DNA of 36,167 bases from the IMG/VR virus record IMGVR_UViG_3300025168_013319, positions 1 to 36,167 of that record. The stretch is one strand, 5' to 3'. This stretch comes from a virus. Each line of letters opens with the position of its first letter. Within the stretch, counting starts at the first letter, position 1. The notes beneath the pieces are model-generated. The model did no database searches. It was not told the origin of the DNA and saw only the letters and a list, made by a program, of their open reading frames with translations. Below, one piece after another: positions 1 through 36,167 of the stretch. A program made the position numbers and the translations under genes.

Positions 1-702
1 CCCAATCCCGTGATAGAAGAACATGAAGGCATACAAGTTGTTCGTGATGACCTACTTGGTGGTGGATCGAAGATGCGATTCGCTGATTACTTAATTAAAT
101 CTAACGAGGAGATCGAAGAATGGGTATATGGGAGTTCTCCGGCAACTGGGTACGCACAGATTTCTCTTGCTTCCTTATGCCGCAGATATGGTAAAAAGGC
201 AGTGGTTTTCATGGCCGAAAGGGCATGGGATAAACTTCATGATTACCAGTTGCAAGCAATACATGAAGGTGCTATAATGAAGTGGATACCCAACGGGATG
301 TTGAGTGTCACAGAAAAGAGAGCAAGAGATTATGTTGCAGAAGATAGAAACCGCCGTGCATTACTCCCTATTGGTTTTGACCATCCTACTGTTATCGCTT
401 CCATCATTAGGGTTGCTTTACGGTGCGATGTTCGACCAGACGAAGTATGGACAGTCGGTTCATCAGGAACCCTCACGCGAGGACTTCAACTCGCTTGGCC
501 AAATGCAGACTTTCATTGTGTTACCGTTGGACACAAAGGAAATTACGGAAGAGCAAAGACGTACAAGTGCGAGATTGCTTTTAATAAACCCGCAAAGGTG
601 ATACCACCTTTTCCATCAGCGATTACCTATGACGCTAAGGCATGGCAGTTCATTAAAGAACATGCCAGTCCCGGCGCACTTTTTTGGAATGTTGGAGCAT
701 GA
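1..702 (+). CDS. PLP-dependent enzyme, ACC deaminase / cysteine synthase fold (5' partial)
   Basis: The frame is already open at base 1. A GTG at 10 exists but has no ribosome site, so the true start probably lies upstream. Numbering from that GTG, RDDLLGGGSKMR (residues 12-23) resembles the region around the PLP-binding lysine in ACC deaminase/D-cysteine desulfhydrase proteins, making K21 the likely Schiff-base lysine. The glycine loop GSSGTLTRG (about 150-158) fits the PLP-phosphate site of the tryptophan-synthase-beta superfamily. At about 230 residues the visible part is shorter than the usual 300-340, through the missing N-terminus and a compact core. The stop overlaps the methyltransferase start (ATGA at 699-702), so the two are probably translated together. 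The fold is well supported. The substrate is unknown; an amino-acid reaction or a part in DNA modification are both possible. Confidence 0.7.
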   Translation, partial: PNPVIEEHEGIQVVRDDLLGGGSKMRFADYLIKSNEEIEEWVYGSSPATGYAQISLASLCRRYGKKAVVFMAERAWDKLHDYQLQAIHEGAIMKWIPNGMLSVTEKRARDYVAEDRNRRALLPIGFDHPTVIASIIRVALRCDVRPDEVWTVGSSGTLTRGLQLAWPNADFHCVTVGHKGNYGRAKTYKCEIAFNKPAKVIPPFPSAITYDAKAWQFIKEHASPGALFWNVGA

Positions 703-2282
703 AACCCTTTTACGAAAAAAATACAGCAGTCGTTGAATCAGAAATGAATGTTCTGTTTGAGGATCTTTTGTCGATGACACCCGACGAGTTCCGTGTGTGG
801 GTAGGTGAGATGAGGAAAACTATTCTCAAGTCATGGGATGAAACCGGCAGTCCACCTCGTATGGGTAAGACCGAAGATGTCATCATAGACAACTGGAACA
901 AACTTGCTGAGTATCCTGTACACACATTTACAAAGACAGATGAACTGTCTGATGTCGAAGACGATGTGATTGTAAACAAGTCACGCATGGGTGTCGAGGT
1001 AGATCAGTTCTTCTCTAATATGATGAAGACCAGAATCAACTACAGTGATAGTGATAATGGGTACTCAATTTATGATCTGTTTGCCGACGACACAAAGTTC
1101 GAGAGGATTTACAAAGGTGCATTACGACACCTTCGTCGTGATTCTTTCTACAATCATGCACTCTCTGCTATCAAGTTTAGTACGAAGTATTCCGTGGTTG
1201 ATGTTCCCGATGCCAAGTCTTGGATGAAAGCGTTCTTTACTAGTCCGGAAGTGTTCGAGGGATATGACTTCCTTCTGGAGCAGGTGAAGATCCGTGAGGG
1301 ACTTAACAGTGGTTACTTTCAAATCCAACAGACAGACATCCTCCAATTAACAAAAGAGCAGTTGGAGAAGTGGATCCCCAAACTTTCGTATCGTCACCAC
1401 TCGACGTTTGATATCGAGAATCTTCCTGACGATAGGTTGTACGCAATTCGTATTTACAAGAAGGGTAATCGTGTCTTCCCAGCAGGACTGAAGTCTTTCA
1501 GGATTGGATACATCCAACCTGCCGTCAACTTCCCGCCGATGACAGCGAAGTATTTGTATGAAAGATACACTGAACACATTAAAGATCAAGAGACGATCAA
1601 CATCTATGACCCTTCTTCTGGATGGGGTGGTCGTATTCTTGGCGCTATGTCCGTGCGTGATGATAGGCATATTCATTATGTTGGAACCGACCCCAACCCT
1701 GATAACATTTTTCCCGATAGTGGTCTTAGTAAGTATCAACATATTGCTGATTTCTACAACACCAAGACATACAGAAGTAATCCATTCTTTTCTCAGACGA
1801 ATACTTACGAGATATTCTCGGAAGGATCTGAAGTAGTTCATATTCACCCCGACTTCAGAAAGTACAAAGGCAAGTTGGATATGATCTTCACTTCGCCGCC
1901 ATACTTTAATCGTGAGGCATATAGTGAGGATGAGAACCAGTCATACAAGAAGTACGGCAGTTCGTATGACTCATGGAGGCATGGATTCCTTGCACCGACT
2001 CTCGAAACTTGTGCTGAATATCTTCGTCCCGGTAGATACCTGTTGTGGAATATTGCCGATGTATTGATCAAAGGCAGTTACCTACCACTCGAACAGGACT
2101 CAAAGGATATTCTGGAGTCGTTTGGTTTGGTCTATAAATACAGGTTGAAGATGGCATTGGAATCTATGCCGGGACAAAACCGGATAGGCGAAGATGGATT
2201 GCCTAAGTGTAAGAATTTCTGTCAGGTAAACGGCAAGTTTCTGAAATATGAACCAATAATGGTTTTTTACAAACCCGAATAA
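699..2282 (+). CDS. DNA methyltransferase-like protein (N4-cytosine/N6-adenine type)
   Basis: This 527-residue protein carries a SAM-binding motif I, DPSSGWGG, at residues 304-311, followed by the catalytic motif IV TSPPYF at 398-403. That order fits amino-group methyltransferases, and SPPY is more usual in N4-cytosine enzymes than the DPPY of most N6-adenine enzymes. The first ~260 residues match nothing I recognise and could be a target-recognition or partner domain. I chose ATG 699 because it forms an ATGA overlap with the PLP-enzyme stop and follows a GGAG; an in-frame ATG at 684 would add only five residues. No restriction endonuclease gene is next to it, so it is either a solitary protective methylase or part of a modification step with the PLP enzyme. 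Methyltransferase fold is likely; base specificity is not settled. Confidence 0.72.
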   Translation: MKPFYEKNTAVVESEMNVLFEDLLSMTPDEFRVWVGEMRKTILKSWDETGSPPRMGKTEDVIIDNWNKLAEYPVHTFTKTDELSDVEDDVIVNKSRMGVEVDQFFSNMMKTRINYSDSDNGYSIYDLFADDTKFERIYKGALRHLRRDSFYNHALSAIKFSTKYSVVDVPDAKSWMKAFFTSPEVFEGYDFLLEQVKIREGLNSGYFQIQQTDILQLTKEQLEKWIPKLSYRHHSTFDIENLPDDRLYAIRIYKKGNRVFPAGLKSFRIGYIQPAVNFPPMTAKYLYERYTEHIKDQETINIYDPSSGWGGRILGAMSVRDDRHIHYVGTDPNPDNIFPDSGLSKYQHIADFYNTKTYRSNPFFSQTNTYEIFSEGSEVVHIHPDFRKYKGKLDMIFTSPPYFNREAYSEDENQSYKKYGSSYDSWRHGFLAPTLETCAEYLRPGRYLLWNIADVLIKGSYLPLEQDSKDILESFGLVYKYRLKMALESMPGQNRIGEDGLPKCKNFCQVNGKFLKYEPIMVFYKPE

Positions 2283-2287
2283 ACTAC

Positions 2288-2316
2288 TTGACAACGCACT
2301 AGATATGGGTTATAAT
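2288..2316 (+). promoter_or_regulatory. Perfect consensus sigma70-type promoter
   Basis: TTGACA at 2288-2293 and TATAAT at 2311-2316 are separated by exactly 17 bases, a 12/12 match to the bacterial housekeeping consensus, directly after the methyltransferase stop. Transcription would normally begin about seven bases past the -10 box, at about 2323, which is the first base of the preferred ATG of the next gene. It probably drives the basic protein, rnh and the clamp genes as a host-polymerase (early) promoter. Confidence 0.85.
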
Positions 2317-2322
2317 AATAGC

Positions 2323-2859
2323 ATGTCAAAGCGAAAAAAGAAAACCAAGAAGAAGATCGTTAAAAAGGCAATCAAGAAGACATGGGACAACGGTGACAAT
2401 CCAATTGGGTTGAACGTAACTTCTCCTATGTCTTATGAAACCTATGTGAAACAGGCATTAGAGATCATGTCTAAAAGGTTTCAGGTTCGTACCTACAAAC
2501 TTGCACCGGCAGAAGAGTATCCTCAGTTTATGAGAGGTAAGGATCTTCGTGTCCAGATCTGGTTTGATAAGAAGTATTTGGGTTACGAATTTCTAGTTGA
2601 GGTTGCCTTCTGGATGCAGTCAAACCGTAACAAAGAAGATCGTTTGTTTATGAGACAGGCAGCAAATGCTCACCTTCGATACATCCATGAACAGGTAGAG
2701 ATCCAGAAAGCGAAGTTCAAGAAGAAGACTTCTGTCAAGAAGACTGTAAAGAAGAAGACTAATAAAAAGAAGACCGGTATCACGACTCAAGATGCCTTCG
2801 ATAAGAATATCGCAAAAAAGACATCTAGTCGCCGGAAGAAAGCAGCAAAAAGAAAATGA
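2323..2859 (+). CDS. Lysine-rich basic protein, putative DNA-binding
   Basis: This 178-residue protein has lysine-packed ends (residues 2-21 and about 130-178, runs such as KKKTKKK and KKTVKKKTNKKK) around a folded-looking core with aromatic segments (RVQIWFDKKYLGYEF). No family is recognised. The charge distribution recalls histone-like tails and suggests nucleic-acid binding. ATG 2323 is chosen over ATG 2305 because the latter lies between the -35 and -10 boxes of the promoter at 2288-2316 and could not be on its transcript. With 2323 the message would be leaderless. The stop overlaps rnh (ATGA at 2856-2859), tying it to replication genes. T4 has the DNA-binding gene dsbA beside rnh, but I see no sequence similarity to claim. 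Confidence 0.7.
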   Translation: MSKRKKKTKKKIVKKAIKKTWDNGDNPIGLNVTSPMSYETYVKQALEIMSKRFQVRTYKLAPAEEYPQFMRGKDLRVQIWFDKKYLGYEFLVEVAFWMQSNRNKEDRLFMRQAANAHLRYIHEQVEIQKAKFKKKTSVKKTVKKKTNKKKTGITTQDAFDKNIAKKTSSRRKKAAKRK

Positions 2860-3692
2860 TTTTGATTGACAATAACCAAGTGGTCTTGTCTAGTATCTTT
2901 GCACAAACTCGTGGCAATAAGGATCTAGATGAAGATCAAGTACGTCACATCACTTTAAACATCTACCGCAGTATTCGCAATAAGTTTTACTCCGAGTACG
3001 GTGAACTTATCATCTGTCAGGACTCGTCTAACTGTTGGCGAAAAGATATCTTTCCGCAATACAAGGCAGGAAGAAAGAAGAACCAACAGAAAGATGCTGC
3101 CGACTGGAATAAGATCTTTGATGTTCTAGGTACAATCCGACGAGAGATTCGGGAAACATTCCCATACAAAAACATTTCAATTCCACGATGTGAGGCAGAT
3201 GATATCATTGCCGTCCTTGCAAAGAAGTACAGTCCATCTGAAAAGGTTGTGATTGTATCTTCGGACAAAGACTTCAAACAGTTACAACGATTTGATAATG
3301 TCAAGCAGTATTGCCTTAGAAAGAAAGACTTTCTGGTAGAGGAAGATCCAGAACGATTCTTGTTTGATCACATCATGTATGGTGATTCCTCTGACGGAAT
3401 CCCCAATGTGTTGTCGGCAGACACTGTATTCGTTGATGGTATTCGTCAGCGTCCAATCTCTAAGAAAAAGTTGGAAAAATTGTATAGACAAGAGGAAGAT
3501 CTTGGTGTAGAATTTGAGAGGAACTGGGACAGAAACTCTCAACTCGTAGATCTAGACAGGATCCCGGAAAAGTATGTCACGGAAATTCTTGAGGCGTTTG
3601 AAGAATCTCCTATTGGTGCAAGAAGCAATATATTTAACTATTTTGTCAGCAATAAACTGCGTATGCTGATGGAAAACATTCAGGATTTCTGA
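2856..3692 (+). CDS. rnh: Ribonuclease H / 5'-3' flap exonuclease (T4 Rnh family)
   Basis: T4 Rnh-type enzymes remove RNA primers and flaps from lagging-strand fragments. The 278-residue protein shows the acidic metal-binding set of the FEN/5'-nuclease family: D5 in MILIDNN, D56 with the following WRKDIFPQYKAGR (61-73), CEADD (112-116), SSDKD (136-140) and GDSSDGIPNV (176-185), a helix-hairpin-helix-type signature. Length is close to T4 Rnh (305). The start overlaps the previous stop by four bases. It sits upstream of the clamp and clamp-loader genes, consistent with Okazaki fragment maturation. The family assignment is secure; whether RNA/DNA or flap cleavage dominates is not visible. Confidence 0.92.
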   Translation: MILIDNNQVVLSSIFAQTRGNKDLDEDQVRHITLNIYRSIRNKFYSEYGELIICQDSSNCWRKDIFPQYKAGRKKNQQKDAADWNKIFDVLGTIRREIRETFPYKNISIPRCEADDIIAVLAKKYSPSEKVVIVSSDKDFKQLQRFDNVKQYCLRKKDFLVEEDPERFLFDHIMYGDSSDGIPNVLSADTVFVDGIRQRPISKKKLEKLYRQEEDLGVEFERNWDRNSQLVDLDRIPEKYVTEILEAFEESPIGARSNIFNYFVSNKLRMLMENIQDF

Positions 3693-3702
3693 GGAACAAA
3701 CT

Positions 3703-3900
3703 ATGCCACGCGGAAGCAAAGAACCCCATCGTGACGACGAACGCATGATGAAGAATGCAGAGAAGAAGTTTCACAAGACTGTGAAAGCAAAAGCAAAACG
3801 GCATGAGGTAAAAAATCTTATGCGTAACATACAACATGGTGATTTAGAATATGACGAATATGACTTTGAAGGAGACGAACGATATGACCACGACGACTGA
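3703..3900 (+). CDS. Small charged hypothetical protein
   Basis: This 65-residue protein is split in charge: a basic lysine/arginine-rich half (residues 1-45) and a strongly acidic, tyrosine-containing tail (EYDEYDFEGDERYDHDD). It begins 10 bases after rnh with GAGGAAC upstream of the ATG, and its last 17 bases overlap the clamp start, so the GAAGGAGA within its end serves as the clamp's ribosome site. No family is recognised. By position it could be a small replication or late-transcription accessory protein such as T4 gp33, but I see no matching motif. Confidence 0.6.
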   Translation: MPRGSKEPHRDDERMMKNAEKKFHKTVKAKAKRHEVKNLMRNIQHGDLEYDEYDFEGDERYDHDD

Positions 3901-4585
3901 GGGAATGAAGGTTAGTGCAGAAACACTTACCATCCTCAAAAACTTTTCCACGATCAACTCAAATATCCTGATCAAACCTGGCAGTAAACTCACTACCATT
4001 TCACCGATCAAGAACATTATGTCTGAGTGTACGATCGAAGAAGAGTTTGACACTGAGATTGGTATCTGGGATCTGAACAAGTTCCTTGGCACTGTCTCGC
4101 TTTTCAAGAGTCCTCGGTTTCACTTCGGTGATACTTCCGTGGTGATCTCGGACGACAGTTCGAGTGCATCTGTGACGTACCACTACAGCGAACCCAAGTT
4201 ACTCTCTACCGTAAACAAGAAGGTTGATATGCCAGACAGCGTTCTGTCTATCGCAATGTCCACTGATATTCTCAACGAACTTCAGCGAGCATCTTCTGTT
4301 CTCGGTGTCAGTGATCTTGCCATCAAGGGTGCGGGCGGAGAAGTTCTACTCACTGTCCTTGACAAGCAGGACAAGTCCACTAATGACTTCAGTGTTGAAG
4401 TCGAAGGTACGTTCGAAGCGGATGCAGAGTTCTGTTTCTTCTTCAAGATGGAGAACCTCAAGATGCTCCCCGGTGAGTACACCGCAAACATTACTGATCG
4501 TGGTGTGAGTGAATTCGTTTCTACTACACACGATCTTCGTTATTGGATCGCACTGGAAGCAGATTCTTCCTATAAGGGTAACTGA
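3884..4585 (+). CDS. 45: Sliding clamp, DNA polymerase processivity factor (gp45)
   Basis: gp45 forms the ring that holds gp43 on DNA and, in T4, also activates late promoters. The assignment rests on size (233 residues against 228 in T4), on clamp-like beginnings such as KVSAETLTILKNFSTIN followed by a conserved pattern (ILIKPGSKLTTISP, IWDLNKFLG), and on its place immediately before gene 44. ATG 3884 is preferred because GGAG at 3871-3874 lies nine bases upstream; ATG 3851 in the same frame has none. The stop overlaps the gp44 start (TGATG at 4583-4587). The assignment is firm from synteny plus sequence. Confidence 0.93.
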   Translation: MTTTTEGMKVSAETLTILKNFSTINSNILIKPGSKLTTISPIKNIMSECTIEEEFDTEIGIWDLNKFLGTVSLFKSPRFHFGDTSVVISDDSSSASVTYHYSEPKLLSTVNKKVDMPDSVLSIAMSTDILNELQRASSVLGVSDLAIKGAGGEVLLTVLDKQDKSTNDFSVEVEGTFEADAEFCFFFKMENLKMLPGEYTANITDRGVSEFVSTTHDLRYWIALEADSSYKGN

Positions 4586-5526
4586 TGGACAATAAAGATT
4601 TCTTGTGGGTCGAAAAGTATCGCCCCCAGACAATCAAGGATTGTATTTTGCCAGAGAATGTCAAGGAGACATTCGAAGACATGGTTCGTGTAGGAGAAGC
4701 ACAGAACCTGTTGCTGTCGGGTGGCGCCGGTTGTGGAAAGACTAGTATTGCAAGGGCCCTTTGTAATGAACTTGGTGCTGAGTACATTCTGATCAACTGC
4801 TCAGAAGATGGAAACATCGATACTCTCCGTACCAAGATTCGAAACTTTGCAAGTACAATCTCATTGAGTAATGCGAAGAAGGTTGTTATTCTAGACGAAT
4901 TCGACTATTCTAATGCACAGTCTACACAACCGGCGCTACGCGGTTTTATTGAAGAGTTCTCAAAGAACTGTCGGTTCATCCTGACTTGTAACTTCAAGAA
5001 TCGAATCATCCAACCGCTGCACTCCAGATGCACGAACGTGGACTTCAAGATTGTCAAGTCGGACCGACCCAAGTTGGCAATGCAGTTGATGGAGAGTGTC
5101 AAGAAAATTCTTGATGCTGAAGGTGTGGTGTATGAGGAGAAGGTTCTTGCTGAACTTATCTCCAAGTATTTCCCTGACTTCCGCCGCATCATTAATGAGT
5201 TGCAGAGGTACTCTGTTTCTGGTACAATCGATGTCGGTATCCTTGCAAACATTGGTGATGTCCAGATCAAGGACATGATCTCCTTCATGAAGAAGAAGGA
5301 GTTCACCAATGTACGCAAGTGGGTGATCGACAGTATCGACAACGATCCTGCCGTGATCTTCCGGAAGATTTACGATGGACTGTACGAGCATTTTGCACCG
5401 CAAAGTATTCCTCAAGCAGTCATGGTACTCGCAGACTACCAGTACAAGTCTGCCTTCGTTGCGGATCAGGAGATCAACCTGACTGCATGTCTAACAGAAC
5501 TGATGCTGGAGTGTGAATTTAAATGA
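4585..5526 (+). CDS. 44: Clamp loader large (ATPase) subunit gp44
   Basis: This is an AAA+ ATPase that, with gp62, opens and loads the gp45 ring. Visible features are WVEKYRPQ at residues 8-15 (the RFC/gp44 opening motif), Walker A GGAGCGKT (46-53), Walker B VVILDEFD (100-107), a sensor-1 region FILTCNFKNR (131-140) and the SRC box (147-149) with the trans arginine finger. The 313 residues match T4 gp44 (319). It shares one base with gene 45 and runs into the GroES-like start by an ATGA overlap at 5523-5526. The assignment is secure. Confidence 0.97.
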   Translation: MDNKDFLWVEKYRPQTIKDCILPENVKETFEDMVRVGEAQNLLLSGGAGCGKTSIARALCNELGAEYILINCSEDGNIDTLRTKIRNFASTISLSNAKKVVILDEFDYSNAQSTQPALRGFIEEFSKNCRFILTCNFKNRIIQPLHSRCTNVDFKIVKSDRPKLAMQLMESVKKILDAEGVVYEEKVLAELISKYFPDFRRIINELQRYSVSGTIDVGILANIGDVQIKDMISFMKKKEFTNVRKWVIDSIDNDPAVIFRKIYDGLYEHFAPQSIPQAVMVLADYQYKSAFVADQEINLTACLTELMLECEFK

Positions 5527-5825
5527 GTGATAAGTTTTATCCCGTGAGAGGGAAAGTTGTTCTTAAGAGAAATGTGAAGTCGGGAGTCTCTGATGCAGGA
5601 GTTGTATACACACCAAAGGAGCATCCAAAGTATCTACTTGGTATGGTTTCTTCGATCGGTGTGCCTGCTGTTTTGCCTAATGGGAAAGAACTGGAACCTG
5701 AATACAAGGTGGGTGATTATGTAATGTATGATTACTCACGGGGTATGGAAGGATTTGGTGGATTTGATTTGGTAATGCAGGATCAGGTTATTGCTGTTGT
5801 CGATAAGGACACTGAAATTTCATGA
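5523..5825 (+). CDS. groES: GroES/Cpn10-like co-chaperonin (T4 gp31 analogue)
   Basis: Cpn10 proteins cap GroEL; T4 gp31 replaces GroES so that the capsid protein can fold. This 100-residue protein starts with the family's YPVRGKVVLKR strand (compare PLxDRVLVKR), then a mobile-loop-like segment SGVSDAGVVYTPKEH (about 20-34), then LLGMVSSIGVPAVLPNGK, KVGDYVMYD and a final VIAVVDK strand, all in Cpn10 order. Placement between 44 and 62, two subunits of one complex, is unusual: in T4 gene 31 is elsewhere. It overlaps both neighbours by four bases. It is more GroES-like in length than gp31 (111). It probably works with host GroEL during head assembly. Confidence 0.85.
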   Translation: MSDKFYPVRGKVVLKRNVKSGVSDAGVVYTPKEHPKYLLGMVSSIGVPAVLPNGKELEPEYKVGDYVMYDYSRGMEGFGGFDLVMQDQVIAVVDKDTEIS

Positions 5826-6205
5826 CTAAACTTGGTGACTACCTAAATGCGGTAAACCACACAAAGGTGCCTCTTCTCGATACGGATGATGATTCCATCG
5901 AGAAGGGGTACGTCCCTTTCGTTGTGAATCGCTGCCTGTCGTACTTCCCAGACACAATCTTTTATGTGAATGAGATGAACATCAGACCAGATACATCGAA
6001 GAAGATGCAGTTCGATTTCTATCTCAACTCTCTGAGGAAGAGAAAGCGATTCAGTAAGTGGTTGAAGAGAGAGAATCCAGACGATCTACAAGCAGTCATG
6101 GATTACTTTGAGTATTCCGAAGCAAAGGCCCGCGAAGCACTGAACGTGTTATCAAAGGAAACTGTGTCTGAAATTGTGGATATGATGTCCAAAAGGGACG
6201 GTTAG
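5822..6205 (+). CDS. 62: Clamp loader small subunit gp62
   Basis: gp62 joins four gp44 subunits to make the clamp loader. The protein is 127 residues, shorter than T4 gp62 (187) but like the compact forms I know from marine T4-like phages. It has the typical pattern KLGDYLNAVNHTK, then YVPFVVNRCLSYFPDTIFYVNEMN (two pieces, residues about 30-53), and KRFSKWLKREN (about 77-87), followed by EYSEAKAREAL. It begins inside the GroES-like stop (ATGA) and is the expected gene between 44 and regA. The identification relies on these motifs and gene order. Confidence 0.88.
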   Translation: MTKLGDYLNAVNHTKVPLLDTDDDSIEKGYVPFVVNRCLSYFPDTIFYVNEMNIRPDTSKKMQFDFYLNSLRKRKRFSKWLKRENPDDLQAVMDYFEYSEAKAREALNVLSKETVSEIVDMMSKRDG

Positions 6206-6245
6206 ACCCCATAAAACATACATAAGAAGGATAGAGTGCCTTTTT

Positions 6246-6668
6246 ATGGAGTTTATACAAATGGGACAACCGAATATTGAAATTAGTGATTTACTCGAAA
6301 TCACATTATACGAACCCGATGATTTTTTGAAAATAAAAGAGACGCTCACACGAATTGGTGTATCGTCCAGAAAAGAAAAAAAGTTGTATCAGTCCTGTCA
6401 TATCTTACACAAACGAGGTAAGTATTACATTGTCCACTTCAAAGAACTCTTTGCACTGGACGGTCTACCAACTGATATAGCAGAAAACGATATAGGAAGA
6501 CGAAATACGATTGCTAAATTGCTAGAGGAATGGGAACTATTAGAGATAGTCCAGACTTCTCAGGCAGAAGAACCAGTGGTTCCGATTAGTCAAATAAAGA
6601 TTCTTCCATATAAAGAAAAGGGTGATTGGGAACTTTGTCCCAAGTACCATATAGGTCGAACTAAATAG
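6246..6668 (+). CDS. regA: RegA translational repressor
   Basis: RegA binds start regions of early mRNAs, including its own and clamp genes in T4, and blocks their translation. The 140-residue protein matches T4 RegA (122) closely over EITLYEPDDFLKIKETLTR, LYQSCHILHKRGKYYIVHFK, a middle LLEEWELLEIV and the ending WELCPKYHIGR. The extra length is in the first ~12 residues and a short insert. ATG 6246 is chosen although the best purine stretch (AGAAGGA, 6225-6231) is far upstream; ATG 6261 has none. The 40-base gap before it is the largest in the window and could carry its own regulation. It is the last replication gene before the glycan island. Confidence 0.95.
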   Translation: MEFIQMGQPNIEISDLLEITLYEPDDFLKIKETLTRIGVSSRKEKKLYQSCHILHKRGKYYIVHFKELFALDGLPTDIAENDIGRRNTIAKLLEEWELLEIVQTSQAEEPVVPISQIKILPYKEKGDWELCPKYHIGRTK

Positions 6669-6686
6669 AATAAAAGGATTTATATT

Positions 6687-7400
6687 ATGCGACTTTTGAT
6701 CAAGTTTCCTACTCGTTCCCGCCCTGACAAATTCAAACAAGTTTTAGAAATGTACATCGATTACCTATCTGGTAAGCACGATGTGCGTTTCGTTATTACA
6801 TGTGACGAAGACGACAAGACAATGAACAACCCCAAAGTTCGTAAATGGTTTGGTTCCCTACAAGAAAGTGGCGTAAACTTAACTGCATACTACGGCGATT
6901 CCTCAACTAAAATTGAAGCATGTAATGCAAACATGGAAGACGAAACTTTCGATGTGGGACTTCTGGCATCAGATGATATGATCCCCCAATTGAAAGGGTA
7001 TGATGATATCATCCACCAGATCTTTGAAAAGACTTGGCCAGAGTTTGATGGAGCAGTTAAGTTTAATGATGGTCTTCGTCCGGATGCTCTGTGTACTCTA
7101 CCAGTAATGGGAAAGAAACTATACGATGCAATCGGACACTGGTATCACCCAGACTATACTAGCATTTATTGTGACACCGAGATGACAGAACTCTGTATGA
7201 TGCTTGGTAAATTTGCTGTATGCGAAACATGTATCATCAAGCATGAGTGGGTTCCCGGTGGTCACGAAGAATCTGATGAACTACACACGATGCAGGAAAG
7301 TCCTGAGATGTACGAGAAGGACGGCGGCGTCTTCAACAAAAGAAAGAACGAACTTCAGTTTGATGTTCAGGAAGTAGCGAAGAGACTTAATCATGCCTAA
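6687..7400 (+). CDS. Glycosyltransferase-like protein (GT-A fold)
   Basis: First gene of the glycan island, 18 bases after regA with AAAGGA upstream. The 237-residue protein opens with RLLIKFPTRSRPDKF and VRFVITCDEDD, has KIEACNANM (about 75-83) and a DXD-like ASDDMIP (about 93-99), the layout of small GT-A family 2-related transferases that bind a nucleotide sugar through a metal at the acidic motif. Donor and acceptor are unknown. It overlaps the next glycosyltransferase by eight bases, so the two are probably coupled. Confidence 0.7.
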   Translation: MRLLIKFPTRSRPDKFKQVLEMYIDYLSGKHDVRFVITCDEDDKTMNNPKVRKWFGSLQESGVNLTAYYGDSSTKIEACNANMEDETFDVGLLASDDMIPQLKGYDDIIHQIFEKTWPEFDGAVKFNDGLRPDALCTLPVMGKKLYDAIGHWYHPDYTSIYCDTEMTELCMMLGKFAVCETCIIKHEWVPGGHEESDELHTMQESPEMYEKDGGVFNKRKNELQFDVQEVAKRLNHA

Positions 7401-8025
7401 GAATAAAGACGATATAAAATTTAGTGTGTTGATGCTTTCGATCCCATCGAGACTCGACAAGTACAGGGTTCTACAGGATAAACTACTCGGCCAGATTGGT
7501 GATCGAGAAGATGTAGAAGTCATTTGTGTTATTGATAACAAGTCCCTACACATCTGGGAGAAGAGAAATGAACTTCTTCGGATGGCAAGAGGAACACACA
7601 TTGCATGGTTGGATGACGACGACGATGTGGCGGACAACTACATTGAACGGTTGACGGAAACTATAGAGGAAAATCCCAACGCTGATGTCATTTCATTTAA
7701 TCAAGACTGCTATCTCAACGGTGTTCATGCTAGGGTGTTCTTGAAAATGGGCAATCCACACGAACCAGTAAGACCCGCAGCAGATGGTTACTCGCAGGGA
7801 TTTCAAGATACACTTCGTCCCCCATATCATTTCAACGTGTGGAAGAGAACACTCGCACAATCAGAACTATTCCAGAGCATGTATCATCCACAAACTGGTC
7901 AGTCGTGTGAAGACATTGATTGGTTGCAGAGATTATATCCGAAGGTGGAGGAGAGCGTTGCTCTCGATGATTTCCTCCACGTTTACCAGTGGTCCTCAGA
8001 GGAAACGGAGTCTATCGTAACGTGA
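7393..8025 (+). CDS. Family 2 glycosyltransferase
   Basis: A 210-residue GT2-type protein. It starts with a beta strand typical of the family (FSVLMLSIPSRLDKY), continues to VEVICVIDNKSL and a helix KRNELLRMARGTHIAWLDDD (about 55-74), in which the acidic stretch WLDDDDDV is the metal/nucleotide-sugar motif. The C-terminal half carries a WKRTLAQSE segment and an acidic CEDIDWLQRL helix, as in GT2 enzymes with an ED-type base. It overlaps both neighbours. Product sugar is unknown. Confidence 0.82.
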   Translation: MPKNKDDIKFSVLMLSIPSRLDKYRVLQDKLLGQIGDREDVEVICVIDNKSLHIWEKRNELLRMARGTHIAWLDDDDDVADNYIERLTETIEENPNADVISFNQDCYLNGVHARVFLKMGNPHEPVRPAADGYSQGFQDTLRPPYHFNVWKRTLAQSELFQSMYHPQTGQSCEDIDWLQRLYPKVEESVALDDFLHVYQWSSEETESIVT

Positions 8026-8702
8026 AATTGATTACTTATTCATTATGGGGCGACAATCCAGTATACACGATTGGCGCGATTAAAAATGCAAAACAAGCAA
8101 TGGAGATGCTACCCGAATGGACATGTAGATTCTACATTGCCGATACTGTAGACTCTGCCATCGTTCGAAGTCTTGAGTTATTCCCGAACGTACAAACTGA
8201 AATGAGAACAGAGGAACCCGGATCGCTAGGTATGTTCTGGCGATTCGAACCAGCAGAAGACAGCAGTGTGTCACACATGATTTCGCGTGACACAGATTGT
8301 CGTTTCTGTGCGAGAGAAGTTTCCGCCATCAACGAGTGGGTTGACTCTGGTGAACAGTTTCATATCATGCGAGATCACCCGTACCACGGCGTTCCAATGC
8401 TCGGCGGAATGTGGGGTTGCCGAGGCGGAGCAGTTCCAAACATCGTTCGAATGATGGAAGACTTCAATGCGACAGATGAGAAGAGTCAGGATCAGTGGTT
8501 CCTTTGGAAACACATTCATCCTCTGTCTCTGAAAAATTGTATGGTACACGATCCGTTCTTTGCAGATACGGACTTCCCTATCACAGAGCGACCAAGTGAC
8601 GGTGTTGATTTCGTTGGACAATGTTTTGACGAGAATGATAAACCGGGAGGCAACTGGAAACACGATTTAGAAGTATTGGAGGAAGCACTATGCCAAAAGT
8701 GA
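8022..8702 (+). CDS. Putative glycosyltransferase, uncharacterised family
   Basis: This 226-residue protein begins VKLITYSLWGDNPVYTIGAI, an opening I associate with a family of small uncharacterised transferase-like proteins. It has a possible DXD motif (SRDTDCR, about 90-96) and a well-formed MRDHPYHGVPMLGGMWG block (about 115-131). I take GTG 8022 as the start because it makes a GTGA overlap with the previous stop; an in-frame ATG at 7989 would extend back into the preceding gene. The end overlaps the next gene by 13 bases. The glycosyltransferase role rests on the acidic motif and neighbours and is only probable. Confidence 0.6.
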   Translation: MKLITYSLWGDNPVYTIGAIKNAKQAMEMLPEWTCRFYIADTVDSAIVRSLELFPNVQTEMRTEEPGSLGMFWRFEPAEDSSVSHMISRDTDCRFCAREVSAINEWVDSGEQFHIMRDHPYHGVPMLGGMWGCRGGAVPNIVRMMEDFNATDEKSQDQWFLWKHIHPLSLKNCMVHDPFFADTDFPITERPSDGVDFVGQCFDENDKPGGNWKHDLEVLEEALCQK

Positions 8703-9427
8703 TCATGTCGTGTGACGACAATCCATACTACCTAGACTTCTGGCCGTTGGTGTCATGGGTCTGGAAAGAGAAAATGGGAATCGAACCTGTCCTTGTTCAT
8801 GTCGGGGAGAAAGAACCGTCCACCGAACATGGACAGGTTCATTCCATGCCCGTAGACGAAACAGTTCCTATTCATACTCAGGCACAACTCTCTCGAATGT
8901 GGTACACACATAAAGAACCAAATACAACATGGATAACAAGTGACATTGATATGTTTCCTATGTCTCGTAAGTATTGGCAGTCCGTTGTCTTAGAATTTTC
9001 CCAACGTACATGGACAAACCTAAACAGCAACGCTGACTACTTTCCTATCTGCTACAACATGGCGAGAGGTGAAGTCTTTGCTGATGTTTTGGAGATCGAG
9101 TCTTCGTTCGCAGATTATTGCCATAAGGTTTCTGATTCGGTTGATGAAAACTTCGAACATAAACCAAACAACTGGCCGGAAGACGTAACATTATCAAAGT
9201 GGAATATTGATGAGGTTCATTCGTCACGAAAGATCTGTGAGTTTAGGGACTCTGGTGGAGATGTTTGTCAACCAATTCCCATGATGACATTGAACCGAAG
9301 AATTGACAGAACTAACTGGACATACGACAAAAGTATGGTACAATCGGGGGAGTATATTGATTGTCACTCTGTCCGTCCCTATAGCGTATACAGCATGGCA
9401 ATAAAGGATCTGTTGGGGTTACTATGA
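8690..9427 (+). CDS. Putative glycosyltransferase with DXD motif
   Basis: The protein is 245 residues. MPKVIMSCDDNPYYLDFWPL leads into a Rossmann-like half, and TTWITSDIDMFPMS (about 80-93) contains a DXD motif set like those of GT8-type and related GT-A enzymes. The remainder is unrecognised (SDSVDENFEHKPNNWPEDV, MMTLNRRIDRTNW). It lies in an overlapping run of transferase genes, with a four-base overlap at each side or close to it, which supports a carbohydrate role. Family and donor remain unassigned. Confidence 0.55.
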   Translation: MPKVIMSCDDNPYYLDFWPLVSWVWKEKMGIEPVLVHVGEKEPSTEHGQVHSMPVDETVPIHTQAQLSRMWYTHKEPNTTWITSDIDMFPMSRKYWQSVVLEFSQRTWTNLNSNADYFPICYNMARGEVFADVLEIESSFADYCHKVSDSVDENFEHKPNNWPEDVTLSKWNIDEVHSSRKICEFRDSGGDVCQPIPMMTLNRRIDRTNWTYDKSMVQSGEYIDCHSVRPYSVYSMAIKDLLGLL

Positions 9428-10104
9428 ATCATACCGAAATACCATTCTACATTTGTCATTGTAAGAAACTAACAGAACGAAAAGAACCACTTGAAAAAGA
9501 ATTGGATCGTGTTGGCATCAAAAATGCGACATGGATTCTGGATTTCGATGGTGACGAGTTACCTGATGGATACGAGGAAACTATTCTGAATACCTCTTTG
9601 TGGGGCGAAAGAATGCAGATGTCGATGTATCCCTCACCTCCTCGGTTCCGGGTATTGAGTAGACCTATTTCATCTTTAGTTATGAAGCATCGGGAATCAT
9701 ACCGAAAGTTCGTAGAAACTGATTCCGATTACGCACTTGTATCAGAAGACGATACAATCTTCAATGAAAATTTCGGGGATGAGTTCTCTGAGTTTATGGG
9801 AAGTATGCCACCGCAAGTTGACATCGTTCATATGTGTGCAGCGTCAGGCCTGTTTCCTAATGGCATCACCACTGATCAACATTTTTATGAACATCCATTG
9901 ACTAGGGGTACTGGATTATATCTGATATCAAAACGTGCTGCTACTATTATGTCCGAAGGACTTGATAGGTTCTGTGGTCCAATTGATTTTGAGATCAATT
10001 ATTTTGTTGAGAAGTATAATCTAAAATCCTTTTGGTTACACCCCCTGTTGGCAATTCAAGGATCCGAAACCGTTTATGGATCTTCTCTGTCTGGGGTACG
10101 ATGA
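9424..10104 (+). CDS. Family 25 glycosyltransferase-like protein
   Basis: GT25 enzymes include beta-1,4-galactosyltransferases of lipooligosaccharide. The 226-residue protein has the family layout: an opening IPFYICHCKKLTERKEPLEK in which the helix with ERK is the usual start, a central YALVSEDDTIF (about 102-112) with the GT25 EDD motif, and a later GTGLYLISKRAA (about 160-171), the GTxxYxIS box. It sits four bases into the previous gene and hands over to the GT29-like gene by ATGA at 10101. Family assignment is good; the sugar is unknown. Confidence 0.8.
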   Translation: MNHTEIPFYICHCKKLTERKEPLEKELDRVGIKNATWILDFDGDELPDGYEETILNTSLWGERMQMSMYPSPPRFRVLSRPISSLVMKHRESYRKFVETDSDYALVSEDDTIFNENFGDEFSEFMGSMPPQVDIVHMCAASGLFPNGITTDQHFYEHPLTRGTGLYLISKRAATIMSEGLDRFCGPIDFEINYFVEKYNLKSFWLHPLLAIQGSETVYGSSLSGVR

Positions 10105-10787
10105 ATTACACAGAGTTCCTAAAAAATAAAACAGTGGCGTTGGTTGTGTCTGGTTCATCATTGAAGGATTCTGGGCGTGGTGAGGAGATCGACTCTTATG
10201 ATATTGTGATCCGATTGAACCGAGCGTTACCAATAAAAAATCAAAAAGATGTTGGACAAAGGACAGATGTATTGTATAATACACTTGATGGTTATCCTGA
10301 CGCCGGAGGACCAATCGACGGAGAGTTGTGGAAAAGATGTGGAGTTCAGATGGTTTGTTCAACGTACCCTAAATCAGAATACTTCACACACCCACAGAGA
10401 TCTGAAAACTTGGATTCTATTTTACCCACTCGTTGGATGTCGGATGAAACATACTACCCAATCAAAGAAAAGGTTAAGTTCAGACCCAATTCAGGAACCA
10501 CCACATTGGTAGACTTGCTTTCTTTTGATATGAAAAGCATCCATCTATTTGGGTTGGATTTCTTCCGCACGTTGTATGATACTGGTTATCTGTCCGATGG
10601 TGGAAGCGTGAAGGAGTTTGAATCACATTTGGCAATGAATCAGAATGATCGACACGATCCTGACTCGCAGTATTTGTTTTTCAAAAACGATATCTATCCA
10701 AATGATGATCGTATTATCGTGGATAAATATTTCCAAGACATCTTGAGTGATTCTAGTTATGATAAAATGTTTTTTGTAGAGGATTGA
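10101..10787 (+). CDS. GT29 / sialyltransferase-like glycosyltransferase
   Basis: GT29 enzymes move sialic acid from CMP-sialic acid. The 228-residue protein carries a recognisable L sialylmotif, VALVVSGSSLKDS (12-24), then EEIDSYDIVIRLNRA, then DVGQRTDVLY. It also has an S-type motif with RPNSGTTTLVDLL and IHLFGLDFF, and a late RHDPDSQYLFF histidine/acidic box. The paired cysteines of animal enzymes in the L and S motifs are absent. ATG 10101 makes an ATGA overlap with the GT25-like stop. The next gene encodes a CMP-sugar synthetase, the expected donor maker. That the donor is CMP-sialic acid itself is not proven; a CMP-linked relative is equally possible. Confidence 0.78.
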   Translation: MNYTEFLKNKTVALVVSGSSLKDSGRGEEIDSYDIVIRLNRALPIKNQKDVGQRTDVLYNTLDGYPDAGGPIDGELWKRCGVQMVCSTYPKSEYFTHPQRSENLDSILPTRWMSDETYYPIKEKVKFRPNSGTTTLVDLLSFDMKSIHLFGLDFFRTLYDTGYLSDGGSVKEFESHLAMNQNDRHDPDSQYLFFKNDIYPNDDRIIVDKYFQDILSDSSYDKMFFVED

Positions 10788-10789
10788 TA

Positions 10790-11929
10790 ATGAAATCTGT
10801 TGCAATGATTCCTGCCCGACTCGGCAGTAAAAGAGTCCACAATAAAAATCTTAGACTAATTGGTGGTAAACCATTAGTGTCTTATATCATTGAGTCTGTG
10901 ATAAAGTCCGGTGCGTTTGCACTTGAGGATATCTACATCAACTCTGAGTCGGATGTGTTCAAATCAATTGCAGATGACTATGGTATTAAGTTTTATAAAA
11001 GACCTGATAGTTTATCTACAGATAGTGCAACGAACGATGACTTCGTTTTAGACTTTATTAACACAGTTGATTGTGGTATGATTTTTCAATTCCTGCCGAC
11101 TTCACCTTTTATTCTTGGATCAACCATCCGAGAGTTTTATGATTGCATGATCGATAGCAACACCGAAACATTAATTTCTACTACAGACGTTCGGATCGAG
11201 TGTCTCTATGATGGACAACCATTGAACTTCAAGCAGAAGGAAAAGACACCACCTTCACAATCCCTGACTCCAGTCAAGGCATACGCTTGTGGTATGATGG
11301 CATGGGAAACACGCAGATATAAAACGAACATGGAGAGATACAACTCTGGATATCATGGTGGGGATGGAAAGACTGGATTCTTCCCAGTGTCTGGGTTTGC
11401 ATCAGTTGATATTGATACAGTTGATGACTTTCTTTTGGCGGAGAGAATCGTAGAATCTATGGATAACGATCAAAAGATGGAAGTTCAATACTACGATCCA
11501 GAATTGCACTCGGGCGTTCGCTCAGAAGTTCATGTTCCTACTATTCTAAAGACTGACGGTGTAGAGGCCTCGAATTTCGAACAAGAGAATCAGACTATCA
11601 CGAACCTCGATGACCTTTTAAAAAAAAACATGAATGATTCGTGGATGCATCGTGTTATAAATTCAGAGAGCAATAGTTGTTGTGTAATTCATCAAAGACC
11701 CGGCGAGGGTAATCGCCGTCACTATCATCCATCATGGAATGAGTGGTGGTATATACTAAAGGGAGAATGGGACTTCGAGATTGAAGGAACCGTTCATAGA
11801 GTTAAGAAGGGTGATCTGGTTTTCATTCCAAAGAACCGATGGCATTGTATCAAATGTGTTGGTGATCAACCCGCAGCAAGATTAGCAGTCAGCAGAGAAG
11901 ACGTATCGCATGTCTATAAAAACGACTAA
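10790..11929 (+). CDS. CMP-sugar synthetase (NeuA-like) fused to a C-terminal cupin
   Basis: The N-terminal ~225 residues are a cytidylyltransferase of the acylneuraminate group: MIPARLGSKRVHNKN (6-20) is the CTP-binding loop, GGKPLVSYIIESV follows, and FLPTSPF (101-107) matches the QPTSPLR box of CMP-NeuAc/pseudaminate synthetases. The C-terminal part (about 285-375) is a cupin with histidines in RRHYHPSWNEWW (about 309-320) and GDLVFIPKNRWHCI. This fusion is uncommon. The cupin might bind the product or catalyse an epimerisation. ATG 10790 has GAGG eight bases upstream; a TTG at 10784 is less likely. It stands between the GT29-like transferase and an aminotransferase. No NeuB-type synthase occurs in the window. 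Confidence 0.85.
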   Translation: MKSVAMIPARLGSKRVHNKNLRLIGGKPLVSYIIESVIKSGAFALEDIYINSESDVFKSIADDYGIKFYKRPDSLSTDSATNDDFVLDFINTVDCGMIFQFLPTSPFILGSTIREFYDCMIDSNTETLISTTDVRIECLYDGQPLNFKQKEKTPPSQSLTPVKAYACGMMAWETRRYKTNMERYNSGYHGGDGKTGFFPVSGFASVDIDTVDDFLLAERIVESMDNDQKMEVQYYDPELHSGVRSEVHVPTILKTDGVEASNFEQENQTITNLDDLLKKNMNDSWMHRVINSESNSCCVIHQRPGEGNRRHYHPSWNEWWYILKGEWDFEIEGTVHRVKKGDLVFIPKNRWHCIKCVGDQPAARLAVSREDVSHVYKND

Positions 11930-11930
11930 T

Positions 11931-13052
11931 ATGAGTTTCTGGGATATGCGGATTGACTTTGATAAAAGTCATGGAAGTTATCTCTTCGACAAGAATACTA
12001 ACAGAGAGTACCTAGACTTCTTTGGTATGTACTCGTCTCTACCTCTCGGATACAATCACAAAGTATTTGATGAGGAGTTCCATCGTGAAATGAGAAGTAT
12101 CTCTACCGTCAAGGTCGCCAACTGTGAATTTCATACGGACGTATATGATAGGTTCTGTGATAAGTTAAATCAGTTTGCTGGTCTTGGCAAGTACGAAAAC
12201 TATCACTTTACTTGCACCGGATCATTGGCCGTCGAATGTGCTTGCAAACTTGCAATGGATTATAGTGGTAAGGATACCATAGTTTCCCTTGCGAATAGTT
12301 TTCATGGTATTCATTCTTATGGTAATTTCGCCACTAGTAAATTCTATCCAGTGAAAGATCGTCTTCATGGATTCCCCAATCTTCACTGGCCGAAAGTTCA
12401 TAATGTATTTGAATTGGACTTTCAAATAACCAAAGGTAATGTTGCCGGTATTTTAGTTGAACCAATTCAAGCGACATTTGGGGACAATCATTTTAGCATG
12501 GGATATCTCAAGTCTATCTCTAAGATGGCAAAGGACAATGACATTCCATTGATCTTCGATGAGATTCAAACAGGGTTTGGTACAACAGGCAAACCTTGGT
12601 ACTTCGAGCATCTTGATATCGAACCGGATATTGTTGTGTTTGGCAAAAAAAGTCAGGTGTCTGGTATCATGAGTACCCCAAAGATCCCGTTCACAAACGG
12701 CAGTCGTTTGTGTGTTACCTTTGATGGTGATATAGTAGACATGTTGAGATCAACTTATATAATGAAGGCATACGAAGAATATGACTTGCTAAATAATGCC
12801 ATACAGCAGGGGAAAAAATTAGTCAACGATCTTTCCTCTGTGGATGGTTTGCTGAATGTGAGAGGCATCGGATTGATGATTGCTTTTGACATGGAAAGCA
12901 AAACCATCCGCGATAATTTTGTTGACAAACTCAAGAATAATGGTATGATATGTAATCCTACCGGAGAAAAGTCGGTTAGACTGCGACCAAACCTAGCAGT
13001 AACTGATGATGACATACAACAATGCATTTACACAATAAGGAGCAGTACATGA
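11931..13052 (+). CDS. Class III aminotransferase, lysine-6-aminotransferase-like
   Basis: A PLP enzyme of fold type I, 373 residues. DEIQTGFGTTGKPW (about 209-222) holds the aspartate that bonds the PLP nitrogen. FGKKSQVSG (237-245) gives the Schiff-base lysine (K239 or K240) and closely resembles the FGKKTQVCG box of L-lysine epsilon-aminotransferases. The C-terminal LRPNLAVTDDDI is also standard. In this cluster the substrate is more likely a keto-sugar or keto-cyclitol than lysine, but that is inference. ATG 11931 starts two bases after the previous stop; ATG 11910 is possible and would add seven residues. The stop overlaps the SIS gene by four bases. Confidence 0.85.
   Translation: MSFWDMRIDFDKSHGSYLFDKNTNREYLDFFGMYSSLPLGYNHKVFDEEFHREMRSISTVKVANCEFHTDVYDRFCDKLNQFAGLGKYENYHFTCTGSLAVECACKLAMDYSGKDTIVSLANSFHGIHSYGNFATSKFYPVKDRLHGFPNLHWPKVHNVFELDFQITKGNVAGILVEPIQATFGDNHFSMGYLKSISKMAKDNDIPLIFDEIQTGFGTTGKPWYFEHLDIEPDIVVFGKKSQVSGIMSTPKIPFTNGSRLCVTFDGDIVDMLRSTYIMKAYEEYDLLNNAIQQGKKLVNDLSSVDGLLNVRGIGLMIAFDMESKTIRDNFVDKLKNNGMICNPTGEKSVRLRPNLAVTDDDIQQCIYTIRSST
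12922..12949 (+). promoter_or_regulatory. Candidate sigma70-type promoter with extended -10
   Basis: TTGACA at 12922-12927, a 16-base spacer, TGG then TATGAT at 12944-12949. It matches 11 of 12 consensus bases and has the TGn extension. It lies in the end of the aminotransferase gene about 100 bases before the SIS gene and could give a separate transcript for the SIS-SDR-cyclase part. It may still be chance in coding DNA. Confidence 0.4.
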
Positions 13053-13615
13053 ACAGTGCGCCATTTGGAAATCTAGAAGAACAGTTGAGAGAAAAAGTAG
13101 AAACTCCTGAGTGGGAGAGAATGATTGAAGGTATCAACAATGCTGATACCATTTACGTCATCGGTAACGGTGGAAACATGGCGGTTGCTAGTCATGCAGC
13201 AGCAGACATTACTCGTCTAACTAAAAAGAGAGTGTGGTCTTTAGATAGTCAGTCTCTTCTGACCTCCATCGCCAACGATTTCGGTTATGAAAACATCTTC
13301 AAGGATTGGTTAGATCTTTATGCCAATCCCAATGAACGAAGTATGGTTATTGGATTTTCTGGTTCTGGTAATTCTAAGAATGTTGTTTCTGCTCTTAATT
13401 GGGCAAACGAAAATCACAATTGGGCATGTACTTTGATCTCCGGATCTGGTTCTAACTGTCTAGATTCTAAGATCCCAGAGATCAATTTCGATAATGATTA
13501 TTTTCATCAACATGAGATTCTTTCTGTCATGTGTTTCTACGAGATTGTATACAACCTCGGACACAAGTGTCCCACGATCAAGGCAGAATTGGTTCGTAAG
13601 TACGGAACTACCTGA
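13049..13615 (+). CDS. SIS-domain sugar-phosphate isomerase (GmhA-like)
   Basis: SIS domains bind phosphosugars; GmhA converts sedoheptulose 7-phosphate to a heptose 7-phosphate. The 188-residue size fits GmhA (about 190). The phosphate-binding parts are IYVIGNGGNMAVASHAAAD (35-53) and IGFSGSGNSKNVVSAL (101-116), and the C-terminal half has an EILSVMCFYEIVYNLGH helix similar to the family's last segment. ATG 13049 overlaps the preceding stop (ATGA) and has AGGAG upstream. The substrate is uncertain: a heptose, a hexosamine phosphate or another keto-sugar. It precedes the SDR with one shared base. Confidence 0.82.
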   Translation: MNSAPFGNLEEQLREKVETPEWERMIEGINNADTIYVIGNGGNMAVASHAAADITRLTKKRVWSLDSQSLLTSIANDFGYENIFKDWLDLYANPNERSMVIGFSGSGNSKNVVSALNWANENHNWACTLISGSGSNCLDSKIPEINFDNDYFHQHEILSVMCFYEIVYNLGHKCPTIKAELVRKYGTT

Positions 13616-14322
13616 TGGACTTGTTTGGTAAAACTGCATTAGTAACCGGAGCATCTAGGGGAATCGGTAAAGCGATTCAAACTACCCTTTCTGCTGCCGG
13701 TGCAGTTGTTTATACCACAAGCAAATCTCATCAAGATCATGATACGCACATGCAGGTTGACTTTACAAACTCATCTTCGCGTGAAAACTTTTATTCTAAG
13801 ATAAAAGATTTGAAGTTTGACATCTGTGTAAACAATGCTGGTGTCAATAAAATTAAATCATTTGATGGATTCACTCCAGAAGAATATGATCACATTATGG
13901 ATGTTAATATTAAATCACCATTCAGGATAAATCAAATAGTTGGTAAAAGCATGAGTGATAATGGCGGTGGTAAAATTATTAACATCGCCTCTATCTACGG
14001 TGTTGTATCTAAACCACAAAGACTTCTATACACGATGTCAAAATCATCTCTAATTGGAATGACTAAAACTCTAGCGGTAGAATTAGCACACAAGAATGTG
14101 TTAGTTAACTGTGTATCACCGGGATTCACTTTGACAGATTTGACAAGAGAAGTTTTGGGTGACAGTGGTATCGAACAGACACAAAATAAAATACCTATGG
14201 GTAGACTTGCCAATCCGAAAGAGATTGCGAACACAGTTTTGTTTTTGTGTAGTGATCTAAACACTTATATCACTGGACAAAATATAATAATAGACGGGGG
14301 GTATGTCAGTGGTGAAAAATGA
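13615..14322 (+). CDS. Short-chain dehydrogenase/reductase
   Basis: A classical SDR of 235 residues using NAD(P)H: TGASRGIGKAI (11-21) is the cofactor loop, NNAG sits at 73-76, and the catalytic residues are S126 (IASIYG), Y139 and K143 (YTMSK). VSPGFTLTDLT and the closing ITGQNIIIDGGY are FabG-like. In this cluster it probably oxidises or reduces a hydroxyl of a sugar or cyclitol intermediate, before or after the aminotransferase. It is not likely to serve fatty acid synthesis in this setting. It shares one base with the SIS gene and overlaps the cyclase-like gene by 20 bases. Confidence 0.87.
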   Translation: MDLFGKTALVTGASRGIGKAIQTTLSAAGAVVYTTSKSHQDHDTHMQVDFTNSSSRENFYSKIKDLKFDICVNNAGVNKIKSFDGFTPEEYDHIMDVNIKSPFRINQIVGKSMSDNGGGKIINIASIYGVVSKPQRLLYTMSKSSLIGMTKTLAVELAHKNVLVNCVSPGFTLTDLTREVLGDSGIEQTQNKIPMGRLANPKEIANTVLFLCSDLNTYITGQNIIIDGGYVSGEK

Positions 14323-15358
14323 ATTGGTGATCTCATCATCCTCACGAAAATATACCGTAGAGTTTTGTTCTTATCTCGATGTATTACGACAGTACGATAC
14401 AGACGATGTTGTTTTTATTGTTGACGATTATCTTGATGTCTCTGATCTGAAAAACCACAAAGTAATTTCATTGACGGCATCAGAATATCAAAAGTCATTC
14501 GATGGAGTTGGTGAACTCATCTCTAAGTTAACCGAACTCGATATAACACGCAACACTAAGTTGGTTGCGTTTGGTGGTGGAGTTATTCAAGATGTAACTT
14601 CATTCACCGCATCAATAATGTTTAGGGGCATAGAATGGGATTTCATACCAACCACACTATTGGCACAGGGTGACAGTTGTATTGGATCGAAAACATCCAT
14701 CAATTTTTCCAAGTATAAAAATAGACTGGGTAATTTTTATCCACCATCAGCAGTTTATATTGATGTTAGTTTGCTCGACACTCTCCCTCGTTTACAACTC
14801 ATGTCTGGGTTGGGTGAACTTTTACATTACATAATGATCGACGGCGAGGAAAGTTTACGACTATTCCGAGATCACTTCCACGGGGGCGAAGTTTCCCTAT
14901 CAGATCTTATCCGTAGGTGCTTGTTCATTAAAAAAACAATCATAGAAAATGATGAATTCGATAGGGGTGAGAGAATAATACTCAACTACGGACATTCATT
15001 TGGCCATGCCATTGAGGGTGCTATGAAAAATAAAATACCACACGGAATAGCAGTTGCATATGGTATGGACTGTGCAAATTTTATATCATGTAAAATGGGC
15101 ATGATGAATAGATCAGACTACAATCGATACAACGAAGTGTTGTCTGCAATCTACAAGGAGTATCCGATCGAGAATATGGAAACGGGAGACATGATTCAGT
15201 GTTTGGGTAAGGATAAGAAAAACACCAGAGATTCATATCGAGTTATTCTTTCCCACACCGCCGGTGACATGTTTGTACAGGACATAAATAAGGACAGTAC
15301 ATTAAATATTATGATTGATGAGTGGAGACTAAATTATGAAGCAATTGCTGGTATCTGA
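14303..15358 (+). CDS. Dehydroquinate-synthase-like sugar-phosphate cyclase
   Basis: This superfamily (DHQS, EEV synthase, DOI synthase) turns a keto-sugar phosphate into a carbocycle using NAD and a metal. The 351-residue protein has GGGVIQDV (91-98), PTTLLAQGDS (116-125), K130, KN (139-140), E172, the metal histidines in NYGHSFGH (228-235) and H247. Aligned to DHQS, K210, R224 and N228 keep the triad that holds the substrate carboxylate, but the usual lysine of AEVIK is histidine (H175) and one glutamate is aspartate (D220). So the substrate may be an acid like DAHP, or differ. The start is ambiguous: ATG 14303 or GTG 14309, both near a G-run at 14296-14301. It overlaps its neighbours on both sides. 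Confidence 0.83.
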   Translation: MSVVKNELVISSSSRKYTVEFCSYLDVLRQYDTDDVVFIVDDYLDVSDLKNHKVISLTASEYQKSFDGVGELISKLTELDITRNTKLVAFGGGVIQDVTSFTASIMFRGIEWDFIPTTLLAQGDSCIGSKTSINFSKYKNRLGNFYPPSAVYIDVSLLDTLPRLQLMSGLGELLHYIMIDGEESLRLFRDHFHGGEVSLSDLIRRCLFIKKTIIENDEFDRGERIILNYGHSFGHAIEGAMKNKIPHGIAVAYGMDCANFISCKMGMMNRSDYNRYNEVLSAIYKEYPIENMETGDMIQCLGKDKKNTRDSYRVILSHTAGDMFVQDINKDSTLNIMIDEWRLNYEAIAGI

Positions 15359-15968
15359 TAGCAAAAATTTTGTGTATCACTTCATACCAAGGGCGGGAGC
15401 AAGTTCCCTAAAGTACCATCTTCAGAAATATGTAGAAGGTATGATCCCAGTACACAGAGACAACGTAGAGGTTCATGATTCTCCGTTGCATAAGGAGATC
15501 CGCAAGGTTGCAAGACCAGTTGCTGATCTACCGAATTACCCAAACCATTTTAAGTTTGTGGTAGTTCGTAACCCATACGATAGAATAATTTCTTATTACT
15601 ACGAGTATATTGCAGAGGACTTTGATAAATTCCTAGAGTATATCGATGTTCTTCGTCATGACTGGCAACCAAAAAAGCACGATCATGTTATTCCTATCCG
15701 GTACATGATGAACAAAACAACATACTATGATCGAATCTATAGACTAGAAGACAATGCATTTGAAATGATTCAGACTGAATTAAATCTTGATCCTTTTGAT
15801 GATGTCCGATTTAGTGTGTCTTCTAGACTAGGTGAGCAAAACCCTCTAACAGAAACACAGATGAAAAATCTCTGTGATCTAGTAGAGGAAGTTTATAATA
15901 TTGATTTACAAACTTTTAATTACACAAGAGAAGATTCAAATTACTTGAGGAGAATGCATTATGTTTGA
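15336..15968 (+). CDS. Sulfotransferase
   Basis: A PAPS-dependent sulfotransferase fold protein of 210 residues. FIPRAGASSL (16-25) corresponds to the 5'-phosphosulfate loop and VVVRNPYDRIISYYYEY (75-91) to the 3'-phosphate motif (RxPxxRxxSxY). The C-terminal half with YRLEDNAFEMI matches Sulfotransfer_2-type carbohydrate enzymes in layout. It probably adds sulfate to a sugar made or transferred by its neighbours; sulfate donor must come from the host. ATG 15336 has GGAG upstream and overlaps the cyclase-like gene by 23 bases; its own end overlaps the next gene by eight. Confidence 0.82.
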   Translation: MKQLLVSDSKNFVYHFIPRAGASSLKYHLQKYVEGMIPVHRDNVEVHDSPLHKEIRKVARPVADLPNYPNHFKFVVVRNPYDRIISYYYEYIAEDFDKFLEYIDVLRHDWQPKKHDHVIPIRYMMNKTTYYDRIYRLEDNAFEMIQTELNLDPFDDVRFSVSSRLGEQNPLTETQMKNLCDLVEEVYNIDLQTFNYTREDSNYLRRMHYV

Positions 15969-16353
15969 TTGGACAAAACCAACAGTCCAGATGCTTGGTA
16001 GATGGCAACCGTGGCACGATGGACACAGTGCCTTGTTTGAGAAAGCACTTGAAAAAACCGGCCAGGTATGTATTATGTGTCGAGAAGTCGGTGGAGTTGA
16101 TGCTGGTGTAGAAGGACAGGCAGACAATCCATTTGAGTTTGATGAGGTTGCTGCACGAATCATAGAGGTGTTGGCAGAAAAAGGTTATGAGTATGGAGTT
16201 GAGTACATGATCCTTCGGATCCCTAATGTTATTGATATATCATACGGCAGAACTGTCGGTTACACCTTTACTGAACATGATCTTGGTGAGGAAGTTCATG
16301 GTATTTCCGCGACTAAGGTTAGAGCAGAAATGCGATCACGCGGAGAACTTTGA
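15961..16353 (+). CDS. Small nucleotidyltransferase, TagD/cytidylyltransferase type
   Basis: The 130-residue protein carries GRWQPWHDGH (13-22), the HxGH nucleotide-binding motif, and the closing HGISATKVRAEM, equivalent to the ISSTxIR motif of glycerol-3-phosphate cytidylyltransferases and related adenylyltransferases. It would join CTP or ATP to a phosphorylated small substrate. The sulfotransferase next door makes a link with sulfate activation tempting, because ATP sulfurylase shares the nucleotidyltransferase fold, but size and motifs favour the cytidylyl/adenylyl group. GAGGAG lies eight bases before the ATG. The stop directly abuts the next start. Confidence 0.78.
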   Translation: MFDWTKPTVQMLGRWQPWHDGHSALFEKALEKTGQVCIMCREVGGVDAGVEGQADNPFEFDEVAARIIEVLAEKGYEYGVEYMILRIPNVIDISYGRTVGYTFTEHDLGEEVHGISATKVRAEMRSRGEL

Positions 16354-17256
16354 ATGCCCATTGCCCATTGCACCGGACCATGGTCTGGTTTGTATTTAGA
16401 TCTACCCTTCAAGTGTCATGTAGACACTAGACTCGTATCTAATTTCACCAGAGAATCAGACACAAAGTATGTTTACATTGACAGTGAACCGCCGTGGTCA
16501 TGTTCATCGATCGATGAGATTAAATCTGCTGCGGAGCGATATGATTTAATTATGACAACATATAACGAGGACATCATCGAACAGATCCCCGGTTCAATCA
16601 TGTATCATGTTCACCATGATCCTTACATAGACCCTGCATATAAACCAGAGTTTGATGAGAAAAAGTTTTATGTCAGTTACCTTGTTTCTAATTGGAAAGA
16701 AACAAAGCACGGTTTCTGGATTCGTAAACCAGCAGCAGAAATTCTGTCTAATCACAGTGTTCCGCACAAGGTATGGTCTGGTCGTCGAACTCCATACCCC
16801 GGCGCCGAACTGTTACCACAAACATACCCACCCACCGTGTTGGATGATTATAATAAATCAATTATGTTTGATGCTATGTTTTCTATCGCGGTGGAGAATC
16901 ATATCCAAAGAAATCACTGGCAAGAAAAAATCCTTGGGTGCTTCTGGACACGAACCGTTCCTATCTACTTCGGTGCGCCGAACCTATCTGAGTTTGGATT
17001 CAGAGAGGATGGGATCTTTCAGTTTGATACTGAAGAAGAGTTGTCTGACATTCTAGATAGTCTTAGTCCTGAGTTGTATGAAGAAATGAAGGAAGCAATC
17101 GAACATAACTTTCAACTCGTCATGAGTGACTACAATATTTCGCAGCATGTTGATATCGCAAACGGGATCACCAAATATTTTCTTGGTGATGTGCCAGAGG
17201 CAAATCGATTTGTCAGTGTAGAAGAATTTAATAAAGGATGGCCATGGAAGAAGTAA
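16354..17256 (+). CDS. Family 10 (fucosyltransferase-like) glycosyltransferase
   Basis: GT10 enzymes transfer fucose from GDP-fucose. The 300-residue protein has the diagnostic C-terminal donor region: MFDAMFSIAVENH (about 172-184), then WQEKILGCFWTRTVPIYFGA (about 189-208) and PNLSEF, matching the EKxxxxxxxGTVPVxxGAP pattern. A GDP-mannose 4,6-dehydratase at 21056 could start GDP-fucose synthesis, but the GDP-fucose synthase (Fcl) is not in the window. The donor might therefore be host-made or another GDP-deoxysugar. It starts right after the previous stop with GGAG upstream. Confidence 0.8.
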   Translation: MPIAHCTGPWSGLYLDLPFKCHVDTRLVSNFTRESDTKYVYIDSEPPWSCSSIDEIKSAAERYDLIMTTYNEDIIEQIPGSIMYHVHHDPYIDPAYKPEFDEKKFYVSYLVSNWKETKHGFWIRKPAAEILSNHSVPHKVWSGRRTPYPGAELLPQTYPPTVLDDYNKSIMFDAMFSIAVENHIQRNHWQEKILGCFWTRTVPIYFGAPNLSEFGFREDGIFQFDTEEELSDILDSLSPELYEEMKEAIEHNFQLVMSDYNISQHVDIANGITKYFLGDVPEANRFVSVEEFNKGWPWKK

Positions 17257-17957
17257 TAGATAATCCAATTATAGTAGACAAAGACTTTGACTACACTGGT
17301 TCGGGGAAGTTGCTTCGTGCCAAGAATCCAAACGAACCAATCTTCAGTGTCGTGGGACATTCTCTGAAAGTTTCTATAACTGCGGTGACTGTTGACAACG
17401 ATCAAACACTAGTAGAGTACAGTGATATTGGTTCTGGTGTATTGTGGATTTTGGGATGTCAAGCAAAAAAATTAGTTACTGGTTTTGCTCCTGAGTCTAG
17501 TATTGTTGTGGTTGGATCTCAAGTTTCGTGTGATTTTCTTGACGATGTAACGGCACTTAACAAACTAACAAGGGCAAATTTAGGCAACACCCGCGAGTAC
17601 AATGATGCCGTCGTCAATCCTATCCTGCATAACGAACCAACACCCGGAGAAGTTTTGACATTTCAACTAAAAAAGAATTTGACAAACGGTATTGGATGTG
17701 TTATAGTTAAGAATGAAAACATAACATATGTTGGAGGATTTGCTGGTGATCCAATCACGTTAGATTTAAACAACAATCCCACTGTATGGGAATGTTGCTC
17801 CCTAAATAATAGTAACAATTTACCCAGTAAATCAATTTTTATTAATTCATATCTTTCATCGTATTATGATGAAGATAACTTCGTTCATATTAATCCCCGT
17901 TCAACATTTGACTTGAAAGAACCTATCAAGTTCGCTGATAGAAAGAAAGGATCATAA
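17244..17957 (+). CDS. Hypothetical protein, beta-strand-rich
   Basis: This 237-residue protein matches no family I recognise. It looks like alternating short beta strands (VSITAVTVDND, SSIVVVGSQVSC, ITYVGGFAGDPITL), with no transmembrane segment, no DXD motif and no cofactor loop. Position between a GT10-like transferase and a CitE-like protein suggests a part in the same glycan pathway or a modified structural protein. ATG 17244 is preferred to ATG 17238 because AAAGGA at about 17232-17237 then has normal spacing. It overlaps the GT10-like gene by 13 bases and shares one base with the next gene. Confidence 0.6.
   Translation: MEEVIDNPIIVDKDFDYTGSGKLLRAKNPNEPIFSVVGHSLKVSITAVTVDNDQTLVEYSDIGSGVLWILGCQAKKLVTGFAPESSIVVVGSQVSCDFLDDVTALNKLTRANLGNTREYNDAVVNPILHNEPTPGEVLTFQLKKNLTNGIGCVIVKNENITYVGGFAGDPITLDLNNNPTVWECCSLNNSNNLPSKSIFINSYLSSYYDEDNFVHINPRSTFDLKEPIKFADRKKGS
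17679..17707 (+). promoter_or_regulatory. Candidate sigma70-type promoter with extended -10
   Basis: TTGACA at 17679-17684, 17-base spacer ending TGT, then TATAGT at 17702-17707: 11 of 12 consensus bases plus TGn. It is inside the hypothetical gene, about 250 bases before the aldolase-like gene, and could start a transcript for the second half of the island. Confidence 0.4.
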
Positions 17958-18481
17958 TGATTTTACTATCGAACCACCTACTTACTCTACCCGAATTCCA
18001 AAACGTGAAGAATGTTGTTGTAAGAATCAACATGGCACATGTGAAGGACAAGACCGAATTGGACAAGTTTGTTAATGTCGGTAAGGATATCTTTCTAGAT
18101 TATCCAAAGGGCAGAAGTAAACCACCACGACCAACCCTACATGTCCCAGATGCACTAGAGATGATGGCAAAGTATCCGAACATCAAATACTTTGCAGTGT
18201 CAAACATCGAGACTCCATCTGAAGTGAACATGATCGCAAGTGTCCTCCCAGAACATGTTAATTTCTGTCCTAAGATTGAAACTGTCAAGGGTGTGGTTGG
18301 ACTGGAAAAGATTTTCCAGACTGGACATGTTAAGCACATCATGCTTGACGCAGAAGATCTTTACACGGACACACAGAACGATGTCGAACTGTTCCTACAG
18401 TTGAAGGAAAGAGTACGAGCAACGTGTAAGCAGTATGATGTGGAATGTCTGGAACTCTACGGTGTAGTGTTCAAAGGATGA
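17957..18481 (+). CDS. CitE/HpcH-HpaI-like aldolase/lyase (short)
   Basis: The 174-residue protein resembles the central and C-terminal strands of the CitE/HpcH TIM-barrel family, which make or break C-C bonds with pyruvate, oxaloacetate or acyl-CoA. NVVVRINMAHV (about 19-29) gives the strand arginine. NFCPKIETVKGVVGLEKI (about 100-117) carries the metal-binding glutamate with the K-I-E-T pattern, and HIMLDAEDLYTD (about 127-138) matches the GxxDLxxD metal aspartate strand. Length is well below the usual 250-300, so it is a minimal or shortened barrel. With a CMP-sugar synthetase in the island, a 2-keto-3-deoxy sugar acid could be its product, but this is speculation. Confidence 0.6.
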   Translation: MILLSNHLLTLPEFQNVKNVVVRINMAHVKDKTELDKFVNVGKDIFLDYPKGRSKPPRPTLHVPDALEMMAKYPNIKYFAVSNIETPSEVNMIASVLPEHVNFCPKIETVKGVVGLEKIFQTGHVKHIMLDAEDLYTDTQNDVELFLQLKERVRATCKQYDVECLELYGVVFKG

Positions 18482-18888
18482 AAGTGCATTCAAAAATTGA
18501 ACCCGATACTCTTATTGCAATTGTCAATCGATTTGACGATATATCAGAGTATCGAACAGATCTATCTCCTCCTGAAGAATTCTTACAGGGTTGTGCGAGA
18601 AAAATTTCTAAGTCTGTACAAGTCCCAGCACATAAACATATAGGGATTGTTAGAGAAACCACGATCACACAGGAGAGTTGGATCATTCATAAAGGCAGTG
18701 TTCGTGTTGCTTACTATGACATTGATGATTCTTTTTTGTTGGAGACGGATCTTCATGAAGGTGACTGTGCAATATTATATCGAGGGGGACATTCCCTTGA
18801 AGTTCTAGAAGACAATACTATTTTCTATGAGTTTAAAACCGGTCCTTACTTTGGTGTGGATGCAGATAAGGAAAATTTAAATGTATAA
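18478..18888 (+). CDS. Cupin-fold protein
   Basis: A 136-residue single-domain cupin: VQVPAHKHIGIVRETTITQ (about 44-62) has the HxH of cupin motif 1, WIIHKGSVRVAYYD a middle strand, and EGDCAILYRGGHSLEVLED motif 2 with its histidine. Such proteins in sugar clusters are often isomerases or binding proteins. Substrate unknown. ATG 18478 makes an ATGA overlap with the aldolase-like stop; an in-frame ATG at 18445 lies in that gene. It overlaps the methyltransferase start by eight bases. Confidence 0.75.
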   Translation: MKVHSKIEPDTLIAIVNRFDDISEYRTDLSPPEEFLQGCARKISKSVQVPAHKHIGIVRETTITQESWIIHKGSVRVAYYDIDDSFLLETDLHEGDCAILYRGGHSLEVLEDNTIFYEFKTGPYFGVDADKENLNV

Positions 18889-20056
18889 AATTTTAGACTT
18901 GGGTATGCATCCTTATGCAGATACATTCATCGGTAAAGATCAATTAAATTTGTCCGAACCTGTTTATCCCTTAGAGTGTTTTCTGGACACAGATACAGGC
19001 GAAGTCAGACTTGGTACTCAAACTGAACCCGATGAGAGATATAATCTATATGATTATTCTTACACATCATCAAATTCTAATTTTTCTAGAACACACTGGA
19101 TTTCATATGCAAATGAAGTCAGTGAATTTTTGAATTTACCCGAAGGTTCCTCTGTTATTGAAATTGGATCTAATGATGGATTCCTGACAAAGCAATTCAT
19201 TGATAGAGGTTTTGATGCGATTGGTGTTGATCCTTCACCATACATGTGTTCTTTGGCAAACGAACGTGGTGTCCCAACATATAATACACTCTTCACCAGC
19301 AAGTCTGTCCCCACAATCAAACAAGATTTTAGATCTGCTGATTTAGTTGTTGCCAACAATGTATTTAATCATGCAAACGATACAGTAGACTTCGCTCAGG
19401 GTGTATCGGATTTGTTGTGTGATGATGGTGTGTTTGTATACGAACTTCCTTATTGGTACAATACAATCCGCGACGGTAAGTTTGATCAGATCTATCATGA
19501 ACATGTGACTTATTTCACAGCAAAATTTTCTTATGAAATGTTGAAGAGAGTTGGACTGGAGATATTTCATATCGAGGTAGTGGATTATCACGGAGGATCC
19601 CTTCGTGTGTTTGCTCGTAAATGTTCGAACGTACAACTACAACCTATAACTGAAGAATTTATTCAACGTGAAACTGAGTTTGGATTATTTGAACCAAGTA
19701 TGTACAAGAAGTTCCAGACAAAATTAACAGACGATAGGAACAAATTCCTCAGTAAAATCTATGACATAAAGTCAAAGGGATACCCTATTGTTGCCGTTGG
19801 TGCTGCCGCCAAGGGAAATACATTTTTAAATTACTACAATCTAGATAAAACAGTTTTAGATTATGTAACAGATATATCTGAACATAAGCAAGGAAAGTAT
19901 ACTCCGCTGACCAGAATTCCCATAGTCTCTGATGAGATATTTTCTAGATATGATAAAGTTTATGCTTTGATTTTATCTTGGAATATTTCAGACATCATAA
20001 AGACATCGTTGAACAAGATAAATAGTAACATAGAATTTATATCATTACCGGAGTGA
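18881..20056 (+). CDS. Sugar C-methyltransferase (TylC3/NovU/EvaC family), N-terminal zinc knuckle missing
   Basis: These enzymes add a methyl group to carbon 3 (or 5) of NDP-4-keto-deoxysugars. The 391-residue protein has the family layout: an N-terminal ILDLGMHPYADTF segment, SAM-binding IEIGSNDGFL (about 90-99), VANNVFNHANDT, YHEHVTYFT (about 204-212) and the C-terminal domain with VAVGAAAKGNTFLNYY (about 303-318). The family normally opens with a cysteine-pair zinc site before LDLG; here the protein starts at that point, so the zinc knuckle is absent. Catalytic parts are present. It fits a role on the product of the dehydratase at 21056 and would give a branched-chain sugar. Confidence 0.85.
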   Translation: MYKILDLGMHPYADTFIGKDQLNLSEPVYPLECFLDTDTGEVRLGTQTEPDERYNLYDYSYTSSNSNFSRTHWISYANEVSEFLNLPEGSSVIEIGSNDGFLTKQFIDRGFDAIGVDPSPYMCSLANERGVPTYNTLFTSKSVPTIKQDFRSADLVVANNVFNHANDTVDFAQGVSDLLCDDGVFVYELPYWYNTIRDGKFDQIYHEHVTYFTAKFSYEMLKRVGLEIFHIEVVDYHGGSLRVFARKCSNVQLQPITEEFIQRETEFGLFEPSMYKKFQTKLTDDRNKFLSKIYDIKSKGYPIVAVGAAAKGNTFLNYYNLDKTVLDYVTDISEHKQGKYTPLTRIPIVSDEIFSRYDKVYALILSWNISDIIKTSLNKINSNIEFISLPE

Positions 20057-20058
20057 AA

Positions 20059-20478
20059 ATGAAAATTAAGAATGTTTGGGATGTTCCGAGTCCCCCTCTA
20101 GAAAAGCACGAAGATAATAGGGGCATGATCGTTGATGTTTTCTATAACGAAAGCATAGATCATGTTGCCACTATCAAATCAAATGCAAATTGTCTTCGGG
20201 GTAATCACTACCACAAAGAAACAACACAACACATTTTAATAACCGCTGGTTCCCTTGAGTATTGGTACAAACCAATTGACTCTAACGAACCTGCCAAATA
20301 TGTCGTGGCAAATGTTGGGGATATGGTTTCTACTCCACCCAACGAAATCCATGCTCTAGTTATTGGTGATGATGGAAATGAATTTATAGTTTTTAGTCAA
20401 GGTCTTAGAGGTGGATCTGATTATGAAAGTGATACGTTCCGTGTTGATTCCATTGTACCGGAAGATAGATTAAAATGA
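20059..20478 (+). CDS. Cupin protein, sugar epimerase/isomerase-like
   Basis: A 139-residue cupin related in pattern to RmlC-like and FdtA/WxcM-like sugar enzymes: EDNRGMIVDVF (about 18-28), then LRGNHYHKETTQHILITAGS (about 46-65) with the HYHK metal/substrate site, YWYKP, and GDMVSTPPNEIHALV with the second histidine. It probably changes the stereochemistry or keto position of an NDP-deoxysugar. ATG 20059 has CCGGAG six bases before it; GTG 20053 overlaps the previous stop and is an alternative. It overlaps the aminotransferase start by four bases. Confidence 0.75.
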   Translation: MKIKNVWDVPSPPLEKHEDNRGMIVDVFYNESIDHVATIKSNANCLRGNHYHKETTQHILITAGSLEYWYKPIDSNEPAKYVVANVGDMVSTPPNEIHALVIGDDGNEFIVFSQGLRGGSDYESDTFRVDSIVPEDRLK

Positions 20479-21059
20479 ATTATGTCGATCAGTTTGAAAA
20501 TGCTATAGCAGAGTTTTACGGTGCGCCTTACGCAGTTGCCGTTGACTGTTGTACACATGGAATAGAGTTGTGTCTGAGATATACGAAGTCCAATGACGTA
20601 AGTATCCCAACAAGAACTTATCTTTCTATCCCAATGACTGCCGAGAAACTTGGACTGTCGTGGGTTTGGAACGACGAAGACTGGCAAGATTACTACACGA
20701 TAGGAAATACAAACATTATAGACGCTGCCGTATTTTGGAAACGTGGAGGTTACATACCCGACACATTTATGTGTTTGAGTTTTCAGTTCCAGAAGCACCT
20801 CAGTTTAGGTCGTGGAGGCATGATCTTAACCGATGATAAAAATGCTGCTTTGTCCTTGAAAAAGATGTCATATGATGGTAGAATACCTAATGTGCCATGG
20901 AGGGAACAGAATGTTGATACTATGGGATATCATTATTACATGACACCCGAAACTGCACAACTTGGTTTAGATAAACTAGACGAAGTAATTGATACAAAAC
21001 CGCGTGAATGGTTAGTGACTGACTATCCGGACTTAAGAAATATGGAGATTTTTAAATGA
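20475..21059 (+). CDS. Compact DegT/DnrJ/EryC1-type sugar aminotransferase
   Basis: Members use PLP to put an amino group on NDP-keto-sugars. This one is 194 residues instead of about 370. It keeps FYGAPYAVAVDCCTHGIELC (about 14-33) at the PLP-phosphate region, VSIPTRTYLSIP, DAAVFW with the PLP aspartate, and SFQFQKHLSLGRGGM (102-116) with Schiff-base lysine K107. The C-terminal small domain is nearly absent. The frame is intact and both ends overlap neighbours by four bases, so it is a compact gene rather than a decayed one. With Gmd next to it, GDP-4-keto-6-deoxymannose would be a reasonable substrate (perosamine-type product). Confidence 0.75.
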   Translation: MNYVDQFENAIAEFYGAPYAVAVDCCTHGIELCLRYTKSNDVSIPTRTYLSIPMTAEKLGLSWVWNDEDWQDYYTIGNTNIIDAAVFWKRGGYIPDTFMCLSFQFQKHLSLGRGGMILTDDKNAALSLKKMSYDGRIPNVPWREQNVDTMGYHYYMTPETAQLGLDKLDEVIDTKPREWLVTDYPDLRNMEIFK

Positions 21060-22036
21060 GTAAAGTGGCATTTATTACGGGTATCTCTGGTCAAGATGGG
21101 AGTTATCTAACAGAACATCTTCTTGATCAGGGTTATGAAGTTCATGGTATTGTTCGGAGACAATCGACATCCGAGAATCAAGAGTCCAGACTAAATCACC
21201 TAGAAAATCACGATAGGTTACACACCCGATATGGTGACTTGCTTGATCCAACATCTTTATCTCAAGTGATGATTGATGCTAAACCAACACACATCTTCAA
21301 CCTCGGTGCCATGAGTCATGTCCGAGTTAGTTTTGATGTGCCACAATTTACGATCGAGACAAATGGAATCGGCGTGCTTAGTATGTTGGAACTGTATCGT
21401 CAGCACTGTCCAGAGGCAAAGTTCTATCAAGCATCTTCTTCTGAAATGTTTGGTAACTCTGTAGACGAAGATGGTTTCCAACGAGAAACAACTCCACTTA
21501 CTCCAGTCAGTCCATACGGTTGCTCGAAGGTTCTGGGATATAATCTAGTTCGTCACTATCGCAATGCGTACAACCTTCATGCATGTAACGGTATTCTCTT
21601 CAACCACGAATCTCCACGCCGCGGTTCCAACTTTGTAACCAGCAAGGTAGTCAAGACTGCCGTCCAAATCAAACTTGGACTTGTGGATAAACTAGAACTA
21701 GGTAACATGGATTCGTATAGAGACTGGGGACACTCCAAGGATTATACTCGTGGAATGATTGATATCATCAATCACGATGTGGCAGATGACTTTGTTCTTT
21801 CGACTGGTGAGACACACTCGGTTCGTGATCTTGTTGATGTGGTATTCAGTCACCTCGATTTGAACTGGGAAGACTACGTTGTACAGAATCCAAAGTACAT
21901 GCGTCCAGAAGAACTGAAGTACCTGAAAGGTGATTGCACAAAGGCAAAAGAAACTTTCGGATTTAAACTTGAGTACACATTTGAATCGATGATGCACGAA
22001 ATGGTGGATCATTGGATGGAAGTATTTAAACGATGA
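21056..22036 (+). CDS. gmd: GDP-mannose 4,6-dehydratase
   Basis: Gmd converts GDP-mannose to GDP-4-keto-6-deoxymannose, the branch point for GDP-fucose, perosamine, colitose and rhamnose. The 326-residue protein is typical: ITGISGQDGSYLTEHLL (7-23) is the NADP loop, HGIVRRQS and the YGDLLD segment follow, then ASSSEMFGN with the catalytic S/E, SPYGCSK with Y and K, and LFNHESPRRGSNFVTSKV (about 180-197), the Gmd signature. The end ESMMHEMVDHW is also family-like. It overlaps both neighbours by four bases. It supplies the keto-deoxysugar on which the adjacent aminotransferase, C-methyltransferase and cupins could act. Confidence 0.95.
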   Translation: MSKVAFITGISGQDGSYLTEHLLDQGYEVHGIVRRQSTSENQESRLNHLENHDRLHTRYGDLLDPTSLSQVMIDAKPTHIFNLGAMSHVRVSFDVPQFTIETNGIGVLSMLELYRQHCPEAKFYQASSSEMFGNSVDEDGFQRETTPLTPVSPYGCSKVLGYNLVRHYRNAYNLHACNGILFNHESPRRGSNFVTSKVVKTAVQIKLGLVDKLELGNMDSYRDWGHSKDYTRGMIDIINHDVADDFVLSTGETHSVRDLVDVVFSHLDLNWEDYVVQNPKYMRPEELKYLKGDCTKAKETFGFKLEYTFESMMHEMVDHWMEVFKR

Positions 22037-22914
22037 GTTATTTGGTTACAGGTGGTGCAGGATTTATCGGTAGTAACTTAGTCGAGACTCTTCTTTCTGA
22101 TGGAAGAGAAGTTGTTTGTTTGGATAAGAATGCTCACGGAACTTGGCATCCAAATTCTAAAAACTACGTTGGTTCCATTAACAATGTTCCTCTACTCACC
22201 GAAGTGATTGATCGCTACAATATAGACACGATCTTTCACATGGCAGCAGAAGCAAGTATTCAAGTTTCATTGGAAGATCCCGTACATACTACACGACAGA
22301 ATGTTTTAGGAACGAATAGAGTTCTTCAGACTGCAAGAGAATGTGGTGTAGAACGTGTCATTTTTTCTTCCACCTGTGCCGTATATGAGTGCGATCACCT
22401 GATTCAATGCGAGTCCTCTCATCTGAAACCAACACTGAATCCGTATGCGTTGTCAAAATATTGTGCTGAACAATTGTGTGAGTATTACAACAACGATCTC
22501 AATGTAAACACCTTTCGTTACTTCAACGTATACGGAAACGGACATCGTGTCGATGGAGCATATCCTCCAGTGATTGCAATTTTCATGGAGAGGTATAAGA
22601 ACGGTCTTCCTCTGGAGATTGTTGGAACCGGAGAACAGAAACGAGATTTTGTTAATGTCTCTGATGTGGTTCGTGCCAATGTAATGATGGCAGATTCTGA
22701 CATCAAGGGTGGGATTTATAATGTTGGTTCTGGTGTAAACCATTCAGTGAAGGAACTTGCCAACATGATATCAAAAAACCAAATACATATAGAGCAGAGA
22801 AAAGGTGAAGTCACCACCACTCTTGCGAACATTCATAAAATTAAAACTGAATTGAACTGGTCACCCGAAACTTCTATCGGGGACTGGATAAAAAATGAAC
22901 TGGAGATGAGTTGA
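22033..22914 (+). CDS. NAD-dependent sugar epimerase/dehydratase (GalE-like)
   Basis: An extended SDR of 293 residues: TGGAGFIGSNLVE (6-18) binds NAD, FHMAAEASIQVS (about 67-78) follows, the catalytic set is SSTCAVYE (112-119) and YALSK, and RYFNVYGNGHR plus RDFVNVSDVV are typical of UDP-glucose 4-epimerases. At about 293 residues it is a little shorter than GalE (about 338). A nucleotide-sugar epimerase is likely; donor nucleotide cannot be told. It shares four bases with gmd, and its stop overlaps the start of the glycosyltransferase. Confidence 0.87.
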   Translation: MSYLVTGGAGFIGSNLVETLLSDGREVVCLDKNAHGTWHPNSKNYVGSINNVPLLTEVIDRYNIDTIFHMAAEASIQVSLEDPVHTTRQNVLGTNRVLQTARECGVERVIFSSTCAVYECDHLIQCESSHLKPTLNPYALSKYCAEQLCEYYNNDLNVNTFRYFNVYGNGHRVDGAYPPVIAIFMERYKNGLPLEIVGTGEQKRDFVNVSDVVRANVMMADSDIKGGIYNVGSGVNHSVKELANMISKNQIHIEQRKGEVTTTLANIHKIKTELNWSPETSIGDWIKNELEMS

Positions 22915-24167
22915 TGGATAACCCACGCCCAAAAATTACCCTTTGTATGATTGTAAAGGACGAACACCACTGTATCGAAAGGTGTTTGGAGTCTTGCTAT
23001 CCTCACATCGACAGGTATGATATCACTGACACCGGATCGACTGATGGCACACAGGACATCATCAAGAAGTTCTTTGATGAAAAGGGAATCCCCGGTGAAG
23101 TTCATCAGTCTGATTGGAAAGGATTCGGTGATCATGCTGGTAAGATGGGATCACGCACCGAGTCACTCCACAATGCCGAGAAGAGTGATGCTGAGTATGC
23201 ATGGGTTATTGATGCAGACGACTCAATCGCCGGTGACTTCCGTTGGCCCGAGGAGATGAACATTCATTCGTACTCACTGAAGATTCATCGTGGCGATTTC
23301 ACATGGTGGAGAAATCAAGTCTTTAAACTTGGTATGGGTTGGAAGTATTCTGGTATTCTGCATGAATATGCTAATTGTGATAATGGTGCAGAACCAGTAA
23401 CTTCTGTGCGTATAGATGGTAACTATCACGTTGAGGCAAGAACAGAAGGAAATCGAAACGTCGATATTGATCCAGTTGAAAAGTACAGCAGAGATGCCGT
23501 GGTTCTTGAAGAAGCAATCAAGGACGAACCAGACAATCATCGGTATTGGTTTTACCTTGGACAAAGTTACTTCGATTCACAGCAATGGGTCAAAGCGTCT
23601 GAAGCATATGCAAAACGTGCTGCTCTTGGTGGTTGGGAAGAGGAAGCATTCTATTCATTGTTTCGCGTAGCAATTTGTTCTTCCCTATTAGAAGAACCAA
23701 TTGACGTTCAAGCACACAAGTACATACAGGCATATGACTACCGACCGATCAGGGCAGAACCTCTACACCAGATTGCTCGGATGTATCGCATGAACAACAT
23801 GCCACGGGCAGCATATCTTTATGCAAAACAAGCAGCATCTTTACCTTATCCACATGGTGATATTTTATTCCTTGCAGATGAAGTATACAAGTGGCAGGCA
23901 CTCGATGAACTGGGTGCGACTGCTTTCTACTGTCACGACTATGAAGTTGGATTCCATGTTATGGAGAAACTTGTCAGCGAAAGACACTATCCCGAGTCGG
24001 AACACACTCGTATGTTAGAGAACCACCGGCAGTATTCACTGAAGGTTCAGGAACTACACACGCAGAGAGAAGCACAGCGGCAAGCAGAAGCAGAGACACA
24101 GAAGCAAAAGAAGGACAAAGAAGTCCGTAAGAAGAATTCCTACAAGAAGCGAAAGGGTAAGAATTGA
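22914..24167 (+). CDS. Family 2 glycosyltransferase with TPR-like repeats and basic tail
   Basis: The 417-residue protein begins with a GT2 domain: ITLCMIVKDEHHCIERCLES (about 8-27), DTGSTDGTQDII (about 36-47), and the metal motif VIDADDS (about 97-103). Residues about 190-330 look like helical TPR-type repeats (YWFYLGQSYFDSQQWVKASE, LHQIARMYRMNNMPRAAYLY). The last ~45 residues are a glutamine/lysine-rich coil ending in KKNSYKKRKGKN, basic enough to bind DNA or RNA. The last gene of the island, it ends on a TTGA overlap with dut. The start at ATG 22914 follows GGAG. The target is not known. Confidence 0.82.
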   Translation: MDNPRPKITLCMIVKDEHHCIERCLESCYPHIDRYDITDTGSTDGTQDIIKKFFDEKGIPGEVHQSDWKGFGDHAGKMGSRTESLHNAEKSDAEYAWVIDADDSIAGDFRWPEEMNIHSYSLKIHRGDFTWWRNQVFKLGMGWKYSGILHEYANCDNGAEPVTSVRIDGNYHVEARTEGNRNVDIDPVEKYSRDAVVLEEAIKDEPDNHRYWFYLGQSYFDSQQWVKASEAYAKRAALGGWEEEAFYSLFRVAICSSLLEEPIDVQAHKYIQAYDYRPIRAEPLHQIARMYRMNNMPRAAYLYAKQAASLPYPHGDILFLADEVYKWQALDELGATAFYCHDYEVGFHVMEKLVSERHYPESEHTRMLENHRQYSLKVQELHTQREAQRQAEAETQKQKKDKEVRKKNSYKKRKGKN

Positions 24168-24679
24168 CTAGTACAATTGTGAAGATTAATAAATTATATG
24201 ATGGTGTAAATACACCCACCCATGCTACCAACGGTTCGGCATGTTTCGATATTCGTGCCTATGTACCAGAAGGGCATGTCGTAACGATCTACGATCGCTT
24301 CAACTCGGCATTTGATGTCCCGTGTTCCGACAATGGAATTGTACTTGAACCATCAGAAAGGATGCTAGTGCCTACGGGGTTCAGTATGGCAATTCCTCTT
24401 GGGCATTCAGTGCGACTTCATGCACGTTCTGGAATTTCTTTGAAGAATGGGGTTGCATTAGCAAATTCTCAGGGTATAATAGATTCAGACTACCGGAAGG
24501 AAGTATTCGCATTGCTACACAATACGTCTGCTGAACCTTTCCGGATTGAACATGGAGATAGAATCTGCCAAGGTGAGGTCGTTGAGATGGTGAATTTTCA
24601 GTTCGAAGAAGGTGTCATCTCAAATGAATCTCTCGAACGTGTTGGTGGTTTCGGAAGCACAGGAATTAATAATGACTAG
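24164..24679 (+). CDS. dut: dUTPase (TTG start)
   Basis: Deoxyuridine triphosphatase makes dUMP and keeps uracil out of DNA. The 171-residue protein holds the five conserved motifs: ATNGSACFDIRA (motif 1), VPTGFSMAIP (2), RLHARSGISLKNGVALANSQ then GIIDSDYRKEV (3), a region IEHGDRICQG (4) and the C-terminal RVGGFGSTG (5). There is an insert in the middle (about 44-66). The start is a TTG at 24164 in a TTGA overlap with the glycosyltransferase stop; AAAGGG at 24152-24157 supports it, and a GTG at 24179 has no ribosome site. It begins the second half of the replication cluster. Confidence 0.93.
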   Translation: MTSTIVKINKLYDGVNTPTHATNGSACFDIRAYVPEGHVVTIYDRFNSAFDVPCSDNGIVLEPSERMLVPTGFSMAIPLGHSVRLHARSGISLKNGVALANSQGIIDSDYRKEVFALLHNTSAEPFRIEHGDRICQGEVVEMVNFQFEEGVISNESLERVGGFGSTGINND

Positions 24680-24992
24680 AGATGAATTGCTCAAACATCA
24701 TTCAGAACTTTGTACTCAAGCAAGAGAACTGATGAATCTAAAAAATCGTGACTATGCCGGTGCTGGTGGAGCAGAACCATTCGCCAATTTTACTCGTTGT
24801 GAGGCAATGGGTATTTGTAGAACTGAAGAAGGATTTCTTGTTCGTATCACAGACAAGATGAGTCGCTTGAGTTCTTTCATACAATCTGGTAAGATGCACG
24901 TTGAGGACGAGTCTTTCCAAGATACATGCCTCGATGTGATTAACTATATGGTTCTACTTTCTGCGTATATCAAGGATAAAGATGCCGAGTGA
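24672..24992 (+). CDS. DUF1599-like (nucleotide modification-associated) protein
   Basis: This 106-residue helical protein carries NRDYAGAGGAEPFANF (about 24-39), the KNxDYxxxxDPFxNF pattern of DUF1599/Nmad1-type phage proteins related in layout to MazG-type nucleotide hydrolases, then KMSRLSSFI and a closing ICLD-like DVINYMVLLSAYIK. Between dut and DNA polymerase it plausibly handles nucleotides, either cleaving or modifying dNTPs. ATG 24672 overlaps the dut stop by eight bases, with AGGA upstream; its own stop overlaps the polymerase start by 11. The family guess is moderate and the activity is unproven. Confidence 0.65.
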   Translation: MTRDELLKHHSELCTQARELMNLKNRDYAGAGGAEPFANFTRCEAMGICRTEEGFLVRITDKMSRLSSFIQSGKMHVEDESFQDTCLDVINYMVLLSAYIKDKDAE

Positions 24993-27492
24993 TTTCTTCT
25001 ACACTAACGTGTCAATGATTGGCGACTACATCCTCTACCGAGGAATCAAAGACGGAAAACCCACACAGATTCGAGAAAAATACAACCCGACACTCTTCCT
25101 TCCATCGAACGAGAAAACCAAGTATCGTACATTAGATGGTAAGTTTGTCGAACCGATCAAACCCGGACAAGTTTCAGACTGCCGGGACTTTGTTCGTAGG
25201 TATGATGGAGTCCAAGGGTTTCAAGTCTACGGCAACACTGACTATGTGTATCAGTTCATCGGTGACATCTTTCCCAAAGAAGTCGATTATGACATCGACA
25301 AGATCAAGATCGCCAGTATCGATATCGAGACGACATGCGAGGGTGGATTCCCACAGATATCAGATCCCAACGAACAAGTGATTACGATCACCTATTGCCT
25401 TGACGGTAAGTATTTCGTCTTCGGTCTTGGTGAGTTCGAACTTCCTGAAGAGTATGAACAATACTCATTCGACAACGAAGAGGATCTGCTTCGTACATTC
25501 TTGGAGTTGTGGAGCGAAGACTATCCGGATATTGTAACCGGGTGGAACATCAAGTTCTTCGACATCCCATACCTTGTAAACCGAATGAATCGTGTGTTGG
25601 GTGAACGAGAAGTGAACGTCCTTTCTCCGTGGAAAAAGATTAGATCCAAGACGATTCAGAAAATGAATCGAGAGCATGAGACGTTCCAGATCATGGGTGT
25701 TTCTGTTCTTGACTATCTCGATCTCTACCGAAACTTTACCTATATTAACCAAGAGTCGTATCGACTGGATCACATTGCCAACGTCGAACTGGGTGATGCG
25801 AAACTATCCTACGACGAGTTCGACAGTATGGCGGAGTTCTACAAGAAGGACTTCCAGAAGTTTGTCGAGTACAATGTCAAAGATGTGGAACTGATCGTTC
25901 GATTGGAAGATAAACTCAAACTCATCGAACTGTCATTGGCACTTGCGTACTCTGCCAAGGTAAACTTCGAGGATGTGTTCTCCCAAGTTCGAACGTGGGA
26001 TCAGATCATCTATCATTATCTTTCGGAACAGAACATTGTGATTCCAATGAAGTCTGGTTCCAAGAAGGACGAACAGTTTGCTGGTGCGTATGTTAAGGAT
26101 CCAATCGTAGGACAACATGACTGGGTTGTGTCTTTCGACTTGAACAGTCTGTATCCCCACTTGATCATGCAATACAACATCAGTCCTGAGACGAAGATCG
26201 AACAGGACAAAGATTACATGATTACGCCTAATGGTATCCTTGAGGGAAGTGATCGTCCGAAGAAGGCCTTGCTCAACCACAAGAGTAAAGACTACTCGAT
26301 CGCTGCCAACGGAACGTGCTACCGTCGAGACGTTCAGGGGTTCCTCCCTGCGTTGATGGAGAAGATGTACGAAGAACGTAGCATGTACAAGAAGAAGATG
26401 ATTGAATGTCAGAAGCAGAAGGAGAAAGATCCCGACAATCGGGAACTAGACTACCAGATTGCAAAGTTCAACAACTTCCAGTTGGTTCGTAAGATTCAAT
26501 TGAACTCTGCTTATGGTGCGATTGGTAATCAATACTTCCGCTACTTCGATGTCGATATGGCAGAAGCAATCACCTTGTCCGGGCAGTTGAGTATTCGCTG
26601 GATTCAGGATTCACTAAACAAGTTCCTGAACAATGCTCTCGACTCCGATGACAAAGACTACATCATCGCAAGTGACACAGACAGTGTGTACATTGGCCTT
26701 GGTGATCTAGTAGACAAGGTTTGCACGAAGAAGGACGATACATCCATCGTAGATTTCCTTGATAATTCATGTGAGAAGATCATTGAACCATTCATCGAGA
26801 AGGAGTATAATCAACTCTCTCGTATGATGAATGCATACACCAACAAGATGGTGATGGGTAGAGAAGTCATTGCGAACAAGGGTATTTGGACTGCCAAGAA
26901 AAGGTACATGCTCAATGTGTTCGACTCCGAGGGCGTTCGGTACGCCGAACCGAAACTCAAGATCATGGGTATCGAGACGAGTCGGAGTTCAACTCCTGCG
27001 ATCGTTCGCAAGAAACTCAAGGAGGTGATCGGGTTGATCATGTCCACGGATGAGGATACTATTATCCAGTTCATCGAGGAGTTCCGGGATGAATTCAATC
27101 AACTCGATCCCGAGGAGATCTCGTTCCCCCGTTCCGTGTCTGGCATGGAGAAGTATCAAGACAGCAACACTGTTTACGGAAAGGGTACACCCATCGCAGT
27201 CAAGGGATCCCTGATATATAATAGGATGATTAAGATCGGTGGTTTGTCCAGAAAATACAGATCAATTGTTGAGGGTGATAAGGTGAAGTTTACTTACCTC
27301 AAGGTTCCAAACCCAACGAACGATCATGTCATCGCCTTTCCAAATAGTTTACCAAAAGAACTTGACATTCATAGGTTTGTAAACTATGATCTACAGTTTG
27401 ATAAAAGTTTCCTCGATCCACTGAAGAATATTCTGAACGTGGTTGGTTGGAACACAGAAAAAGTTAACACACTCGAATCGTTTTTTGCATAG
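24982..27492 (+). CDS. 43: DNA polymerase gp43 (family B)
   Basis: This is the replicative polymerase with proofreading. In its 836 residues (T4 gp43 has 898) I see exonuclease motif I SIDIETT (D114, E116), motif II NIKFFDIPYL, motif III YNVKDVELI, polymerase motif A FDLNSLYPHL (D386 with SLYP), motif B KIQLNSAYGAIG (504-515) and motif C SDTDSVY (564-570). All catalytic residues are present with no frameshift. The C-terminus ends LESFFA, likely the clamp-binding tail. It starts at ATG 24982 with AAGGA upstream, overlapping the DUF1599-like gene. Unlike in T4, it is separated from regA by the island. Confidence 0.98.
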   Translation: MPSDFFYTNVSMIGDYILYRGIKDGKPTQIREKYNPTLFLPSNEKTKYRTLDGKFVEPIKPGQVSDCRDFVRRYDGVQGFQVYGNTDYVYQFIGDIFPKEVDYDIDKIKIASIDIETTCEGGFPQISDPNEQVITITYCLDGKYFVFGLGEFELPEEYEQYSFDNEEDLLRTFLELWSEDYPDIVTGWNIKFFDIPYLVNRMNRVLGEREVNVLSPWKKIRSKTIQKMNREHETFQIMGVSVLDYLDLYRNFTYINQESYRLDHIANVELGDAKLSYDEFDSMAEFYKKDFQKFVEYNVKDVELIVRLEDKLKLIELSLALAYSAKVNFEDVFSQVRTWDQIIYHYLSEQNIVIPMKSGSKKDEQFAGAYVKDPIVGQHDWVVSFDLNSLYPHLIMQYNISPETKIEQDKDYMITPNGILEGSDRPKKALLNHKSKDYSIAANGTCYRRDVQGFLPALMEKMYEERSMYKKKMIECQKQKEKDPDNRELDYQIAKFNNFQLVRKIQLNSAYGAIGNQYFRYFDVDMAEAITLSGQLSIRWIQDSLNKFLNNALDSDDKDYIIASDTDSVYIGLGDLVDKVCTKKDDTSIVDFLDNSCEKIIEPFIEKEYNQLSRMMNAYTNKMVMGREVIANKGIWTAKKRYMLNVFDSEGVRYAEPKLKIMGIETSRSSTPAIVRKKLKEVIGLIMSTDEDTIIQFIEEFRDEFNQLDPEEISFPRSVSGMEKYQDSNTVYGKGTPIAVKGSLIYNRMIKIGGLSRKYRSIVEGDKVKFTYLKVPNPTNDHVIAFPNSLPKELDIHRFVNYDLQFDKSFLDPLKNILNVVGWNTEKVNTLESFFA
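27362..27390 (+). promoter_or_regulatory. Near-consensus sigma70-type promoter before glutamine synthetase
   Basis: TTGACA at 27362-27367, 17-base spacer, TATGAT at 27385-27390: 11 of 12 consensus bases. It lies in the last part of gene 43, about 110 bases before the glutamine synthetase start, so the transcript would start near 27397 and carry that gene and uvsX. A host-RNA-polymerase (early) promoter is the most likely reading. Confidence 0.6.
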
Positions 27493-27502
27493 GAGATATA
27501 AA

Positions 27503-28591
27503 ATGAAATGGATTGAAGTAAATTATGTTTGGTTGGATGGAAACATCACACCACAACTTCGTAGTAAGACTAAGTTGATTGAAGTAGATGATGATCAAGA
27601 GAGCATGAATCTTCAGATGATTCCCGAATGGATGTTCGATGGATCTAGTTGTAATCAGGCAGACCCACATAAAAGTGATTTGATCCTTCGACCATACAGT
27701 CTGTCGAAGACACCGTGGGAAACCTTTGTTGTGTTCTGTGAGGTATTCAACTCAGACGGAAAGACGCCACACGAAACAAACTATCGTGCGCCTCTTCGCA
27801 TGACTCTCAAAGACAATCCAGAAACCAGAGATTACTGGTTCGGAGTCGAGCAAGAGTATGTTATTTACAACACTGAAACTAGTACGATTCTTGGGTGGGA
27901 ACAGGGTACTCCCGGACCACAGGGCCCATACTATTGTGGTGTCGGTTCAATGAGATCTGTTGGACGAAACTTTGTGAACGAACACTATGCAACTTGCAAG
28001 ACAATGGGTGTTCCCATTGAAGGTGCAAACGCCGAAGTCATGCTCGGGCAGTGGGAGTATCAGGTTGGATACATGGACGCACTAACCGTTGCTGATCAAC
28101 TTTGGATGGCAAGGTATATGGCAGAACTGATTAGTGAGAGATATAAGTATTCCATTAGTCTCCACCCCAAACCAAAGACCGGTGACTGGAACGGTTCGGG
28201 CGCACACATCAACTTCTCGACTCCATCCATGCGTATGGCAAAGTCATCCAGTATAGAATATCTGGAAAGTGTTTGTGATGAGTTCGGTAATCATCCTGAA
28301 CTGATTCGTGTCTATGGTGAAGACAATAATCTTCGACTGACAGGAAAGCATGAGACTGCACACATCGAGGACTTCTCGTATGGTGTTTCGGATAGAACCA
28401 AATCTATCCGCATTCCTGCCGATACTGCAAACGAAGAACGCGGACATCTCGAAGATCGAAGGCCTGCGGCAAACATGGATCCATATCAGGCGTTTACATC
28501 TATCATTGGTGTATTGCAACAAGTACCAGTGGCCGCGATCCGCGGCGGCGATGAAACTGAGGTAGAGCATGAAGTTGAAAGTGGAACTTGA
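27503..28591 (+). CDS. glnA: Glutamine synthetase, eukaryotic-type (GSII)
   Basis: The enzyme makes glutamine from glutamate, ammonia and ATP. At 362 residues it has GSII length, not the ~470 of bacterial GSI. It shows the beta-grasp motif FDGSSCNQAD (45-54), GVEQEYVI (114-121) with metal-binding glutamates, GANAEVMLGQWEYQVG (174-189), NGSGAHINFST (230-240), YGEDNNLRLTGKHETA (271-286) and GHLEDRRPAANMDPY (314-328). Active-site residues look intact. The start at ATG 27503 is preceded by AGGAGATATAAA. It lies between 43 and uvsX with its own candidate promoter at 27362, so it is an auxiliary gene set in the replication module. Adenylylation control as in GSI is not expected. Confidence 0.95.
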   Translation: MKWIEVNYVWLDGNITPQLRSKTKLIEVDDDQESMNLQMIPEWMFDGSSCNQADPHKSDLILRPYSLSKTPWETFVVFCEVFNSDGKTPHETNYRAPLRMTLKDNPETRDYWFGVEQEYVIYNTETSTILGWEQGTPGPQGPYYCGVGSMRSVGRNFVNEHYATCKTMGVPIEGANAEVMLGQWEYQVGYMDALTVADQLWMARYMAELISERYKYSISLHPKPKTGDWNGSGAHINFSTPSMRMAKSSSIEYLESVCDEFGNHPELIRVYGEDNNLRLTGKHETAHIEDFSYGVSDRTKSIRIPADTANEERGHLEDRRPAANMDPYQAFTSIIGVLQQVPVAAIRGGDETEVEHEVESGT

Positions 28592-28778
28592 ACATGCAAC
28601 ATTGAAGGTTGCACATAATTTAATTTCTGATAGAATAGATGATCTTGGGAGGAGTATAAAATTCCTCATGAAAGACAAGTCATGTCCAAAGGACATTCTA
28701 GAAGATAAAATGAATCGGCGTGAAAAATTGCGTGAAGCACAAGAAGATATTGGGAGATTACAGAATGAGTTTTCTTAA
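28569..28778 (+). CDS. Small coiled-coil hypothetical protein
   Basis: This 69-residue, highly charged protein is nearly all helix-forming ([18 protein letters not shown], then [20 protein letters not shown]), so a short coiled coil is likely. No family recognised. Its start overlaps glutamine synthetase by 23 bases and its end overlaps the uvsX start by 14, with GGGAG in its end serving uvsX. It may be a helper of the adjacent recombination proteins or a regulator, but the sequence does not show this. Confidence 0.6.
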
Positions 28779-29829
28779 TGAAATGATCGGTAAGACAGGC
28801 AACAAATATGCAAGCGTTGTTGCAGATGGTTTAGAAGGAGCAGATGTAGATGGATTCGTTGATACTGGGTCTTATGCTTTTAATGCTCTGCTTTCTGGCA
28901 GTTTGTACGGGGGTATACCTGATAATAAAATTCTTGCGATCGCTGGCGAAAGTGCAACTGGTAAGACGTACTTTACGATTGGCATTGTACATAAATTTCT
29001 CCGTGATAACCCTGATGGTGTTGTTCTGTATTTTGACAGCGAGCAGGCAGTAACTTCTGACATGTTCAAGGATCGTGGATGTGATCCGGATCGAGTTGCA
29101 GTTTTCCCTGTTGCTACTGTAGAGGACTTCCGTCACCAAGCAATTACGGTTGTGGACAATTACCTTGAACTTGCAAAGAAGGATAAGAAACCAATGCTTA
29201 TCTGTCTCGACTCGCTTGGTATGCTTTCGACTGCCAAAGAGATGGAAGACACAGCAGAAGGAAAGGGTACGAGAGATATGACTCGGGCCCAAGTAATCAA
29301 AGCAACCTTCCGCGTCCTTACCCTCAAGTTGGGCAAGGCAGGAATTCCTCTGATCATGACAAATCATACTTATGATGTCGTTGGTTCTATGTTCCCGATG
29401 AAGACTATGGGTGGTGGTTCTGGACTAAAGTATGCTGCTTCGACTATCATATATCTCACAAAGAAGAAGGTGAAAGAAGGAACCGATATCATCGGAAATA
29501 TCATTCACTGTAAACTCTTCAAGGGACGAATGACCAAAGAGAACTCGATGATCGATGTCATGCTGAACTATGATGAGGGATTGAATCCATACTATGGACT
29601 TGTCGAGATTGCCATTAAGTACGAGATCTTCAAGAAGGTTTCTACTCGATTGGAAATGCCAGACGGAAGTAAGGTTTTCGAGAAGGTTCTATATAGAACC
29701 CCCGAGAAGTATTTCACACCAGAGGTAATGAAGCAAATGGAAGTTGCCGTTGCAAAGGAATTCAAATACGGCATCGAAGAAGAAATTCAAGAAAAGGAAG
29801 AAGAAAATGTCGAAGATAGCGTTCAGTGA
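28765..29829 (+). CDS. uvsX: UvsX recombinase (RecA-like)
   Basis: UvsX forms filaments on single-stranded DNA and drives strand exchange, used in T4 for recombination-dependent replication. The 354-residue protein has Walker A GESATGKT (61-68), Walker B-like [11 protein letters not shown] (144-154) and the DNA-binding L2 region with [13 protein letters not shown], in the order of T4 UvsX (391). The C-terminal is acidic ([17 protein letters not shown]). ATG 28765 is used, with GGGAG eight bases upstream. The end overlaps the next gene by 23 bases. The assignment is secure. Confidence 0.95.
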
Positions 29830-30247
29830 TACATACGAATTTATCGAGTACAAGTCAGAAGACGAACTGCTCGAAGGCGCCCTCAAGGTAACTGATGGGG
29901 ATTATAAAGACCTCGTATATCGATATGGACTAGTACAGTTCAAAGAGAACGAGGGACAGATGATCATGAATTTCCAGTTTGAGATTCTTGAGAATCCACA
30001 CGAAGTAAATACCGAGGACAACGGCGGCCTCATCGATTATATGGGAGATGTTTTATGCGAAATCATGGAAGAAGAGTTGCAAAATCCCAAAGATGTGGTA
30101 GAATATAAGGAAGAACAGTTCGACGAGAAAATGCAGTCAACTGTCGCCAAAATGAAATCCGAAATTGAGGAAATGAGAGACTCTTCCAATGAATCAAGAG
30201 AACAATACCGTAGAGAAACTGATCCTTCAGAACCTAATTCTGAATGA
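29807..30247 (+). CDS. Acidic hypothetical protein between uvsX and 41
   Basis: A 146-residue acidic protein with a probable beta-rich N-terminal half ([39 protein letters not shown]) and a charged helical C-terminal half ([20 protein letters not shown]). No catalytic motif or family recognised. It is embedded between the recombinase and the helicase, overlapping both (23 and 59 bases), so it may bind one of these proteins. An ATG at 29744 in frame exists inside uvsX but has no ribosome site as good as the GAAGAAGAAA before 29807. Confidence 0.6.
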
Positions 30248-31595
30248 GGAGTATTCACGGAAGACCGTGCCGTTTTTGCACGGTGAGTATTTTCACGACA
30301 TCGTAGAAAAGACTCTGTTCAAGTCTGTTCAAGATTTTATCCTAGAGTATGGCAATCGTCCCACAAAAGAGGCGATTGTCATCTCTTTGGATACCCAAAA
30401 GAACCTAACACAAGATCAATTCAATTCATGTGTTGAAGTGTTGAATGATCTGTGTGATTCGTTCACTGAACAGGATGATGAATGGTTGTACGAGAAGAGT
30501 GAAAAGTTCTGCAAAGACAAAGCAGTCTACAATGCCATCATGGAGTCTATCCACATCATCGATGGTAAGAACGAAACACAAACAGAAAACGCCATACCAG
30601 AAATCCTATCAGAGGCCCTCTCGGTTTCCTTTGATACTCACATCGGACATGATTACATCGAAGATGCTGATGAACGATATGAGTTCTACCATAAGGCAGA
30701 ATCTAAGATTCCGTTTGATCTTGAGATGTTCAATACAATCACACAAGGTGGTACACCAAACAAGACACTGAACATGATTCTTGCCGGTACTGGTGTGGGT
30801 AAGTCTTTGTTTATGTGTCATCATGCAGCAGCGTGTCTTTCACAAAACAACAACGTACTGTATATCACATGTGAGATGGCAGAAGAACGGATTGCAGAAC
30901 GTATCGATGCCAACCTAATGGACATCACTATGGATGACATGAAGTCACTACCAAAGCAGATCTACGACAAGAAGTTGGAAACTGCAACTCAGGGTTGTAC
31001 GGGTAAACTGATCGTCAAGGAATACCCTACTGCCACAGCACATGCAAATCACTTCAGGGCATTGCTCGATGAACTGAAACTAAAAAAGAAGTTTATTCCT
31101 GATATTATCTTCATCGATTACCTAAATATCTGTGCTTCGTCACGAATGAAGCAAAATGCAAACGTAAACTCCTACACATATATCAAGGCCATCGCGGAAG
31201 AACTTCGCGGTCTTGCAGTTGAACGGAATGTCCCAATCTTCTCAGCAACACAAACCAACCGATCGGGATTCAACAACAGTGATGTTGGACTTGAAGATAC
31301 GTCCGAGTCATTCGGATTGCCAGCAACGGCAGATTTGATGTTTGCTTTGATTTCCACTGAAGAACTAGAAGAAGCAAATCAGATGATGATCAAGCAGTTG
31401 AAGAACAGGTATAATGATGTTATTACCAACAAGAAATTTGTTGTCGGTATTAACCGTGCGAAGATGAAACTGTTTGATGTGGATCCACATGAACAAACGG
31501 GATTGGTTGATACCAATCTATCAGAAGATACCGAGTATGGTAATGGATTTGGTGAGGACTCGTTCAAGCAGAAATTTGCTGGATGGAATGTTTGA
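30189..31595 (+). CDS. 41: Replicative DNA helicase gp41
   Basis: gp41 is the DnaB-type hexameric helicase of the fork. The 468 residues (T4: 475) begin with an N-terminal helical region like T4's ([20 protein letters not shown]), carry LSVSFDTHIGHDYIED just before the RecA-like core, Walker A AGTGVGKS (199-206), Walker B IIFIDYLNI (306-314) and SESFGLPATADLMFALI typical of the family. The last ~60 residues diverge, which may reflect primase contacts. Start at ATG 30189 inside the preceding gene; the stop abuts the primase start by TGATG. The assignment is secure. Confidence 0.95.
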   Translation: MNQENNTVEKLILQNLILNEEYSRKTVPFLHGEYFHDIVEKTLFKSVQDFILEYGNRPTKEAIVISLDTQKNLTQDQFNSCVEVLNDLCDSFTEQDDEWLYEKSEKFCKDKAVYNAIMESIHIIDGKNETQTENAIPEILSEALSVSFDTHIGHDYIEDADERYEFYHKAESKIPFDLEMFNTITQGGTPNKTLNMILAGTGVGKSLFMCHHAAACLSQNNNVLYITCEMAEERIAERIDANLMDITMDDMKSLPKQIYDKKLETATQGCTGKLIVKEYPTATAHANHFRALLDELKLKKKFIPDIIFIDYLNICASSRMKQNANVNSYTYIKAIAEELRGLAVERNVPIFSATQTNRSGFNNSDVGLEDTSESFGLPATADLMFALISTEELEEANQMMIKQLKNRYNDVITNKKFVVGINRAKMKLFDVDPHEQTGLVDTNLSEDTEYGNGFGEDSFKQKFAGWNV

Positions 31596-32647
31596 TGTCC
31601 ACATATATTGATAAGAAGTTTATTAATTTTCTCTCACCCCAACTAGAAAAGTTCGCTTGGAAGCGAGACAATCTGGCGAATTGCAGATGTCCTATCTGTG
31701 GTGATTCAAAGAAAAACAAGAACAAGGCCCGTGGGTTCTTCTTTCAGAAGGGAACCGACTTCTTTTACAAGTGTCACAACTGCGAGGCAAGTTTTTCTTT
31801 GTATCGATTACTCGAACAGGTTGCCCCCAACTTAATGAAAGAATATGCTCTAGAGCGGTGGAAGAATGGAGAGACAAACAAGTCTAACTATATACAACCG
31901 AAGGAAAAAGAGATGTTCAAGTTTTCAAGACGAGATCCAAAACCAAGACCAGGAATCCTGAAGGGTATACCTTGCATCAAGGAATTGTCTAAGGATCATC
32001 AGTGTGTTGAGTTTGTCAACATGCGAGGCATTCCAAAGGAACACTGGGACAAGTTATACTATACAGATAACTTCGGATCATTCATGAAAAGAATTGATCC
32101 AGATCGTTATGATATGGTGGGAGCAGAACCCAGACTAATCATACCGTTTTTCAACAAGGACGGGGAAGTTGTAGCAGCACAAGGTCGCAGCATCAATTTC
32201 AAAGAGGATGCAAATCGCAGACGAACTGTCAAGTATCTCACGGTAAAGAGCGATAAGTCTTCTGATAGACTTTGGTATGGACAGTGGCGAGTCGATCCAA
32301 AGAAAAGGATCTACATCGTAGAAGGACCCCTCGACAGTCTCTTCTTGCGTAATTCAATTGCAATGGTTGGTGCTGGCGCACTTGATCAAATCCCAGCACA
32401 TCTCAAGCACAGTGATGGTGTTTATGTATTGGACAATGAACCAAGGAATATCCAGATAGTTCGATACAACGAAAGACTGATTGAACTTGGTAAGAAAATT
32501 TGTATTTGGCCTTCTTCGATTAAGGAGAAGGATATCAATGACATGGCATACAATAAATCAACTCGAACAATCGAGAAGGTTATCAACGACAACACGTTCA
32601 CTGGAATGAGAGCAACCCTCAAACTAAATCAATGGAGACGAGTATAG
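31595..32647 (+). CDS. 61: DNA primase gp61
   Basis: The gp61 primase lays RNA primers for the lagging strand with gp41. The 350-residue protein has an N-terminal zinc ribbon CRCPICGDS ... CHNCEAS (C32, C35, C60, C63) and a TOPRIM core with the glutamate in IYIVEGPLDS (E243, D246) and a second metal site at VLDNEPRN (D280). Length is close to T4 gp61 (342). ATG 31595 overlaps the gp41 stop (TGATG). The assignment is secure. Confidence 0.94.
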   Translation: MSTYIDKKFINFLSPQLEKFAWKRDNLANCRCPICGDSKKNKNKARGFFFQKGTDFFYKCHNCEASFSLYRLLEQVAPNLMKEYALERWKNGETNKSNYIQPKEKEMFKFSRRDPKPRPGILKGIPCIKELSKDHQCVEFVNMRGIPKEHWDKLYYTDNFGSFMKRIDPDRYDMVGAEPRLIIPFFNKDGEVVAAQGRSINFKEDANRRRTVKYLTVKSDKSSDRLWYGQWRVDPKKRIYIVEGPLDSLFLRNSIAMVGAGALDQIPAHLKHSDGVYVLDNEPRNIQIVRYNERLIELGKKICIWPSSIKEKDINDMAYNKSTRTIEKVINDNTFTGMRATLKLNQWRRV

Positions 32648-32648
32648 A

Positions 32649-33593
32649 ATGTCCGAAATTTCAGTATGGATGTGGGTAGGGTTTCTCCTCGCCGCATACA
32701 GTGTGATTGCAAATGATTCGATCCAGACTCTCGGAACTTGGATTGCGAGTAACAAAAAGGTAAACTGGAAGTATATGTGGGTATACGCCTCATCTGTGCT
32801 TCTTATTGCCATCTGGTACGGTTGGTGGGCATACGACGGGGATATATCTTACGGAAGACTCAACAAGATTCCGTTTGAGGGAGTAGAATGGTATCAAGCA
32901 CTGGCCCCAGCAGTGCTTCTTGTATTGACCCGTTTCGGTGTTCCCGTTTCTACTTCATTCCTAGTGCTTTCTGCCTTTGCATCAACACTGGTGCTACAGA
33001 AGGTTCTGATGAAGTCGATGCTTGGGTATGCTGTTGCAGGTGTTGCCGCATATTTCATCTGGTTGATGCTCACTCGTCTGATCGATGAAGGTAAGAGTGT
33101 AAAGGACACAAACAAAAGAAGATGGATGGTTGCTCAGTGGATAACCACGGGATTCCTTTGGTGGACATGGTTAAGTCACGACATGGCAAACATCGCCGTG
33201 TATCTCCCACGACAAATTCCAGTTGGTGTCATGTTTGTTATCTCCGCCGTATTCGTTGGTGGACTTGCATGGATGCTTCAGCACCGAGGTGGTAGGATTC
33301 AGGAGATCGTAGTACAGAAGAAAAATACTAAATATGTACGTTCTGCAACCTTGATTGATCTCTTTTACTTTGTTATACTGTACATCTTCAAGGAAGTAAA
33401 CGATATTCCAATGTCAACAACTTGGGTATTCGTTGGACTTCTTACTGGTAGAGAACTTGCCATTGCCTCTTTCCGTCAAAAGGATGGTATCAAGAAAGTG
33501 TTCCCGATTGTAGGGAAAGATTTCTTGAAGTTAATGGTTGGATTGGCAGCATCTGTTATTATCGTACTAATTGTTCAAAATATTAAGGATTGA
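32649..33593 (+). CDS. PiT-like (inorganic phosphate permease-type) membrane protein
   Basis: This 314-residue, very hydrophobic protein has about eight to ten predicted membrane segments by eye. PiT permeases contain two inverted repeats with GANDVAN and PVSTTH signatures. Here the first half carries ANDSIQTLGTW (21-31) and FGVPVSTSFLVL (about 97-108), the second half carries SHDMANIAVYLP (about 177-188) and IPMSTTWVFVG (about 253-263). It would take up phosphate at the inner membrane with sodium or protons. It is shorter than bacterial PitA (about 500) and has no soluble domain. It starts one base after the primase gene stop. The repeat layout is strong, the substrate is inferred. Confidence 0.75.
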   Translation: MSEISVWMWVGFLLAAYSVIANDSIQTLGTWIASNKKVNWKYMWVYASSVLLIAIWYGWWAYDGDISYGRLNKIPFEGVEWYQALAPAVLLVLTRFGVPVSTSFLVLSAFASTLVLQKVLMKSMLGYAVAGVAAYFIWLMLTRLIDEGKSVKDTNKRRWMVAQWITTGFLWWTWLSHDMANIAVYLPRQIPVGVMFVISAVFVGGLAWMLQHRGGRIQEIVVQKKNTKYVRSATLIDLFYFVILYIFKEVNDIPMSTTWVFVGLLTGRELAIASFRQKDGIKKVFPIVGKDFLKLMVGLAASVIIVLIVQNIKD

Positions 33594-33597
33594 TATC

Positions 33598-34314
33598 ATG
33601 AGAGTTTTAGATAGAGGACATGTTCAACTCGTCGATCACATGGGAAGTGATTTGACCGTTTGCAATGCAGCGAGAGTTTCATTCAATAAAGAAAGTGATT
33701 GGTGTACAGACGAAGCAGCAGTCACCCGACTTGCCGAAAGTGGATCCCAATATCATCCCGAAGACGTAAGAGATCTGTGTGATGGTGATAAGAAGTTGAT
33801 TCGCTACCTTGCGACTCATGGACATTGGACGCCGTTTGCACATCCTCAAATCACGCTGAGAATCAAGGCACCCGTGTCAATTCGCACTCAGTTCTTCAAG
33901 CACAAGCAAGGATTTGTTGAAAATGAGATCTCTCGCCGTTATGTCTCGTTCGAACCAGAGTTTTACTACCCATCATGGCGAGGGAAACCAACAGATGGAG
34001 CAAAACAAGGCAGTGATGACTTCATTTCGGTTCATCCTGAGGCAGAGAAGAACTTTGATAATGTGATGCGTCTTGCAATGTATACATACAATGAACTACT
34101 TCGTAATGGAGTCGCTCCAGAGCAAGCACGATTCGCTCTCCCGCAGGGAATGTACACGGAATGGTTCTGGACGGGTTCTCTTGCAGCGTATGCAAGATTC
34201 TACAAGCAACGCATCGATGAACATGCTCAGTGGGAGATCCGAGAGTATGCGGATACGATCGGCAAGGTAATTCAACCCCTTTTCCGTGAATCGTGGAAGT
34301 ATCTCACGGCATAA
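33598..34314 (+). CDS. thyX: FAD-dependent thymidylate synthase ThyX
   Basis: ThyX makes dTMP from dUMP with methylene-THF and FAD. The 238-residue size and the block RTQFFKHKQGF then VENEISRRYV (96-116) identify the family. The canonical RHRxxSxNExSxRY motif is altered: KHK replaces RHR, serine becomes phenylalanine and one extra residue occurs before NE, a variant found in many phage ThyX proteins. CNAARVSFN and HPQITLRIKAP are also conserved. ATG 33598 has AAGGA upstream. With dut and the DUF1599-like gene it completes a thymidine-nucleotide set. Last gene before the structural region. Confidence 0.94.
   Translation: MRVLDRGHVQLVDHMGSDLTVCNAARVSFNKESDWCTDEAAVTRLAESGSQYHPEDVRDLCDGDKKLIRYLATHGHWTPFAHPQITLRIKAPVSIRTQFFKHKQGFVENEISRRYVSFEPEFYYPSWRGKPTDGAKQGSDDFISVHPEAEKNFDNVMRLAMYTYNELLRNGVAPEQARFALPQGMYTEWFWTGSLAAYARFYKQRIDEHAQWEIREYADTIGKVIQPLFRESWKYLTA
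34284..34309 (+). other. Inverted repeat at the thyX end
   Basis: CCGTGA (34284-34289) and TCACGG (34304-34309) form a perfect six-base stem with a 14-base loop over the last codons of thyX, ending next to the late-type promoter. An A-run, not a T-run, follows, so it does not read as an intrinsic terminator for the upstream genes. It may be a chance palindrome or an RNA end-processing element. Confidence 0.3.
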
Positions 34315-34317
34315 ATA
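34310..34317 (+). promoter_or_regulatory. T4-late-type promoter (CATAAATA)
   Basis: CATAAATA matches the T4 late -10 element TATAAATA at seven of eight bases, between thyX and the first structural gene. The short stretch to the ATG at 34337 holds AAAGGAG (34323-34329), so a transcript starting near 34323 could still carry most of it. Its place at the early/late boundary supports the reading. T4 late promoters need gp55/gp33 and gp45. Confidence 0.55.
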
Positions 34318-34336
34318 ATAAAAAAGGAGTCTATTT

Positions 34337-34801
34337 ATGCCCTCAGCATATCACGAAATAATAATCGAACAGGGTGAAACCCTATCATTATACTTGACAT
34401 TCAAGGACGCAACTGGTGCAGTTAAAGATCTTTCTGGACACACCGCCGATATGATGTGTCGTCGATCTGCTCTTGCAGACGCTATTTTGTTTCATGCTCA
34501 GGGTTCTATCAACGCAGATGACAGTGTATCTTTTTCTGGATTGACTGGTGGTGGTGTGACTGGTGAATATACTCCGGGAAATACATTTGAAGGGACTGCT
34601 GGTTCGGGTGGAATAACTCTAAACTCAAGTAGTGCAGGTGCAACTGGCACAACGGGCGGAATTCTCATTCAGATGGATGCTGCTACAACTAAGAATCTTC
34701 CGCGTGGTAGATTCTTTTATGATCTGGAGATCAATCAACAAGGAACCGTGACTAAAGTTGTTAGTGGTAGATTTGAAGTTCTTGGGGAGATCTCCAGATG
34801 A
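34337..34801 (+). CDS. Virion structural protein, tail-fibre-associated
   Basis: This 154-residue protein looks like a phage baseplate/tail accessory protein: an N-terminal [17 protein letters not shown] strand and [15 protein letters not shown] segment as in BppU-like N-terminal domains, a glycine/serine/threonine-rich middle ([19 protein letters not shown]), and a closing [11 protein letters not shown] strand. Such genes often precede long collagen-like fibre genes in T4-like marine phages. It has a strong AAAGGAG and a late-type promoter, and overlaps the fibre start (ATGA at 34798-34801). Exact position in the virion is unknown. Confidence 0.6.
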
Positions 34802-36167
34802 GTCAGAACCGAGTAGAAATCCAACAATCAAATCCAAGTATAACCATTGCATCTAATGCTGGTTTACCTGGTCCAGTGGGCCCTGCTGGTTCTGGTGGTG
34901 GAGGTGGTGGATCGGATGGATCTACTGGTGCTACCGGAGCAACTGGACCTACTGGCGCCCAAGGAACAACTGGTTCTACCGGAGCAACTGGACCTACTGG
35001 CGTCCAAGGAACAACTGGTTCTACCGGAGCAACTGGTGCTGCTGGCGCCCAAGGAACAACTGGTTCTACCGGAGCAACTGGTGCTACTGGACCAGCAGGT
35101 TCTGATGGTGACGATGGTGATCCTGGCGCTGCTGGCGCCCAAGGAACAACTGGTTCTACTGGTGCTACCGGAGCAACTGGTGCTACTGGACCAGCAGGTT
35201 CCGATGGTGACGATGGTGATCCTGGCGCTGCTGGCGCCCAAGGAACAACTGGTTCTACCGGAGCAACTGGACCGGCCGGATCTGCTGGGGGAGTTTCTGC
35301 TGATGCAGGACTAACACTTAATGGAAGCACAATTGGTATAGATCCAACCGCCGTAATTCATATCGCTGGTATCTCTAGTGATGGTGGTGCTACCTTTGGT
35401 GATTCGATTATCATTCCACTTGGCAAGAGCATGACCAATAATCAAAGTTCAGTACTTCGACCAACTGTTAAATTATCAACCAGTGAAGTTATAATTGATT
35501 CCAAATCCAGTGGTACGCCGGGAAGAATTATTGTAAGCAGTAGTGAAGTAAAAACAAAGTTTGTTCCTTTCGTATCAGAACAACTGATAAATGCCCAAGC
35601 GGGTATCTCAATGGATGCCGCTGGTATCACCTTCGCTGATGGAACTCACCAGACGACCGCAGTCAATCCAACCGCCGTAATTCATATCGCTGGTATCTCT
35701 CTTGACGCTGGTGGTATTGATCTTCCAGATGTAAGTTTCGTTGGTAATACTGCAAACATGCACATAGAGTATAATAGTGACAGTGTAATTAAGATCAAAC
35801 AGGGAACCAGCACAAAAGGAATGTTCCAGAACAATAATTTTGATACTTTTACTACAATAAACCGTTTTAATTCTGGTCTTATCCATGCAAAGTTGGGTAT
35901 CTCTGCTGATAATGGTATCAATTTAGGTACTGGTATCACCTTCGCTGATGGAACCCATCAAACAAGTGCCGCTGGTATCACCTTCGCTGAAACAATCCAT
36001 GTCGCTGGTATCTCTAGTGATGGTGGTGCTACTTTTGGTGGTAATCTTACTGTTGATGGTGGATCGACGTTCAATGACACTGTGAATATTGCTGCTGGTA
36101 AAAACGTCGTCGTTAATCTCAACTCTAAACTTGTGAGTGCCTCTGGTGGCAATGGCATTAAATTTAA
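34798..36167 (+). CDS. Collagen-like tail fibre protein (3' partial)
   Basis: At least 456 residues from ATG 34798, still open at the window end. After ~20 residues of lead ([20 protein letters not shown]) comes a Gly-X-Y region (about 22-163) of [15 protein letters not shown] triplets, with two acidic inserts [10 protein letters not shown]. Such triplets fold as collagen-type trimers in phage fibres. The following part has repeated beta-type segments: [15 protein letters not shown] at least twice and [11 protein letters not shown] twice, the latter a motif common in phage tail fibres. No stop codon was met in translating the frame. It overlaps the preceding gene (ATGA). Probably a receptor-contacting or lateral fibre. 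Confidence 0.88.
34954..35270 (+). repeat. Direct repeats coding the collagen-like triplets
   Basis: The unit beginning GGCGCCCAAGGAACAACTGG recurs at 34954, 34999 (one base different), 35044, 35134 and 35233, spaced 45, 45, 90 and 99 bases. All spacings are multiples of nine, so whole Gly-X-Y triplets are gained or lost in frame. Two acidic blocks (around 35101 and 35200) sit in the longer spacings. Recombination or slippage at these units would change fibre length without breaking the frame. Confidence 0.9.
35342..35376 (+). repeat. 35-base direct repeat, copy 1
   Basis: A 35-base stretch beginning ATCCAACCGCCGTAATTCAT and ending at 35376 is repeated exactly at 35666-35700. It encodes the VIHIAGIS segment of the fibre, and a diverged third relative lies around 35994-36030. 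Copies are 324 bases (108 codons) apart, so the fibre stem seems built by duplication. Confidence 0.88.
35666..35700 (+). repeat. 35-base direct repeat, copy 2
   Basis: Second exact copy of the 35-base repeat at 35342-35376, in the same reading frame of the tail-fibre gene. After it the two copies diverge (SSDGG in the first, SLDAGG in the second). Confidence 0.88.

Follow-up and report, generated by a model that had tools for sequence, protein, structure and literature searches.

Genes at positions 10101 to 15358 of a genome fragment from a marine T4-like phage may be a horizontally mobile module for a single unusual sugar, which it would build by a proposed ring-closing route, activate and transfer, a reading that we place slightly below even odds (roughly 45%). 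The existence of a pathway is well supported, and sequence comparison shows its five biosynthetic genes traveling together in phages and bacteria. We infer that its likeliest product would be a CMP-activated amino sugar, probably carbocyclic, that is moved by a GT29 enzyme.

The window, i.e., the whole stretch of DNA that was analyzed (36,167 nucleotides), is a 36-kb linear record with clamp, clamp loader, RegA and polymerase genes. All genes named in a preliminary description of this DNA are intact open reading frames on the plus strand, overlapping or adjacent in one operon, and most have Pfam matches. The features of the region are:

6687..10104, +, five upstream glycan genes in the same block, two with glycosyltransferase matches (GT2-like, GT25-like)
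10101..10787, +, GT29-type (sialyltransferase-fold) transferase, presumed user of a CMP donor (PF00777, 6e-11; L/S motifs, invariant His; fold)
10784..11929, +, NeuA-type CMP synthetase with a fused C-terminal cupin (NeuA-cupin; PF02348, PF07883; metal site kept, carboxylate Arg to Ser)
11910..13052, +, class-III aminotransferase, nearest to L-lysine 6-aminotransferase (Pfam and family-profile matches)
13022..13615, +, GmhA-like SIS-domain sugar phosphate isomerase (Pfam and family-profile matches)
13615..14322, +, short-chain dehydrogenase/reductase (SDR), partner of the cyclase (Pfam match; pairing across loci)
14303..15358, +, DHQS-like sugar phosphate cyclase of the TIGR04425 clade (profile matches, residues, tree)
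15336..15968, +, sulfotransferase, a flanking glycan modification gene (PF03567, 2e-10; co-linear in L002, L057, L075)
15961..16353, +, small HIGH-type nucleotidyltransferase, weak match (CTP_transf_like, 0.006, below the cut-off)
16354..17256, +, GT10-like glycosyltransferase (PF00852, 0.0022, below the cut-off)
17957..18481, +, mini-barrel of the pyruvate kinase/HpcH superfamily, candidate only for a possible pyruvate/PEP step

The gene labels proposed earlier hold for the GT29, NeuA, cupin, aminotransferase, SIS, SDR, cyclase and sulfotransferase genes and are weak for the nucleotidyltransferase and the GT10-like gene. The nucleotidyltransferase probably lies outside the module core, while homologues of the GT10-like protein repeatedly adjoin the module (70-95% identity in L002, L055, L057, L075). 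The GT29, NeuA-cupin, cyclase and GT10-like proteins are not represented by any family in PHROGs.

The GT29 match lies above the PF00777 cut-off and the motifs include the catalytic His; the AlphaFold model (pLDDT 78) has sialyltransferases as all of its 17 best PDB matches. The NeuA-cupin, which starts at TTG 10784 or ATG 10790, matches CTP_transf_3 (4e-19) and Cupin_2 (9e-17), with PseF as the closest named CMP synthetase family. On these matches we regard both the GT29 and the CMP synthetase fold as real, and they support the earlier proposal of CMP activation followed by transfer by a GT29-fold enzyme. The NeuA-cupin keeps motif I, Gln104 and the metal ligands Asp209/Asp211 of CMP-nonulosonate synthetases, but the carboxylate-binding Arg165 of the RQ motif is Ser in the aligned NeuA-cupin proteins and Arg in the classic NeuA of the same clusters. 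Since this Arg is essential in CMP-sialate synthetases (residue roles in PMC2901514), the NeuA-cupin is presumably not an ordinary nonulosonate activator. The suggestion of an unusual sugar acid activated as a CMP derivative is thus only half borne out, as the missing Arg speaks against the acid.

The aminotransferase matches Aminotran_3 (6e-62) and, as closest named family, the lysine aminotransferase profile TIGR03251 (276 bits, below the cut-off of 521). The isomerase matches SIS_2 (2.7e-6) and is closest to GmhA (TIGR00441, 55 bits, below the cut-off of 209), so that the lysine-aminotransferase-like and GmhA-like labels agree with the nearest named families, both at sub-cut-off scores. The SDR matches adh_short_C2 (2e-50) and the sulfotransferase Sulfotransfer_2.

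The cyclase contains DHQ_synthase (6e-34) and DHQS_C (2e-30) domains. Its best family match is TIGR04425, over the full length, with 364 bits, which is below the 400-bit cut-off, while many other module cyclases, viral and bacterial, exceed it (401-463 bits). In the tree the phage cyclase is nested among module cyclases that include these over-cut-off members, and the branch to the reference enzymes (AroB, DOIS, S7P cyclases and an Ebo-type protein) has 100/100 support. On this sequence evidence the cyclase belongs to an uncharacterized, TIGR04425-centered clade with a DHQS-type active site. It retains K250, R264, N268, H275 and K356, which are changed in S7P cyclases, DOIS and the Ebo-type protein. 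Accordingly, we rejected a sedoheptulose 7-phosphate cyclase (EEVS), as no reference S7P residue substitution is present and the tree sets it apart, and a DOIS, which would carry R264 to G/A, N268 to E and K356 to N and is likewise apart in the tree. Because nearly all examined DHQS substrate residues are kept, a DAHP-like ulosonate phosphate would fit better as substrate than validamycin-type chemistry.

The NeuA-cupin, class-III aminotransferase, SIS, SDR and cyclase genes form a mobile module with a reshuffled gene order. Besides the phage locus described here, at least 17 viral loci with a cyclase carry it, and T4-type capsid genes accompany several of these. It also occurs in surface-sugar clusters of bacteria from several phyla. 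A scan of viral sequences with the cyclase as single query found no relatives; they were reached via the aminotransferase and via a NeuA-cupin alignment. The arrangement is not due to chance, since the same genes co-occur in many unrelated loci and dN/dS against one close relative is 0.08-0.10 for the NeuA-cupin, aminotransferase and SIS genes. This recurrence supports the earlier view that the genes are linked in a single pathway and do not serve separate steps, and adds a mobility which that view had missed, the gene set not being unique to the phage.

The bacterial core consists of SDR, cyclase, 2-hydroxyacid dehydrogenase, Gfo/Idh and SIS genes, and also emerged from loci retrieved with the cyclase as sole query. 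Loci L094-L096 have a KdsB-like CMP synthetase instead of the NeuA-cupin, which ties the cyclase core to CMP activation. Some bacteria encode a second SDR instead of the aminotransferase (an alcohol or an amine). Most bacterial loci with the cyclase also carry the 2-hydroxyacid dehydrogenase gene, which the cyclase-less NeuA-cupin loci L014, L016, L018 and L019 lack; the first of these four has an inositol-phosphatase-family gene. The phage loci lack the Gfo/Idh gene and, except for L061, the 2-hydroxyacid dehydrogenase, so the phage pathway is incomplete on its own, a point against the proposed route. A small HAD hydrolase is encoded in all 11 cyclase-less viral loci vs one of the 18 with a cyclase; in phages it swaps for the SDR and cyclase pair. 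Plausibly, the hydrolase and the cyclase both remove phosphate; with the hydrolase, a non-cyclized version of the sugar would pass through the same enzymes for activation and transfer.

As stated in the preliminary description, no PEP-condensing synthase is encoded: neither NeuB nor KdsA/DAHP synthase has a homologue in the 36-kb record, a linear phage fragment. NeuB is also absent from the viral module records, including those of 156 kb and 165 kb, except for a weak match in G029, and was undetected in the module-carrying bacterial genomes G001, G013 and G014 (incomplete assemblies). Several bacterial clusters do encode NeuB near the module, usually with its own RQ-motif NeuA. In L011 it directly adjoins the aminotransferase gene, and we counted both kinds of proximity against the proposed route. 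These absences and the separate NeuA weaken the case for NeuB as a hidden partner, which had been named as a finding that would overturn the earlier proposal. KdsA/DAHP synthase occurs in one of the 14 viral records tested (that of L053), beside a KdsD-like isomerase, as a separate Kdo-type set next to the module, and was rejected as module partner. Apart from the mini-barrel, no pyruvate/PEP-type enzyme was found in the vicinity; as no homologue of this barrel was found in the module carriers L042 and L056, it would not be a general replacement for the synthase.

In the proposed route, the SIS enzyme would convert a ketose phosphate, probably C7, to an aldose phosphate, which two oxidations would turn into a DAHP-like 2-ulosonate phosphate. 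The bacterial clusters themselves encode candidate enzymes for both, a Gfo/Idh/MocA and a D-2-hydroxyacid dehydrogenase, which could yield the ulosonate with no PEP condensation; phages would rely on the host for these steps or bypass them. The cyclase would eliminate phosphate and close the carbocycle, the SDR would set an alcohol and the lysine-type aminotransferase an amine. The NeuA-cupin would then form the CMP derivative, from which the GT29 enzyme would transfer the sugar to a glycan on the surface of the phage or its host. Two further features count against this route: the Ser that replaces the carboxylate Arg fits poorly with activation of a ring acid at its alpha carbon, and a carbocycle has no anomeric carbon, which makes the transfer chemistry hard to assign. 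The fullest form of the reading is tentative: an undescribed route, common to phages and bacteria, whose end product would be a carbocyclic amino sugar bound to CMP, in effect a pseudo-sialic-acid-like donor, with a 2-keto acid precursor from heptose phosphate oxidation instead of PEP condensation, and with phages swapping ring closure in and out and so changing the displayed sugar.

The lost Arg, the swap of HAD hydrolase and cyclase around the same NeuA-cupin and GT29 enzymes, and the bacterial loci without a cyclase (L014, L018, L019) would also suit a non-carbocyclic amino sugar. The DHQS-like enzyme would then act mainly as a phosphate lyase yielding a deoxy or keto sugar, or make a ring product for side decoration, and the NeuA-cupin would activate the anomeric hydroxyl of a carboxylate-free sugar. 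This is unlikely given the full DHQS active site and the ring closure of DHQS, an aldol step thought to be spontaneous once phosphate is lost (PMC7144000). Less probable again is a plain nonulosonic acid pathway, with NeuB supplied by the host or an unsequenced part of the phage, an ordinary CMP-nonulosonate as product, and the cyclase and SIS acting elsewhere. The NeuA-type synthetase, with PseF as nearest named family, the sialyltransferase-fold enzyme and the bacterial NeuB neighbors resemble the sialic, legionaminic and pseudaminic acid pathways, but the NeuB distribution described above and the altered NeuA-cupin do not, and the cyclase, SIS and class-III aminotransferase are foreign to known pathways of this kind.

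A validamycin-like route, the parallel drawn earlier, in which sedoheptulose 7-phosphate is cyclized to a C7 cyclitol that is aminated and CMP-activated, is improbable. The GmhA-like SIS and an inositol-dehydrogenase-like partner do suggest C7 or cyclitol chemistry, and in the C7-cyclitol (validamycin/gadusol) and 2-deoxy-scyllo-inosose pathways a sugar phosphate cyclase likewise feeds redox and amination enzymes; however, the fingerprint changes of S7P cyclases are all absent, clade and substrate residues differ, and here a NeuA-type enzyme would attach CMP and a GT29 enzyme would carry out the transfer. It is highly improbable that the cyclase is an AroB boosting aromatic synthesis, placed in a glycan block by chance. 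It shares with AroB the fold and the examined metal, phosphate and carboxylate residues, but differs at K197 (to H) and HGE (to HGI). An AroB identity was rejected on the score against TIGR01357 (259 bits, cut-off 305), the separate clade and the context outside any shikimate operon; carrier genomes encode a true separate AroB, and the SDR, SIS and NeuA partners are consistent. The Kdo/Kdo8N pathways (KdsD, KdsA, KdsC, KdsB; KdnA/KdnB) share an SIS isomerase, the phosphatase of the HAD variant and the logic of a KdsB-type CMP synthetase, but the phage record lacks KdsA and a real cyclase replaces the alcohol dehydrogenase.

The system has no real counterpart among 50,697 phage records, and the open-access literature searched (on the family, CMP-carbasugars, cyclitol O-antigens and phage sialyltransferases) contains no description of it, in line with the earlier remark that no such phage system was known. 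One close precedent is TIGR04425 itself (NCBIfam, AroB-related putative sugar phosphate phospholyase, cyclizing), which has the same glycan-cluster context; at NCBI it is a hypothetical equivalog without an assigned reaction, and the sources consulted link it to no phage pathway. This gene set also occurs in bacterial surface-sugar clusters, has no earlier description as a pathway and probably yields an amino sugar, which would represent a new sugar type for phages. If the pathway reading is true, the orphan TIGR04425 cyclase family, found across several bacterial phyla, would gain a function. Surface-glycan chemistry would then acquire CMP-activated donors of a new class, which might be carbocyclic and for that reason resist glycosidases, as well as a CMP synthetase and a GT29 enzyme that together show a new specificity. 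Phages would be trading pathway steps that alter the displayed sugar, which in marine bacteria bears on how receptors are masked, on superinfection exclusion and on the evasion of host defenses.

The window, which is the full IMG/VR record, is a 36-kb linear piece of a T4-like phage with genes for the sliding clamp, the clamp loader, RegA and a polymerase whose nearest relatives belong to T4-like cyanophages (about 54%). The glycan genes form a single co-directional block with RegA on one side and the polymerase on the other. Every gene listed in the preliminary description is intact, and the GT29 gene starts with an ATG at 10101, as proposed; two of the labels, the nucleotidyltransferase (130 aa) and the GT10-like protein, are weak, both falling under the Pfam cut-offs. 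The reported lack of a PEP-condensing synthase was confirmed: neither NeuB (nonulosonate synthase) nor the KdsA/DAHP-synthase family was found in the 36-kb record, a fragment that leaves the rest of the phage genome outside.

5523-5825, Cpn10/GroES-like gene with clamp-loader genes on either side
10784-15358, module: CMP synthetase of the NeuA type with a C-terminal cupin (NeuA-cupin), class-III aminotransferase, SIS isomerase, SDR and DHQS-like cyclase
17957-18481, 174-aa mini-barrel of the pyruvate kinase/HpcH superfamily, bearing a KIE and Asp metal motif and with 70-99% conservation across five related phages; a pyruvate- or PEP-handling step is possible
27443-28591, glutamine synthetase-like gene (translation judged by eye), adjoining the phage DNA polymerase gene

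The module is real, recurrent and under purifying selection; no description of it was found in the sources searched. Viral and bacterial loci (L-numbers) were fetched with the aminotransferase and later with alignments as bait; the joint presence of two baits follows from this design, while SIS, SDR, cyclase and GT29 are bait-independent. The suggested search for the same gene order recovered the module in further viral and bacterial loci. Its five genes follow the window's order in L003/L004, L042, L044, L048, L056 and L064 (with one extra gene in L042 and L056) and other orders in L045, L047, L052, L055, L062, L063, L065 and L073. Gp23 capsid genes mark the records of L047, L048, L053, L056, L062 and L065 as clearly viral; that of L057 also has one, and its module lacks the cyclase. 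Beside the module, phage contig L053 encodes a Kdo-type pathway (5287-7126): KdsA, the KDO-8-P synthase, an isomerase that resembles KdsD but has no CBS domains, and a nucleotidyltransferase of the HldE type.

Among the bacteria that carry the module are SAR86, Alteromonas, Nitrospirota, Omnitrophota, Planctomycetota, Margulisbacteria and Bacteroidota. Bacterial loci fetched via the cyclase family alone again contain SDR and cyclase; most also have an inositol-dehydrogenase-like Gfo/Idh/MocA gene, a D-2-hydroxyacid dehydrogenase and SIS. At the thresholds used, the family is rare (2/369 Gammaproteobacteria; 8/285 genomes of the L014 phylum). L012, L015, L017 and L021 have no aminotransferase, and a second SDR adjoins NeuA-cupin. 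A KdsB-like CMP synthetase replaces NeuA-cupin in L094-L096, which gives the cyclase core a second link to CMP activation. In L094 (12636-14214) and L096 (3191-4746), an HpaI-type pyruvate aldolase gene overlaps the KdsB-like gene, possibly providing a PEP-free route to a 3-deoxy-ulosonate. Two protein families recur in bacterial clusters, F33 (L008:4786-5784 and relatives) and F34 (L009:17415-19499); their scanned members have no Pfam match. A Prochlorococcus single-cell contig (L022) carries part of NeuA-cupin along with SIS, SDR and cyclase.

The window cyclase best matches TIGR04425, an AroB-related family without known reaction (364 bits, cut-off 400), followed by aroB. It was aligned with AroB of E. 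coli, Pasteurella, Leptospira and Streptomyces, second copies from carrier genomes, two 2-deoxy-scyllo-inosose synthases (DOIS), three sedoheptulose 7-phosphate (S7P) cyclases and one Ebo-like protein. With residue numbers and roles as in A. nidulans DHQS (Carpenter et al. 1998), module cyclases retain D146, K152, K161, N162, K250, R264, N268, H271, H275, H287 and K356, as well as E194 except in L022. His replaces K197 in the phage proteins and in many of the bacterial ones, and most have lost the Glu of the HGE motif. In the tree, a branch with 100/100 support separates all module cyclases from AroB, DOIS, S7P cyclases and Ebo. Assignment to AroB was rejected on score (259 bits, cut-off 305), on tree position and because carriers have a separate, ordinary AroB. 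The residues K250, R264, N268, H275 and K356 are unchanged, and the separate branch likewise speaks against DOIS or S7P cyclase; the corresponding references alter several of these five residues, as does Ebo. The proposed validamycin-type parallel is thus not supported, as the cyclase keeps DHQS residues that S7P cyclases alter and stands apart in the tree. S7P is probably not the substrate, which would instead bear a DAHP-type carboxylate. Viral cyclases form two clades, each close to different bacteria; this points to two or more transfers. The L022 cyclase has a very long branch and groups with those of phages.

Phage L002 shares 91-97% identity with the window in the NeuA-cupin, aminotransferase and SIS proteins, but a HAD-like hydrolase of roughly 110 aa (weak Pfam match) stands in place of SDR and cyclase. 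Among viral module loci, HAD occurs in 11/11 without and 1/18 with cyclase (Fisher 3.5e-7, taking loci as independent and ignoring kinship). Two HAD subfamilies take part, and in phage contigs L068-L070 HAD is fused to SIS (L068:15910-16887), which suggests repeated exchange. Bacterial L014, which has no cyclase, carries an inositol-phosphatase-family gene instead. The step common to both variants would be phosphate removal from the SIS product, by hydrolysis (HAD) or by elimination with ring closure (cyclase).

Of the features of CMP-Neu5Ac synthetase, NeuA-cupin retains motif I, the Gln and both Asp residues that bind the metal. Arg165 of the N. meningitidis enzyme is reported to be indispensable and to lie against the carboxylate of the sialate (PMC2901514). 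Among the aligned sequences listed, this position is Ser in NeuA-cupin and Arg in classic NeuA of the same bacterial clusters, and NeuA-cupin is therefore no normal nonulosonate activator. A standard NeuB-based pathway, the alternative named in the preliminary description, is made less likely by the viral module records, where NeuB is absent apart from one weak match, whereas NeuB does occur in several bacterial clusters. There it directly adjoins the aminotransferase gene once (L011), and elsewhere often has its own classic NeuA (L010, L017, L099, L106). Three genomes that carry the module, all incomplete assemblies, gave no NeuB match. The L and S motifs of GT29 and an invariant His are present in the window transferase, and the best 17 PDB matches of its structure model (moderate) are all sialyltransferases (TM about 0.4-0.5). 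Its subfamily (67-70% identity in L055, L057 and L075) accompanies cyclase-type and HAD-type modules alike. Phage L004 encodes a multidomain glycosyltransferase of 1078 aa with GT2, GT11, GT10-like and GT29-like regions (5681-8917).

From gene identity, linkage and residue conservation, we infer each reaction of the following pathway. SIS would convert a ketose phosphate to an aldose phosphate, and Gfo/Idh and 2-hydroxyacid dehydrogenase would oxidise C1 and C2 to give a 2-ulosonate phosphate. The cyclase and then SDR would act on this product, followed by the aminotransferase or a second SDR, CMP activation and GT29 transfer. The oxidation genes are essentially bacterial only: phage loci have no Gfo/Idh and all but one no 2-hydroxyacid dehydrogenase, so that phages would be host-dependent or use DAHP. 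The cyclase argues for a substrate carboxylate and NeuA-cupin against it; the activated hydroxyl may be other than the one beside the carboxylate. A carbocyclic product is plausible, and the module adds a further form to the nucleotide-sugar pathways borne by phages, one with an orphan cyclase family at its centre.

Follow-up and report, generated by a model that had tools for sequence, protein, structure and literature searches.

A GT29-like glycosyltransferase gene and a neighbouring CMP-sugar synthetase gene form a conserved pair in the sugar island of a marine T4-like phage

In a linear virus fragment of 36,167 bases from IMG/VR (hereafter the window, meaning the whole stretch of DNA analysed), a gene encoding a GT29-like glycosyltransferase is directly followed by one encoding a CMP-sugar synthetase, and we found that this pairing of donor maker and donor user is conserved and specific, and not a product of chance. 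The fold, family, retained base, synthetase pairing, modular cassette and purifying selection were established by computation, and the activity, donor, acceptor and benefit of the system are inferred; we consider it likely that a soluble GT29 enzyme of the bacterial/phage type transfers a CMP-activated sugar, built by its own cassette, onto a glycan of the host surface. No paper on a phage GT29 accompanied by CMP-sugar genes was found in the open-access literature, and the conserved donor-maker/transferase module of T4-like phages appears to be undescribed.

The window derives from a marine T4-like phage. It carries T4-type replication genes (sliding clamp, clamp loader, RegA, dUTPase, DNA polymerase, UvsX and helicase), with PHROG matches for regA, clamp loader, dUTPase and DNA polymerase, and its polymerase shares about 54% identity with the polymerases of T4-like phages of Synechococcus. 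Between the end of RegA (6668) and the start of the dUTPase (24164) lie sugar genes, all on the plus strand, and the same slot is occupied by variable sugar genes in five other loci (L026, L036, L037, L061 and L078). Big sugar islands are also found in the marine T4-like cyanophages P-SSM2, S-SSM7 and S-SM2, whose large LPS gene clusters were described by Sullivan et al. 2010 (PMC3037559), with "stuffer DNA" raised as a role. The features of the island used here are the following:

6687..24167, plus strand: sugar/glycan gene island between T4-type regA and dUTPase/DNA polymerase (PHROG matches and shared slot)
9424..10104, plus strand: GT25-like glycosyltransferase, directly 5' of the GT29-like gene (PF01755, 1.3e-5; synteny)
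10101..10787, plus strand: GT29-like (sialyltransferase-fold) glycosyltransferase, 228 aa (PF00777, 5.5e-11; AlphaFold2 model; match to ST3Gal1 2wnf)
10784..11929, plus strand: CMP-sugar synthetase (NeuA/PseF-like CTP_transf_3) with C-terminal cupin, 379 aa (PF02348, 4.3e-19; Cupin_2, 8.9e-17)
11910..13052, plus strand: class-III aminotransferase, cassette core (PF00202, 6.1e-62)
13022..13615, plus strand: SIS-domain sugar-phosphate isomerase (GmhA-like), cassette core (PF13580, 2.7e-6; TIGR00441 gmhA, 6.4e-15, below cut-off)
13615..14322, plus strand: short-chain dehydrogenase (SDR), optional cassette member (PF13561, 2.3e-50)
14303..15358, plus strand: AroB-like sugar-phosphate cyclase, optional cassette member (TIGR04425, 6e-109, 364 bits against a cut-off of 400)

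The GT29-like reading frame starts at ATG 10101, overlapping the stop of the upstream gene (10102-10104), and ends at TGA 10785-10787; at the corresponding position, L037 has a GT25-like gene 60% identical to the upstream one. The first-pass annotation had read GT29 motifs in this frame from the letters alone, and both motifs and family assignment were borne out; lack of a significant GT29 match, which it had named as a refuting outcome, did not occur. PF00777 matched the protein in the L-motif region (residues 11-66) with E 5.5e-11 and 42.8 bits (cut-off 23), and matched 20 of 21 phage and bacterial relatives at E < 0.01. A scan with the protein alone retrieved no relatives, which were found with a degenerate L-motif DNA pattern; one of the alignments built from them varied too much to serve in pattern scans, and a scan of a genome collection gave three distant GT29-like loci. 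When a profile of the 21-member alignment, composed of phage and spirochaete sequences, was searched against the PDB, every match below E 0.001 was a CMP-sialyltransferase (GT29 1e-17, GT42 1e-16), comprising ST3Gal1 (1e-17), ST6Gal1 (6e-17), CstII (1e-16, with almost the entire domain aligned), ST8SiaIII (1e-12) and CstI (9e-12).

The same alignment yielded an AlphaFold2 model with pLDDT 83.9 and pTM 0.84, used in place of an unusable single-sequence model (pLDDT 32). It shows the sialyltransferase fold, a variant of GT-A. As judged by VIA-align, the structure nearest to this model was ST3Gal1 (2wnf; Z 13.0 over 175 residues, rmsd 3.1), in line with the GT29-like fold proposed earlier, followed by ST6Gal1, ST8SiaIII, ST6GalNAc2, CstI (11.8) and CstII (11.3). 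The model also matched, lower down, the MptE-type HPPK of M. jannaschii (Z 10.2) and Maf (Z 7.9); Maf/MptE-type proteins have a fold like that of the GT29-like protein. The Campylobacter jejuni GT42 enzymes CstI and CstII thus share the predicted fold (Z 11-12), and CstII the nearly full-length profile alignment, but they differ in family, since PF06002 (GT42) gave no match to the phage protein at E up to 1 and matched just 1 of the 21 relatives, PF00777 being the matching family. It is very improbable that the protein is instead a Maf/MptE-like (PF01973) protein, or a member of the same fold that is not a glycosyltransferase: an MptE-like gene does lie near the synthetase gene in L028, L029 and L030, and the Z scores above fit such a reading, but PF00777 scored over its cut-off, PF01973 gave no match to the protein, and the nearest structures were GT29 enzymes.

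Human ST3Gal1 has H316 of motif VS (H-x4-E) as its catalytic base and H299 of motif III as its acid, with the CMP phosphate bound by N147 and N170; E321Q is among the variants keeping 25-80% of activity (PMC6884586). Motif VS of the phage protein reads H185-x4-Q190, with His185 as the counterpart of H316, and this histidine is invariant in an alignment of 15 relatives and kept in all but one of the 21. Asn40 corresponds to N170, at or near invariance in both alignments, and profile alignments place Ser17 at N147, where ST6Gal1 also has a serine. The conserved residues of motif L are G27, I30, D31, D34, R38, N40 and G52, and motif S aligned as RPNSGTTTLVDLL...IHLFGLDFF, with G132 and G151 conserved. 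The likeness to ST3Gal1 and ST6Gal1 extends over the fold of residues 1-211 (Z 12-13 for the model), the base histidine and the second CMP asparagine, whereas identity is 16-18% by structural alignment, the disulphides are missing, motif VS ends in Gln rather than Glu, and no motif-III histidine was seen. The region of motif III, HY(Y/W/F)(E/D), shows no His in the phage protein, but here residues 157-167 were modelled at pLDDT < 50; this poorly modelled loop holds a near-invariant tyrosine, Tyr163. CstII uses tyrosines in place of the motif-III His. Some phage relatives do have motif III, such as HYWE in L003.

The disulphide cysteines of motifs L and S are also absent, the only two cysteines (Cys80 and Cys86) lying outside the motifs. 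As bacterial GT29 enzymes are reported generally to be without them (PMC5811610), these cysteines are not defining for the whole family, and their loss, normal in bacterial GT29, places the phage protein with the bacterial type. Most known GT29 enzymes come from animals or other eukaryotes and only a few have been reported in bacteria, but the family is not confined to animals. The claim of the first-pass annotation that the gene is no recent animal copy was supported: capture of an animal gene was rejected, the nearest relatives being viral (up to 71-73% identity) and animal enzymes 16-18% identical, with the cysteines absent. The bacterial GT29 proteins of Petit et al. 2018 (PMC5811610) resemble the phage protein in their GT29 profile, their motifs L, S and VS, the absence of the L/S cysteines and of an apparent membrane anchor; they are said to keep motif III, whose His was not seen in the phage protein, and they differ further in that the latter is phage-borne and adjoined by a cupin-fused synthetase. 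A GT29-like fold has already been deposited for a phage in BFVD (A0A6J5NLG3, "Glycosyl transferase family 29 [uncultured Caudovirales phage]"), but only 149 columns could be aligned to our protein, at 19% identity. Among 50,697 phage records no good relative was found, with about 25% identity reached in two huge uncultured phages only, and for the synthetase the search gave only an ordinary CMP-sialic acid synthetase at 23%.

The next gene is indeed a CMP-sugar synthetase, as had been noted, and its association with the transferase was evaluated in two sets of loci, one found through the GT29 sequence itself and the other composed of 60 non-redundant viral loci for which an unrelated sugar gene, that of GDP-mannose dehydratase (GMD), was the sole selection criterion. 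The first set showed a synthetase near the GT29 gene, often as the very next gene, in L018-L023, L058, L060, L061, L014 and the spirochaete locus L015, and none in the sequence around the GT29-like gene of L062-L073. In the GMD set, which was blind to GT29, a GT29-like gene was present in 13 of the 60 loci, and a synthetase accompanied it in 13/13 cases, against 6/47 loci devoid of GT29 (Fisher p = 5e-9, a value that overstates independence because in a tree the 13 loci represent about four GT29 clades). The contrast held among full-length loci only (11/11 against 4/29). The two genes were 1 to 3 genes apart, a distance never equalled in 20,000 random placements. As a control, the family of the window's GT10-like transferase had no link with the synthetase (p 0.24), and the SIS gene did show one (p 6e-6). 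Taken together, both sets place the pairing in about eight or more divergent clades, and the genes are adjacent or overlapping in the window, L037, L035, L058, L060, L096, L095, L021, L061, L014 and L015. The proposal that donor maker and donor user belong together is thus strengthened well beyond a single phage, and the pairing speaks for transfer from a CMP-sugar.

Compared with a 71%-identical homologue, the GT29-like gene differs at 27, 13 and 60% at codon positions 1, 2 and 3, values resembling those of the clamp loader gene and used in place of dN/dS because synonymous sites were saturated. The gene is under purifying selection, and so is the synthetase gene; together with the pairing, this selection argues for function. 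It is therefore highly improbable that the sugar genes are mere neighbours of unrelated function or filler for headful packaging, in the sense of the "stuffer DNA" raised for cyanophage LPS clusters (PMC3037559), since the specific pairing is repeated, the genes overlap tightly and the codon-position differences are like those of the clamp loader. The pairing argues that these sugar islands of T4-like marine phages are working glycan pathways rather than packaging filler, a question left open for the cyanophage LPS clusters.

The synthetase probably starts at ATG 10790, two bases past the GT29 stop. A separate cupin domain, not mentioned in the first-pass annotation, makes up the C-terminal third of the protein and by direct reading retains the HxH...E...H pattern usual in metal-binding cupins. 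PDB matches of this NeuA-cupin protein were PpNeuA, mouse CMAS and NmNeuA, and the NTP-binding RxGSKxxxxKN and DxD motifs are kept (RLGSKRVHNKN and DIDTVDDF). The R-R-Q and the Q of IQATSP in mouse CMAS, which we take to be sugar-site residues, are replaced by P-S-Q and L. Equivalog models scored below their cut-offs, TIGR03584 PseF giving 72 bits (cut-off 205.7) and KdsB 22.8 (cut-off 155.2), and the low PseF score means that no known CMP-sugar can be named for the enzyme. The fusion recurs in 13 further viral contigs at 50-95% identity. Wherever there was enough flanking DNA, the class-III aminotransferase adjoined nearly all of these homologues and the SIS isomerase most of them, and the SDR and AroB-like genes were found in about half of the cassettes: they recur in the window, L026, L028, L030, L031, L035, L036 and L058 and are absent from L027, L029, L037 and L096, which have the same core. 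L031 showed no GT29, GT42 or MptE-like gene among the genes scanned, and the MptE-like genes of L028-L030, considered as substitute transferases, obtained no support from hhalign against the GT29 profile and remain only a lead.

The optional genes bear on the nature of the product. One could imagine a CMP-linked aminocyclitol, a carbocyclic sugar mimic, for which the AroB-like protein would cyclise a sugar phosphate, the SDR and aminotransferase would finish the product and the GT29-like enzyme would attach it. TIGR04425, which the window protein matched with 364 bits, is named as a putative cyclising sugar-phosphate phospholyase, and the recurrence of SDR and AroB in eight cassettes fits this idea. 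We nevertheless hold it to be quite improbable: since several cassettes with an unchanged core have neither gene, the core product does not depend on them (the AroB-like gene is absent from the whole 123-kb contig of L037), and the RxxLNxGH segment found in true DHQ synthases is retained in the AroB-like protein, an indication that its substrate is of the AroB type. Across 60 genomes from a single phylum TIGR04425 gave below-cut-off matches only, like ordinary AroB, so the cassette was not traced to a cellular source.

As to the donor, sialic acid is not supported: the synthetase lacks the CMAS sugar-site residues, no motif-III His was seen in the transferase, and neither NeuB nor KdsA is encoded in the 36-kb window, which is an incomplete fragment. 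GT29 membership does not imply sialic acid, since the plant GT29 RCKT1 is reported to be a CMP-Kdo transferase; RCKT1/MGP2 is proposed to use this CMP-ulosonate and not sialic acid, although it differs from the phage protein in being a Golgi enzyme acting on pectin RG-II (PMC11288761). NeuB was present in the L061, L078 and L014 contigs. In L061 and the contig behind L078, close T4-like relatives, GT29 and NeuA occur in the same genomic slot together with a divergent NeuB that scores 150 bits against TIGR03569 (cut-off 399.65), and L033 encodes KdsA (DAHP_synth_1, 2.7e-50) and a second cytidylyltransferase beside the aminotransferase, NeuA-cupin and SIS genes, with a GT29-like gene downstream whose product carries Arg where the VS His would stand. 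Because of these NeuB and KdsA genes, the GT29 family seems tied to CMP-activated sugars of the ulosonic type, and the window sugar is probably amino-modified, ulosonic-acid-like and other than Neu5Ac.

A true nonulosonic-acid transferase, using CMP-Neu5Ac, CMP-Leg or CMP-Pse with a NeuB-type synthase encoded by the host or outside the sequenced part of the phage genome, appears unlikely to us. GT29 and GT42 folds are those of CMP-sialic acid transferases, PseF is the best equivalog match of the synthetase, and the L061 and L078 contigs have GT29 and NeuA with the divergent NeuB. Against this, the synthetase falls far under the PseF cut-off and is without two CMAS sugar-site features, NeuB is absent from the NeuA-cupin group, including the 123-kb (L037) and 107-kb (L035) contigs and excepting a weak match of the KdsA-type protein of L033, and the aminotransferase, SIS and AroB-like genes differ from the textbook nonulosonic-acid set. 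Equally doubtful is the transfer of Kdo or an amino-Kdo (8-amino-Kdo-like), whereby host Kdo would be diverted, modified by the aminotransferase, activated by NeuA-cupin and added by the GT29-like enzyme. The arrangement in L033, the plant CMP-Kdo transferase and the weak matches of KdsB-type models to the synthetase are consistent with it, but the synthetase is less similar to KdsB than to PseF, the window has no KdsA and the VS histidine is replaced in the L033 transferase. The LPS of marine Synechococcus is not known to contain Kdo, which also counts against this reading.

Returning to the transfer of a cassette-built CMP-sugar, the GT29-like enzyme would perform a single-displacement inverting transfer, in which the VS-motif His185 would act as the base and Asn40 would bind the CMP phosphate. 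Building the sugar would fall to the SIS isomerase and the class-III aminotransferase, in the window phage also to the SDR and AroB-like cyclase, and the cupin-fused cytidylyltransferase would couple CTP to it. The acceptor is probably a surface glycan of the infected cell, which the 17-kb sugar island would alter during infection; a change of the host glycan that, for example, blocks superinfection or aids release is its most likely use, and decoration of the virion is possible. A bolder and less probable reading is that the genes make up an exchangeable, self-contained module of T4-like marine phages that produces a new CMP-sugar (not Neu5Ac, Leg, Pse or Kdo) by way of the cupin-fused cytidylyltransferase, is served by a divergent GT29 clade devoid of the motif-III acid and remodels the surface of the infected cell. 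The window thus yields two testable enzymes in sequence and a possible new CMP-sugar, and CMP-glycosyltransferases free of disulphides may be easily expressed in bacteria.

Four distinct GT29-like (sialyltransferase-like) ORFs were found in a 5-kb stretch of a huge uncultured phage (L003, LR756508.1), and several of them carried motif III (HYWE) and motif VS (HxxxxE), by which sialyltransferases of animals and bacteria are recognised:

2531-3160, GT29-like ORF
5262-5942, GT29-like ORF
5926-6603, GT29-like ORF
6603-7349, GT29-like ORF

In other loci (L018-L023, L095, L101 and L104-L111), the GT29-like domain was joined to an extra ~300 aa without a Pfam match, the total length of these fusion proteins being 518-661 aa. 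Three loci lacking GT29 harboured, a short distance upstream of the NeuA-cupin (CMP-sugar synthetase) cassette, an MptE-like gene (PF01973), whose domain is common to Maf flagellin CMP-sugar transferases:

L028, 8545-9342, MptE-like gene
L029, 1732-2388, MptE-like gene
L030, 9234-10007, MptE-like gene

The sugar island of the phage window encoded further proteins:

14303-15358, AroB-like protein (TIGR04425, 364 bits)
15336-15968, sulfotransferase family (PF03567, 1.8e-10)
17957-18481, short protein, weakly HpcH/HpaI aldolase-like (8.4e-4, below cut-off)

TIGR04425 is a family of putative cyclising sugar-phosphate phospholyases, and the window protein, under its 400-bit cut-off, scored higher than the best match (284) in the 60 bacterial genomes searched, all from one phylum. 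The short protein was 78-99% conserved in three loci (L027, L037 and L096) and could be the source of a 2-keto acid if its weak match denotes a pyruvate aldolase.

Outside the island, the window contained:

5523-5825, GroES-like co-chaperonin (Cpn10, 8.6e-8), within the clamp-loader gene run
27443-28591, glutamine synthetase-like gene (PF00120, 2.6e-20), adjoining the DNA polymerase gene; L036 has a homologue at a different location
32649-33593, membrane protein weakly resembling phosphate transporters (PHO4, 6.5e-5, below cut-off)
34798-36165, protein with collagen-like GATGPTG repeats, extending past the window end; it may serve as a virion fibre or surface protein
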